Shown here: piece after piece, positions 1-64,000 of the stretch
How positions within the stretch are numbered: the stretch's first letter is position 1
Layout: every line of letters begins with the position of its first letter
Origin: Lunularia cruciata
Lineage: Eukaryota; Streptophyta; Marchantiopsida; Lunulariales; Lunulariaceae
Direction: 5' to 3'
DNA: 64,000 nucleotides
Assembly: GCA_948567375.1 (NCBI GenBank)
Contig: OX419760.1
Coordinates: 61,500,911-61,564,910 of the forward strand
Notes under the pieces: generated by a model
What the model was told of the DNA's origin: nothing
Database searches by the model: none
The model's input: only the letters and a program-made list of their open reading frames with translations
Position numbers and translations under genes: made by a program

Positions 1-461
1 GGTTTGACCCCTAGATCTCTTGTTCCTAGACTGGTGCCCTAGCCAACTGGTGCCCTAGCCAACTGGTCCACCCTCACTTGTTGTCATAGTGACTGTGCCA
101 CTGTTATCTATACACATGTAGCTTTGGCTAGGAGAGTTTGTTTGATCCCATTCTTGGTGATCTTGGTAGCTTAGGACTTAGATACAAACTGCTCTTATGT
201 CAAATGCCAAATGGTGGCAGAGTTAGTCCCTTTTTGTGTTATGAGATGGAGGGTTTTCATTTAGATTTCTTGTTATTAGACCCCCTCCATTCTCTACTTC
301 TTGTTTGTGCACCACATTTGTGTGAGGTGCCCTGACTTTTGAGTGTTGGTGCTCTGGTGTGCTCTCAATGGTGAGGCTGGAGTGATGACCAATCAGACTA
401 CCTTTGTTTCTCTCCGATGAGGTAGGAAGTGATGACCTACAGACCGTGAGAGTGCGTGTTA
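1..461 (+). repeat. Probable 5' LTR or leader remnant of the DNMT-bearing gypsy element
   Basis: No coding signal is seen. It contains a 20-bp direct duplication (ACTGGTGCCCTAGCCA and neighbours, about 31-67). It lies directly upstream of a degenerate primer-binding-site candidate, which suggests LTR sequence, but no second LTR is in the window to confirm it. Confidence 0.35.
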
Positions 462-478
462 TGATATCAAGTTACAGG
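462..478 (+). other. Candidate degenerate primer binding site (initiator Met tRNA type)
   Basis: TGATATCAAGTTACAGG resembles the plant Met-tRNA primer site TGGTATCAGAGC with G-to-A changes, and sits 5' of gag as expected. The match is weak and rests on position plus partial similarity. Confidence 0.3.
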
Positions 479-526
479 TTGCCCTTTCCCCTAGTGTAGT
501 TATCTTGGTTAGAGTTACATTAGTGG

Positions 527-2211
527 GTGGTGCTTAGTTGGTATTGGCACTTGGTGGTGTTGGCACGTAGTGGTGTTGACACTTGGTGGGGTACTTGCGG
601 TTGCGACTTGCGGTTGCAATTGGTGGTTCGGGTTTGCTATTGTGGTTACTTTGTCACGACGGAGTTCTTTGGAGATTCCAGAGGAGTTAGCCCTGCAATA
701 CGCAGTGGGTTTACTCGGAGTGGTGCTTGGTATCAGCTTGTATCTCAGGTCCTAGTGAGGGAGGAGATTGACTCTGAGTTGGAGTTAGACACAGGAGCTG
801 ATTCAGTTGAGAGTGCACTTGGTGTGTCCGCACCGTTGTTGTGGGACATGGACAAGATTTATGGGGCCTCCAAAGGCCCTAGGCGTTACTTTGGTACAGT
901 GGGTACCATTGAGTTGGATGACTTCATCCAAGAGTTTGACAGTTGGTGTGATCTGCAGCAGATGCGGAACCTAACTTTGTTCACACCCTTCATGGCAAAG
1001 AAGGGGTTGTTTTAGCATCTGGAGGGTCCGCCGATGGATGACTACCATGAGTTCAGGAGAGCTCATTTGGAGGAGATTGAGTTATGGAGACAGTATTGGT
1101 CTCCACACTATGTCTCCATCACTTCAGGCTCGGTGGCTAGGAGTAGATCGGCTGTACCCACGAGCTCTAGCTCGAGTAGTGTTGGTGGAGCTAGTGGAGG
1201 TGCACTAGCTGGAGATAGTGCTACTACGAGTGGAGGTACCGCTGCAGGAGGTGGTATGGTACCGGGGTTTAACCCCATGGTGGAGTTCTTTCTATGTTTG
1301 AGGCAGAACTACCAGGGAGTGCGGACTGACAAGCTGAGGAGCTTGCAGGAGTTCCAGTGGAAGGCTTAAGAGAGCCTACGTGAGGCATACACTCGCATGA
1401 GGCGGCTGATCAGTTTCACTCAGGGAGTTACTAAGGCCCAAGCAGTCTAGTTTTGGTATGGGATACTAGATAGGGAGTGCGACGTAGAGTTCATGATGCT
1501 ACGTTGTTGCAGGCTACTTTGCCCACTTTGGTAGTTGTCTTTGGTTTGGCTGAGCGTATTGAGCTCAATATGGTAGAGGAGAGAGTGGTGACATCTGGAT
1601 TTGGAAGGGAGACCTCATCCACGGCTGTGACTTATTCTAGAGTGCAGTAGAGTGCACCACGCCCAGTTGGTTTTTGAGGACAGGGTGGACAGCCCAGATC
1701 CTATGGAGCAAGTGGGGGGCCTAGTGGAGTTAGTCCCTTACCCTCATTTTTAGGTCAGCAGCAGCCATTGAGTGGTGGTGTTGCTTGTTGGACTTGTGGT
1801 GGACCTCACCATAGGAGAGAGTGTACTCAGGGCAGCGGACCTGATACCTTTGGTGCATCACAGCCAGCACAGAGGCAGTGTGAGCATTGCCACAGATTTG
1901 GTCACACTAGTGACCGGTATTTTGACCTACACCCGGAGTTACGGAGTGGTAGGGCTGCTATGGTGGGTAGTAGAGGAGCTCTAGTTCATGGAGGACAAGG
2001 TGGTAGAGGTGGTGGTAGAGGATCTACACCTAGTAGGGGTGCAGTACCTGCCCTTACTTCTGACACAGCTATGGCTACTTGGATTGAGCAGTTGGAGCAA
2101 AGATTGGCTAGTATGGCTATTGCTCAGAGGAGATCAGATTCGGGTGCTGAGGCTTCCACCTCATATGCTGGTGATAGAGATGCTTTGGACTTCATGTGTG
2201 GAGCAGCATAG
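527..2211 (+). pseudogene. gag remnant of the DNMT-bearing gypsy element
   Basis: Three reading-frame pieces (527-1015, 1034-1369, 1768-2211) are separated by stops and small frame changes. The middle piece has a charged helix-like part (HEFRRAHLEEIELWRQYW) followed by a Ser/Gly/Ala-rich linker. The last piece carries two zinc knuckles. The first, CWTCGGPHHRREC, is one residue short of CX2CX4HX4C. The second, CEHCHRFGHTSDRY, has Tyr in place of the last Cys. Gag forms the particle and the knuckles bind RNA; both knuckles look damaged. TAA at 1376 and TAG at 1448 fit former CAA and CAG codons. This is non-functional as written. Confidence 0.75.
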
Positions 2212-2689
2212 GTGGATGCATCTGCAGCAGTGACTAGGAGTGCAGTACGTGCTCTAGAGCCTAGAGGAGCATCAGTGGAGTTGGACCCACAGAGAGGAGA
2301 GGTTGGGAGACAGGTCAGACTTCCCTAGTCTTCCACGCTATCTGAGGCATTGCAAACAACATCTATGGTTCCTAGACGTCCCAGTGTAGGTGTGGTAGGT
2401 GGTGATGGAGTACATGATGGACTACCTGCTAGTCAGCCACCTGCTACTATAGAGATTGAGTCTAGCATGATGTTGGGGGCGGCTCAGCTGATTATGCGGC
2501 GTCCTTTGTTTTCGGCCAGTGATATGTTTACATTGGGAGTTGACCCAGCCCCAATACTCCGGTTGGCTGCCACGTTGTGTGAGAGTAGGGATGGTGCAGT
2601 TCCTACTACTAGAGCAGAGGTGGTTGGTAGTGGAGCTGACTTGGTTGAGAAGCATGGGGTCCGTTCAACGACCAGTGGTTTATGGTAGG

Positions 2690-3530
2690 CAGCAGCGGCT
2701 AGACTGGAGGAGTTGCCAACTAGACCGGCCTTTGAGAGAGCGCGGTTCACACCTGGTGTTGTCCTATTGGATAACCAAAGGGGGATTTTTCATTTGGTGG
2801 GACCTTCAAGGAAGGTCTATACACCACAGAGAGTCTTGTTAGACTCTGGTGCGTAGCCTCTTATGTTGGGGAAGGCTGCTGTTATTGGTTTGGAGTTACG
2901 GAAGACCGATTTGGAGAGGTGTCCATTTTAGATCTAGACATCTCTAGGTGGTGGTTTGACACAGTACATCACACGTGGAGAGCTTGTTGTCCAGGTTCAG
3001 CCTGGTCATCCGACTGATAGCTCGGTGGTGAGAGCTCAGGCTATTGCGACAATAGCTGAGTCATATGATGTGCTAGTTGGGGGAGTAGTGTTATACCCCA
3101 TGGGTTTCAGCATTGACTATTGGGAGGAGATAGCCTCTTATAGACCTGGTTGGCAGTCTGGTGAGGGACGGGTATGTCACCTACCAGTATGCTTTAGTAG
3201 TGGCAGTCTTGGCTCACTACAGTCTAGGACCATGGCAGCATCAGTTTTAGCTTTCAGTGGTGCAGTTACTTGGCTTGGTGACTTGTTGGAGGGGAACGCC
3301 CATGCAAAGGATACTCCAGTACCAGAGGAGATCACTCGGCTTTGGAGTATGAGTGGGATTGTTCCATCCACCTTGGATGTTCCATTGTGGAGTTCAGAGG
3401 AGGCATTGCAGCAGCATGCAGATCAATTGGTGCAGCAGGCTTGGAGTGGAGCCTTTGTACCATCAGGAGATGAGTGTGAGGATGAGCCTCCAGAGGCAAT
3501 TGCTTTGACACCTCTGGATATCACACTCAT
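2690..3530 (+). pseudogene. Aspartic protease and linker region of the DNMT-bearing gypsy pol
   Basis: RVLLDSGA at about 2830-2853 is the catalytic loop of a retropepsin; the next codon is TAG (2854-2856), probably a former CAG. Downstream, SYDVLVGGVVLYPMGFSIDY (about 3062-3121) matches the C-terminal strand region that in plant gypsy proteases reads 'YDVLLGxxxL'. The open frame 2956-3717 then continues through an acidic linker directly into the methyltransferase domain, so protease and methyltransferase belonged to one polyprotein. Confidence 0.7.
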
Positions 3531-3540
3531 TGCTTGGCAG

Positions 3541-3861
3541 TATCCTGTAGAGGGGATATGCCTATTGGAGTTGTTTGGTGGGATCAGCACCGGACTAGCT
3601 GCGGTGTTACAGGCGGGTATCCGAATACAGAGGTACTTGTATGTAGAGAGGGATGAGACTGCTAGGCAAGTCTCTCTACATCATATGGCACACTTGGCCT
3701 ATCGGTATCCAGAGTAATTACGGATGTCAGCAGTCAGAGGTTACCAGAAGGCCCTACCAGGAGACATTTCCTTACTGGGAGCACATGACCTAGAGAAACA
3801 TGGGCCTATTCACTTGGTGATTTTTGGATGGCCATGTCAGAGACATACACATGCGGGCCGC
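3541..3861 (+). pseudogene. Cytosine-5 DNA methyltransferase domain of the retrotransposon, N-terminal half
   Basis: This half carries the SAM-binding and catalytic motifs of the C5-cytosine methyltransferase family. Motif I is LLELFGGISTGLAAVLQAG, followed by the motif II acidic strand YLYVERDETARQ. Motif IV is HLVIFGWPCQRHTHAGR, with the catalytic Cys in a Pro-Cys-Gln context. The family transfers a methyl group from S-adenosylmethionine to C5 of cytosine in DNA. It sits in frame after the protease linker. A TAA at 3715-3717 interrupts it (fits a former CAA). The E4 insertion begins at 3862, just after HAGR, and separates it from the C-terminal half. Assignment to the C5 methyltransferase family is firm from motifs I and IV; activity of this copy is excluded by the breaks. 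Confidence 0.87.
3858..3861. repeat. 4-bp target-site duplication of E4 (left copy, CCGC)
   Basis: CCGC precedes the E4 end TGTTGGGGAAA; the same CCGC follows the other end at 6983-6986. Removing E4 and one copy rejoins the methyltransferase reading frame. Confidence 0.75.
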
Positions 3862-4539
3862 TGTTGGGGAAATTGTTGGCCTCGAGAGTGCACCGAGCAC
3901 CTGGCTGCTTGTGGTTAGTTTGCCGTTATTGTAGTTGATTTAGAGTTTCTCGTAGTCTATCATTCTCTTCCTATTCCTAGTGTGTTGGAAATCTCAACTA
4001 TGTAAAATTTTGGGTTTTCCTTTGTTTCCTGATGTTGGGCTTCTCGAGGGTTTGTGTTTGTCTTTGGCCTTCGCAGAACTGGCGAGTTCATGCAGGTTCT
4101 GCTACGGTTTCGGACCCGACGGTCCCTAGGAATGGCTGGGAATTTCACAAACAACAAATAGTATTCTATTTGGCTCAACCCGGCACCCAGACTACTGAAC
4201 CAAACCATTCATATAGACAGAATGAGAGCTCCTAAAATGGAACTTCCTCTACGCTTGTCAAAGATCAAACACACCATTTCTCAAGATTTGTCATTCATAA
4301 AATTCCAACTGCAAGGTTCACAAGTTTGGAAAAGCCAACCAATTCCAGTTCATATGGAGTATGCACTAAATTATGACAGAAAATCATTTCAGCTGGTGCC
4401 TTCACACGCACTCTGTCCGATAACAGTAAAGACGACTCACCCTCCGGACTTCTTCCTTCACCTCCCAGCAGCACTCCCATCAATGCTTTCTCCTCTGAAC
4501 ACCCTCTGTCTCTCTCAAAAGTTCCTGCAAACTTCTCTC

Positions 4540-5800
4540 TTGAGACTCCTTTGGCATTTCCCAAAAACTGTCAATCCTTCTCACTGTGAAAAACTCAACT
4601 CCTGCCCAACCTTGCCAACTTCCCTCTCGAAATCCTCTGCAACTTTCTCTCTTGAAACTCCTCTCCTCATTTCCGAAAACTGGCAGCTCTTCTCACTTTT
4701 GATATTTCTCCATCGCTTCCCTACTGTCTTCTCCCAAAATCCTCTGCACTTTCCCAAAATTGGCAGCTGTTCTCACTTTCGATAATTCTCCATCACTTCC
4801 CTACTGTCTTCTCTCGAAATCCTCTGCACTTTCCCAAAAACCCTACTGTTCTTTTCTCGAAATCCTCTGCACTTTCCCAAAACTCTTCCCCTCATTTCCC
4901 AAAAACTGGCAGCTCTTCTCACTTTCGATAATTCTCCATCACTTCCCTACTGTCTTCTCTCGAAATCCTCTGCACTTTCCCGAAAACTCTACTGTTCTTT
5001 TCTAGAAATCTTCTGCAACTTTCTCTCTCTGAAACTCCTCTCTTGATTTCCCAAAAACTGGTAGCCCTTCTCACCTTTCAATAATTCTCAATACTTCCAT
5101 ACTGTCTTCTCTCAAAATTCTCTGCACTTTCCCAAAACTCTTCTCCTCATTTCCCAAAACTGGCAGCTGTTCTCACTTTCGATAATTCTCCATCACTTCC
5201 CTACTGTCTTTTCTCGAAATCCTCTGCACTTTCCCAAAAACCCTACTGTTCTTTTCTCAAAATCCTTTGCACTTTCCCGAAACTCTTCTCCTTATTTCCC
5301 GAAATTGGCAGCTCTTCTCACTTTCGATAATTCTCCATCACTTCCTTACTGTCTTCTCTCGAAATCCTCTGCACTTTCCTGAAACTCTACTATCTTCCCT
5401 TCTCATTCCCCGAAACCCTTTTCGATCCTCTGTCCTTCCAAAACCCTACTGTCCTTTCTTGAAATCTTTTGCAACTTTCTCTCTCTGAAACTCCTCTCTG
5501 GATTTCCCAAAATTTGGCAGATCTTCTCACTTTCAATATTTCTCCCTCACTTCCCTACTGTTTCTCTCGAAATCCTCTGCACTTTCCCAAAAACCCTACT
5601 GTCCTTTCTTGAAATCTTCTGCAATTTTCTCTCTCTGAAACTCCTCTTTGGATTTCCCAAAATTTGGCAGCTCTTCTCACTTTTGATATTTCTCCATCAC
5701 TTCCCTACTGTTTCTCTCAAAATCCCCTGCACTTTCCCGAAACTCTTCTCCTCATTTCCCAAAACTGGCAGTCCTTCTCACTGTGAAAAACTCAACTCCT
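4540..5800. repeat. CT-rich tandem repeat array inside E4
   Basis: Units built around CTCGAAATCCTCTGCACTTT and GATAATTCTCCATCACTTCC recur about 10 times. Spacing is irregular: the second motif starts at about 4780, 4926, 5180 and 5324, giving a near-146-bp higher-order spacing in places. Long open frames here (rich in Phe, Leu, Ser, Pro) are by-products of the repeat composition, not genes. Confidence 0.8.
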
Positions 5801-5829
5801 GCCCAACCTTGCCAACTTCCCTCTTGGCC

Positions 5830-6895
5830 CAAGAGAGAAACACGGGATCTTCCTGCATGACCCTAGAATCTAAGACCCAACGATACCCAGTTCCTGTCTA
5901 CTTCCTCCACATTCATCAACCATAGGGACCCAAACTGGCCTGCTCCACGATCTCGTTGTAGCAAAATCCTTCTTAGCCAACATATGTCGAGAAAAAGTCA
6001 ACTAAACGGTGAGCAATTCGACTTCCATGTGTTCAAACACAGCAGAGCATCTGAACCCGCATTTGCTGTGGACGGGGAGAGGATTTGAACACAACTAGTA
6101 CATCCACATATAGAAGCTGAAAACTTCTGCACAGTCCAATTATCCTTCACCATGAAGATGGAGAGCCAAGAAATACATGCAAAGCCCCCTTCGTAATCAA
6201 CCCAGTCCCTTCCACCTCCTTTTTGGACTCCCCTACAACAATGAGCTTGTCATAAACTCATACTTCTGTGCTCCTCCCCTTTCTATCTCACACTAGGAAT
6301 CATCCTTTACTTTTCCTATAACCCTGACGCCTCCACCCTTTAGAGTTCTCGAACTCCTACACGCAGGACCTTTCTAACCTTTCATTACAACACCATAATC
6401 ATCTCCCACCCGCCTTCCATTCTCGGCTAAACACCCCATTACACCGGTCCAAGTATAGAATATGCACGTCTTGGCCGAAGGACCCTCATGCCAAATTTGA
6501 ATCTCTTCGCGTGGTGTCCAATCCTTTCTCCGTTAGCCCTGATGAACACAGGATAGTGCGAGCTAATGCAAATGGAGCTGCTACATCGTTCCTAGCCAAT
6601 AACAGAGAATGTTTCCTAGATCATGCTGTAAACTCCCTGAACTCTGTAACTAGCCAACTGCAATGGCCTCATGCAGTTCGGCACCACGTGAAAGTGCCCT
6701 CGGGCTTGCTTACTTTGGTGTTCATGATAGCAGCCAAGGCATTGATACCTACCTCCCCAAATCTGAAAGGAAGGACCTCGTCTCACTTACAGACCTTGGC
6801 TAACAAACACTCCACCCCCAAACCTGGACGTTGTTACAATCTCATTCCCCGAGCATAGAGTTTCTATCCACCTATTCTCTGCACTGAACCACCCC
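5830..6895. other. Non-repetitive part of E4, no recognisable content
   Basis: I see no domain, RNA gene or repeat here. A 115-codon open frame at 6511-6858 has no recognisable motif and no homologous counterpart in E1 or E2, so I do not call it a gene. Confidence 0.4.
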
Positions 6896-6982
6896 AATTT
6901 GGGGCTTCTGTCTAGCCAACTCCTCTTCTTGAAATCCTGCAACCACTCCTTACCACTCTCATCTGGCCTTTTCCCGATGACA

Positions 6983-7665
6983 CCGCGGTTTGGGTCTTTA
7001 GGATCCTTGTTCTGGTGTGTTTTGGGAGATGTTACGGATACTACATCTCCAGGTTCATCTGTCTATTTCTCCAGCTTACCTTTTTGTGGAACGTTCCTTT
7101 GATGGGTGATTCTTGCACTAGAGTGGTGGCGTGTACACATCAGGTCTATTCTTGGATGGGACCTGCTGTATTGTTAGATGCAGCCAGAGTGGGATCACGG
7201 GCTCATTGTCTTCGTCTTTGGTGGAAAAATCTCTTACCCAAAGAGGTTCTATAGCGTGCTTATGATGGGATTCAACGATTGGACCACATCCTTGTTGATG
7301 ATATCTTGGATGTTGGGTGTCAGTCTCAGATAGTGGTAGTGGCTGATAGGTCACCTATGGCAATGGTGAACCTAGTTGGACAGCCTAGAGCCGCATTTCC
7401 CACACTCATGAGTTTCCCAAGCTCTCATGCTTTTTGAGAGGGAGGACTTGGACTTGTTTGGGACTCACAGTTACAGCAGTTGGTGGAGCCCAACGCTGAT
7501 GAGAGAGAGCGGGTGATGGGTTTTTGCATCGGTATTACCGCTATTCCAATAGTGTCAGAGGCATCCAAGCGTCAAGTGTTAGATCAGGCTATGGACCTGA
7601 ACTGTTTGACTTGGATTGTGAGCCTTGGCTTGGCAGAGCAGCGTAGGATGCACTTGATAGGCATC
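6983..7665 (+). pseudogene. Cytosine-5 DNA methyltransferase domain of the retrotransposon, C-terminal half
   Basis: After the CCGC duplication the methyltransferase continues. FWEMLRIL helix sequence is followed by AYLFVE and, after a one-base frameshift at about 7089, NVPLMGD: together these are motif VI (ENV). Next comes SRAHCLRLWWKNLL (motif VIII-like). The motif IX/X region reads NADERERVMGFCIGIT then SEASKRQVLDQAMDLNCL, resembling the closing block of the DNMT3/DRM group (Met-Gly-Phe-Pro ... Leu-Gly). Stops at 7252 (TAG) and 7437 (TGA) fit former CAG and CGA codons. The domain order I-IV-VI-VIII-IX-X is canonical, not circularly permuted as in plant DRM enzymes. Confidence 0.83.
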
Positions 7666-8609
7666 TTCACTCGGATACTTGTGAGCCATGTGCCTATCAA
7701 GATGATTCAAGCACATGCTGGGGGCGATGGACCGAGTGGACATGGTATTCTTGGGACACATCCAGTAGCTACTAGGGAGAGTGGTCTACTTAGAGTCCAT
7801 CTAGGTGAGTGTGGGCTACTTGGTTTACACCCTTGGTCCACATGGGATGTAGCCAGAGGACGTGTGGAGCTTGTAGCCAGAGTGGAGGGAGTTTTTCACA
7901 TAGAGGTTGGGACCTCTAGTGGTCGGGAGCATGACACTATTGCTACCAAGGGCCCAGTGTAGCAGTCAGTCAGTACGTCTTCCACTCCTATTACAGTTAC
8001 AAAGGATACTTGGGAGCCAGATCTTGGACCCAAGCTTATTGGAGAGGAAAGACAAAGGGTTTGGAGGTTCTTGAGGAGTCACACAAGTTGTTTTGCCTTT
8101 AGTATGAAGGATTTGGGTGCTTTGAAGGGATTGGGTATACGGATTGAGCTGACTAGCAACACACCAGTTTTCCAACATCCTTATTGATATAGTGAGATGG
8201 AGAGGACATTGATTCAAAGCCGGAGTAGTGACCTTTTTGAGGCTGGTTTGGTGGAGATTTCACATGGAAAGTTTGCATCAGCAATAGTGATGCCAACCAA
8301 GAAGGATATGCATGGCAACTATACAGATAGGCGGATGTGTGGAGATTACCGTCCTATCAACCGATAGACCAAGGTTGATTGGTATGCCATGCCTACACCA
8401 AAGGAGATTTTTGATGCAATTGGGCATGCAAAGGTCTTCAGTACTTTGGATCTTTGAGCGGGATATCATCAGTTGCCGATCAAGGAGGAGGATAAGTCCA
8501 AGACAACATTTTGGGCTATTGATCCTCATGGCAAGGATGTGTTATATCAGTGGATGTTCTTACTATTTGGGTTGAAGAATGCTCCTACTGAGTTCCAGAG
8601 ACAGACTTC
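7666..8609 (+). pseudogene. Linker and truncated reverse transcriptase of the DNMT-bearing gypsy element
   Basis: After about 300 bp of degenerate linker, Ty3/gypsy RT motifs appear. These are the primer-grip approach (FEAGLVEISHGKFASAIV), MCGDYRPINR, AKVFSTLDL with the first catalytic Asp (then a TGA that fits a former CGA), AGYHQLPIKEEDKSKTTFW, and LLFGLKNAPTEFQR. Sequence then switches at about 8609 to an E3 fragment, so the second catalytic pair (xDD) and everything 3' are missing. It follows the methyltransferase in the same orientation, which places the DNMT domain between protease and RT. Confidence 0.85.
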
Positions 8610-8790
8610 TGTTCATGTCCCTTGCAAAAAACCTTTTCCTGTTCCTGTCCTTTGCAAAACCTTTTTCTGTTCCTTTCACAAAATTTCCAACTACCACTCC
8701 TTACCAAGCTCATCTGACATTTTTATTTTTTTTTGAAAACTCTCTACTGTCCCGTCCTCATCACTCTATTCTGGCCTTTTCCCGACGACA
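8610..8790 (-). mobile_element. E3: 5' fragment of an E-family element
   Basis: On the - strand it starts TGTCGTCGGGAAAAGG and runs through the same sequence as the start of E2 (33764 onward), including the AGGAACAG/AAAAGG minisatellite units. It is truncated at about 8610 against gypsy RT. Right flank is CCGT, again CG-centred, inside the P0 coding region. Confidence 0.75.
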
Positions 8791-9828
8791 CCGTTAAGAA
8801 GTCATCTTACATGAGATCATGGGAAGAAAAGTGTAGTCAGAGATGCACTGGTGTGTAGAGAGGAAGTCAGGAGAGTTAGTCCGGGAACCAGTATGAAGAG
8901 TAACAAGCGGTATTCTTCTACAAGATGTTTGCAAGGGAGCCAATCAATTGGACAAAGTGTTTTCATCAGTGTGCAAGACAGATGGTGTGGAACTTGTGAG
9001 ACAAGTCACCTCCACACTACATTGTGCCATTTGCAGCCCACTTCTATTTGGGACTGAACTTGCTGAACACGACAGAGAGACACAAGATAATGTTGCACCT
9101 CCACCCTAATTTGAGAAGAGATGTTGATGGAGAGGAGTAGTAATACATCTTGCAGATAAGGAGCAATGACGAGTACTATGCGTAGACGAGGCAGAGTGTG
9201 CAGTTGAAGGTTAACACTCCAAAGTCAAAGAAGAGGAATCAACAAGGCAAAGAAGAAGAAGCGGTGACAAGACCTCAAAAGACGAGGAAAGCAAACCCAA
9301 GGAGAGACTTGGTGGTAATTGCGTTGTCAGACAAGGAGTCAGAAGGAGAGGCCGAGTGCAAGGAAGAAGACTTGGACAAGGGGGAAGAACCTGAATTCAT
9401 GTTGCAGGGTGGTGACACAAGCAACAAGAGTGACGATGGAGTGGAGATGTAGTCAGTACCCAAGGACAAAGGAAAGCTGGAAATAGAAGAAGAATGTAAC
9501 CTACATGCAAAAGAAGAAGTTCTAGAGTAAGAGAAGAAGAGGATGATCATTCAACAAGGAGTTCACTCCAGACAAAAGGTGAAGTATGAAGTGGGACCAA
9601 GTAAGGTAAGAGAAGTGGAGAGTGGAAGTTTGGGGAGCAAAGAATCCATTCCCATAAGGCGATTGCAGCTGAGAAGATGAGTATCAAGTGAAGAAGAGGC
9701 AAAGAAGGAGAAAAATCCGCAAGTTGAGGTAAATGCAAGTGGAGGAGTAGAGTATTTGTGGGAGGTTGTGTGCCCATTGTTAGTAAAGTTGGAGCACAAG
9801 AAGAAGGAAATGCAGTCAAAGTGTCCAA
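8791..9828 (+). pseudogene. P0: 5' part of an M/P-family element (coiled-coil gag-like protein)
   Basis: Homologous to M2 positions 43500 down to about 42600 and then to the acidic and leucine-rich parts. Recognisable blocks are VFFYKMFAREPINW, HKIMLHLHPNLRRDVD, YILQIRSNDEYYA, then a basic segment, an acidic segment (9300-9450), and the start of a coiled coil. Relative to M1 and M2 it lacks an internal part of the N-terminal domain (junction near 8906) and has several stops, including adjacent TAG TAA at 9139-9144 where homologues read Gln-Gln. It ends in the middle of a codon run at 9828, and the same protein resumes at 31443 (P1). Confidence 0.75.
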
Positions 9829-10375
9829 TGTTGTAAGGACAGTAATCTATGTGAACCATTGGTGGATTTGGTGGGAGACTTTTGTTGACTTTACGTTACA
9901 ATGACTTTGGCATTTTGTTATGTTATTGTGCCTTGGGAATACCTTTCATGCCATTATAAAGTTGGAAGTTATTGTGTGTTGCCATAAGCTTGAGGAAGTT
10001 TCAAGGGTTGAGTAAACTCATAAGTCCTTCTATGTTTCAAGAGCTCAGAGGGTTTGAAAAATGATGCATGAGCTTGGGAGTTTCTTTGTGCTCCACCAAC
10101 TTAGGGCTTAAATTTATGTTACACAAGCTTGGGATTTTGTTTGTGTTATTGGATTTTGGGGGTATTTCATTAAGTAATTTTGAGCAAAAGAGTTGGTTTG
10201 GGATTTTCCATGTTGAGTAGTGACAAAGTGGCCTAAGAAGGTTTTTTGAGTGGATAGAGGCTAAAGAAAAATGCCTTGAAAGGGTTTGGTGGTGACAGGG
10301 CCAAAGGACTGGGGACATATGCTTTGAGAGGCTTGCTGATTGGAGGGGGTACTTCAAAGGCTTATGGACAGAAGA
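9829..10375. other. Left part of E1, non-coding
   Basis: T-rich sequence with short degenerate repetitions of GCTTGGGA(T/G)TTT. No open frame with recognisable content. It abuts the chromovirus 5' LTR at 10376. Confidence 0.5.
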
Positions 10376-10445
10376 TGTAACAATATGGAGTTTAGAGACG
10401 AAGTTAGTTGGGCTTACGAAGTAGAGAATAAGACAAAATAGCCTA

Positions 10446-10458
10446 GAATATTCTAGAA
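10446..10458 (+). promoter_or_regulatory. Heat-shock-element-like site in the 5' LTR
   Basis: GAATATTCTAGAA is three perfectly spaced inverted units (GAAnnTTCnnGAA), the heat shock factor recognition layout. Further GAA/TTC pairs follow at 10467-10486. Confidence 0.6.
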
Positions 10459-10676
10459 GCATCTAAGAAACTTCTTGGGAAGCTTCCTAACTAGTTAACT
10501 TGTGCCCTAAGTAGGTAGCTTCTAGAAGGAAGCTTCTAACTAGCTTAGCTTGCACGCCAAGTAGGCGGCTTCTAGATGGAAGCTTCTTGAGAAGCTTCCT
10601 AGTTAACTTGGCTTGCACTCCAAGAAAGCGGCTCAAGGAAGCTTCTTGAGAAGCTTCAAGAGTCTTGTATGCTACC

Positions 10677-10684
10677 TATAAATA
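10677..10684 (+). promoter_or_regulatory. TATA box of the chromovirus 5' LTR
   Basis: TATAAATA, conserved at 19651-19658 in the 3' LTR and, reversed, at about 41944-41951 in the solo LTR. Confidence 0.7.
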
Positions 10685-10787
10685 CCAAAGCCGAAGCTCA
10701 TGCTAGGCATTCAGAGTTTTCCCTCATTCAAGTGTCCCAATGTGAGTTTCCATTCTCCTATTTCTCCTCGGTTTTGGTCTTTTACAT

Positions 10788-10800
10788 TGGTATTAGAGCA
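10788..10800 (+). other. Primer binding site (initiator Met tRNA)
   Basis: TGGTATTAGAGCA directly after the 5' LTR (one spacer base) matches the plant TGGTATCAGAGC site with one C-to-T change. Confidence 0.85.
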
Positions 10801-11050
10801 GGAATGGGATGGATGGAATTTATGGACCACCAAATCCACTTCCGCCAAACCATTGGGACTTTCATGTCCAGATATTACCAAAGCATCATTTCACACAATT
10901 CATCATCTCACGCTTTGGGTAGAATTTTCTACATATGATCACCGTGTCAGAGGAACCCTTGATACTTCCAGTTGTAACTTATGGAGAACGTGTTGTATCT
11001 ATGTGTTAATCAACTAGATAAATTGAGGGTAGTGGAATAGAGTAGTAGCA

Positions 11051-11960
11051 ATGGTGGCAATACCGGATGTTATCTTTGCAATGCAACAACAAATCGAGCA
11101 TCTTCCTTGATTGTTGGATGAACGAGACCAGCAACGACAAGAACAGATAGACAGAGCGCCAGTTCAAGATGGAGAAGATCACATTCGATTTCCAAAACCC
11201 AAGGTGTTTGAAGGCAAGAGTCTTCCAGGCACAGTGGAGAATTTTATGTTTGACTGTGAACATTACTTTGAAGCCACCAATCTTCAAGATGAGCGGAAAC
11301 AAATTCTCTTGGCTTCTAGCCAATTGGATGGCATCGCAAAACTTTGGTGGCGATTCCGAGTAGAAGAGCTTAACAACAAATTATTACACCGATTTTCACA
11401 TGGGCAGAATTCAAGGATGCAATACTTGGTCGATTTCAGACTATAAATGCCACCCGAGTTGCACGAGATAAATTGGTGGAGTTGAGGCAGATTGGCTCAG
11501 TGAGAAGCTACATCACACAATTTCAGAATATCATCATGCAAATTCCAAATATCCAAGAAGGTGAAGTTTTGGATTGATTTGTGCAAGGATTGAAGTCACG
11601 AACTAGATTGGAGGTGACCATGTGAGAGCCACAGAACGTAGAAGAAGCCATGCAATTGGCTGAGCGTTTTGATTCCTTAGTTGTGACAACTTGGTCTTGA
11701 CCTCGACCTACGCAAAACCTGCCATTACCACGAGTGGAAGAACCGGTACCAATGGAGATTGATGCTATCCAACAAAGACCACATGGCACAATAGATAGAG
11801 ACAGATTATGACAAAATGGAGGTTGCTTTTATTGTCAACAAGTTGGACATCACATTGCTGAATGTCCACTTAGGAATGGGTGACCTTGACAAGTTGCCTA
11901 GATGGAGTTTGTGGAACAGAATGATCAGGGAAACAAAGAATCCCAGCAGGAGATTTCAAG
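11051..11960 (+). pseudogene. Chromovirus gag
   Basis: The Gag core includes RFPKPKVFEGKSLPGTVENF, LLASSQLDGIAKLWW (the conserved gag helix ending in a Trp pair) and a run around RRLQTINAT-like sequence. The zinc knuckle CFYCQQVGHHIAEC (11824-11865) is an intact CX2CX4HX4C. At least six stops are present (for example at 11107, 11576, 11620, 11698), almost all TGA where an Arg codon CGA is expected. Gag packages the RNA genome into particles. Confidence 0.8.
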
Positions 11961-11975
11961 CCGCCTACTAGGAGC

Positions 11976-12461
11976 TTGATTGGTTCCAATGGGATTGAAG
12001 GCTCGACCTATGCAAGTTTGCTTCACTTGCAAGGTATGATATCTAATTGGGGTTGTAGGATTTTGGTTGATTTTGGAAGTTCAGAGAATTGCATATCTAT
12101 GCAAGTAGCAAAGGAATTGGGTATCCTTATCAAGCCAGTGATTGGAAGTAGTTTGATGATGGCGGATGGTAGACAAGGTTCTGCATTCTGCACCTCACAT
12201 CCTGTTACCTTCAAGATTGGGAAGGAGTATTTGGAGTGTATGAGGTTGGTAGTGGCACCTCTACACTATGATATCATTTTGGGTCTACTTTGGCTTGAAC
12301 ATCATAAGGTTCAATTTGATTGGACCCGACGTCAAATTCAAGTACAACACCAAGGTAGGAATTTCCGATTAGGTTGTCTGGCACCTCTGAGTAAGACACC
12401 TAAGAATAGTCAGTCCCAAGATCGGAAGTTTGTTGAGAAGGTAGCCATAGAGCAAATCTAG
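11976..12461 (+). pseudogene. Chromovirus aspartic protease
   Basis: ILVDFGSSENCIS is the active-site loop; the usual Asp-Ser/Thr-Gly has become Asp-Phe-Gly. Downstream, DIILGLLWLEHHKVQFDW matches the 'ILGxxWL' strand typical of plant gypsy proteases. The same region recurs in a decayed - strand copy at about 45546-45737. After 12461 the frame passes through a two- to three-fold repetition of a 60-bp unit (about 12410-12590, [18 protein letters not shown]). Confidence 0.8.
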
Positions 12462-12506
12462 AAGGGAGATGAGTCCCAAGATAGGAAGTTTGCCAAGAAG
12501 GCAACC

Positions 12507-13126
12507 ATGGAGCAAGCTTGGAAGAGAGATGAGTCCCTAGAAGGGAAGTTTGTTAATGAAGCAGCCATAGAGCAAGCTTTGGAGGAAGATAAGTCTGTAT
12601 TCGTGGTGTGGATCAAGCCGATTGCACAAGAACAATCTGAGGAGGGCCAAGTGCCGCATCAAGCAACGGTTGATTGGATAGTTCAGGAGTTTGCAGATGT
12701 GTTTCCGGATGATCTGCCAAAGGGATTACCCTCTGATCAAGGTATGCCCTTCAAGATTGAGTTATTGCTAGGGAGTACTCCAATGAGTAGACCAATCTAT
12801 CGGCTCTCACCAAAGGAGTTGGAGGAGTTGCGAACAACACTTATAGAGTTCTTGGAGAAGGATTTCATACAACATAGTACCTCTCCATGGGGAGCACCGG
12901 TACTATTTGTTCTAAAGAAGGATAGAGGACTTCATTTTTGTATTGATTACCGTGGGCTTAATAAGCAAACCGTGAAGAATGCATATCCCTTGCCTCGGAT
13001 CAACAACCTGCTTGACCACTTAAGTGGAGCACGCTACTTTTCCAAGCTGGATCTTTGTAGCGGCTATTGGCAAATTCCTATTGAAGGAGAGGACGTGCAA
13101 AAGACTGCCTTTCGCACAAGGTATGG
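12507..13126 (+). pseudogene. Chromovirus reverse transcriptase, part 1
   Basis: RT fingers and palm: [59 protein letters not shown] and [20 protein letters not shown] (first catalytic Asp), ending KTAFRTRYG at the M1 insertion. The frame is open throughout this stretch. It continues at 16899. Confidence 0.9.
13122..13126. repeat. 5-bp target-site duplication of M1 (TATGG, left)
   Basis: TATGG recurs at 16899-16903; excising M1 with one copy restores the RT codons for TRYGHFEW. Confidence 0.9.
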
Positions 13127-16100
13127 TGTGACAACCCAACAAATATCACTTTTGCGGTAATCAGGTAAGTAAAGTTTGTTCCCGCAAAGATACGAGTCAG
13201 AAATGTCCAAATACGAAGCAAACAGTAACAATGTAGTTCTTCTTGGTTGCGTCTTTAATCTCTCAAGTAGAAACCACACCCAGAAGAGAGTAACAAGCAC
13301 TGACTCGCAGTCTTGTCACAAATTAACACTCCATAATCACAAATCCTTCAATTCTTTCCAAACAATCTTGATTGTGATGATTCAGGCTCTCCCAAAAATG
13401 GCACCTCACTGCAAAACAACTTCGCCTCAGAATTGTGTTCCACCCCTCCACTGAAGGCACAACTTCCTCGATCAAAATTGCTTCACATCAACTTTGCACT
13501 GCATTCACAAATGCAGAATACCACCAACACTACAATTCCTCTCAGATCTGTCAAGGCATTGCTTCGATTGCACTTCACTTAGGATCAAACACATAGAATG
13601 AAGATCAAGGCTGTGGAATCCAACATCGAACAAGCACTTTGACTTGCACTTCGAATTTCTCCAAACACTCACAAACACAATTGTGAAATTGATACTCGGA
13701 ATCAAGCTCAAGCGACGAGCACTGCTTCACAGCACTTCGCTTTATCTATTCTCAGAAATAATGAGCACTGAACAACAATTTCCTGCAATTGCCTGTAAAT
13801 AGTGAAGCAATCGACAGTTCTAACAACTATACCGTTCTACAACAACTGTTCTAACCTGTAGATCCAAAATGACAATGCACCTCTTCATATCTGCCTCTTC
13901 AAATCTCAAATCGGTTACTAATCCAATCCGATGTCTACTTCTTCCTCGGCTTTCAAACCTGAACCCAAAGTAATCTTACTTCCTACTATCTTTTCCTTGG
14001 GTTTCAGATCTCCTACATCTTCTACCAGATCCAGCAATTCTCTTTCTTGATCTGAAATTGCACTAGTGGGTAGTCTATCTAACTCTTCATCTTTCGACCC
14101 ACTCTTCCCTAATGTCTCTGAGGGCAACTCCAAAGACATTTGGATTCCTATGTTATCTACCTCGGATTTTGCCTTAACATCCTGCCAAAGCTTTTCTAAC
14201 TCTATTCTCACTAAGTCTAATCTAATCGCAATATTGTCTTCTACCTCTAATATCTTCCTATCTACACGAGTTCTCAATTTAATCAACAAGGCGTTCATCT
14301 TGGTGTCTTTTGCTTGTCTTCGCCTCGTCTCCTGCACCAACAATTTCAACTCGTGCAGTCTCGTCTCTTCAATTCAAACGTTGGCCTCTGTACTTAACAT
14401 CGCGTTCACTTTGAGGACTATTTCCTTCAATGGCTCCAATCTTGTCTTGCGTTCTCGTTCCTGATCTGCAAGCCAGTCCTCTCTGTACATCGCCAATTCT
14501 TCTTTGAATTTGGCCTTCATCACTTCCTTCTCTTTCTCCTTCTGTTCAACCTTCTCTTCCTGATTACGAAGTAATTCTTGTAATCTCTCTTCTTCTCTAT
14601 ATCTCGCAGCCAACTCTCGTTGCCAGAGTTGCTTCTTCTCCTCCATACTCTCCATCACTCGATTGAGCTCTTGATCCTTTGATGCTACCCTTGCCATAGC
14701 ATGGATAAGTTCTACTCTTGAATCAGCAAATTGATGCTTCAAGATTTTGTGCTCCGCTACCTATCTCTCCCGTGCGATGTCACTCTTCCTCGCAAGATCT
14801 TCTCGATAACTCACTTCTCTCTTCAAGTCTTTGATTACCTGACTTCTCTTGACTACTTTTGCTTGCAGTACTTCTCTCTCTTCCTCACCTCAGGTTATAC
14901 TCTTCTTCAACTCCGAGTTTTCTTCTTCTAATCTTGATAAGACCTGCAACACAGTCTTTACCTCTGGACAAGTAGAATGCATCTCTTTCTTCTTCTTCTC
15001 CATCTTCACCAACAGCAAGCATACTACCGTCTGCAGGTAATCTACTCCATTACTGGCAACTTCGTCCTCCCGCAAAGTGGTCTCTCTTCTTTCCTTGTGT
15101 TCTCCCGATACTTGCCTTCTTCTCTAGAATCTTCGTATCGGGATTGATGCCTCACTGCCCAAGCTTTCTTCTACCTCTTCCTTCACTCTACTCGGTCCCG
15201 CTTCACACTTTGCCTTACATCTCGAGCGAATTCCTCACTGTACTGCAATCTTCTTCTCCTTGAGCACTGGTACTTTGTCTTCCAGCGCCGCATTGTCTTT
15301 GGTTTCTACTTCGGCTTGCATTTCTTCTTCGTATTCTTCAGCCGCTGGTACCGATGTCATCTCTCCTCCTTCTTCACTGTCATTGCTTGTATCTCCACTC
15401 TGCAATGTCAGCTCAGGTTCCTCCTCACGTTCCGAGTCCTCCGTCTTGAGCTCAGCTTTTCCTTCTGAGTCTTCATCTTCTGACTCAATCACCACCATTC
15501 CTCGCTTGGGTTATTTTTCTGCATCTTCCGAGGTTTCTTGTTTTCTTCGGCTTCTGCTTGCCGAGTTCTCTTCTTCGTCAGGGTACTTTCAACGACCTCC
15601 ACGTTCTTCCCTGTCTTCGCGTAGTAATTGTCTGTGCTCCGGATTTGGAGAATGTATTGTTGCTCCTCCGCGTCGACTTCTCTTCTCAAATCAGGATGGA
15701 AATGAGACACCATTCTATTGCGCCAAATTGAGCAAATTTAACCCGAGGTAAAAATGTGCTGCAAATGATACAATGTAGTGTGGAGGCGACTTATCCCACA
15801 GATTCCACACCATCTGCCTCGTTCTTCCGTGAAAGCACCTTGCCTAATTGATTGGTTCTCCAGCAAATAACTTGTGAAAGAACACCGCTTGGTGTTTCAT
15901 CACATAGGTAGTTCTCTCCGGCTTCAGGATGGCCATTAGTGCACTCACAATTCCTCTCCTCACAGGGTCTTTGTAGCTCTCAACTTTGTACCCATTCTTT
16001 GTCCTCTTCGACGAGAAGGCATCTCTCACCTCCTGTGTTTCTTGGGCTATCTCTCCTTTCCCCAAGAACGTGGCTCCCTGCTCCGAACCCGCCTCCTTCC

Positions 16101-16898
16101 CGAGTACGAGTCTCCAATCCAACTCTATCCAGCAAGCCGGATTTCCTCTCTTCCCTTCTTCCTTGGGACCATCGAGACATTTACTCTCGATGATTTCTGT
16201 CATGAATCCTGGAAAACTTACGTTCCAGTTCCATGCCAGAAAAGTGATCCGAAGTCGGCTCAAGACTTTGATCCTCGCTACTATATCTAATCTCCGAATT
16301 GCATGATTTCTCACTACAAATTTGGACTTCTTCTTCCCTCCTCCCATCTCTTTTGCTTTCTTACTATCTCTTGATTTCTCTCTCGCGACTTCTTCCTTGC
16401 GCACTAACACGAGTCCAACTCTATTTCCCTTTCCCCGATCACTTGCAAGACGATTCCTCAACGGCAAAGGAAAATTGCTCAACATTTTGTTGTTGCAATT
16501 TCAATTTTTATAGAGTTGCACTTCTTTGCCTTCCATCACTTTGAGTTTCTACGGAGAAATCACACCTTCGGCATGCACCTATCACTGTCAATCAACCTTC
16601 GCGCGTATGAGCCGCTAGTTTTGAAATGGCCCCTTCTTGAATTTCTTGCCCCGACGAAAGGTTGTTAGACTGTCTTTGCCTCGGGTTGAGCTCCCCCCGA
16701 GCCGAAGACAATTTACTTTGTATTGTATGCTGACACGGCATTTCCGAGTACTTCGCCTTATGACCCGAAGTCACTTTACTTCGGGTTTCATCCCGAAGAC
16801 AATTTTCTTCACCTTCTTTGGCCATACAGGCGCAATCCGACTTCTCTATACACTTCTTCTCCTTTATTTTGAAAAAAACAAAAAATGTGGGCACCACA
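13127..16898 (-). mobile_element. M1: complete 3772-bp M-family element without LTRs
   Basis: M1 is bounded by perfect TATGG duplications inside the RT codons. Sense (-) strand starts TGTGGTGCCCACATTTTTTG and ends GGGTTGTCACA, so it has TG...CA ends. The first and last several hundred bases show no direct repeat, and only about 4 to 7 bp of inverted similarity. One long interrupted coding region runs from 16485 to 13918; no integrase, RT or transposase motif is visible. M2, without its nested solo LTR, is 3780 bp with the same ends, so this is a discrete family with defined full length. Confidence 0.85.
13918..16485 (-). pseudogene. M1 coiled-coil gag-like protein (about 850 codons, interrupted)
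   Basis: The start MLSNFPLPLRNRLAS at 16485 is conserved in M2 and P2. Residues about 1-330 form a globular domain with conserved blocks ITFLAWNWNVSFPGFMTEII, KSYKD-like repeats, AVFFHKLFAGEPIN, FHPDLRREVDAEEQQYILQI. A basic Lys/Arg stretch (possible nuclear or nucleic-acid signal) follows, then a Glu/Asp/Ser-rich acidic region (15498-15235), and long heptad-rich coiled coils (15075-14374, for example ELNRVMESMEEKKQLWQREL). The C-terminal domain ends DIGLD. A few stops and frameshifts break it. No family is recognised; by position and layout it could be a structural (Gag-like) protein, which is inference. Confidence 0.65.
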
Positions 16899-17575
16899 TA
16901 TGGACATTTTGAGTGGAGAGTTCTACCATTTGGAATCACTAATGCTCCAGCAGTCTTCATGGATCAGATGCATCAGGTGTTGGATCAGTTCGTGGTAGTG
17001 TTCTTAGATGATATCTTAATCTATAGTAGGACAGAGGCTGAACACAAGAATCATGTGTGAGAAGTCCTAAGACGACTACGACAGTGGAAATTTTACTGCA
17101 AGAAGTCAAAGTGTGCTTTTTGGCAGAAGGAGGTTACCTTCTTGGGTCATAAGATCTCATCAGAGGGGATCAAGATAGAAGAAGAGAAGATCAAGGCCAT
17201 TACTGATTGGCCTACCCCAAAGGATGCTACAGAAGTACGAGCATTCAATGGATTGGCCAGTTTTTACCGACGGTTCATCCACTATTATGCTCACGTGGCT
17301 GCACCATTGACTGACCTCTTGGGAAAGAACTCGAGCTTCCAATGGACCACCAAGCATGAAGAAGCATTCCAAAAGTTAAAGCATATGGTGTCTTCAAGAC
17401 CTATTCTTCAACCATATGATCCTCAACTACCTTGTGTGGTTGATTTTGATGCTTTTAACTTTGCAATTGGAGCTGTGTTGCAACAAGAATTTCTAGATGG
17501 ACTACATCCTATTGCCTTTGTGTCTCGCCAACTAAATACAGCTAAAAGAAATTACTCTGCTTGAGATCAGGAACA
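16899..17575 (+). pseudogene. Chromovirus reverse transcriptase part 2 and RNase H
   Basis: Resumes [18 protein letters not shown], then [13 protein letters not shown] (catalytic Asp pair) and GHKISSEGIKIEEEKIKAI. The thumb and connection block AFNGLASFYRRFI leads into RNase H, starting CVVDFDAFNFAIGAVLQQE. The RNase H family normally reads Thr-Asp-Ala-Ser here. A TGA at 17563 replaces the Arg of the 'SARDQEQLA' helix. RT copies the RNA genome into DNA and RNase H removes the RNA strand. Confidence 0.88.
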
Positions 17576-19110
17576 ACTTGCAATGGTATATGCCACCAAG
17601 GTATGGAGACATTATCTCCTGGGGAAACAAGTGATCATGCAAACTGATCACAAACCATTGTTGCAGACCTTACACTTGGAGCACATGAAGAGTCGGCATC
17701 ATCGTGGGAAGAGCAACTCCAATTGTTGGACATCAAACTTGAGTACAAACTAGGTCGGTTCCATGTCATCCCCGATGCTCTATCATGACGACCTGATTTG
17801 AAGGATCTTCCTCTCATCACGGCGGCAATTATAACGGTGTCTATTGACCCTAAGGTCCATAATGAGTTTCAATCAGCTCTACAACAAGATCCCTTCTTCC
17901 AAATGGTACACGGTCGTCTGACAACACGTGACAAGGAGTACAACACCTTCTCTTTCAAAGAAGGCCTTTTATTCCATGCAGACCAGATCTATGTTCCAGC
18001 CAAAGGTGATCTTTGACTTGTGCGCCTTCAAGAAGCCCATGATTTACCAATAGCTGGTCACATGGGAGTGGACAAGACCTTGGGCACCCTCCAACGCTAA
18101 TGGTGGTGGCCCAACATGACACGAGATGTTTGAGACTTTGTTCAATCATGTGAAAGTTGCCAACGGAACAAGGCCAGCAACCAGAAGCCGAGTGGACTCC
18201 TTCAACCACTTGCCATTCCATCCGCTCGTTGGGAGCATGTGAGCTTGGATTTCATCACATCCTTGCCAAAGACAAAACAAGGACACACCGCAATTGTGGT
18301 GTTTGTGGATAAGCTTAGTAAGCAAATCTACTTGGCACCAACCTGTGATACCGTGGATGCTCCAACCTTAGTGCAAATCTAGTTCGACAATGTCTTCAAG
18401 CATCATGGGATGCCACGTGTACTCATCTCCGACCGAGATCCTCGATTTACCAGGAAGTTTTGGCAAGCACTCTTCCAAATACTTGGCACCAAGCTTGCTT
18501 TATCCATGGCCTATCATCCTCAAACTGATGGACAAACCGAATGCACCAATCGTACATTGGAGGATATGTTGCGGGCCTTTGTCAATGTCCACCATACCAA
18601 CTGGGATGAATGTCTTACAGCTGCAGAATTTGCCTACAACAATTCTAAAGAGGCAAGCACCGGATTTTCTCCCTTCTTTCTCAATTTTGGCCAAGATCCG
18701 TTTGTTCCAGATTCTCTTCTTGCTCCCCCTCCCTCTCAGGTTCCTCATACTTCTACATTCTTGACCACTATATCCCAATCTCTCCAACAAGCCAAATCTC
18801 ACCTCCTTGTTGCTCAAAATCACCAAAAACAATATGCGGACCATCATCGTCATGATCTCACCTTTGAAGTTGGTGATAAAGTCATGCTATCCTCTAGTAA
18901 CCTCTCTCTCTCACTTGATACCCAAATTTCTAAACTTGCTCCTAATTGGATATGACCCTTTGATATCACCCACATTATCTCTCCTATTGCTTATTGACTT
19001 GCCTTACCTTGTCACATGCGTATCCATCCTGTCTTTCATGTTTCTAAGTTGAAACCCTTTGTTCCTAACCCTTCTTCCTTTTCCTCTCAAGTCCAACCTC
19101 CCCCTCTTCA
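17576..19110 (+). pseudogene. Chromovirus RNase H end and integrase
   Basis: RNase H ends with IMQTDHKPL. The integrase zinc finger (HMGVDKTLGTLQR ... SCESCQRNKA) has two stops. The catalytic core shows HVSLDFITSLPK (first Asp), VLISDRDPRFTRKFWQALF (second Asp) and HPQTDGQTECTNRTLEDM (Glu). The frame 18410-18955 is open, followed by HPVFHVSKLKPFV-type sequence after a stop. Integrase inserts the cDNA copy into chromosomes. Confidence 0.87.
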
Positions 19111-19124
19111 TATCCCTATCAATG

Positions 19125-19320
19125 ATCATGAGGAGTATGAAGTTGATTGTATCCTTGCGCGTCACCATATTCAATGAGGCCGTCGCCAACATACGGAGTA
19201 CAAGGTCCTTTAGAAAGGGTATCCCCTTCATGATGCCACATGGGAACCTCTTTCTCACCTCCAGAATGCACAGATGACCATCAAGGACTTTGAAGCTTTA
19301 TTGGCTACGAGGATGTCACC
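19125..19320 (+). pseudogene. Chromovirus C-terminal chromodomain
   Basis: EEYEVDCILARHH, then a stop, TEYKVL, a second stop, then KGYPLHDATWEPLSHLQNAQ gives the chromodomain fold signature (EYEVE-I ... YLVKWKGYP...TWEP). The two stops fall where homologues have charged or Trp residues. This domain targets integration to particular chromatin and defines the chromovirus group. Confidence 0.8.
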
Positions 19321-19327
19321 AACTAGC

Positions 19328-19339
19328 GGCGGGAGAATA
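19328..19339 (+). other. Chromovirus polypurine tract
   Basis: GGCGGGAGAATA lies immediately before the 3' LTR start TGTAAC, as needed for plus-strand priming. Confidence 0.7.
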
Positions 19340-19762
19340 TGTAACAATATGGAGTTTAGAGACGAAGTTAGTCGGGCTTACAAAGTAGAGAATAAGACAA
19401 AATAGCCTAGAATATTCTAGAAGTATCTAAGAAACTTCTTGGGAAGCTTCCCAACTAGTTAACTTGCGCCCTAAGCAGGTAGCTTCTAGAAGGAAGCTTC
19501 TAGAAGCTTCTAACTAGCTTAGCTTGCACGCCAAGTAGGCGGCTTCTAGAAGGAAGCTTCTTGAGAAGCTTCCTAGTTAACTTGGCTTGCACTCCAAGAA
19601 AGCGGCTCAAGGAAGCTTCTTGAGAAGCTTCAAGAGTCTTGTATGCTACCTATAAATACCAAAGCCAAAGCTCATGCTAGGCATTTGGAGTTTTCCCTCA
19701 TTCAAGTGTCCCAATGTGAGTTTCCATTCTCCTATTTCTCTCTTCGGTTTTGGTCTTTTACA
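19340..19762 (+). repeat. Chromovirus 3' LTR (423 bp)
   Basis: Same ends as the 5' LTR. Twelve bases longer because one TTCTAGAAGC-type unit is present that the 5' LTR lacks (around 19493-19510). Other differences are nearly all transitions. Confidence 0.9.
19493..19510 (+). promoter_or_regulatory. Four-unit heat-shock element in the 3' LTR
   Basis: GAAGCTTCTAGAAGCTTC is four perfectly spaced alternating GAA/TTC units. Another three-unit site (GAATATTCTAGAA) is at 19410-19422. Confidence 0.6.
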
Positions 19763-21286
19763 AAAGTGGAATGAAGGAGAGAAGGCAAGTAGGGTTTTCC
19801 CGCAAGAATGGAAGAGTGCAACCTTGGACAGGAGTGAATTTTTGAGTTAGACAGGTCTATGCATGAGAGAAGGAAAGTAGGGTTTTTTTTGCAAGAATGG
19901 AGAAGTGCAAGCTTGGACAAGAGTGAATTTTCAAGTAAGAGAGGTCTGTGCAAGAGAGAAGGCAAGTAGGGTTTTCTTGCATGAATGGAGGAATGCAAGC
20001 TTGGACAGGAGTGAATTTTTGAGTTAGAGAGGTCAGTGCAGAAGAGAAGGCAAGTAGGGTTTTTCCCACAGGAATGGAGGAGGGCAAGCTTGGATAGGAG
20101 TGAATTTTTGAGTTAGAGAGGTCAATGCAGAAGAGAAGGCAAGTAGGGTTTTTCCCACAGGAATGGAGGAGTGCAAGCTTGGATAGGAGTGAATTTTTTA
20201 GTTAGAGAGGTCAGTGCAAGAGAGAAGGAAAGTAGGGTTTTTCCTCTAAGAATGGAAGAGTGCAAGCTTGGACATGAGTGAATTATTGAGTTAGAGATGT
20301 CAGTGTAGGAGAGAAGGCAAGTAGGGTTTTTCCTGCAGGAATGGAGGAGTGCAAGCTTGGACATGAGTGATTTTTTGAGTTAGAGAGTTCAATGTAGGAG
20401 AGAAAGCAAGTAGGGTTTTCCTGTAGGAAGTGAGGAGTGCAAGCTTGGACAAGAGTGAATTTTTGAGTCAGAGAGGTCTGTGCAGGAGAGAAGGCAAGTA
20501 GGGTTTTTCCCACATGAATGGAGGACTGCAAGCTTGGATAGGAGTGAATTTTTGAGTTAGAGAGGTCTGGGCAAGAAAAAAGGCAGTAAGTTCTCCCGTA
20601 GGAATGAAGGAGAAGAACCTTGGACAAGAGTGAATTTTTGAGTTAGAGAGGTCAGTGCAGGAGAGAAGGCAAGTAAGGTTTTTCGGCATGAAGGGAGGAG
20701 TGCAAGCTTGGACAGGAGTGCATTTTTGAGTTAGAGAGGTCTATGTAGGAGACAAGGCAAGTAGGGTTTTTCTTGTAGGAATGGAGGAGTGCAAGCTTGG
20801 ACAAGAGTGAATTTTCAAGTTAGAGAGGTCTGTGTAGGAGAGAAGGCAAGTAGGGTTTTCTCACGGGAAGAGAGGAGTGCAAGCTTGGACAAGAGTGAAT
20901 TTTCAGGTTAGAGAGGTTTGTGCAGGAGAGAAAGCAAGTAGGGTTTTTCCCATAGGAATGGAGGAGTGCAAGCTTGAACAAGAGTGAATTCTTGAGTTAG
21001 AGAGGTTAGTGCAAGAGAGAAGGCAAGTAGGGTTTTCTTGCATGAATAGAGGAGTGTAAGCTTGGACAAGAGTGAATTTTTGAGTTAGAGAGGTCAGTGT
21101 AGGAGAGAAGGCAAGTAGGGTTTTCCTACCTGAAGGGAGGAGTGCAAGCTTGGACAGGAGTGCATTTTTGAGTTAGAGAGGTCAGTGCAAGAGAGAAGGC
21201 AAGTAGGGTTTTTCTCACAAGAATGGAGGACTTCAAGCTTGGACATGAGTGAATTTTGGAGTTAGAGAGGTCTATGCAAGAGTTGG
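19763..21286. repeat. Minisatellite of about 88 bp, about 17 copies, within E1
   Basis: Each unit holds GTGCAAGCTTGGACA, GAGTGAATTTTTGAGTTAG, AGAGGTC and GCAAGTAGGGTTTTTC. AAGCTTGG recurs about every 88-90 bp from 19905 to 21240. Unit length is not a multiple of three throughout, and the - strand open frames across it are repeat artefacts. Confidence 0.85.
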
Positions 21287-21724
21287 AGAGTATGGACAAA
21301 GGAAATCAAAAGGAAGGACATTGAGAGAAGGGTTGCAAAGGAGAAATTTTCAGAAAAGAGACCTGGATGTGCAAGAGTTTAAGAGTTTGGATATAGGGAA
21401 GGTAGAAGAGAAATTGAGAGAGAGGGCATTGGAGAAATGGTTGCAGAGGAGAGTATTTTTGAAGGAAAGGAGAAGTGGTTGTGTAGGGGTCTTTTTTTCT
21501 CTCTTTTTTAAGAGTATGGATAGGGGAAATCAAAAGGAAGGACATTGAGAGAAGCGCTGCAAAGGAGAAATTTTGAGATAAAAGACCTTGTTGTGCAATA
21601 GTTTAAGAGTCTGGACAAAGGGAAGGTGGAATAAGAGTCAAAAGAAGTTTTGAGAAGTGGCTACAGGGAGAGATTTTTGACGGAAAGGAGACCTGGTTGT
21701 GTAAGGGAATTGGAGAGTTTGGAC
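21287..21724. repeat. Duplication of about 225 bp in E1
   Basis: GGAAATCAAAAGGAAGGACA with the following GAGAAG...TGCAAAGGAGAAATTTT appears at about 21300 and again at about 21525. It ends at the gypsy-2 insertion point. Confidence 0.7.
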
Positions 21725-22403
21725 TGTGAGCCGGCCTGTCTCTCACTCAGGATGAACCTCTGATGGCTATTATGGTAGCGCACCATGGACTAAGAAGGCA
21801 AGGAACCCCAACTCCATCATACTCCTCCAAGGCTAACACTCCAAGACTCAAGACATTGCTCACTAGAGAACTCAATGAGAGAGAGATAGTTGCAAATGAA
21901 AGGATGATGAGTACCTCCTCACTCCTTGTTTATATACTTGTGAAATAGTTACGTACCAAAGTTACTAATTACCGTAGTAACTCAAGTTACTAGACTAAAA
22001 GTCAAGTAAAGTCAAAAAGTAGAAAGGAATATCCATTCACATGGGCATATTCCCCTTATCTTGACCCAACCACTAAAGCAAGGATTCCTTCACATGGGCT
22101 ATCCTTGGACTAAAGAAGAATCCAAAACAAAAAGGCTTGCGGGCCCAAGAGTTCTCAACTCTTCCCCCAAAGCCAAACACCTAGGAATAATACCAAGTCA
22201 ACACACTAAAATCCAAAATAGTGGTGCTCATCTTTTCTACTTCCTCTAAAGTAAGGTCCCATCTATCTTAGCTATGACTAACTTTAGCTAACCATGACTA
22301 ATATAGAACCATCCTTTATCTCTATATAAATAATATCTCTTAAGTACTTGTAATACCAAGCTAAATATCACAATACCACACACATGCACAAATGGGTGTT
22401 ACA
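21725..22403 (-). repeat. gypsy-2 3' LTR
   Basis: On the sense (-) strand it begins TGTAACACCCATTTG and ends CGGCTCACA. A TATA-like GTATATAAACA lies at about 21931-21941 (reverse). It differs from the 5' LTR by an A/T at about 21975 and a C/T at about 22164. Confidence 0.93.
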
Positions 22404-22451
22404 TTTACCCCCGGACTAAGTTTTCACTTTGTCCTCAAAGTGAAGGTCTCT

Positions 22452-23513
22452 CTACCTTCTATGGTACATCTTCAACTTATCATGGTTAATCCTATCAAAG
22501 TGTCTTCCTCCCAACTCCTTGAGATCATAGGTGTAATTGCCCCACACCTTCTCTACTATGAAAGGTCCAAAGTACTTAGGCAAAAACTTCTTTTGCACTC
22601 TCTTGAATCGAATGGAATCAAACAACATTACCCAATCACCTTCTTTGAAAGGCTCCACCTTCTTCTTGCCTTGCCTCTTGTCATAGCTCTCCTTTTGTTT
22701 CCTTTGGGCTTGCTCCACTCGAACCATAGCAACTGCTCTTGCCTCTTCCAACTCCATGAGTTGATCCTTCCTTGACTTCCCTGCATCACTTCCTTGTGCT
22801 TTCTTCAATCTCCTATGAATGCTTTGGAAGGTAGGAAGATCAAAGTGAATAGGTAAGGTAGACTCAATACCATACACCAATTGGAATGGAGAATATCCAG
22901 TGGAAGTCTTCATGGTTGTCCTATACTCCCACAAAACTGCATGAATCCTCTTGTCCCAATGATGTTTAGCCCCCTCCATTTCTGCATCTTTGGCCAACAT
23001 CATGCACAAGGTCTGATTGGTTCTCTCTGCCAAGCCATTGGAATTTGGCTTATAGGATGTAGTTACTCTATGTGTGATAGAGAAATGTCGTAGCATGGCT
23101 GTAGTAATGCTTCCTATAAACTCTCCTCCTCTATCAGAAACCAACTCCAAAGGGCATCCAAACCTAGTGATAATGTGTTCATAAAGAAATCTATCCATTT
23201 CATCTTCATTCTTGTCCCTCAATGGTCTAGCCTCAACCCACTTGGTAAGGTAATCAGTAACTACCACAATGTACCGATTGTTCCTTGGGGTCCTATTGAG
23301 AGGTCCTACAAAATCAATTCCCCACTTCTCAAAAGGTCCTAGCAATGGAATTGATCTAAGTGGTGGAGTAGATGTAGACTTTCTAGCAAAAGCTTGACAA
23401 ACATGACAAGTTTTGCAATAATCAAGACAATCCTTGAAAATCCCTCTCCAATGGTAACCTGCATCTAGAATCTTGAAAGCAGTCACCTTTCCTGCAAAGT
23501 GTCCTCCACATAC
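22452..23513 (-). CDS. gypsy-2 integrase (downstream of one in-frame TAA)
   Basis: About 353 codons in the same frame as the upstream polyprotein. The second His of the HHCC finger is in CGGHFAGK and its Cys pair is in CKTCHVC. The catalytic core has KWGIDFVGPLNR (Asp), LELVSDRGGEF (Asp) and NSNGLAERTNQTL (Glu). The C-terminal part (FKEGDWVMLFDSIRFKRV, then FGPFIVEKVWGNYTYDL) is the SH3-like GPF/Y module, ending at HDKLKMYHRR. There is no chromodomain. Apart from the upstream stop the frame is open. Homologous fragments are at 39273-39719 and 43916-44395. Confidence 0.92.
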   Translation of the reverse strand, partial: VCGGHFAGKVTAFKILDAGYHWRGIFKDCLDYCKTCHVCQAFARKSTSTPPLRSIPLLGPFEKWGIDFVGPLNRTPRNNRYIVVVTDYLTKWVEARPLRDKNEDEMDRFLYEHIITRFGCPLELVSDRGGEFIGSITTAMLRHFSITHRVTTSYKPNSNGLAERTNQTLCMMLAKDAEMEGAKHHWDKRIHAVLWEYRTTMKTSTGYSPFQLVYGIESTLPIHFDLPTFQSIHRRLKKAQGSDAGKSRKDQLMELEEARAVAMVRVEQAQRKQKESYDKRQGKKKVEPFKEGDWVMLFDSIRFKRVQKKFLPKYFGPFIVEKVWGNYTYDLKELGGRHFDRINHDKLKMYHRR

Positions 23514-26500
23514 TTAACCTTCATGAAACTCCTTTAGGAGTAGGATAGACTCTTCCTTACCCACTGCTCTTCGAAGTAGACCATCTGCTCCTTGGTGAAA
23601 AAGAATATCCTCCACCATTGTGTAAGGTCTAGATCTTGCTGCAAGGGCCTTCCTCTCCCTAGCATGCATCCCTTCTGGATAGTTACCTCTTGTCACAAAA
23701 TCCACAATCTCCTTGTACTCCATTGGAATCTCTTGAGTGACTGAGATTGTCATGAGCTCCTCATCCGGGAAGGAATCATCTACTGGCTCATCTCCATCAT
23801 GATCATAGGCTCTAGATAACAAATCAGCATTTGCATGTTTCTTTCCTGGCTTATCCTCAATTGTGTAGTCATACTCAGACAAGAGTATCATCCACCTTGC
23901 TAGTCTCCCTTCAACATTAGGCTTGTTGAAGATGTACTTCAAAGCCTTGTGATCCGTGACAATTGTGGCTTTCCCTCCAATCAAGTAGTGTCTAAACTTC
24001 TTGAGACCAAAGATCACTGCCAACCCTTCTCTCTCTATGACAGAGTAGTTCTTCTCTGCTGAAACCATCTGCCTACTAGCATAAGCTATTGGATGATCAT
24101 GCCCATCTTGGTCTAATTGACTAAGAGTGCATCCTATAGCTACATTAGAAGCATCAGTGTAGAGGATGAAAGGCTTACTCCAATCAGGTTTAGCAAGAAT
24201 TGGAGCTACAACAAGGGATTGCTTGAGCTCCTCAAAAGCTTTGAGAGCCTCCTTGTCTTCCAAAATCACCATGTAATCTACACCCTTCTTCATGTAGATG
24301 GTCAATGCATAAGCCTTGTTGGAAAATGAGAAGATGAACCTCCTATAGTACCCAACCATTCCCAAGAATTGGCGTAACTTTGTCAAGCTTGAAGGGAATG
24401 GAAGGTCTGAGATTTTCCTCACCTTCTCAGGATCAACTGCTATTCCATCCTTGGAGATGATGTGCCCCAAAAGTAGACCTTCTTCACATCCAAAAATGCA
24501 CTTCTCTGGGTTGAGTGATGCATTTGCCTCATCCAAGCGTTGCAAGACTTTGATTAGGTGCTCAAAGTGCTCCTCCTTGCTCCCATAGACACAAAAGTCA
24601 TCAATGAAATCTCTCACAAATTTCCCAATGAAAGGTTCAAATACCTTGTTCATGAACCGTTGGAATGTGGCTGGAGCATTGCAAAGCCCAAAAGGCATGA
24701 CCTTGAAAGCGTAAGTTCCCCAAGGTGTGGTGAATGTGGTGAGTTGTTGATGCTCTGGTGCAATCTTTATTTGGTTATATCCACTATAACCATCTCCAAA
24801 ACTGTACCTCTCATGACCTGCAACCTCCTCCAAGATCTCATCAATGAATGGCAATGGGTAGTAGTCCTTCTTGGTAACAGCATTAAGCTCCTTGTAATCC
24901 ACACATACCCGAAGCTTGCCATTCTTTTTCTTCACAATGACAATTGGAGACACCCATTCTGAATTCTCCACCTCAAAGATAAATCCAGCCTCCTTGAGCT
25001 TATCAATCTCCTCCTTCACAACCAAAGATATTGGTGGGCTAATGCGACGTTGCTTTTGGCGGATTGGTCTTGCATGTGACTCCACCTCTATCTTGTGCTC
25101 CTCCAAGGTGACTTCCTTCAAATCCTTGTAACTAAAAGCAAACACATGGATGAACTTGCGGAAAATCTCCTCAAATCTCACCTTCTCCTCCTTGGTAACA
25201 TTTGGGCCATACTTGAGGGTAGATAACCTTCTCTCTACCTCCTCAAGTGTCAATGGTGATTTATCTGGGTCCTTCAAAACCTCTGGCTTAGGTGCAAAAT
25301 CCATAGCACACAAGGGATACACATCTGAATCAGATTCAGATTCATCTTCCTCCGTGGAAGTCTCCTCTTCCATGCTTGTGTCCACACCTGAAGCTCCTTC
25401 TTCAGAATCTGATTCCCAATAATTAGAAGATGGGGTATCTGAATGTGAAGTGTTGGTGGTGTTAGTCACAGGAACAGTGACTCTATGGTTTGATGGCCCA
25501 ATCCTCAAGTACCCTTTGTGCCATCGATCAGTTGTGCGTGCTGCTTTCAACCATGGCCTCCCAAGAAGTAAGTCATAGCTTGAATCCTTCAAGACTTGGA
25601 AAGTCATGAGATTTTGAACTCCCATAACTGAAACTACCACCTTATCCATCACCCCTACTGGTCGAACTTGTTGCTTGTTTGCCATGCTCACCACAAATGT
25701 TGAAGGTCTTGAGGGTATCATACCCAACTTCTTCATCAACCTTTCTGACATGGCATTCACTGCTGATCCTCCATCAACCAATGCATCCTTGATGTTGTGA
25801 CCATTCACTCTCACATCAATCTTGGAGGCATATTCACAAGCCTCCCATGGTGCTGGCTTGGCATCCACCACCCCCATTGATACTGGAACTTTTGCCTTCT
25901 TCTTCTTTTTGCTCCTTGTAGAACTCAAACCACCTCTAAGCTCCTTTCTCAAGGTAGGGTTCAAAGCAATTAATTGGCCCACTGTGATGTTAGCCTTGTG
26001 ACTACCAACATCCTCCAACACATTGTAGTTCCATTGTTGCTTTGAGATCAAGAAGTCCTCCATCCCCAACTTCTTCCTTGGAATCTTTGTTGTTGATGGT
26101 GTTGAGGTGCGAGTGCTCCTAGTAGACATAGGAGTATCCTTGCTTGAAGTAAATCCTTGAGAAGAGTGAACATCCTCTGCAAAACGAGCTCTCTTCTTCT
26201 CTTGTGCCAAAAGCTCCAAATTAAGACCCTTGGAGTTTGAGCACTCTCCCTTCTCATACTTGCTCTCAACCACATCTATGGATGCTATCCCCTTACCTTT
26301 GTTGGGATTAGGAGCCACTTGGGTTTCACTACCTCCCTCTTTCCCTCTATTGGCTCCCTCATAACCCCTTCCTCCATGGTAAGTGGAATTTGGGCAATTC
26401 CTTTGGATATGGCCTCTTCCTCCACAACCAAAACAATTTCTATCATTGAAATTGTTGGCTGGTTGGCCTCCTCTATATGGATAGTTTCCATAACTCCTAG

Positions 26501-27278
26501 GTCCTCTCCCTACATTCTGATCCACCTCTCTCTTCTCCCATAGTTGCACCACATTGATCTTGAGATCCGCAAGTTGTTCTGTGATGGTTTGGAGTGGATC
26601 TTTTGGTGGAGGTGCAAGAATTGGAGCAACTACTACTTGTGGTGCAACCCTTGTCACCAAAGTATCAGAAGTTCCACCATACTTGTAGCCTTGAGGAGGA
26701 TGCACAACCTCCTTCACCACCAAATAACTCTCATCCCCTTCGAAACTCTCCTCCATACGAATTGCGATCTTGATAGCTCCAACCTTGGAAGAAGGTTTCT
26801 CATATCTCACCTTGCTTCTAATTTGTGGTCTCAATCCTCCCACAAAATTCTTGGTGAGCATGGCCCCTATGCCAATCATTGTAGTCTCCACATCATCCCC
26901 ACCCTTCCTCAACACTATGCGAAATCTGGACTCCAACTTTTCCACTCTTTCCACATAGACCCTCACTTTCTCTCCATCTCCTTGCTTGAGAAATGTAACC
27001 TCACTCATCAATCTCTCATAACTCTCATCAGGAAGAAAGTTCTCAATGAGTGCTGAAGTCAAAGTCTCCCAAGACTCCTCTTCCCCCTCTCTCCTCTCTC
27101 TCTTTTGGTATTCTGACTCATACCATGTAAGTGCTGCATCCTCAAAGAAATCTGGTAATAATGAGGCCCACTCATTCTTCCTCCTCTCATTGTTTCCTAT
27201 GCAAGCTCTCTTGAAGTCTCTCACAAAGGCCTCCACATCTTCTCCATCCTTGCCAAAGAAAACCGGAAGTTTCCCCAT
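23514..27278 (-). CDS. gypsy-2 gag-protease-RT-RNase H polyprotein (1254 codons, then TAA)
   Basis: Start MGKLPVFFGKDGEDVEAFV at 27278. The Gag core is about residues 1-200, and the zinc knuckle CFGCGGRGHIQRNC is near residue 281. Protease: IKDALVDGGSAVNAM near residue 498 and YDLLLGRPWL. RT: VCVDYKELNAVTKKDYYPLP near 793, YSFGDGYSGYNQIKIAPEHQ, MPFGLCNAPATFQRFMNKVF, and VRDFIDDFCVYG near 890 carrying the catalytic Asp pair. RNase H: FILYTDASNVAIGCTLSQLD near 1039 to NADLLSRAYDHD. The frame stops at TAA (23514-23516) between the two His residues of the integrase zinc finger, and continues in frame. Either a recent CAA-to-TAA mutation or stop readthrough would explain it. Confidence 0.93.
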   Translation of the reverse strand: MGKLPVFFGKDGEDVEAFVRDFKRACIGNNERRKNEWASLLPDFFEDAALTWYESEYQKRERREGEEESWETLTSALIENFLPDESYERLMSEVTFLKQGDGEKVRVYVERVEKLESRFRIVLRKGGDDVETTMIGIGAMLTKNFVGGLRPQIRSKVRYEKPSSKVGAIKIAIRMEESFEGDESYLVVKEVVHPPQGYKYGGTSDTLVTRVAPQVVVAPILAPPPKDPLQTITEQLADLKINVVQLWEKREVDQNVGRGPRSYGNYPYRGGQPANNFNDRNCFGCGGRGHIQRNCPNSTYHGGRGYEGANRGKEGGSETQVAPNPNKGKGIASIDVVESKYEKGECSNSKGLNLELLAQEKKRARFAEDVHSSQGFTSSKDTPMSTRSTRTSTPSTTKIPRKKLGMEDFLISKQQWNYNVLEDVGSHKANITVGQLIALNPTLRKELRGGLSSTRSKKKKKAKVPVSMGVVDAKPAPWEACEYASKIDVRVNGHNIKDALVDGGSAVNAMSERLMKKLGMIPSRPSTFVVSMANKQQVRPVGVMDKVVVSVMGVQNLMTFQVLKDSSYDLLLGRPWLKAARTTDRWHKGYLRIGPSNHRVTVPVTNTTNTSHSDTPSSNYWESDSEEGASGVDTSMEEETSTEEDESESDSDVYPLCAMDFAPKPEVLKDPDKSPLTLEEVERRLSTLKYGPNVTKEEKVRFEEIFRKFIHVFAFSYKDLKEVTLEEHKIEVESHARPIRQKQRRISPPISLVVKEEIDKLKEAGFIFEVENSEWVSPIVIVKKKNGKLRVCVDYKELNAVTKKDYYPLPFIDEILEEVAGHERYSFGDGYSGYNQIKIAPEHQQLTTFTTPWGTYAFKVMPFGLCNAPATFQRFMNKVFEPFIGKFVRDFIDDFCVYGSKEEHFEHLIKVLQRLDEANASLNPEKCIFGCEEGLLLGHIISKDGIAVDPEKVRKISDLPFPSSLTKLRQFLGMVGYYRRFIFSFSNKAYALTIYMKKGVDYMVILEDKEALKAFEELKQSLVVAPILAKPDWSKPFILYTDASNVAIGCTLSQLDQDGHDHPIAYASRQMVSAEKNYSVIEREGLAVIFGLKKFRHYLIGGKATIVTDHKALKYIFNKPNVEGRLARWMILLSEYDYTIEDKPGKKHANADLLSRAYDHDGDEPVDDSFPDEELMTISVTQEIPMEYKEIVDFVTRGNYPEGMHARERKALAARSRPYTMVEDILFHQGADGLLRRAVGKEESILLLKEFHEG

Positions 27279-27512
27279 CTTAACCCCTCACTATCTTTCT
27301 TTTCTCTTAATTTTTTTTTCTCTTTTCTTTTCTCTCACTCTATTACTAATAGAGTATATACATGACTAACACCATCTGAGAATAATCCACTCTAGGGAAC
27401 ACAAAAGGTTCAGGTTGCTCCAAGATTTCTATAGCAACATCAAATCCTAGAGTGCATATTAATCTAACTCTCATGGATAGTTTATCCATAAGTTGAAAGA
27501 TTATCTCCATCA

Positions 27513-28010
27513 CTAATCTTGAGAACTAGCTGATGAAGGTGGTAGTATTTCTGTAGCTGTACTAAGACTCTCTCCAAGATCCTTCACCAAAGTTTCCAAA
27601 AGTGCTTTTACTCCACTACACTCATGTCCTTTTGGAAGTCCTTCAACTCCACAAACCTCACACAACTCCTTGGTCTTAGATCTTCTCCCTCCCAATCTTG
27701 GTGAAGAAGGTCCAACATGCAAACCCAAGTCAAGTAAGCCTCTCCTTTCCCTCAATCTCTTGCTCTCAAAGGTTAATGGACATGAACTTGCCTTATGTCC
27801 CTTCTCTCCACATAGAAAGCACTTAGACTCACTCTTTCCTCCAAGTGGTGTAGGTTTTTGGATCCTCTCAACACTCTCTTCAAATTCTATTGTAAACTCT
27901 CTTTTCCTCAAATCCACCCCTACAATCACCTCAAACCCTTGGGGAACCTTGCATAATCTCAATTTCCACTCTTGATGACCCTCCATGTTCCCAAAGATGA
28001 ATCTAAACAC
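27513..28010 (-). CDS. gypsy-2 leader ORF with zinc knuckle, function unknown
   Basis: A 165-residue frame upstream of gag on the same strand. It has an N-terminal beta-rich part (EWKLRLCKVPQGFEVIVGVD), a canonical CX2CX4HX4C knuckle (CFLCGEKGHKASSC), a basic segment, a second Cys/His cluster (CEVCGVEGLPKGHEC) and a Ser-rich tail. Upstream in the same frame, sequence such as EKFEINKKHV followed by one stop hints that the original ORF was longer. It could be a captured host nucleic-acid-binding fragment or an element-specific accessory protein. I do not recognise its family beyond the knuckle. Confidence 0.55.
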   Translation of the reverse strand: MFRFIFGNMEGHQEWKLRLCKVPQGFEVIVGVDLRKREFTIEFEESVERIQKPTPLGGKSESKCFLCGEKGHKASSCPLTFESKRLRERRGLLDLGLHVGPSSPRLGGRRSKTKELCEVCGVEGLPKGHECSGVKALLETLVKDLGESLSTATEILPPSSASSQD

Positions 28011-28822
28011 TCAAACATGCTTTTTGTTGATCTCAAACTTCTCATGCATGAGATCTCCACTCTGCAGAATTGACCCTTCCTCACAATGTCACTCAAATCT
28101 CCCAACGAATATGTCACAGTCCTCTGAAATTTTCCACACTTGATCACAACTCTAGGGCGTCCCTCCCTGCAAAATTTTAGATCTTTTCATCGAGCCATTT
28201 GGCCTAGACACCTTTCTATTCAGCACCCATATTTCAGATTTGGTCTGAAAACCACCCCCCTCACTTCAAAAACTCATAACGCACTGCGCAAAAATGATCT
28301 CTCTCTAATTTTTGTGGCACCAGGTAGGATACAATGCACTAAATTTTCTTGGAAATTTTCAGGACAATTCACTAAAAATTGAAGAAATGGCAGACTCTGT
28401 ACAATTTTCCAGAGAGCATGCAGTTGCGGGAGCACTTTACCCTATCAACTTTCAAAACTTCTAGCCCAGTGTGCATAGAAGCTCTCTCAATAATTTCAAG
28501 TGTGCTAACTGAAAGATAACCCAAGCTATCATGTGTAGAAATCTCAAGTCCAGATCTCAAACTTGAGATTTTGCCCAAAATCACTTTAATCCCCAAAATC
28601 TGCAATCCACCTCACACAATCTCTCCAATTCCTCTCATGTGTACAAGATGTACAAAATCACCTCAAAGACATCATAATGAACTACAGGGTATACAAATAG
28701 ATCTTGGTTCTCTAACATAAGTTCAGCCCTCTCCTCTCCTAATGTTCTCTCCAAGTGAGCTCTCATAGCCTCCTTCTGCCTAATGTAGAATTGGACGCGG
28801 AACATTATCTTGCCTTCTAGAG

Positions 28823-28842
28823 AGGTCCCGGCAACGGAACCA
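28823..28842 (-). other. Candidate gypsy-2 primer binding site
   Basis: On the - strand, TGGTTCCGTTGCCGGGACC starts four bases after the 5' LTR end. It resembles the TGGCGCCGTTGCCGGGG type (Asp tRNA) used by several plant gypsy elements, with mismatches. The tRNA identity is uncertain. Confidence 0.6.
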
Positions 28843-28846
28843 AAAA

Positions 28847-29525
28847 TGTGAGCCGGCCTGTCTCTCACTCAGGATGAACCTCTGATGGCTATTATGGTAG
28901 CGCACCATGGACTAAGAAGGCAAGGAACCCCAACTCCATCATACTCCTCCAAGGCTAACACTCCAAGACTCAAGACATTGCTCACTAGAGAACTCAATGA
29001 GAGAGAGATAGTTGCAAATGAAAGGATGATGAGTACCTCCTCACTCCTTGTTTATATACTTGTGAAATAGTTACGTACCAAAGTTACTAATTACCGTTGT
29101 AACTCAAGTTACTAGACTAAAAGTCAAGTAAAGTCAAAAAGTAGAAAGGAATATCCATTCACATGGGCATATTCCCCTTATCTTGACCCAACCACTAAAG
29201 CAAGGATTCCTTCACATGGGCTATCCTTGGACTAAAGAAGAATCCAAAACAAAAAGGCTTGCGGGCCCAAGAGTTCTCAACTCTTTCCCCAAAGCCAAAC
29301 ACCTAGGAATAATACCAAGTCAACACACTAAAATCCAAAATAGTGGTGCTCATCTTTTCTACTTCCTCTAAAGTAAGGTCCCATCTATCTTAGCTATGAC
29401 TAACTTTAGCTAACCATGACTAATATAGAACCATCCTTTATCTCTATATAAATAATATCTCTTAAGTACTTGTAATACCAAGCTAAATATCACAATACCA
29501 CACACATGCACAAATGGGTGTTACA
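28847..29525 (-). repeat. gypsy-2 5' LTR
   Basis: 679 bp, same ends and length as the 3' LTR. Right flank GGAC matches the left flank of the element. Confidence 0.93.
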
Positions 29526-31442
29526 GGACAAGATAGGAAGATAGTATTTTCAAGTTTTGGGAAGCCTTGGACTGGGATAGTGGAAAGAAAATTTTTGCAG
29601 CTTGCCCTAGACAATGATAGGAAAGAGAGAATTTGAGAGTCTGGCTTGTGCCCTAGTTTGTGACAGGTGGATAGAGAAGGAAGGAAGGAAAAGGAGTTTT
29701 GGGAGATTTTGAACTGTACAAGAAGGAAGATAGTGGGAAGGAGTTTCAGGAGATATTGTGTTGGACAGAACTAGACAGAGAAGGAAAGGGAGTAATTCAA
29801 GAGAACAATACTGGATAAAAGAGAAGTAAAATCGGGAGATTTTGTGTTGGCTTTTGCCCTAGACAAAGAAGTGAGAAGTGAAGGAGTTTTTGAGAGATTT
29901 TGCCCTGGACAGAGAAGTGAGAAGGGGAAGGAATTTTCAAGAGCTTGCCTTGAACTTGACAGGATGAAAAGAGAAGAGCTCAAGGGAATTTTCAAAGGAT
30001 TTGGTCCTGGGCTGTGAAATTGGGGAGGAGTATTTTTGAAGTTTGCGTGTGCCTTGGTTAGATGGAAGTGCAAGAATGGGGAAATTTCCAGGAGACTCTT
30101 GCTGATGCAGTGACAAGACAGTGAATGGACTTAGGGTTTTGAGGGAAGAGTGCTTCAGGAGAGAATGAGATGAGTTTTGTGAGGATTGACAAAAAAGAGT
30201 TTTTTTTGAGGAGAGTGCTTCAAGAGAATGAGATGACATTTGAGAGGAAAGGGTTTTACAAGACAAGAACTGTACTTTGAGGGAAGAACTATGGCTGATC
30301 AGGAGACAGTCAAGAGAAATTTTTGAGTTTGTTGTGAAGGTTTGAGAGTGAACCAAGAGAGACAGAAAGGAGTTTCAAAATTTTGTTGTGAAGGTTTGAG
30401 AGTGAACCAAGAGAGACAAAAAGGAGGAGTTTCAAAATTTTGTTGTGAAGGCTTGAGAGTGAACCAAGAGAGACAGGCAAAGAGAAATTTTTGAGCTTTA
30501 CAGTGAGGACCAAGAGAGCTAGAGACAAAAGAGTTTTTCAGGGTTAGAGAGGACTGAGCAGGAGCAAAGGGGAAAATTCAAAGCTTGAGTGAAGTTTCAA
30601 AGCGAAGCAAAAGAGCTAGAGACAACATAGCAGTTCTTGAAGGTTGGAGAATGGTTGATATTGGGCAGAAGATAGAGAGGCTATTTTCTTGAAGGTGATG
30701 TGAAGGTCTGATGTTGAAGTGATAGGGTAGAGAGAAGAGAAGGAGAGGCTTCAAATGCTGAGTGGTGAGTGACAGTTTGATAAAAGAGGAGTTGAGAAGA
30801 TTGTCTGCATGTGATTGGGCAAATTTGGATGCTCAGCTGGAATCTCTTGGTTTCACAGGTGATAAATTAGGAATGGTCACTCCATAGGAAAGAGTTTTTT
30901 GTCTTGTTTGACTTATAGCTGTATGACTGGTTGAAGAGGATGATTCATGATAAGATAAATGTACTCTGAATTATGGATGTTATGAAGGGAAGGGCTGCAT
31001 TTAGGAGCTCTTGGTCCAGTCTATATGATTGCACAATTCAGTGATTGATACAGCCGGGTTTTACCAGCATTAGTTGCTTGTGGCTATTTCACAAGTCTCA
31101 CCAGATCCATCTTAGGAATCTGTCCGAGCCAAGAGCCAAACCCATCGACCCGAATGTAAAAGAGAATTGGAAGCAATACTTTATAAGAGTAGAGCTACAA
31201 GGCCAAACACAATTGAACACTATAGATCTACTTTAGGATACAAGATCCAACATACAAACCCTGGGAGAAACCTACCTTGGGAACAATTAGAACAACCTGA
31301 CCTATTGGAACGAGCTTGCCAGCCATACCAAAAAAGGAAGAGAATACCAAACTTTGGGAAGACTCAAGCCATCGACACCAAACGCAACTAAGAACAAGTA
31401 GCCATGTGCCCAGTGCACTCTCAAGGACAAAACACTGCAACA
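29526..31442 (+). other. Right part of E1, non-coding
   Basis: Purine-rich, repetitive G/A sequence without a real gene. It ends in about 400 bp that resemble the ends of E2 and E4, sharing CCGGGTT, a TTGTGG...CACAA palindromic patch, CACCAGATC, and a final GTGCCCAGTGCACTCTC patch. It stops at CAACA, where the M/P protein resumes. Confidence 0.6.
30327..30478. repeat. Three-copy tandem repeat of about 54 bp in E1
   Basis: GTTGTGAAGG(T/C)TTGAGAGTG followed by AACCAAGAGAGACA and GGAGTTTCAAAATTT recurs three times in a row. Confidence 0.8.
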
Positions 31443-32728
31443 CCGGAGGTGAAGATTGTGTTGCAGGTGTTAGCAAGATTAGAAGAAGAGAACTTGGAGT
31501 TGAAGAAGAGTATAATCCAAGGTGAGGAGGAGAAGGAAGTACTACGAGTAGATGTAGTAGTATAGAATCAAGTAATTGAAAACTTGAAGAGAGAAGTGGG
31601 GAGTAGAGAAAGAATCATATAACAGAATGTCCTAGCAAGGGAAAGGCAAATAGCGGAGTATGAAATCTTGAAATTGAAATTTGTTGATTTGTGATTAGAG
31701 ATTATTCATGTTATGGCAAGAGTAGCAAAGAAGGAGCAAGAGCTTGAAAGAGTGATGGAGAGTGTAGAAGAAAAGAAGCAGCTCTACCAAAGAGAGTTGA
31801 CAGTGAGGTATAGAGAAGAAGAAAGACTGAGGGAGTTACTTTGTAATCTAGAGGAGAAGATTGTGCTAAAGGAGAAGGAGAAGGCGACAATGAAAGCCGA
31901 GTTTGAGGCAAAACTGGCAATGTATAGGGAAGATTGGCTTGCATATCAAGAATGGGAGAGAAGAATGAGACTTGAGCCATTGAAGGAGATTGTAACAAAG
32001 ATGAATGCGATGTTGAGTACAAAAGCCAACGTGTGGGGCGAAGAAACAAGATTGCATGAGTTGAAGTTGTTGGTGCAAGAGACGAGGAGGAGAAACATGA
32101 AGGATAAAGACTTGAATGCCTTGTTGATTAGTCTCAGAACTTGTGTAGATATGAAGATATTAGAAGTGGAAGATAATATCACAATTAGATTAGACTTGGT
32201 AAAATTAGAGATAGATAAAATTTGGAAAGATGTAAGAGCAAAACCCAAAGTAAATGAGGTAGGAGTACAAATATCTTTGGAATTACCATTGGAGATATTA
32301 GAGAAGAGTGGGTCAAGAGATGAGTTAGATAGATCACCTGCTAGTGTAATTGTAGAGCAGAGTGAAGAATTAGTAGATTTGGTAAAGAAATTAGTAGATG
32401 TGAAACCCAAGGCTAGAGTAGTATGTGAGATTACTTCGGGATCAAGATTGGAAGCCAATGAAGAGGTAGACATTGGATTGGAGTAGTAACAAATTTGAGA
32501 TTTGAAGAGGTAGATATGAAGAGGTGTATTGTTATTTTGGATCTGCAGGTTAGAAGAGTTGTTACAAAACTGTATAGTTATTAGTAATTGTTGTTTGCCT
32601 CAATACTTAAAGGTGGCATTTGCAGTCATATGTTGTTTAGTGCTCATAATTTCTGAGAATAGATAAAGTGAAGTAAAGTGAAGCAATGCTCATTGTGTAA
32701 GCTTGATTCCAAGTATCATTTCAAGAAA
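31443..32728 (+). pseudogene. P1: 3' part of the P0 element (coiled coil and C-terminal domain)
   Basis: Starts PEVKIVLQVLARLEEEN, exactly where P0 left off. The open frame 31713-32486 (257 codons) is the best-preserved coiled coil of the family: ELERVMESVEEKKQLYQREL, KATMKAEFEAKLAMYREDWL, then RLHELKLLVQETRRR, ILEVEDNITIRLDLVKLEID and the end VDIGLE. About 240 bp of 3' sequence follow, up to 32728, where the copy is cut and joins P2. Heptad-rich composition suggests a rod-like oligomerising protein. Confidence 0.75.
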
Positions 32729-32869
32729 CGGCGGGGGCAGAAGAAGCATGTCTTGACAGTGACCGGGAGTGCACGCAAAAGAGAGAAATTCACAAACAAA
32801 ATGGATTGAAGAATGACTACGATTCGAGGCAATATAAAATTGCGACTACGTAGGAGGAAGTTGAATACT

Positions 32870-33763
32870 CTGAGTAAATTTCCAATTCCTTTGAGTAGTT
32901 GTCCTGCAGTAATGCGTGTCCGGAAGCCCATCAAGAGTGAGATTTTTTGAAACCCTAAGGGAGTTAGAGTGTCTCGTCTAGGAGAGGGTCTTATTTTCCA
33001 ACATCATAGAACAAGAGAACAAATCATGGCAAAGAAGGTGGCCAACGTGCTGGCGGTGAGAGGTTTTGCAATTTGAAGGGTAGATGTAGTGGCGAGAATC
33101 AAAGTCTTGATTAGACTTTGTATTACGTTTTTAGCATGGAACTGGAATTTTAGTTTCTCGGGAGTGATAGCAGAGATTGCTGCTAGTAATTGTGAGGAAG
33201 GTCCCGAGGTGGAAGAGAAGAGAGGCAATCCGGCTCGATGGACTGAGTCGGATTGGAAGTTGGTATTGGGAAGAGAAGCCAGAGAACCAACGGGGATCAC
33301 CTTCTATCGGAAGTGTGATGCTACAGAGGAGACGGCGGAAATCCAAAATTTGTTCTTTGCTCCAAGAACACGAATGGTTACAAGGTGGAGTCCTACTGGG
33401 ACCCGATCCGAAGAAGTATCGTGGGAGCGATGATGGCCATGTTCAAGCCAAAACGAACTACCTACGTGAACATGCAGTAGGCCGTATTTTTCCATCAGAT
33501 GTTTGCAGGAGTTCCCGTGAATTGGGCAAAGTGCTTTCACCACCAAACAAGGCAGATGGTGGTGAATTGGAGAACGGGCTTGCCACCACATTATTTTGCA
33601 CCGTTCAAAACTCACTTCTACTTTGGGCTGAATTTACTATCCAAAGACGAGCATCATCATATGGTGTCTCACATGCATCCCGATTTGAGATGGGAAGCAG
33701 ACGATGAGGAGCGCCAGTATATGTTGCATCTTCGAGCAAATGACAAATACTTCGTGAGGACGG
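32870..33763 (+). pseudogene. P2 gag-like protein, N-terminal domain
   Basis: Aligns with the M1 protein start (LSKFPIPLSSCPA), ITFLAWNWNFSFSGVIAEI, NPARWTESDWKLVLGREA, then FFHQMFAGVPVNWAKCFH, MVSHMHPDLRWEADDEERQY and MLHLRANDKYFVRT. There are several stops and frame changes. E2 interrupts immediately after the last block. Confidence 0.7.
33760..33763. repeat. 4-bp target-site duplication of E2 (ACGG, left copy)
   Basis: ACGG at 33760-33763 and again at 35419-35422 flank E2 perfectly. Confidence 0.85.
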
Positions 33764-35418
33764 TGTCTTCGGGAAAAGGCCAGACAAGAGTGATGAGGAC
33801 TGGACAGTAGAGAGTTTTCAAAAAAAAAGAATGTCAGATGAGCTTGGTAAGGAGTGGTAGTTGGAAATTTTGTGAAAGGAACAGAAAAAGGCTTTGCGAA
33901 GGACAGGAACAGGAAAAGGTTTTTTGCAAGGGACAGGAACAGAAAAAGGTTTTGCAAAGGACAGGAACAGGAAAAGGTTTTTTTTGCAAAGGACAGGAAC
34001 AGAAAAAGGTTTTGCAAAGGACAGGAACAGAAAAAGGTTTTTTTCTGTGAAGGAGGAATGAAGAAGGGAAAAACAAGAAAACAAGGAAGTCGAGGGGTTT
34101 GGGGAGGGACAGGAACAGTTTGAAAGGGGTTTTGGGAATTGGAGGTAAGGTAGGAAGGATCGGTTTCATACAGTATATATCAAGGGAAATGTGTTTGAGC
34201 AAATTTGATCAGTGCATTGGCTTGGATTTATTGGGAGCACTAGAATGAGGAGGAGCAGCAGGTGTGCTGCTGCGGCTTGAGTTTCTCCAATGGGACTGAA
34301 GCAAGAACTAAAGCGGATTTTATCGGAAAACCAATAGAAGCAAGCACAAACTCGCGAGCGAGAGCAGATCCTTGTGTTGTCGTACTTCTTGGGGCCTCGT
34401 CTTACTGAGGCCAGACCTGGAAAATGAGTGATCTTATCGTATGAAGGGCAGAGATGGGAGTGACGGTGATTGACTGCTGCTGCTTGGGACATCTGAGATC
34501 TGGAAGAGAATTTGACAGAGAATCTGTTACTAGTTGAAGGTTTCATCCGAAACTTACTCAAGGAGCAGAGAAGAAAGGCCTAACTAGCTTGCAAAGGGAA
34601 AGTGGACAGGAACAAAAGAAGAGAGAAGTCATGTTCAGCTCAAGATAATACAAGGACTGGATATAGAAACTCAATATGGGACTCGTCGGGAGCTTCTACC
34701 AGGCGTAGAGTCCTATGGCAAGAACAGTGCAGAGCGTTTGGGAAGATCTAACATACCGGAATATCAAAGAGAAAGGAGAATCCCGAGGAAGGACCTACTG
34801 GACAGTGGAGACTTGGAAAGAACGACAAATTGGAGATGCTGCAGAACATGGAGATGACGAGTTGTAAGGAATAGGAAATAGGACCTGCTCAATTCCTTTT
34901 CTTTCTTCATGTGCTTTGCTAGTCAGTGTGCTTCAGTTTGGTCACTGTTTGGTTAGGAGCCGTGTGTCATGGCTCAAAGGATTATAAACTGTGAAACTTG
35001 GAATTGAGATGGAAATGAGATTCCTAGTGATTGAGTGTGTGTACTTGATGTGCAAACAGCAGTAGGAAAGATAATAATAATGTTTTATTTTACTTCTTTT
35101 TTACACTCAGTCCGGATTATGTAGATGGGTCAGCACATTTAACCAATTGCCCGGGATTGAGTCCGGTTGCATAACTTGTGGACAACTCCACAAAACCCCA
35201 CCAGATCATTCTCTCTGGAAGATCAGTCTAAGCCAGAACTACAAAACCCACCAGACCCAAAACATATTAAAGCCGAGGATAATAGACCAACCAAGAGGTC
35301 AAGAATAATGAGCCGAGACTAATAATAGACGGTACAAGAAGGACAAAACACTCCAAAAGCCTAAGCGCAGGCAGCCAGGTGCCCAGCGCAATCTCGAGAC
35401 CATACGATCCCCACGACA
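33764..35418 (+). mobile_element. E2: compact complete E-family element (1655 bp)
   Basis: Starts TGTCTTCGGGAAAAGGCCAG and ends CCCCACGACA. The reverse complement of the end (TGTCGTGGGGA) mirrors the E3 start (TGTCGTCGGGA), giving short imperfect inverted ends as LTRs have. Perfect ACGG duplication. No coding potential is recognised. A TATA-like CAGTATATATCAAGG at about 34172 may mark a promoter. Best reference copy of the family in this window. Confidence 0.82.
33870..34048. repeat. Minisatellite in E2 (about 30-35 bp units)
   Basis: GGACAGGAACAGAAAAAGGT followed by TTTGCAAA is repeated about five to six times. The same units occur reversed in E3 (8610-8690). Confidence 0.8.
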
Positions 35419-37019
35419 ACGGGACAGTGGAAAATTGAAGACATTACAAGTCCAAAGACAAAGAAGCGTATCAAACCCGAAGAAGCAAGGTCGCCGCCCA
35501 AGCAAAGGAAGACTTGATGGCTGATGTTGAAGATGCAAAGATCGTAAAAGAGGCATCATCGGGATCAGAGTCTGGAGAAGAGACTGAGTCGCAAGAAGAG
35601 GACTCGGAAGAAGAGGAGCTCACCTTGAAAAGTGAGGAGTCTGGGAGCGATAGCGATGGAGAGCCAGAGGTCCAGCAATCAGCAGCAGTAAGTGAGGCTT
35701 GTCAGACAATGATAGCAAACAAGTCAAGAGCAGAAGAAGAAGCAAAGAATCCCACGGGGCCGAGTTCAAGAGGCCAAGACAAAGAAAGTGCAAACACGAT
35801 GAAGATACAAAGATTGCAACTTCGGATGAAGGAGCCGATGACAGAAAAGAAGACTCCAGACAAAGATAGCAATGAAGAGGAAGAGCATTTCAGCGGGATA
35901 TCCTACATGATGAAGGTGGTAACCCCATTGCTGGAATTGTTGAAGGAGCATCGAAGAGTAATTCTCCAAGATTGCAGTAAGGAGATGAACAAACTACAGA
36001 TGGTGAAGTATCTGGTAAGTGAAGTGAAGGAGCTGCAAGAACAACAAGTCCAAAGATTGCAGGAAGTGGAAGAACTTCGGAGGGAGGAATGCTTGGTGAA
36101 GAAAACGCTGACCTTGCTACAAGGAAGCTAAGCGGAGAAGGAGAAGGAATTGCAGAAGCAAGCCGTAGAATTCAAGGAACAGGTGATGTGGCTCAATAAG
36201 ATGAAGGAAGAAGTGAGTGATGTGCGCATCGAGAATGTTCATTTGAAGGCGATGAACATCGTAATGGAGTAGGAGTTGGATAGTTTGAAGAAGAGTGCAA
36301 CGGGGAAGGATCAAGCATGGCAAAGGGAGTTAGCAGCTAGGCAAGAGGAAGAAGAACAATTACGAGAGCTAATCAGAAGTGCTGAGTTACAGAGTACACA
36401 GTATGCAGAGGAGAAGAAGATGCTTGCTGCGGAGTATGAAGACGAGCTGAAGATGTATCGTGAAGAACTGAAGGTAGAGCGCTCTCGAGGATATGAATCA
36501 GAATTAGTAGGGGAAGTTGCAGGAAAGTTAAGAGCAATTTTAAGCACGGAGGCTGAAGGGAGATTGGAGGAAGCTTGCCTACATGAGTTGAAATTACTTG
36601 TGTAGGAGACTCGGAAGCAAAAAGCCAAGGATGTGGACATGAACACGTTGCTGATTTGATTAAGAGAGCATGTAGATTGGAAGATGTTAGAGGTAGAGAA
36701 TAATGTTAGTCTTAGACTAGATTTAGTTAATTCAGAATTAGAGAAGATTTGGAAGAGTGTGACAGTGGATACAAAACCCAATGTTGCAGACGTAGGAATA
36801 CAAGTGTCATCGGACTTGATGATTGACACATTAGAGAAGAGTGGGTCAGGAGATAAGGATGTAAATGGATTACCCATGAGCTCAATTGTAGATTGTAGTG
36901 AAGAAGTGGTAGAATTAGTAAAGACTTTGGTAGAATCAACCATACCCAAAGAAGGTGAAATAGTAAGAAGATCATTGGGTTTGGAAGCCGATGATGAGGT
37001 ATACATCGGATCGGTGTAA
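35419..37019 (+). pseudogene. P2 gag-like protein, acidic and coiled-coil part
   Basis: The frame 35514-36131 has an acidic Ser/Glu run (about 35560-35680) and a heptad region ending VKKTLTLLQGS. After stops, 36276-36605 (ELAARQEEEEQLRELIRSAE) and 36684-37019 (MLEVENNVSLRLDLVNSELE, ending DEVYIGSV) follow the M1 order. TAG and TGA stops at 36269, 36603 and 36658 break it. Confidence 0.72.
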
Positions 37020-37817
37020 GTACTAATTTTGAGATAGGAAGAGGTAGATATGAAGAGACAGACTGTCACTTAGAATCTGCAGGTAGGAAAGGATGTTAGG
37101 AAGCGGTGCCTATGTAGGTAAGTCTGTTGTTTGCTTCAATATTTAAGAGGAGCATTTGCAGTATGATGTTATTCAGTATTCAAATTTCTGAAGATAGATA
37201 AAGCAAAGTGATGTTCCCAGTACTTGTCACTTAAGCTTAATTCCGATTGTCACTTTTGTGTTTGTGTTTGTGAGTGTGTGGAGAATTCCAAAGAGCAAGT
37301 CAATGTGTTTGTGGATGTTGGAATTGTAGCCTTGATCTTCATTTTGTGTGTTTGATCCTGAGTGAAGTGCATTGGAGCAATGCCTTGATAAATCTGAGAG
37401 GAATTGTAGTGTTGGTAGTATTCTGCATTGGTGAGTGCAGCACGAAGTTGATGTGAAGCAATTTTGATTGAGGAAGTTGTGCCTTCAGTAGAGGGGTGGA
37501 ACACAATTCTGAGGCAAAATTGATCTTTGCAGTGAAGTGCCGTCTTCGGGAGAATCTGAATCATCACAATCAAGAGTTGTTTGGACAGAATTTGCTATGT
37601 TGTGATTATGTGTGTGTATTCGTGACAAGTTGTCAAGATCATGAGCTTGTTACTCTCTTCTGGGTGTAGTTTCTACTTGAGAGATTAAAGAAGAAACCAA
37701 GAAGAACTGCAATTGTGACTTTTGTCTTTGTATTTGACCAATTCTGGATAGTATCTGTGCAGGAACAAACTCTACTGACCCAATTACTGCAAAAGTGATA
37801 TTTGCCGGGTTGTCACA

Positions 37818-39272
37818 ACTTCACTCAGGATCAAACTCATAGAGTGAAGATCAAAGCTATGGAATCCAACATCCAACAAACACACTAACTTGCACTTCAA
37901 AATTCTCCACACTCTCACAAACACAAACACAAAGTTGATACTCAAAATTAAGCTCAAACAATGAGCACTACTTCACAGCACTTCACTTTATCTATTCTCA
38001 AAATTATAAGCACTAAACAACCTAACATTTCAAATGCTTCCTTTAAATAGTAGATAGTTACTAGCAACTATACTGTTCTACAATAACTTTTCCTACCTGT
38101 CGATCCAAAATGACAATGCATCTCTTCATATCTACCTCTTCAAATCTCAAATCTATTACTACTCCAACCCAATGTCTACTTCTTCTTCGGCTTCCAATCC
38201 TAAAGAATACCTCTTCATCTCCTACACTTAAGTTTCATCTAATTCTACTAATTCCTTTGCTATCTCTACCACTTCTTCACTCTGAACTTCAATTGCACTC
38301 ATGGGTAATCTATCTAACTCTTTATCTTTTGACCCACTCTTCTCTAATGTCTCAAATGACAATTCCAAAGACACATGCATTCCTACTTCTCTTACTTCAG
38401 GTCTAACTACTATCAATTCCTTTGTTAATTCTACCATATCCTCATCAAGAATTGTAGTTGAAAGCATGGGTACACTATTTATGCCTTCAATTTGTAACCC
38501 ACTTTCCCCTAATCGCTCATATAACTAACCCAAAGACACTTACTATCTGATCTTGCACTTTTGGTTCATTCACTACTACTATTTCTCTTCTAATTTTATC
38601 TTATCTTCAATCAGAACTGAAATTGAAGTCATAGGTATCCCGAAATATCTTTATTCCCTACTTTAACTTCCTCTTATGCCTTTGGCAAGACTCCTGGGGT
38701 CACATTCACTGCACTCAGAGGTTTGACTACCTCAAATCTAGTCACATTTGTCTTGAGGTGAAGAAGCTTCTAACCCGAAGTCATAGAGATTCGACGAACA
38801 TAGACCTAAAGTACTATGAACCCAAAGACACTAATCCAAAGATACTCAACTACTATATACATCTACTCCCTAAACTTCAAATGCTTGTCACATCTGCTTC
38901 AAACCTCCAAACTTTGTGATTTTAGTAGTAGCAAAACCCACTAAATGAGACACTCCCAACAAGATATAGTACGCATGATTTGTACTTTTCATCATTGAGA
39001 TATAGCCTCCGCAATAATCCTAACTTGTAACTTCCATTCCTCCTTCGGGTCTGCACTCATTCAGCATCTAATCCAAGTTTTCTTCCTCTGACACAAAGTA
39101 AGCTTCTTTGGATCTAATCCAATCTGAGTCCTTCTTCCTCCAACACAAAGTTGACTTCCTTTGGTCTGATCAAAACACAAGTTTCCACTCATTTCTTCTC
39201 CATTTGGTTTCAATTTTTAGCAAGGCACTTCTTCTTCAAAACTCGTCTAAAATGAAAAATGTGGGTACCACA
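37818..39272 (-). mobile_element. M3: internally deleted and 3'-truncated M-family copy
   Basis: Its right (5') end GTGGGTACCACA matches the M1 end; its left part begins about 437 bp inside the M1 equivalent and abuts the end of P2. It keeps the protein C-terminus (38467-38228, HVSLELSFETLEKSGSKDKE) and 5' leader-like sequence (about 38650-39272), but most of the coding region is lost. It is inserted in a gypsy-2 integrase fragment. Confidence 0.7.
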
Positions 39273-39719
39273 CTCCACCACTTAGATCAATTCCATTGCT
39301 AGGCCATTTTGAGAAGGGGGAATTGATTTTGTAACTCCTCTCAATAGAACCCCAAGGAACAATTGGTACCTTGTGGTAGTTACTGACTACCTTACCAAGT
39401 GGGTTGAGGCTAGACCATTGAGGGACAAGAATGAAGATGAAATTTTTCTTTATGAATGCATTATCATTAGGTTTGGATGCCCTTTGGAGTTGGTTTTTGA
39501 TAGAGGAAGAGAGTTCACAAGAAGCATCACTACAGCCATACTCCAACATTTCTCTATTACACATAGAGTAACTACATCCTGTAAGCCAAATTCCAATGGC
39601 TTGGCAGAGAGAACCAATCAGACCTTGTGCATGATGTTGGCCAAAGATGCAGAAATGGAGGGGGCTAAAAATCATTGGGACAAGATTATTCATGTAGTTT
39701 TATGGGAGTATAGGACAAT
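39273..39719 (+). pseudogene. gypsy-2-like integrase fragment, part 1
   Basis: + strand copy of the gypsy-2 integrase core: VVVTDYLTKWVEARPLRDKN, CPLELVFDRGREFTRSIT, NSNGLAERTNQTLCMMLAKD, HVVLWEYRTI. A short deletion removes the MDRF segment. Broken by M2 after GTATAGGACAAT. Confidence 0.88.
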
Positions 39720-40514
39720 TGTGACAACTTGGCAAATATCACTTTTGCGGTAATTAGGTAAATAAAGTTCATTCCCGCAGAGATATGATTCAAAATTGGT
39801 CAAATACAAAGTCAAACAATAACAAGTAGTTCTTCTTGAGTTCTTCTTTAATCTCTCAAGTAGCAACTACACCCAAAAGAGAGTAACAAGCACTGACTCG
39901 CAGTCTTGTCATAACAATTTGTCACACTTAATCACAACTCCATCGAATCTTTCCAAACAATCTTAATTATGATGATTCAATCTCTCCCAAGAATGGCACT
40001 TCATTGAAAAATGACTTTACCTCAAAATTATCTTCCACCCCTCCACTAAAGCCACAACTTCATTGATCAAAATTGCTTCACATCAACACTACATTGCACT
40101 CACAAATGCAGAATACTACCAACACTAGAATTCTTCTTTGATCTATCAAGGCATTGCTCCGATTGCACTTCAATCAAGATCAAACACGTAGAATCAAGAT
40201 CAAGGCTACGAAATCCAACATCCAATATGCACACTGACTTGCACTTTGAAATTCTCCCAACACTCACAAATACAAACATAGAATTGATACTTGGAATTAA
40301 GCTCAAGTGACGAGCATTGCTTCACAACACTTTGCTTTATCTATTCTCAAAAATGTTGAGCGCTGAACAACATATGACTATAAATGCCACCTTTAAATAG
40401 TGAAGCAATTGGCAATTACTAACAACTATATCATTTCTTAACAATTGCCTTCCTACAAATCCAAAATAACAATGCACCTCTTCATATTTGCCTCTTCAAA
40501 TCTCAAAACTATTA

Positions 40515-43510
40515 CTACTCCAATCCGATGTCTACTTCTTCCTTGGCTTCCAATCCCAATCCCAAAGTAACCTCACATACTACTCTATCCTTGGGTTTTA
40601 TAACTACTAAATCCTCTACCAATTCTAATACTCCTTTTTGATCTACAATTCCCATCATAAATATTCTTTTTAAATCTCTATCTCTTAACCCATTCTTCTC
40701 TAATATCTCCAATGGTAACTCCAAAGATATATGTACTCCTATGTCATCTACTTTGGGTTGCGCTCTTACATCCTTCCAAAGTTTTTCTATCTCCAACTTT
40801 ACTAAATCTAATCTGATCGTGATATTATCTTCCACTTCTATTATCTTCCTATCTACACGAGTTTTGAGACTAATTAGCAAGGCATTCAAGTCCTTATCCT
40901 TTGCATTTCTCCGCCTCGTCTCCTACACCAACAACTTCAACTTGTGCAATCTCGTTTCTTCAATCTTGATGTTGGCTTTGTACTCAGCATCACGTTCATC
41001 TTTGTTACAATCTCCTTCAATGGCTCAAGTCACATTCTTCTCTCTTGTTCTTGATTTGTAAGCCAATCTTCCCTATACATTGCCAGTTCTACCTCAAACT
41101 CAGCTTTCAAGGTCTCCTTCTCCTTCTAAAAAATCTTCTACTCTAGACTACAAAGTATCTCTCTTAGTCTTTCTTCTTCTCTATATCTCACTGTCAACTC
41201 TCTTTGCCATAGCTACTTCTTCTCTTCTACACTCTCTATCACTCTATCAAGCTCTTGCTCCTTCTTTGCTACCCTTGCCATAGCATATATAATTTCTAAT
41301 CGTGAATTAGCAAACTATTGTTTCAAGATCTCATACTCCGCTATCTGTCTTTCCCTTATGATGACATAATGCTCTATCATTTTCTCTCTAATCTCCACTT
41401 CCTTCTTCAAGTTTTCAATTATCTGATTCTGTACTATTGCATCTACTAGTACTACTTCCCTCTCCTCCTCACCTCAGGTTATACTCTTCTTCAACTACGA
41501 GTTTTCTTCTTCTAATCTTGCTAACACTTGCAACACAGTCTTCACCTCCGGACACTTTGACTGCATCTCCTTCTTCTTTTGCTCCAACTTTGCTAACAAT
41601 TGGCACACCACCTCCAGCAAATACTCTACTCCTTCACTTGGGTTTACTTTGACTTGTGGACTTTTCTCCTTTCTTGCCTCTTCTTCATTTGACACTTGCC
41701 TTCTTAGCCGCAATTGCCTTATTGGGATAGATTCTTTGCTCCCCAAAATTCCACTCTCCACTTCTCTTACATTACTTGGTCCTACTTCATACTTCACCTT
41801 CCTTCTAGAATGGACTCCTCTTTGAATGGTCACCCTCTTTGTAAGAGACTGAATCCGAGGAGAGAAATAGGAGAATGGAAACTCATATTGGGACACTCAA
41901 ATGAGAGAAAACTCTAAATGCCTAGCATGAGCTTTGGCTTTGGTATTTATAGGTAGCATACAAGGCCCTTGAGAAGCTTCTCAAGAAGCTTCCTCAAGCC
42001 GCTTTCTTAGAGTGCAAGCCAAGTTAACTAGGAAGCTTCTCAAGAAGCTTCCTTCGAGAAGCCGCCTACTTGGTGTGCAAGCTAAGCTAGTTGGAAGCTT
42101 CTAGAAGCTACTTACTTCAGGTGCAAGCTAAGCTAGCCAGGAAGCTTCCCAAGAGGCTTCCTAGATACTTTGGAATATTCTAGGCTAATTTGTCTTATGT
42201 GCTACTTTGTGAGCCCGACTAACTTTGTCGCTAAACTCCATATTGTTACACTTTTCTCCTCCTCCTCTGGAACTTTGGCTTTGGGTCTTGGGTTACCTTC
42301 TTCTTCCATTTCCATCTTTCCTTCTTCCTCCTTGAGTACCAATTGCATCTCCACTCCATCTTCACTCTTGCTGCTCATTTCCTCACTCTGCAATGTGAAT
42401 TTAGGTTCTTCTTCCTTGTCCAAGTCTTCTGACTTGCACTCGGCCTCCCCTTTTGATTCTTTGCCCGACATCGCAATTACCACCAATTCTATCCTTGGAT
42501 TTACCTTCCTGATCTTCCGAGGTCTTGTCACCATTACTTCTTCTTCTTCTCCTTGTCAACTCCTCTTCTTCAACTTTGAAGTGTTCACCTTCAAGTGCAC
42601 ACTCTACCCCATCTATGCATAGTACTCATTGTTGCTTCTTATTTGCAAGATATATTGCTGCTCCTTTGCATCAACATCTCTTCTCAAATCGGAGTGGAAG
42701 TGCAACACCATCTTATGTCTCTCCGCTGCATTTTGCAAGTTTGTCCCAAGTAGAAATGAGTTGAAAATGGCACAATGTAATGTGGAGGCGACTTGTCTTG
42801 CAAGTTCCACACCATTTGTCTTGCTTGATGATGAAAGCACTTTGCCTAATTGATTGGCTCTCTTGCAAACATCTTGTGGAAGAACACCACTTGATGTTTC
42901 ATCATATAAGTTGTTTGCTCTGGCTTCAAGATAGCCATCATTGCACTTATGATGCCTCTTCTCACAAGGTCTTTATAGCTCTCAACTTTGTAGCCATTCT
43001 TTGTGCATTTCAAAGAGAAGGCGTCTCTTACTTCTTGGGTTTCTTTAGCTACTTCTCCCTTCCCCAAGAATGTGGCTCCTTGCTCATCACCCGCCTCTCT
43101 TATGAGTACTAACCTCTAATTTGAGTCTGTCCATCAAGCCGGATTTCCTCTCTTCCCTTCTTCCTCAAGCCCATCAAGACATTTACTCTCAATGATCTTA
43201 GTCATGAAACCTGGAAAGCTAATGTTCCTATTCCATGCCATGAATGTGATCCAAAGCGTGCCCAAGACTTGGATTTTGGCGATCACATCTAATCTCCAAA
43301 TTGCATGATTTCTCATTGCAAATTCAGAGTTCTTCCCACCTCCCATCTTAATCTCTTCCACTTTGGTTTGGTGGCTACTCTTCCTACTGATTCTTGGACT
43401 ACCTCTCCTAACTTCCTCTTGACACACCAGTGCATCTTCAACTACACTTCCTTTCCCATGATCTCCCATAGGACAACTTCTTAACAGCAATGGAAAGCTA
43501 CTTATCATTG
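40515..43510 (-). pseudogene. M2 coiled-coil gag-like protein, interrupted
   Basis: Pieces on the - strand: 43508-43134 (MISSFPLLLRSCPMGDHGKG, ITFMAWNRNISFPGFMTKII), 43067-42613 (VVFFHKMFAREPIN, MVLHFHSDLRRDVDAKEQQY), 42534-42251 (basic then acidic), 41896-41495 (MQSKCPEVKTVLQVLARLEE) and 40889-40515 (KIIEVEDNITIRLDLVKLEI, ending DIGLE). Same order as in M1. The solo LTR cuts it between the acidic region and the coiled coil. Confidence 0.7.
41840..42250 (-). repeat. Chromovirus solo LTR inside M2
   Basis: 411 bp, reverse orientation, ends TGTAAGAGAC (left) and TATTGTTACA (right), flanked by CTCTT and CTTTT. It carries the reversed TATA box and GAA/TTC arrays of the chromovirus LTR. A solo LTR arises by recombination between the two LTRs of an inserted element. 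Confidence 0.88.
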
Positions 43511-43915
43511 CTTTGTCTCTAGCCCAAATCTTATAGTAGCATGCTTCCTCTATCTTTCTTCACTTCAAATTTCTACCAAGACGGCACACCTCCTTCATGC
43601 TCTTGTCACTATCAATTTCCTCTCGCTTATAGGCCATCTGTTTTTTGTGCATGGTACCTTCTTGAATGTCCACCTCAAATGAAAGTTGTTACATTGTCCT
43701 CACCTCGGGTTGAGCACCCTCAAGATGAAGTCTCCTTACTTTGGGTTGTAGGCTGATAGGGCAAATCCAAGTACTTAGTGTTCTGACACAAAGTCACTTT
43801 TCCTTGGGTTACAACCCAAAGACACCATTCTTTGCCTTCTGATGTCATACAAGTGCAATACAAATTCTTCTGTACACTTCTTCTTCAAAAATAAGAAAAA
43901 AAAATAGGTAACACA

Positions 43916-44431
43916 ACAACCATGAAGACTTCCACTAGATATTCTCTATTTCAATTGGTATATGGTATTGAGTCTACTTTACCTATTCACTTTGATCTTC
44001 CTACCTTCCAAAGCATTCATAGGAGATTGAAGAAAGCACAAAGAGGTGATGCAGAGAAGTCAATGAAGGATCAACTCATGGAGTTGGAAGAGGCAAGAGC
44101 AATTGCTATAGTTTGAGTGGAGCAAGCCCAAAGGAAACAAAAGGAGAGCTATGACAAGAGGCAAAGCAAGAAGAAGGTAGAGCCTTTCAAAGAAGGTGAT
44201 TGGGTAATGTTGTTTGACTCTATTCGATTCAAGAGAGTACAAAAGAAGTTTTTGCCTAAGTATTTTGGACCTTTCATAGTGGAGACGGTGTAGAGCAATT
44301 ACACCTATGATCTCAAGGAGTTGGGAAAAAGACACTTTGATAGGATTAACCATGATAAGTTGAAGATGTATCATAGAAGGTAGAGAGACTTTCACTTTGA
44401 GGACAAAGTGAAAACTTAGTCCGAGGGTAAA
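43916..44431 (+). pseudogene. gypsy-2-like integrase fragment, part 2
   Basis: Continues after M2 with MKTSTRYSLFQLVYGIEST, then HFDLPTFQSIHRRLKKAQ, KKKVEPFKEGDWVMLFDSIR, FLPKYFGPFIVETV and KLKMYHRR, followed by the polypurine-like CCGAGGGTAAA. One stop lies in the middle (TGA at about 44116, where gypsy-2 has Arg). Confidence 0.88.
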
Positions 44432-44721
44432 TGTAACACCCATTTATGCATGTGTGTGTATTGTAATATTTAGCTTGGTATTAAAAATACTTAAGAGATA
44501 TTATTGATATAGAGATAAATTTTGGTTCTACATTTGTCATGATTAGCTAAAGTTAGTCATAGTTAAGATAGTGAGGACCTTACTTTAGAGGAAGTGGAAA
44601 ATATGAGCACTACTATTTTGGATTCTAGTATATTGACTTAGTATTATTCCTAAGTGTTTGGCTTTGAGGAAAGAGTTGAGAACTCTTGGACCCGCAAGCC
44701 TTTTTGTTTTGGATTCTTCTA
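44432..44721 (+). repeat. Truncated gypsy-2 family LTR
   Basis: TGTAACACCCATTTATGCATG and the following about 290 bp match the gypsy-2 LTR at roughly 85-90%; the match stops at TTGGATTCTTCT. Confidence 0.85.
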
Positions 44722-47350
44722 TAAAAGTCAACTCAATCCACTGCTCAACTTGAGTGAAACTCAATCCAATAACCCATCTAACATCCAAGTATTTGATTCA
44801 TGAAAATTGCCATAGCATTAGTGAGTTCAAAAGGTAAAACTCTCCACTCAAAACACCCATACCTTGTGCAAAAGGTAATCTTTTGCACATCTTCAAAATC
44901 AATAAAAATCTGCCAATAGTCACTTTGAAGATCCAATTTGGAAAAGTATTATGCTCTAATCAATTGATCCAACAAGTTATCAATTCAAGGCAAGGGTTCT
45001 CCATGGTTTGTTTATTATGGCGGCTATAATCAATATAGGATTGAAATTCTCCATCCTTCTTTGGTACAAAGAGTATTGGTGCTCCCCAAGGAGATGTAGT
45101 ATGTTGTATGAAATCCTTTTCCAACAACATCTTGGTTAGTGTTGTTTGAAGCTCTTCTACCTCCTTTAATGAGAGACTATAGATTGGTCTACTCATAGGA
45201 ACTTGGCAGCTTGACCTTGAAAGGCATAGGTCAATTAGAGTGTAATCCTTTTGAAAGATCATCTAAAAGCTCTTGTACTATTTGATTAACCATTGCTTGT
45301 TGCAGTTACTACTCACATTAGATTCTCCATAATTGGCTTGATCCACATAGCAAAAACAAGACTATCTTTCTCTAAAGTTTACTTAGAGGTGTTAGATAAC
45401 CTAATTGGTAATTTTTACCTTGGTGTTGTTCTTAAATTTGTCATTGGGTCCAATCAAATTGAACCTTATGATGTTCAAGCCAAGGTAGACCTAGACTCAT
45501 ATTGTAATGTAGGAGAATTACTACAAACCTCATACACTTTGAATACTACTTCTCAATCTTGAATGTAACAAGATATGAGGTACAAAATGCAAAACTATGT
45601 TTTCTATTTGCCATCATCAATCTACTACCAAATACCAACTTGATAAGCATACATGATTCCTTTGTTAATTGCATAAACATAAAATTCTCAAAACTTCCAC
45701 AATCAACCAAAATCCTACAACAACAATCTGATATCAAACCTTGCTAGTGCGACAAACTTGCATAGGTTGAGCCTTCAATCCCATTGGAACAAATCATGTT
45801 TTCAATACGTGGCTCAATATCTCCTAATATGATTCTTTGTTTCCTTGATCCTCATGTTCTAGGAACTCCATTTGGGCAATGGTTCAAGGTTTTCATTTCC
45901 TAGTTGGACATTCAACAAGGCAATGTGCTATTTGATGACAATAGAAATAATCACCATTTTGTCATAATCTTTCTCTATCTACAATGCCAAGTGGTCTCCA
46001 TTGGATGGCATCAATCTCCATCAATGCTAACTCCTCTACCCATGTGTGATATATTTGTAGGTTTTGTGGAGGTCTAGATCAAGACCAAGTTATGGCAACC
46101 AAAGAATCAAAGCGCTCAACCAATTGCATTGCTTCTTCCAAGTGTTTGGGCTCTTGCATGGTCACTTCTGGTTTGGTGTATGATTTCAAGCCCTTCATAA
46201 ATTGATCTAGAGCTTCATCTTCCAATATCTCAAGAATTTACATTATGATATTTTGGAATTCATTGATGTAGCTCCTCATAAATTTGCTTCAACTTTGCCA
46301 ATCTATTTAGGGCTGCTTGTGCAACATATACCGCTTGGAATCTCTCAACTATTACACTCTTGAATTCTTCTTATGTCAAGATTGGTGTAATAAACTACCA
46401 TTGAGCTTGTTCTACTTGGAATTGCCATCATAGTTTTGCCACTCCATCTAATTGGCTTGAAGCCAAGAGAATTTGTCTTTGTTCATCTTGGAGATTTATA
46501 GCTTTGTAATAATGTTTACAATCAAACATAAAATTCTCCATTGCACATGGAGATTCTTGCCTACAAATACCTTTGGCTTTGGAAATTGAATTTGCTCTTC
46601 TCTCTCTTGAAATGATATTATCTATATGTATTCTTGTTGTTGATGATCTCTCTCTTCCAACAATTGAGTAAGGTGCTCAAATTATTATTCTATAACAATG
46701 ATAATTTCATGCATTGTATATATAATTACTACTCTATCAAACTGCCTATTTGCAATTATCTAAGTTAACACATAGATGCAATACATCCATTGCTCTCCAT
46801 AAGTTAAAATTTGAAGTATCAACGGTTCATTAGACAACACATTCAAAATTTTATGCCCAAAGTATGAAATGATGTTTTGGTAGTATATGGATATAGATGT
46901 CCCAATGGTTTGGAGGAAATGGATTTGGTGATCCATAGATCCATCCTTCCCATTCTTGCTCTGATACCAATGTAAAAGACCAAGGAGAGAAATAAGAGAA
47001 TGGGAGACCAAAGTCGAAGATCATATTGGGAATCTCAAGAGAAAGAAACTTTGAATGCCTAGCTTGAGCTTGGCTTGGGTATTTATACGTAACTTTGTGT
47101 ACAAGACTTCCAAGGAGCTGCCAAGGAAGGTTCCTTCTAGGAGTTTCTTTACTTGGAGTGCAAGCTAAGCTAGTAGTTTACTTGGCATACAAGCTAAGCT
47201 AATCATCAACTTGGTGTATAAGTTACTCTACCCTTGGAAAATTCCTAAAAGCTTCTCACCAAGAAGCTTCTTGGATGGTTTTAGAATATTCTAACCACAA
47301 GCTTTCTTGGTACCTCTAGCACATTCTTAGGCTGGTTCTACTTGCTTTTT
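44722..47350 (-). mobile_element. Decayed 5' half of a chromovirus (RT to 5' LTR)
   Basis: - strand order from right to left: a diverged LTR (about 47350-46974), a Met-tRNA primer site (46960-46973, TTGGTATCAGAGC reversed), gag remnants, a zinc-knuckle remnant near 45930, protease (45737-45546, CRILVDCGSFENFMF) and RT (about 45262-44820, [36 protein letters not shown]). Related to, but clearly diverged from, the 10376-19762 element. All frames are broken. Confidence 0.75.
46958..46973 (-). other. Primer binding site of the decayed chromovirus
   Basis: Reverse strand reads ATTGGTATCAGAGCA, an exact TGGTATCAGAGC Met-tRNA site directly after the LTR end ACA. Confidence 0.8.
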
Positions 47351-48599
47351 CTATATTTAGTTTAGACTACTAACTCATTAGCTTCTATTAACTTGTTTAC
47401 TAATTATGTATTATTGTAGATGGTGCTTCCAAGATTATATTAATTAGATATATTGTAGGATCTGTTTGTATGGAGGTTTTGTAGAAGAAATTAGTATTGG
47501 TGAGGATGTTTTCTTTAAACTATGATGGGGACATTTTCATCATCCTCTATCAATGATTTCTTCTTTTCCTTTGCAATTTCCTCATTTTTCATGACTATGC
47601 CTCATCATTCATTGCATCCTTTGGTCCATTGTTGTTGACATCTGATGATGAGATGAGGGTAAATAAGTCATCATTGCTTGACTTACTCTCATGTTGAGTG
47701 GTCCTCTTTTTGGAGCTAGAATTTCCATCATTGGTTTTAGAGGCCTTGTTTCTACCTTCTCTCTAAGTTTCACCACCTCCACTTTCTTTTGAAGTCACTT
47801 CCATGACTTGATTTCTCTTTTGTTTCTTGGGAATCACCACTTTGCGCTTCATCATAAGTGATTTTTTGGTGACTATGATGGTGTTGTTTGACTCTTTGAT
47901 GAGCATAGACTTTTGGGTACAAGCATGCTCCTCATCCATATTATGATACTTTGTGATTTATTTGGCCAAATCAAGGTGTCCACTAAAGTAAGTTGGATGA
48001 TGAAAGTGACTCAAAAATCTCTCCTCTACAATATCTTGTACTCTATGTACATTGCTCTCGAATCTCTCCTTTATAGTGGATCAATAATTTCCTACAAGAA
48101 TGAGTGAAAAGTGAAGAAGTGAAAGAAAAAAGTAACTTCTTATGAAGTGGGGTCAGAATTTTATAGCTCATGATATTTGGTCACTCCTCAACTATTTCAA
48201 TGGTTGGTAAAACATCACATTCAAATGGTGTATGTGCAAACCTCTTGAAAAATGGTTGTAAATAATTGTCTAGCGGTGTGCCACAAGTTTCTATTGTGGT
48301 TTATTTTAATTGGCAGCGGAATCCCATGGAACATCATTTTGCTAGAAGCTTGTTGCTATGTAGCTTGTAATTAAGTTTCCTCAAGGTTTTGACATCATTG
48401 TAATTTATTTCATATCACAACTTTACCACTGATTTTTTTGCACAAACCACCAAATCAAAGCTAGACTTTGTTAAGGATAGGGTGCAAACTAATCAATTAT
48501 CCTACTTAGTACTACCCCTAAGATTAAATCTACTGCCTAAAATACTAATAAACAACCAAAAACAAGATAAAAGGGACAAAAAGAAAAAGTGGATCATGA
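47351..48599. other. Unassigned sequence, weak coding remnant
   Basis: On the - strand around 47870-47600 a Lys/Ser/Asn-rich, broken frame (KRKVVIPKKQKRNQVMEV) resembles in composition the basic segment of the M/P protein. I cannot support a specific origin. The rest shows no recognisable feature. Confidence 0.3.
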
Positions 48600-49390
48600 C
48601 AATGGCTCTACACTAGATGCAGCAATGGTCCATATGACATGGTGTCCTTTTGGAAGACAAAGGATAGCAACCCATGATGCCATTAACAATATAGTGTTTG
48701 CTATGGCATGAGAGAGTAAATACTTGCTTGGAAGGAGCAGTTGTATGCTTTGCAAATGATACATATCGGTGCAAACTTATACTTGGCATAAGATGAGCAT
48801 GTAATAGTAGCGGATGTTGTGGTTATGGACCCTATGCATGATGCAATTTTGGAGAAAGTGATTACTCATCTTCTTGGATGGGCGACAAGCGGAGTGGTGA
48901 CAAGCAGAGTGGCAATAAGCAAGGTCTCCATATATAGGGGTATGTAGCATGATCACCTCTTTGTTCCTCTAGCTACGGAGTTATATGGAATGATGGATAT
49001 AGCATTTGATACATTTGTCAAGGAGTGCACAAGATCATATTATATCAGACATCATGGAGTACAACTCTCACTCTCATACTTTGTAGCATATTTTAGACAA
49101 CAAGTGTCCATTGCTCATCAAAGAACATTGGCTGGTGCAATCCATAAGAGAGCAATCACACCATGTGCTTCTTCGATCCATTAGTTTGTATACTTTACGA
49201 CTTGCATAATGTGGATATCTTATGTGCAATATTGCAGATTTCTCATGCCAATACTATTGGGACTTAGCACCATTTTACCTTTTTGTCTCATCATTGTAAG
49301 GCTTTGATGTGTTCTTCCCATCCTTTGTGATTTCGGAGGGGTCTCTTTTTTCTCTCAGTCTAGTTGACCACATATAGTTTTAAATGTGTA
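48600..49390 (+). pseudogene. Copy A of the R2-like non-LTR element (C-terminal part)
   Basis: 5'-truncated copy starting in the C-terminal Cys/His motif (STLDAAMVHMTWCPFGRQRI, THDAINNIVFAMA). It passes through a degenerate nuclease region and ends with DIAFDTFVKECTRSYYIRHH and LSLSYFVAYFRQQVSIAHQR, then a 3' UTR with GGGACTTAGCACC. Several stops. Homologous to copy B. Confidence 0.75.
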
Positions 49391-49742
49391 AAACTTGGTA
49401 TGGAATAAAATATTGATTACTTGACCTCTTTACATTCTAGTTGATTAATATAATATTTGTAGTATAGTCTTTCATTTCATGCAACCAGTGTGTTTGTTGG
49501 TTCGGTTTATGGGCAGCTGTTTATGAGGTGTCAGCTTGTCAAATTTGTTTTCTCCTTCTTTCTGTCTTCTTGCGTAAACAGTCTTATTGATTCCCTTGTA
49601 TAACCTACTTCAAGTTTGCTATGGCAGATGCTAGAACTTTTATATTCTGATCTAGTACATGATCTTTACAAGCAAACATAATCTCATATCTTGATGGAAA
49701 TTAAAATATTAATATTAAGTGGAAGGTTCATGATATGATTCC
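49391..49742. other. Intergenic, nothing recognised
   Basis: AT-rich sequence with no open frame, repeat or motif that I can identify. Confidence 0.5.
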
Positions 49743-49755
49743 TTCAAGTTAATCC

Positions 49756-49861
49756 GAAAAAGGCGGCCGCGTAGGAAAAATGAAGGATGGGAAGACCCCA
49801 TCAAGTCATACAAGGGAGAGAAAAAAAGGTAACATGGGGCTAAGCCCCAATAGTTAATCAG
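49756..49861 (-). mobile_element. 106-bp 3'-UTR-only insertion of the R2-like element with 13-bp duplication
   Basis: Sequence GGCGGCCGCGTAGGAAAAAT to GGGGCTAAGCCCC matches the 3' UTR of copy B (51715-51815). It is flanked by perfect TTCAAGTTAATCC repeats at 49743-49755 and 49862-49874, the mark of a target-primed, extremely 5'-truncated insertion. Confidence 0.75.
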
Positions 49862-49874
49862 TTCAAGTTAATCC

Positions 49875-50150
49875 ACACCAGAAGGTTTGTGGGGCGGCCC
49901 TCAAACCCGAACCCGGCCCAAGGGACGCGAGACCATAGGGAGAAGAAGTGTTGCGCACTTTAGGGGTATGAAGGGTCCGAAAGTTCGAAAGCATTTTCTA
50001 GACCCACAAAGTTAATCGAGGGGATAACTTTTTATAGCGTGTGATAACAAGAAGAAGGGAAAGCCGTCAAGCCAAGACGCACCAAGAAAAGACATAAGAG
50101 TAAAATGGGGCTAAGCACCAATAGTAAACTATAGGAATCTATAATAGAAA
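49875..50150. other. GC-rich patch and a second 3'-UTR-like fragment
   Basis: 49880-50030 is GC-rich and unassigned. 50040-50145 has CCGTCAAGCC and GGGGCTAAGCACCAATAG, a diverged match to the R2-like 3' UTR. Confidence 0.4.
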
Positions 50151-51696
50151 TATATTTTACAATGTCTATTATATTTGAATTATGCAAATGATATGATTTA
50201 TAAATAATTGGGTAAATGGTTGGTGAGTCTACCTTTGGCAAGAGTAGGGACTGGATCTTCCACTTATGAAATATAGGCTCTCCCAATAATATTAAAGGTG
50301 GCCGCTGTGCCCTCTTTCTTTAACTCGGACAACAGAATACATATAATCAAGAGTTCAATTGCGGAGCCTAGTATTCAAAAAAGCATTATTTAATATGATT
50401 GTTCTTCTATACAGGTCAATTCTCTGGACAGCGGCATGGCATATTTTTGGTCTGCTATGATATTATTGCTTTTAATTTAATATATTAATTTTCTAATAAA
50501 CCCATAATAATACTCTACCTTTTGATGGTGTTAAATTTTTATTTTTTCTTATCTATTGAAGCATATGCAGGACCATTTGTAACGTATAAAATTCTTTTGC
50601 CAATAATAAATCTAAAAGTCTAACTCGAAAAGATAAACTAATACACAGTCTGATTATTCTTTACTTTCGAAATGAGTACTGAAACCACAATAGGGGAAGG
50701 AAAAATTTCCTTGTAGAACATCCCAACGACAAAAGTATCAATTTTCTAATCATTTATATTGCATAATGCAGTCATAACATATAATTAAGAAAATATGTTC
50801 AAAGATTATACTTGGTGTTAAGTATTGTAAAAAATTCAATTCATAATTTAAACTAAACCAGAAAGATACAAATCAGATTGCAACCAAGGATTTTCATAGA
50901 AGAATAGTTTGAAATAAAACCAAAATATTTTTATAAAAGTAAATATGTATTTAATTCAGAAAATAGAATTCACGATCAAATGAAAAACTTTCCAAATATT
51001 TTTGAAGAAAATACTCATAACTGAAGAAGAGCAAAAATTTAGAAAACATAAATATTAACCTTATTACTCTTCTTCTCAAACGTTTCTATATAGAAAATTA
51101 TATCCTATTGGCTAAAATTGCTAATAAAGTATAAACCATAAATCTCCACAAATGAAATCGAAATTCTTTTATATATATATAATATAATATAATATAATAT
51201 ATTTTCACTTACAACATACCTCCAATCATATGTTGAGGTACGTTACGAGGAACGGATGTATGTAAAATGTAGCGAGTGGATCTTAGAGAGGAAGATCCAC
51301 CGATTATCCCAATATAGCACAGGGAGTAACCTCTAAACTGTAGTATCAAATCCGATACAATTTTATCTATATATATAATTAATTTTATCAAATTATCAAT
51401 ACTTTACAAATTATGGTTACAACAATGGGCTGAAACCTACCAATCATTCCCACGGTTTCAATGAATAATGGAAAATAAGGTCACCTCGAGAATAGAGGTG
51501 GACGGACCTATTCTCTTTTCTTAATATTTCTCGTATACTTAATTTTGATGATTTCACTAATTATTTATCTAAATTATTAGCTGAATTTACCCATAATTTA
51601 AATAGAAAAGATTATAATAGAGATATAAAATTTATACTCTTTTACACCCTAGATATATCAATTACCATACTATTTCGGTCACTCTTTATGTTCTCA
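50151..51696. other. AT-rich intergenic DNA
   Basis: No gene or element recognised. It includes a TATA/ATAAT microsatellite at about 51168-51202. Confidence 0.5.
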
Positions 51697-51794
51697 AACT
51701 AAATATGAAGAAAGAGGCGACCGCATAGGAAAAATGAAGGATGGGAAGACCCCATCAAGCCGTACAAGGGAGAGACAAAAAAGGTAACATGGTG

Positions 51795-52511
51795 CTAAGC
51801 CCCTATAGAGTTTGTATGAGAAATCTGCCCTACCGCACCTAAGATATCCGAGCTATGCAAGTCGTACGGTCTACACACAATTGGAGCATCCAAAGAAACA
51901 TCACCTAATGTGATTGCTCTTCTATGGATTGCACCAACCACTGCCCTCTGTAGAGCAATGGACACACGCTGTCTAAAGTAAGCTACAAAGTATGAGAGTG
52001 AGAGTGGTACCCCCTGACGCCTAACATGATAAGCTCTCGCGCACTCCCTGACAAATGTGTCAAATGCCGTGTCCATCGCTCCATATAACTCCAAGGCTAG
52101 AGGAACAAAGAGGTGACCTCGCTGCATGCCCCTATACTTGGAGACCTTGCAACCTGCTGCTGCACTCGCCGCCCATCCAGGGGGATGGGTAATCACTCCC
52201 TCCAAAACTGTATCCCGCGTAGGGTCCGTGACCACAACATCCGCTACTGTCACCTGATCATCTTGGACCAAGTATAAGTCTGCCCTGACACGTGTCGTCT
52301 GCAATGCATATGAACGCTCCCTCCAAGCTAAGTATCCACTCTCTCGTGCCATAGCAAACACTATGTCTCTAATGGCATCATGTGTAGTTATCCTCTGTCC
52401 TCCAAAAGGACACCGTGTCATGTGGACCGCCACTGCATCTAGTGTAGAACCACACTCACAAGTGAGTAGTGAAGATGCAGATGGGTGGACCAAACCTAGG
52501 TGAAACCTCAT
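51795..52511 (-). CDS. R2-like element: C-terminal Cys/His motif and restriction-like endonuclease region
   Basis: 238 open codons. CECGSTLDAVAVHMTRCPFG gives the CxC...HxxxC knuckle typical between RT and nuclease in R2-like elements. THDAIRDIVFAMARESGY, RADLYLVQDDQVTVADVVV and AGCKVSKYRGM give a PD-(D/E)xK-like series (R-x-D ... D ... K-x-x-K-Y). In this clade the nuclease nicks target DNA to prime reverse transcription. Assignment to the restriction-like endonuclease class rests on these motifs only. Confidence 0.65.
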   Translation of the reverse strand: MRFHLGLVHPSASSLLTCECGSTLDAVAVHMTRCPFGGQRITTHDAIRDIVFAMARESGYLAWRERSYALQTTRVRADLYLVQDDQVTVADVVVTDPTRDTVLEGVITHPPGWAASAAAGCKVSKYRGMQRGHLFVPLALELYGAMDTAFDTFVRECARAYHVRRQGVPLSLSYFVAYFRQRVSIALQRAVVGAIHRRAITLGDVSLDAPIVCRPYDLHSSDILGAVGQISHTNSIGA

Positions 52512-52681
52512 CGCTATAGAGAAAGTAGCCGATGCAAGTCAGAAAGCCCTAATGCATGGTCGAGCTAGGATCCACGAGCCTGCACCCTTGCCGGAGCAAG
52601 AGCGTAGACGTGCTCTAGTAGCCTGAGGAATGGACGAGTCAACTAAGAAAGAATGTAGCGTATGCTCACACTGTCGCTCCA
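52512..52681 (-). pseudogene. RT thumb remnant between the two ORFs of copy B
   Basis: Reading SGKGAGSWILARPCIRAF, a stop, then LASATFSIAMRFHLGL runs into the downstream ORF. This shows that the two open frames were one polyprotein before mutation and deletion. Confidence 0.6.
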
Positions 52682-53866
52682 TCAAGGAAGACTGTAGACC
52701 TCTAGTCCAATCTGACGATAGTGAAGCAAACGATGGAAAACCCTCTTGTGCTTGTGAGGATAGACTATAGCAATTGGTCTAATGTCTCCCGTGTCCTTCT
52801 CAATCGCGAGAAGTTGACTAGCACCTAAGACCCGACTAACAGACATAAGAATGTCTCCTCTCGCTACTGCTGCAGCCACCTGAAACAACTCGGTAAAACC
52901 ACTAGAAGGATCATCTGCTTGGAAGCAATCTCTAAGGTGCTCATAAACCATCCCTGACAAGCCTCCTGAGGAAAGGCGAGAGGCAGTGCACAATGCTTGT
53001 GCAAATAGCGACCTATCAAGACATAAAGGTTGCTCAGGCTGATAATCTAAGACCTCTAGTGGTAGTCCCTCTACTGCTATAGGATGCAATGAGCGTAGGG
53101 AAGAGATGGTCTCATCAGTAGGACTCGCTATAGACAAAGGGTGTAGCGCTCGTGTTGCTCTACTAAACTCTCCCGCATGACCCAATGTCCTACATCGTCC
53201 TAATCGAGTGGAATCTATGGTATCCTGTGGCGATGCCTGTCTCCTAAATTGTCTAGCCCTAACAGACTCCTCTTGAAGCGCTGCCCAATCCCCCGCTCGG
53301 AATCGATGAAATCTAGCCGCCACCTCTCTATGCCCCGTGTGTCCCCCTCTAGCATAACAAAGACACCATCGAGGGAGTAGGAGGAATAGGAACCACGCTA
53401 ACTCGTCCAAGGGATCACGTGCCAAACGATCCAATGGTAGGCAAAAAGCCTGCCTAGCCTCATCATGGAGTGTGCGGGGTAGCCTATGGAATAGACGTGG
53501 AGATTGAAAACTAGTCTCAAATAACCCCAAAATGCAACCCGCCTGAGAAGCTAACCACTCCCACGACTCAATCAGTATCCCTGGAACGATCAACGAAGGT
53601 ATAGAAGAAGCGTGCGTAATCTCGAGTGTCATTATTGTCGATGCGGTCGCTTGTCTCACGTGAGCATCCCAAGTGGTCCAATCATAGTCCTTGTGCATCC
53701 TTTTCACATGGGTCTTTACCCCTTGCGAGGTAAAGCGTCGGTGACACACCGAGCATGGTGTATCTCGACCCGCTCTAGGCGACCTCACATGGGAAGGTGT
53801 AGCCATAGCTAGTACAAGAATAATGATAGTAACACATGATACTCCTCTCCATATCTGCAAAACCAC
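52682..53866 (-). CDS. R2-like element: N-terminal zinc finger and start of reverse transcriptase
   Basis: 394 codons counted from 53866; the ATG at about 53806 (MATPSHVRSP) is the more likely start and is conserved in copy C. CSVCHRRFTSQGVKTHVKRM is a C2H2 finger, the DNA-binding type seen at the N-terminus of R2-group elements. The middle (SWEWLASQAGCILGLFETSF to RTLGHAGEFSRATRAL) is conserved in copy C. The RT begins with GGLSGMVYEHLRDCF and RVLGASQLLAIEKDTGDIRP, then breaks off right after IRPIAI, where a deletion joins unrelated downstream sequence. Confidence 0.7.
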   Translation of the reverse strand: MVLQIWRGVSCVTIIILVLAMATPSHVRSPRAGRDTPCSVCHRRFTSQGVKTHVKRMHKDYDWTTWDAHVRQATASTIMTLEITHASSIPSLIVPGILIESWEWLASQAGCILGLFETSFQSPRLFHRLPRTLHDEARQAFCLPLDRLARDPLDELAWFLFLLLPRWCLCYARGGHTGHREVAARFHRFRAGDWAALQEESVRARQFRRQASPQDTIDSTRLGRCRTLGHAGEFSRATRALHPLSIASPTDETISSLRSLHPIAVEGLPLEVLDYQPEQPLCLDRSLFAQALCTASRLSSGGLSGMVYEHLRDCFQADDPSSGFTELFQVAAAVARGDILMSVSRVLGASQLLAIEKDTGDIRPIAIVYPHKHKRVFHRLLHYRQIGLEVYSLP

Positions 53867-54286
53867 AACCCCTTACATCCCAACTCACATAAGAAAACAA
53901 TTTCTCCAAACCCTAAAATCTATAAACTTTCATAACTTTCAATTTTCATCTCTAGAATTTTCAAATTAAATTCTCATGGAACTTAATCATGAAAACAAAA
54001 AAATTAAAAATGAAAATTCACAACCCCTCACTCTCAACCCTAAAAAAATTAAAAATCTTCATAACTTTCTACTCCATTCTCCATAGTCTTCAATCTAGAT
54101 ACCAATGGAACAGAAATTGAAAAACGAAAAGAATAAACTATTCATTCAAATACTACATGCTAGAGAGTACTCAAACATTATCAAAATTGTTTCACGTCTC
54201 TCCCTCTCCTCTCCCGTCTCCGCACTCTCCCGCATATCCCCCGCGCCGACTCGAAGACTCGATCACATAATATATGAACTAAATAT

Positions 54287-54659
54287 ATGTACACATCAGA
54301 ATCACGTGGCCATCAATTTAAATGAACCTGAGTTAAGGAGTTTCAACGCTCTTTGATGGATTGTTTCCCCAATGTAATGCTAACAAGACCGACAAAACAA
54401 CACTTGAGAGACTAGCAATTCTCTCGACACGTGGTTTCACCAGGTGATTCTCCTTTAGAACTGGAAATGAAGGCCGATCTGTACATATGGCCTGCCAGAA
54501 TCCGGTAGATGGTGCATTCCCGATCGCAAAATGCAGTTGATACCTAAGGGACAGGACGATTTCCATTCGTGAATTTAGCTGCCTTCAAAGGTCTTCAGGT
54601 TAATAGTTGTCGATCGTCGCAAGCAGATTTCTAGGAAACGGAGCTATCGGCAGTACGCG
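54287..54659 (+). promoter_or_regulatory. Promoter and 5' UTR region of the HIBCH gene
   Basis: Only about 380 bp separate the 5' end of R2-like copy B from the start codon. I see no confident TATA box. The frame upstream of the ATG is closed by TAA TAG at about 54600, fixing the ATG at 54660 as the first usable start. Confidence 0.5.
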
Positions 54660-57600
54660 ATGGCGGCAGCTGGGGCAGCACAGTGGGTCCAAGCTACTGT
54701 TGACAGCAATGGTCTCGCAACTATCACTTTGGATCGCCCCAAAGCTCTCAATGCTATGAATCTAGGTCAGTGTTCCTTAACTTAAAATGGAGCTGGTCTT
54801 GATATGCCATGAAAGAAGGCCGAAGAATCTAGCGCTGAGTGTGCATGGATGCTTAACCCTACCTGTTTTCAACGCCTGAAATGTCAAGTTCAATTCTGCA
54901 AGGTGGTGTATACCTTCAGCGATGTCCACTCATGTTATGGTTCAAGCCGTTGGTCAAAGTTCGGCTCCCCCATACGATGCACTCGGAGCTGGAACTTCTT
55001 TATGTGGCTACCATTGCCCTGCATGCTCTCCTTAGCAGTAATTTTCATTGTACGAAGAAGGGTCCATATTCGCCATTTAAGAAGATACTGAAAATGGGGC
55101 TTCAACTGGTCATCATCATGAAGCAAACGCATCATAGAATGAATTGCTAGTTCTTACAGCCTGTAAGATCTTGCTCTGGATTTTAATTTAAGTAATTACC
55201 GTGAACCTACCATGTTAGAATTGAGTGGATCATCAAAGTTAGCAGGCCCTTGCTGTTCAATCTACAACAAGCAATCTAAGAATTTCTGCTCGGCTTATTA
55301 AAGCCACTAGGATTATCAACGAGCAACCTGAAGTTATTTGGTATGACTCTAATTTGGCCATTTAGCTGTATTCAATCAGAAGGACAGCTTCACATTTAAG
55401 ATCAGTCACTGTGACGTTGTCATACGCAACGATCTATATCCTTAAAGTCTTGTACCTGCCCGCACACATAAGCATTGTAGCTTATTATCCTGTATCAGCC
55501 TTTAATTTCCAATCACTTTGTATCGACAATCCCATTCAAGCTGAGAATTCCATGGTCTGTGACAAATTTAACTTTCTGTGTAAAGAAAGCTTCCTTTACA
55601 TTCATATTGTTCGGGAATTTATTTTGTAGCAGTAAGAGCCACACAATTCCACGAGGTTATGCCTTAATGTTGGTTGGGATGTTGCATGCAGAGATGGACA
55701 TTATCTATAAAAGGCATCTGAACGAGTGGGCCACCCAACATGCAGTGAGAGCCGTGCTGATACAAAGCAGCACTCCTCGTGCCTTCTGCGCAGGTGAAGT
55801 TCGTTCGTTCATCCACATGAGTTTGGTCATGCAGCTAATCTCCTGGCTACCATCATGATTGACAAAGTGGAGGAGAACCCTGATTTCTTATTCAGTGTAC
55901 TTTGCAAGGTTGAAGCCTGGCTAGGTACCTGTACTTCTGATGTGTCAATGTACACGCGAGTGGGTGACCTGATCACGTCGTTTGTCATATGCTAGCCAAG
56001 ACGTTTAAGTATCCTGCTTCAAATCTGTCATTTGTTAAGTAGGAAGTTGTGCTGCTTTATTGCAGGGATGGATATAAAGGGTGTAGCTGCAGCTGTTCAA
56101 GAAGACAAAGCCTCTACATTACCACATCAGGTCGTTAACAGCTGTTACCAAAGAGCGCTCAGTAGGCCGTTAGAAAGTAGTGGGGAAGGAGGGAAACGTG
56201 AGATGTCATGGCCATCTGCTGGAAGTGCAACGAGCATAAAGTGGGAGTGAAGCATAGTGGTGTGAATGTGTTAAATGCTTGACCGTAGTCCCGAGTTAAA
56301 AGAAGAGCCCAGGAAGGTAAGCCTGGGTGGAGAAAGCGAGGAAATCGTGTATCTTAGCGTTGCGAGAGGTCCTTGAGGACAGCTGTTGGAGTCTAGATTT
56401 GAAAGCAGCTCTCCACTGGGTTGCAGGTGGGGATATTAAGCAGATGCACAACCTTGAAAATGGAATGGGAATGTTCGAAACTTCTTTGAAGGTGGTTTCC
56501 TTGGTCCTCGCAAAAGTTTCCGAATTTAACTGTCTTAGATGTCTTAATTTTTTCTTCTGTGTATTTCACTCGAGTTTTTCTTCACTATTCAGAACTGACG
56601 TCATACTACGTACTGATAAGTATGCTGTACCCGAACTGGTTTCCATATACCGGAGTCACGTTTCTCTTTTGTTGGTACTTGTCCGCGGTTTCTGGTTTTT
56701 TGCTTTCCCACTAATTTTGTCGAATATCTATCTTATTCAGGTTTTTGAGGCAGAGTACAGCTTAATATGTGACATCTCCACCTATACGAAGCCCTACATT
56801 TCTTTGATGGATGGTATTACAATGGGATTCGGAATCGGCCTCTCAGGCCATGGTCGCTACCGCGTAGTTACTGAGGTGCCGAATATGTATACCTATTTCC
56901 CTGCTCAAGAGCTCGTGGTTTCTGCGCTCTGTAAACTGGCTGTGCTACCAATTTCGGATTGAGCTGCTTTGAGTAGCACTGACCATTAAGAACACCTCTC
57001 TGTACCTGTTTCAGAGGACAGTGCTGGCAATGCCCGAAAACGGGATTGGTTTGTTTCCTGACGTTGGCTTCGCTTACATAGCTGGACGAAGTCCTGGAGG
57101 AGGTGCTGTCGGTAAGCTACTGTCGACCAACATTGCTGGGTGATGTAAAGGATGGGTTGCAGTCTGTCAAATAATCTTTATCATTCTCTCTGTTCGACTT
57201 ACAATAACTAAAGGAGATTTAATCTGCAGGTTGTTTCTTCTTCGCTCCTTCAGCTCTTTTCTAGAGCTCAATATCTCACGGAAACGGTTTTTTCACTGGC
57301 CGCTGATCCTTCTGCGCTGCTCTCTCTATATATGGACTATCAGCTTGTTGATATGGATGTTTGATGCTTTGCAGGGCTATATCTTGCTTTGACAGGTGCC
57401 AGAATCAGCACTCCAGCCGATGCTTTATATGTGGGCGTGGCTAGCCATTATGTTCCGTCGGATGCTTTGCCTTCTCTGAAGGAATCTCTTCAGGAGCTAG
57501 ATCTGTAAGATTCTCTTTTCCAAGATCAAATGAAGACTAGTTAATCGTTCAAAGTAGATGATCTAATTACTTCTAAAGCTGTCATTACTTGATGCCGTGA

Positions 57601-58766
57601 TGATCAGACACACTGGGTACTGTCTGTCAATAAGCAAGGCTATCAGGTACAAAACTAAAGTTTGTCTTTGGTTCCGTTGGCTGTTTCTTATCTTGTCAGA
57701 TCAGGGGATGCACATCAGAAGGTGGAAGAGTTGCTTGCAAAGTACGGCAAGAATCCGGATACGGAACCCAAGCTCAAAGGCCTCCTACCATCGATCACTG
57801 CCTGCTTTGGAGCGAATAAGTCAATCACAGATACTATCGATGCTCTGAAGGCAGAGCAGGATTCAGGAGACTCTACAGGTGTATATTTTCTGCTGCCCTC
57901 CCTTTTATCTTGCCATTTTAACCGACTGATTTTTCGAATTATATTGAACTTGTGATTAAGCAACTAGAGCCTTCAGCTGCTGATATCTAGCTTCTCCTCT
58001 TATTAAGATGTTGTATTGGCGTGATGACAGTTGCTGAATGGGCAAAGGGAGCACTAGAGGGGCTTAAGAAGGGCGCTCCTTTGAGTCTGTATGTGACCCA
58101 AAGACACTATGCAGCTGTAGCAGCAGCTGCTTCGAAGAACGATGATTCTCTTGCTCAGGTAGGAAGTTAAAGGCACTTCTCCTTTTTGTTAATCTCTTGA
58201 TGTAATACAGATGCCAGCTAAAGGGGTGGTTCATTACATGAGTGGAAGTTTCGGATGCTCACACCAATGCGAAAGACATTGCCTAACTTTTTGATATTGT
58301 TCGTGTATCTGGACTTCAGATTGAGGGAGTTATGAGGACGGAGTATTCTCTCGGCACCAAGACCGCCTTGCGAAATGACTTCCTTGAAGGTGTCCGAGCG
58401 GTTCTCATCGACAAGGATCAGGTACTTCTCACAGAAGTTTTTGTCAGAGGATGTTGGGCCAGAATATTGTATGTCTAGTCATCTGAACCAGGTGTCCAAT
58501 CATCTTGAGTCACAATTATTTTGGGACTTATGATCACAAACTTTAGAACTTCCAGAGATGAAAATCTCAACGGGCGGCCCCTTTTCAAATACAAGCTGTA
58601 GCGCTTAGAGCAGGAAGTAGGATTTAGGATTATAAAAGGTCTTGGGTTGATAAAGTGACTCTCCTTGCAGAAACCACGGTGGCAACCTGCAACTGTTGAA
58701 GAGGTAGACCAGAAGGAGTTGGAGGAGGTCCTTACTCCTCTTGTTGGCCACTCACCTCCTTTCTGA
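54660..58766 (+). CDS. CHY1: 3-hydroxyisobutyryl-CoA hydrolase (CHY1/HIBCH type), 10 exons
   Basis: Exons read as 54660-54765, 55692-55793, 56066-56130, 56741-56875, 57015-57111, 57375-57504, 57700-57878, 58031-58158, 58320-58421 and 58671-58766. All have GT-AG introns, and they join in frame to 379 residues, the usual family length. The enzyme belongs to the crotonase superfamily and hydrolyses 3-hydroxyisobutyryl-CoA in valine breakdown. Visible signatures: [14 protein letters not shown] near residue 25; RAFCAGMDIKG (oxyanion hole, family FCAGGDV); [39 protein letters not shown] with catalytic Glu and Asp. The C-terminal half has the HIBCH-specific [13 protein letters not shown]. The protein ends GHSPPF, without the peroxisomal SKL-like signal of Arabidopsis CHY1, and has no clear mitochondrial presequence. 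The symbol is by similarity; a paralogous family member is possible. Confidence 0.92.
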
Positions 58767-59950
58767 AGTGGGTGTTTCAGTGACGTTATTGCAGTGAAAA
58801 CACTTGTGTATCGCAAGCACTCTAGTTATGAGATGTGAGCGTGCTTGATGGACGGTAAACCTTTACCGGTTCGTTGACCATGGCATGTGTTGACAGAGGT
58901 GAATAATCATATATCTTAGCTATCTTCCAGCTCTGGTCTGCAGGTTACAACTGCGATAGAGATGATCAAGTCTTTGCTGTACAGAGGACTAGGGTGTAAA
59001 TAAGACTAATTGCCCCCTACGGGCCTCAATTCCTCCTTTATGAGATTTCTTAATCTGGTCAGAAGATGTTATCTGCATTAGAGGGACTGCGTTTCTCTGA
59101 TTGGAGTGGACGAACTTTAGAAATGGTCCTATTGTGGATAATCGTCCTTTAGCGTGAGAGTATAACTTCTAGGATTCTCCTGTGAATTGCTTCTCACTTC
59201 CCAGATGGCAGTTTGCTAGTAGAACAAGTCCTGAACTTGGCACACATTGTACCCGGACTTGTACGAAGGTCATAGTCTTCTCTTGTACAAATATAGCCAA
59301 CTTTTAGGTGTTCCGTTTTACCCCTCTTGGCTCAAAGTTGTCAAATCCGAGTACTGGATGTTCAGCCAATCCTCAATATGGTTACCATAGATTCGCGTTT
59401 GATCTGGACGACAGTCATCTCCTGGGTGCGGTCTGTGTCACACAGCCCATCGTCCAGTTGAGTGATCGATTATTTTGTTTCTAGATCTTCGTCGGTGACA
59501 CTACAGCCAATGTGTTTGATAAAGTCACGAGGTTGTTCCTGTTCAAGATTCCATCTATCTTTCCCCATATTATGTCCCTCGTACGCAGTTCACTGTTCTT
59601 CATTGTATCTAGCGACCGATTAATCGGAAGGTGAAAAAATATGTTGTCAACACCAACACCAACACCAACACCAGCATCGCACGTACTGGACCCTGATTCA
59701 TTCAATGGCTGAGGAGCCGAACATTTAAGCTTTTCTAAAGTGACTGGTGTTATTCCTATCTTCTTTGATTTCGTCAGCTCTGCCCAACAAGATCAATGTG
59801 TCTATCCAGGCTCGGTAGGGTACCGATCGAGCTTCAGGTAGGTCACTTCCACCTCGGTCAGACTGCGTAGAAATTAGGTTCTTCTTTTTCTTCTTTGCCC
59901 CAAGATTCTGGTGTCTTCGTACAAGTTCCAGCGGCAGCAGTGAATACTCA
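58767..59950. other. HIBCH 3' flank and intergenic region
   Basis: Probably includes the HIBCH 3' UTR (AATAATCATAT at about 58902 could serve as a weak poly(A) signal). An AACACC hexamer microsatellite is at about 59646-59680. No other gene is seen. Confidence 0.5.
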
Positions 59951-59989
59951 TCTTGTTTCCATTCACGCCTGATGCTTTCCTGGAACAGG

Positions 59990-61460
59990 GCTATGTACTT
60001 TTTCTTAAAAGCATCAAAAAGCTTCTGCGGAAAGCCACCGAAAGTCCTGGTGAACGGGGTTTACATAAATTTCTTCTCGCCATGCGTATAGCGAAAGTCG
60101 TTTTCTCGCATGATAAGTTTTGCAGAAACGCTAGCTTTTTTGGTGTAGGTTTGCTCATCTCACTTTTGTGTGGATGCAATTCCGTTATTATGGCCTTTAA
60201 GTCGTCCACTCTCGAGTGTATCTCCTCTAGCTTTGAGGTCAAGTTGAAAGTCACGAGTGCCGATCTGAGCTCATCTGCGGTGGCCACTAAGCTTGCCACC
60301 AAGACAATCTTCTCGAGGACCCGGAACCTTACCCAATTCTGAGACGAGGAGGGAAAACCTTGGGAAGTCATAAACAGGAGTTTTACTGAGGTTGATAATA
60401 AGTAGGTGTATGTCTTTGTTGTTTTCAAGTGCCTTCAGCCCAAATGGGTAGAAAGGGAACTCATTGCGTTGAAAGGATTTATGCTGAACTGCCCGCAGGC
60501 AATTGAGTCTGAATTGAGCATGCCGCACAGCCCACGAGACATGTGCCAACCACTGGAGAAGGAATATCCCTGCCTGTTGAGTCAGAACCTCTTGACTATC
60601 TCTCTCCTTCTTATGCTGCTCAATGTGCAGAATAAATGCATCTGCCGTCAGCTTCATTGTTCGCCTGAATGTGCGTTGCGTGTTCAACTCCAAGAGGTAC
60701 CCAAAACCGTTTAGAATTCTAGACTTGGCTTTCTGCAAGTTCGGTTCTTTCACCTGAGCTGGTGTCCGATTAGTATAGCCCCCAATTTCCCAGTAGTGAA
60801 CACATACCTGCCTGCAGGTCCGAGAGTTCTTCCTCGCAAAGCACTAGGGCTTGGACGAAGGTGTTATGATCCTCCATCATGACCGTTGATTGATTAGCAA
60901 AATCATAGCGCCTACTTGAGGCCATCTTCAGGATTTCTCGAAAATAAGTGAGGAGTTTCTTTCGCAGATCTCTACAGAGGTCTCGTCTTTACCATCACCA
61001 AAGGATTTTTGAATCTCTGGTAGTTTGATAAGGGCTGGTGTCATTTGCTCAGGTTCAGCATGGAGAATCTTCTGCATTTCAATCCACCGCCGGCCAAGGA
61101 GGAGCCTAGTTTTGCTATCTTTGATGAGTTGAAGCTGTGAGGGATACTTCGGGTCGCCATCGAAAGGAAGCACGATGAAGCTTACAGGATCGTCATCCTC
61201 CTCACAGCTGCACTCATCGCATATATCCCTTGCATGCTGCTGGCAGTAAGAAATATTGTTTAGCCTGATGAAGCACATTGTTCTGTCCTCAGCTTTGACC
61301 GCTTACCTCCATTGTTCTCAAACGGTTCATGGCAGATTGATAGATCTCCTCCATTATATTCCAACACTGCACGGTAGGAGGATCAAATTCTCGTCTCTGA
61401 GAGAAGTAGAGGTGATTGATGTTCCCCACAAACCCTCGTTTCAGTCTTGTCGAAGGATGT
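59990..61460 (-). CDS. Possible unrecognised spliced gene on the - strand
   Basis: Coding-like blocks in order on the - strand: about 61460-61310 (SQRREFDPPTVQCWNIMEEI, ending RLRTME before GTAAGC), 61245-60930 (ARDICDECSCEEDDDPVSFI to LLLGRRWIEMQKILHAEPE), 60975-60815 in another frame (LRKKLLTYFREILKMASSRR), 60753-60271 (PNLQKAKSRILNGFGYLLEL, ADAFILHIEQHKKERDSQEV, AGIFLLQWLAHVSWAVRHAQ) and 60360-59990 (ASLVATADELRSALVTFNL, EEIHSRVDDLKAIITELHPH). Plausible donor and acceptor sites separate some blocks. Exon boundaries are uncertain, and no known family is recognised. Helical, charged composition. It converges with HIBCH. It could be a decaying gene. Confidence 0.4.
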
Positions 61461-61785
61461 AAAACCCACTACGCCAAACTAAGTTTATCGTAACTGACTT
61501 TCAGAATGCCTTTGTACCTTTTCTGAACATCGGAAGTAGATAAGTTCTGTCCGCTAAGGGTCCATTCTCGCTTCTATTGCCTCCACATTAGGAACCAGCT
61601 ATTCAGACCGGGGCGCCTGCCTTAGTGCTACGTAGATGGTGCTAGTGATACACAAGAGTGTGGATTCTACCACATGATCGGATCATTCTGAAAGCAGTGC
61701 GAGAATTAGCACTCCACAGGGGTACCAACAGTCGAGTTACATTTAGAATGACACGAGAAATATCCACGAAAATTATTAGAGCAAT

Positions 61786-61960
61786 TTCACAATATGACCG
61801 GTTTCGGGCGGAATTTCATTATATAACCCTGTTTGCGGGTATTTCACCATATAACCCTGTTTCAACAAATTCGCTGTAGTATGACTGCCCACAAGAGTCT
61901 GCGGGTGAGAGTACCCCGTGAAATTGACCGTGAGAGTCTGCCCGTGAAATTAATTCTGAG
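61786..61960. repeat. Short tandem repeats of about 28 bp
   Basis: ATTTCACCATATAACCCTGT with TT(T/G)CGGG repeats three times (61786-61865). It is followed by two copies of GAGAGT(C/A)(T/C)... CCGTGAAATT (about 61910-61950). Confidence 0.65.
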
Positions 61961-62179
61961 GTACCTTCGGGTAAAGATCTCTGCACCTAAAGTGGTGTGG
62001 TGATTCCCATTTCGACATAATTCTCTTTTTCTTTTAGATGCGGAACTCTACAACACCGGACCTTAGAGATCAGCTGTAATAAAACCAAAATTTGGAATCG
62101 ATGTTCATTTCAGTTTTGATATTTAAAACAGATGCTATAATGGGTTTGAAAACTCAAGACAGTGCGCTAAAGTCAAAAA

Positions 62180-64000
62180 GAGATTCCGTGAATTCCACTG
62201 GCGGAGAGGCAGCGGGAGAGTGTGGAGACGGGAGAAGAGAGGGAGAGGAGAAGTGAGAAGACATATCTATAATATAATATCGTAGGGCTCTTTAGCATAT
62301 AACACTCGAGTAAAGATTTTTTAGTTTCTCAATCTCTATTCTATTCTATTGGTACCTAGATTGAAAACTATGGAGTTATTGAGTAAAAATTTATGAGAAT
62401 TTTACATTTTTTTTTAGGGTTTAGAGTGATCATCGTACATTGATATGGGTTGAGAATTTTTATTTTTAATTATTTGATTTTCATAATTAAATTCCATGAA
62501 AATTTAATTTGAAAATTATAGAGATAGAAATAGAAAGTGATGAAAGTTATAATTTTTAGGGCTTTTAGGGTAGTTTATAATTTGAAAGATTATTTTCTTA
62601 TGTGAGCTGGATGTGAAAGGTTGTGGTTTTGTAGATATAGGGAGATATAGAAAAGAACATCATGTGTTATTATTATTATTTTTGTGCTAACTATGGTTAC
62701 ACCTTCCCATGTGGGGTTGTCTAGAGTGGCTCAATATACACCACGTCCGGTGTGTCACCAACGTTTTACTTTGCAAAGGGTAAAGACCCATGTGGGAAGG
62801 ATGCACAAGACATATGATTGGACCACTAGGGATGCTCGAGTGCGATGAGCATCCATATCGACAATAGTGACACTCGAGATTGTGCATGCTTCTTTTATCC
62901 CTTTGTTGATCGATCCAAGGATACCGATCGAGTCGTGGGAGTGGTTAGCTTCTCAAGCAGGTTGCATTTTAGGGTTATTTGAGATTAGTTTTCCATGTCC
63001 ACGTCTATTCATAGGCCCCGCACACTCCATGATGAGGCTAGGCAGACTTTTCAGCTACCACTTGATCGTTTGGCACATGATCCCTTGGACGAGTTAGCAT
63101 GGTTCCTATTCCTCTTACTCCCTTGATGGTGTCTTCATTATGCTAGAAGGGGACGTGCGGTGCATAGAGAAGTGGTTGTTAGATTTTGTCAATTTCAAGT
63201 GGAGGATTGGGCAGCCTTTCAGGAGGAGTCTGTTAGGGCTACAAGATTTAAGAGACAAGCATCGCCACATGATACCACAGAGTCCACTCAATTACGACGG
63301 TGTAGGACATTGGGTCGAGCAAGAGAGTTTAGTAGAGTAGCACAAGCACTACACCCTTTGTCTATGGCGAGTCTTATTGATGAGACTATCTCTTCCCTAC
63401 GCTCACTACATCCTGTAGTAGTAGAGGGACTACCACTAGAGGTCTTAGATTATCAGCCTGAGCAGCCTTATGTCTTGATAGGTTGTTATTTGCACAAGCA
63501 TTGTGCACTACCCTCGCCTTTCCTCAAGAGGCTTGTCGAGGATGGTTTATGAGCACCTTAGAGATTACTTCCAAGCAGATGAACCTTCTAGTGGTTTTAT
63601 CGAGTTGTTTCAGGTGGCTACAACAGTCGCGAGAGGAGACATTCCTATGGCTATTAGTCGGGTGTTAGGTGCTAGTCAACTTCTTGCAATGGAGAAGGAC
63701 ACGAGGGACATTAGACCAATTGCTATTTGAGAGATCTTTTTGCTTTTGGTCAATCGTACCATTGTCCTTCAACATCGTTCTCACTTTTGACAGCACCTTA
63801 GTCCACATCAGTTTGGAGTAGCTACACTTGGAGGATGTGAGGCTATATCTCTAAGCATTAGGGCACTCCTAATTATCCATCCAGAGTGGATCGTCCTATA
63901 GGTGGATGTTGAGAATGCTTTTAATAGCGCCTTACAAGCATCCATCTTTAGAGAGCATAGGGAAGTTGGTGGATCCTTGGCAAGTCTCATACCTTTTGTG
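62180..64000 (+). mobile_element. Copy C of the R2-like non-LTR retrotransposon (runs off the window)
   Basis: 5' UTR (about 62180-62690) aligns with that of copy B (GGGAGAGTG(T/C)GGAGACGGGAGA near the start, ATTGGTACCTAGATTGAAAA). A broken ORF follows: the zinc finger has lost its first Cys (PRPVCHQRFTLQRVKTHVGR). Conserved central blocks follow, then RT with FGVATLGGCEAISLSIRALL and VDVENAFNSALQASIFRE, the block holding the first catalytic Asp. Several stops are present, for example TGA at 63727. The YxDD box and C-terminus lie beyond the window. Confidence 0.75.

What the first reader, a model, noticed from the sequence alone, without database searches (positions are those of the whole stretch)
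2690..8609. Retrotransposon carrying its own cytosine-5 DNA methyltransferase
Seen: C5-methyltransferase motifs I (LLELFGGI), IV (PCQ), VI (ENV across a one-base frameshift), VIII, IX and X, in frame between a retropepsin (DSGA) and a Ty3/gypsy RT. Known: retrotransposons that captured DNMT genes were described from a dinoflagellate and a charophyte alga. Inference: a land-plant gypsy lineage also gained a DNMT within pol, perhaps to methylate its own copies or compete with host methylation. This copy is dead, but sister copies may be intact.
Basis: partly seen in the sequence, partly recalled or inferred. Interest (0 to 1): 0.9.

Follow-up and report, generated by a model that had tools for sequence, protein, structure and literature searches.

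The report
Retrotransposon carrying its own DNA methyltransferase
The window holds a dead copy of a jumping gene that carries its own DNA-methylating enzyme; better preserved copies lie elsewhere in the same plant genome and relatives occur in liverworts, mosses and green algae, so a mobile element has long kept the kind of enzyme that hosts use to silence mobile elements.

The parts
1..8609 (+). Left part of a degenerate gypsy-type element (leader, Gag, protease, DNMT, part of RT), interrupted by an insert; its 5' repeat A1 starts 851 bp upstream of the window
   Evidence: blastn to four better preserved copies 93-94% over 1-3869 and 6983-8552; 5' end placed with L045
554..2690 (+). Gag region with two zinc knuckles, broken by stops
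   Evidence: tblastn of ORF1 of a copy: 554-1477 and 1477-3990; knuckles read in ORF 1678-2211
2755..3178 (+). Retropepsin-like protease (LLDSGA 2836-2853, then a TAG)
   Evidence: protease position in copies; coordinates approximate
3556..3869 (+). DNMT, first part: motifs I (3562-3585) and IV PCQ (3832-3840); a TAA within
   Evidence: homologues
3870..6982 (.). Later insert of about 3.1 kb, not part of the element; edges good to about 12 bp
   Evidence: edges printed
6983..7640 (+). DNMT, second part: V, VI (frameshift at 7084-7095), VIII (7207-7239), IX (7480-7524), X (7576-7599)
7960..7962 (+). Conserved in-frame UAG between Gag-PR-DNMT and RT, followed by CAG TCA
   Evidence: same TAG CAG in 17 of 17 distinct copies
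7963..8609 (+). N-terminal part of gypsy reverse transcriptase, truncated
   Evidence: the RT of copy L037 matches Ty3 RT at 2e-14

Best explanation
The window carries a dead, truncated copy of an abundant Ty3/gypsy-type element laid out as A1 - [Gag-protease-DNMT3] - UAG - [RT-RNaseH-integrase-PHD] - B1-A2-B2. Shown: this layout, a DNMT3-type domain with its motifs kept in many copies, 4-bp target duplications, and an old family in green algae and bryophytes. Inferred: the stop is read through at low rate, so the DNMT is made at Gag level and packed into the particle with a little RT and integrase. The RNA primes itself by folding its 5' end onto the site just after A1, giving a B-A...B-A cDNA. 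A circular or tandem form is opened at the B/A junction by the DDE integrase, which explains the split repeats. The DNMT de novo methylates the double-stranded cDNA or the fresh insertion, so new copies enter the genome already marked; this hides them from sensing of unmethylated DNA or limits harm to the host. The PHD finger on the integrase tail steers insertion by histone H3 state, a task like that of chromodomains in chromoviruses.
Against: No activity, read-through, RNA start, circle or PHD binding has been measured. Copies were picked by similarity to a DNMT query, which favours well-kept DNMTs. pN/pS of the integrase tail plus PHD is 0.91 (small counts). ORF2 is interrupted in all ten copies. 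In layout A only 2 of 7 relatives with a complete integrase have the PHD by my HMM, and no Marchantia or Sphagnum PHD was seen. Self-complement is lost in 2 of 9 copies. The methylation footprints fit the host's own pathways equally well. 21 of 133 relatives with a DNMT domain lack a simple match to the PC or the EN motif.
Confidence: 0.55

Rival explanations
1. The DNMT works against the host: it competes with or scrambles host methylation so that the element escapes silencing.
For: The DNMT is predicted to be made at Gag level because of the stop, which would suit a titrating role; young copies are numerous.
Against: Copies show strong CG and CHG decay, old and young alike, so they are not protected from methylation; the fold and motifs are those of an active writer.
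Confidence: 0.15
2. The domain acts on RNA or as a nucleic-acid-binding or structural part of the particle, with methylation of DNA unimportant.
For: It lies in the Gag layer; DNMT2-type relatives methylate tRNA (recalled); a weak profile match to the tRNA enzyme at 0.0034.
Against: DNMT3A beats the tRNA enzyme by far (1.9e-11 against 0.0034); catalytic motifs are kept in 16 of 17 copies.
Confidence: 0.12
3. The DNMT was captured independently in several element lineages (bryophyte layout A, algal layout B, Klebsormidium), so there is no single old family.
For: The domain sits at two different places in the polyprotein; PMC5890265 called the Klebsormidium case independent (passages); support for A and B in the outgroup-rooted tree is weak (62/85 and 40/59); gypsy elements without DNMT were not sampled.
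Against: All element DNMTs form one clade against host and phage enzymes (100/99); the A/B split recurs in RT+integrase (97) and DNMT (88) trees; distances co-vary.
Confidence: 0.2
4. A host DNMT fragment was trapped by chance in one element copy.
For: The window copy alone is degenerate and interrupted.
Against: 111 of 111 scored genomic matches carry the same domain; ten have it inside a 1428-1448-aa ORF; relatives in several plant groups share it.
Confidence: 0.01

Closest known systems
KnitGypsy-Dnmt3 of Klebsormidium nitens (PMC5890265; passages seen)
   Same: Gypsy domain set with a non-rearranged Dnmt3-type DNMT in the polyprotein; repeats described there as DIRS-like; purifying selection reported
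   Different: Here in a bryophyte-type genome with relatives in chlorophytes; DNMT in the Gag-protease ORF before a conserved UAG; a PHD finger on the integrase (the word PHD does not occur in that paper's main text); 4-bp duplications shown.
SymbioDIRS-Dnmt3 and SymbioLINE-Dnmt of Symbiodinium (PMC5890265; passages seen)
   Same: Retrotransposons that carry a DNMT; the authors also propose methylation of the cDNA
   Different: DIRS elements with a tyrosine recombinase, or LINEs; here a DDE integrase (rve)
PAT-type DIRS elements with split direct repeats (recalled)
   Same: A1...B1-A2-B2 repeat order
   Different: DDE integrase and target duplications instead of a tyrosine recombinase
Chromoviruses (recalled; listings)
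   Same: Gypsy element with a histone-reading module at the integrase C-terminus
   Different: PHD finger instead of a chromodomain, plus a DNMT
Tf1-type self-priming gypsy elements (recalled)
   Same: Predicted priming by the RNA's own 5' end
   Different: Only a sequence signature here; no experiment

Membership tests
Ty3/gypsy LTR retrotransposons | RT related to Ty3 and order protease-RT-RNaseH-integrase | tested here: met
   RT of L037 hits Ty3 RT 4ol8 at 2e-14; RT_RNaseH 1.6e-36, H2C2 7e-18, rve 2.3e-12
Ty3/gypsy LTR retrotransposons | Simple identical LTRs at both ends | tested here: not met
   5' end has A only; 3' end has B-A-B
Ty3/gypsy LTR retrotransposons | Short target site duplication from a DDE integrase | tested here: met
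   Exact 4-bp duplication in 10 of 10 copies
DIRS/PAT elements | Tyrosine recombinase, no target duplication | tested here: not met
   rve-type integrase found, 4-bp duplications
DIRS/PAT elements | Split direct repeats A1...B1-A2-B2 | tested here: met
Chromovirus | Chromodomain on the integrase | tested here: not met
   Pfam scan of L026:146-2521 at E <= 0.05 shows PHD and no chromodomain
DNMT3 family (enzyme domain) | Closest to DNMT3 by profile and fold, canonical motif order | tested here: met
   in the tree the host DRM (long branch) lies nearer to the stem than the host DNMT3 with weak support 85/40
DNMT3 family (enzyme domain) | De novo methylation of DNA | not testable with these tools
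   needs an assay
KnitGypsy-Dnmt3 | Gypsy domains with Dnmt3 in the polyprotein | tested here: met
   against text; here DNMT and RT are separated by a stop
KnitGypsy-Dnmt3 | DIRS-like repeat structure | tested here: inconclusive
   Split direct repeats here; the exact repeat type of KnitGypsy was not seen
KnitGypsy-Dnmt3 | Same clade by DNMT and RT trees | not tested
   No Klebsormidium protein was named or 76

The most novel reading that the evidence does not exclude
An old, green-lineage-wide retroelement is a self-contained epigenetic unit. It carries a DNMT3-type writer in the Gag layer of the particle and a histone-reading PHD finger on the integrase. It methylates its own DNA before or at insertion and aims that insertion by chromatin state, so that it founds its own silenced copies. 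The association predates the split of chlorophytes and streptophytes and survived one move of the DNMT within the polyprotein.
Probability: 0.38. Interest if true: 0.92.

Novelty: new variant of a known kind. Interest (0 to 1): 0.75.

Why it matters
Why would a transposon carry the enzyme family that hosts use to silence transposons? In the literature found here the cases were one dinoflagellate genus and one charophyte. This family puts DNMT-bearing gypsy elements into bryophytes with reference genomes (Marchantia, Sphagnum) and into chlorophytes. In many relatives it pairs the DNMT with a histone-reading finger, and it offers well-preserved domains, young insertions and two layouts to compare. 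The question becomes testable with existing methylomes and an assay of the isolated enzyme domain. Split repeats together with a DDE integrase are of interest in themselves for how such elements close and open their DNA.

Tried and rejected
Rejected: trapped host fragment; DRM-type rearranged enzyme (motif order is canonical); phage-type methylase (viral-contig hits are 24-30% identical); land-plant origin of the DNMT. Led nowhere: Pfam on the degenerate window pieces; tRNA scan; second viral-contig scan (nothing). Paper searches: ten were run. Only PMC5890265 and PMC12344493 proved relevant and were opened, as passages only; every other paper was seen as a search listing only. A search for sister elements without DNMT in the same genome and one for layout B did not complete. 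re-ranks Foldseek's own best matches and is not a search.

Biases and dropped rows: the 17 copies come from the best matches to a DNMT query. Relatives were found through the DNMT, so elements without one are not represented, and one search scored only the 7996 candidates sharing most words. P0146 and P0168 gave no domain over half its length. One search used 76 relatives with complete DNMT, RT and integrase plus one own copy; the others of the 135 were left out. One search used 35 of these 77, chosen by hand from identity clusters. L041, whose A1 is mostly deleted, was left out of the A1/A2 count (B1/B2 kept) and of the priming test. L029 was left out of the ORF2 pN/pS. L022 is the same copy as L025 and is counted once. 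Two of the 27 rows used for the structure model (P0049, P0062) barely overlap the domain. In one search the Closterium protein P0255 matches only 38% of the query, and its listed RT domain PF07727 is, from recall, the copia type; it is not counted as a member.

Recalled, from no call: CAR-YYA read-through context, Tf1 self-priming, PAT split repeats, REM1 of Chlamydomonas as a PHD-bearing gypsy relative, chromodomain targeting, H3K4me0-type PHD fingers, liverwort chromosome numbers, identity of PF07727.
Full report
What is in the window. The 259-aa ORF 2938-3714 (protease tail plus DNMT start) matches 145 proteins at E <= 0.01, best 1.2e-81; named ones come from Sphagnum, Marchantia and Calypogeia. 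blastn with four better preserved copies of the same genome gives 93-94% identity over window 1-3869 and 6983-8552. The DNMT is therefore split by an insert of about 3.1 kb, and the copy is truncated in RT near 8609. Its 5' end lies 851 bp upstream of the window.

Copies in the genome. The window is G000:C10:61500911-61564910 of a 565.8-Mb assembly. A relative's complete DNMT domain (P0104) gives 111 scored places out of 13,362 first-look candidates; all 111 cover at least 365 of 368 residues at 72-74% identity. Counts are lower bounds. Ten of the 111 have an open frame of 1428 aa or more with no stop, and all ten were fetched. A PF00145 scan gives 123 scored matches. Of the five translated, four are host genes by eye (two DNMT3-type, L046 and L049; a rearranged DRM, L047; a CMT-like exon, L048) and one is the element (L050). 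Most of the rest match profile positions 48-120 as the element does, but were not inspected.

Anatomy of the ten copies. ORF1 (1428 aa in eight, 1431 and 1448 in two) holds Gag, two zinc knuckles, an LLDSGA protease near residue 762 and the DNMT at 1000-1326. It ends at the same UAG, followed by CAG, in 17 of 17 distinct copies and in the window copy. The frame goes on with RT, RNaseH, H2C2, rve and a PHD finger (PF00628, 5.2e-11) at the very end (copy L025/L026). In none of the ten is this second ORF open throughout, so no wholly intact copy was found. Among relatives with a complete DNMT and no RT, 20 of 27 end 60-145 aa after the DNMT, so the stop position is older than this genome; P0147 and P0148 run through as one ORF of 2352 and 2358 aa.

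Ends. The 5' end has one repeat A1 (about 449 nt, TGTCACG...GATTA). The 3' end has B1 (106-107 nt), two bases, A2, B2. All ten copies have an exact 4-bp duplication directly outside TG...CA. A purine run precedes B1. The bases at the A1/internal junction are complementary to A1 257-271: 15 nt in 6 of 9 copies, 13 nt in one, lost in two; 1 of 20,000 mononucleotide shuffles reached 12 nt. Reading (inference): the retroviral-type LTR is B+A, primed from the RNA's own 5' end, and the inserted form was opened at the B/A junction, which needs a circle or tandem. A1/A2 and B1/B2 differ at 65 of 5097 sites (1.28%), so these insertions are young.

Relatives and layouts. Two long-protein searches bring 135 proteins, scanned with home-made HMMs: 68 RT-DNMT-INT-PHD, 37 DNMT only, 6 DNMT-INT-PHD, 6 RT-DNMT-INT, 5 DNMT-RT-INT, 4 DNMT-RT, 3 RT-DNMT, 2 DNMT-RT-INT-PHD, 1 DNMT-INT, 1 INT-PHD-RT-DNMT, 2 none. 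Pfam confirms the order in P0148, P0152, P0154 and P0161. Among named species, Haematococcus (P0222) and Monoraphidium (P0234) have RT-DNMT-INT-PHD, Marchantia (P0126, P0139) DNMT-RT, and Cymbomonas (P0163) DNMT-INT; Sphagnum and Calypogeia proteins hold protease and DNMT. Of 83 integrases with at least 130 aa downstream, 77 have the PHD; but in layout A only 2 of 7 relatives with a complete integrase do. With host DNMT3, DRM and four phage methylases included, all element DNMTs form one clade (100/99), while support for layouts A and B there is weak (62/85, 40/59; the bootstrap had not settled). In trees of 35 chosen elements the two layouts are two sides of one branch, in RT+integrase (SH-aLRT 97) and in DNMT (88). 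Over 77 elements distance correlations are DNMT-RT 0.61, DNMT-INT 0.70, RT-INT 0.73; within layout B 0.50, 0.65, 0.69; 0 of 999 permutations as high in each case. One capture and one relocation is the simplest reading. The root is not settled: the RT tree with one short outgroup roots next to P0147, inside layout A.

Methylation footprint. At sites where two young copies agree, the window copy has 251 substitutions in 5043. C-to-T type changes hit 53 of 272 CG, 76 of 563 CHG and 47 of 1807 CHH sites. Repeats of the ten copies show the same bias: 30 of 434, 17 of 512, 11 of 1535. The copies have been methylated in CG and CHG. This fits host pathways as well as self-methylation and does not separate them.

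PHD. The finger is closest to those of CHD4 (4.6e-17), KMT2D, KMT2C, PHF12, DPF3, KDM5B, KAT6A, PHF21A and ATXR5. From recall, several of these read unmodified H3K4, the state read by the ADD domain of DNMT3. That the element rebuilt such a pairing is a suggestion only.

Host. Eight contigs of 60-85 Mb make up about 558 of 566 Mb (lengths), and the element DNMT groups with P0104 and Marchantia (94/86). A liverwort is likely but not shown.

Literature. PMC5890265 (passages) describes SymbioLINE, SymbioDIRS and KnitGypsy-Dnmt3; the word PHD does not occur in its main text. PMC12344493 (passages) speaks of DNMT3 within retrotransposons 'in streptophytes and dinoflagellates'. Searches for bryophyte or PHD-bearing cases listed none that I recognised, in an open-access library and by title and abstract start only.

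Verdict. The kind of element has one close published precedent. Its spread, the PHD partner, the stop, the ends and the two layouts were not found described in these searches. Function is inferred.

Noticed in passing
window 3870-6982: The insert that splits the DNMT is about 3.1 kb and holds a C/T-rich array of imperfect repeats (4535-5824). About 40 bp of its right end recur at 8755-8793, just after the RT truncation, and reversed at 33761-33803, so one repeat family may have hit this element twice.
   Followed up: partly
window 10370-19740: Direct repeats 10370-10766 and 19334-19740 (96-98% identical) look like the LTRs of another element; ORFs at 11111-13160 encode gypsy Gag, protease and RT fragments.
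   Followed up: no
window 8904-9067 and 15728-15891: Inverted repeat of 164 nt, 76% complementary.
   Followed up: no
P0242 (Haematococcus lacustris): Integrase and PHD matches at both ends of the protein, perhaps two elements in tandem or a fused gene model.
   Followed up: no
P0235: A protein labelled as from a Minisyncoccia bacterium MAG is a complete RT-DNMT-INT-PHD element protein, most likely algal contamination of the bin.
   Followed up: no
P0255 (Closterium sp. NIES-53): A DNMT-like stretch at the end of a protein whose listed RT domain is PF07727 (copia type from recall): another kind of DNMT-bearing element or a fused gene model.
   Followed up: no
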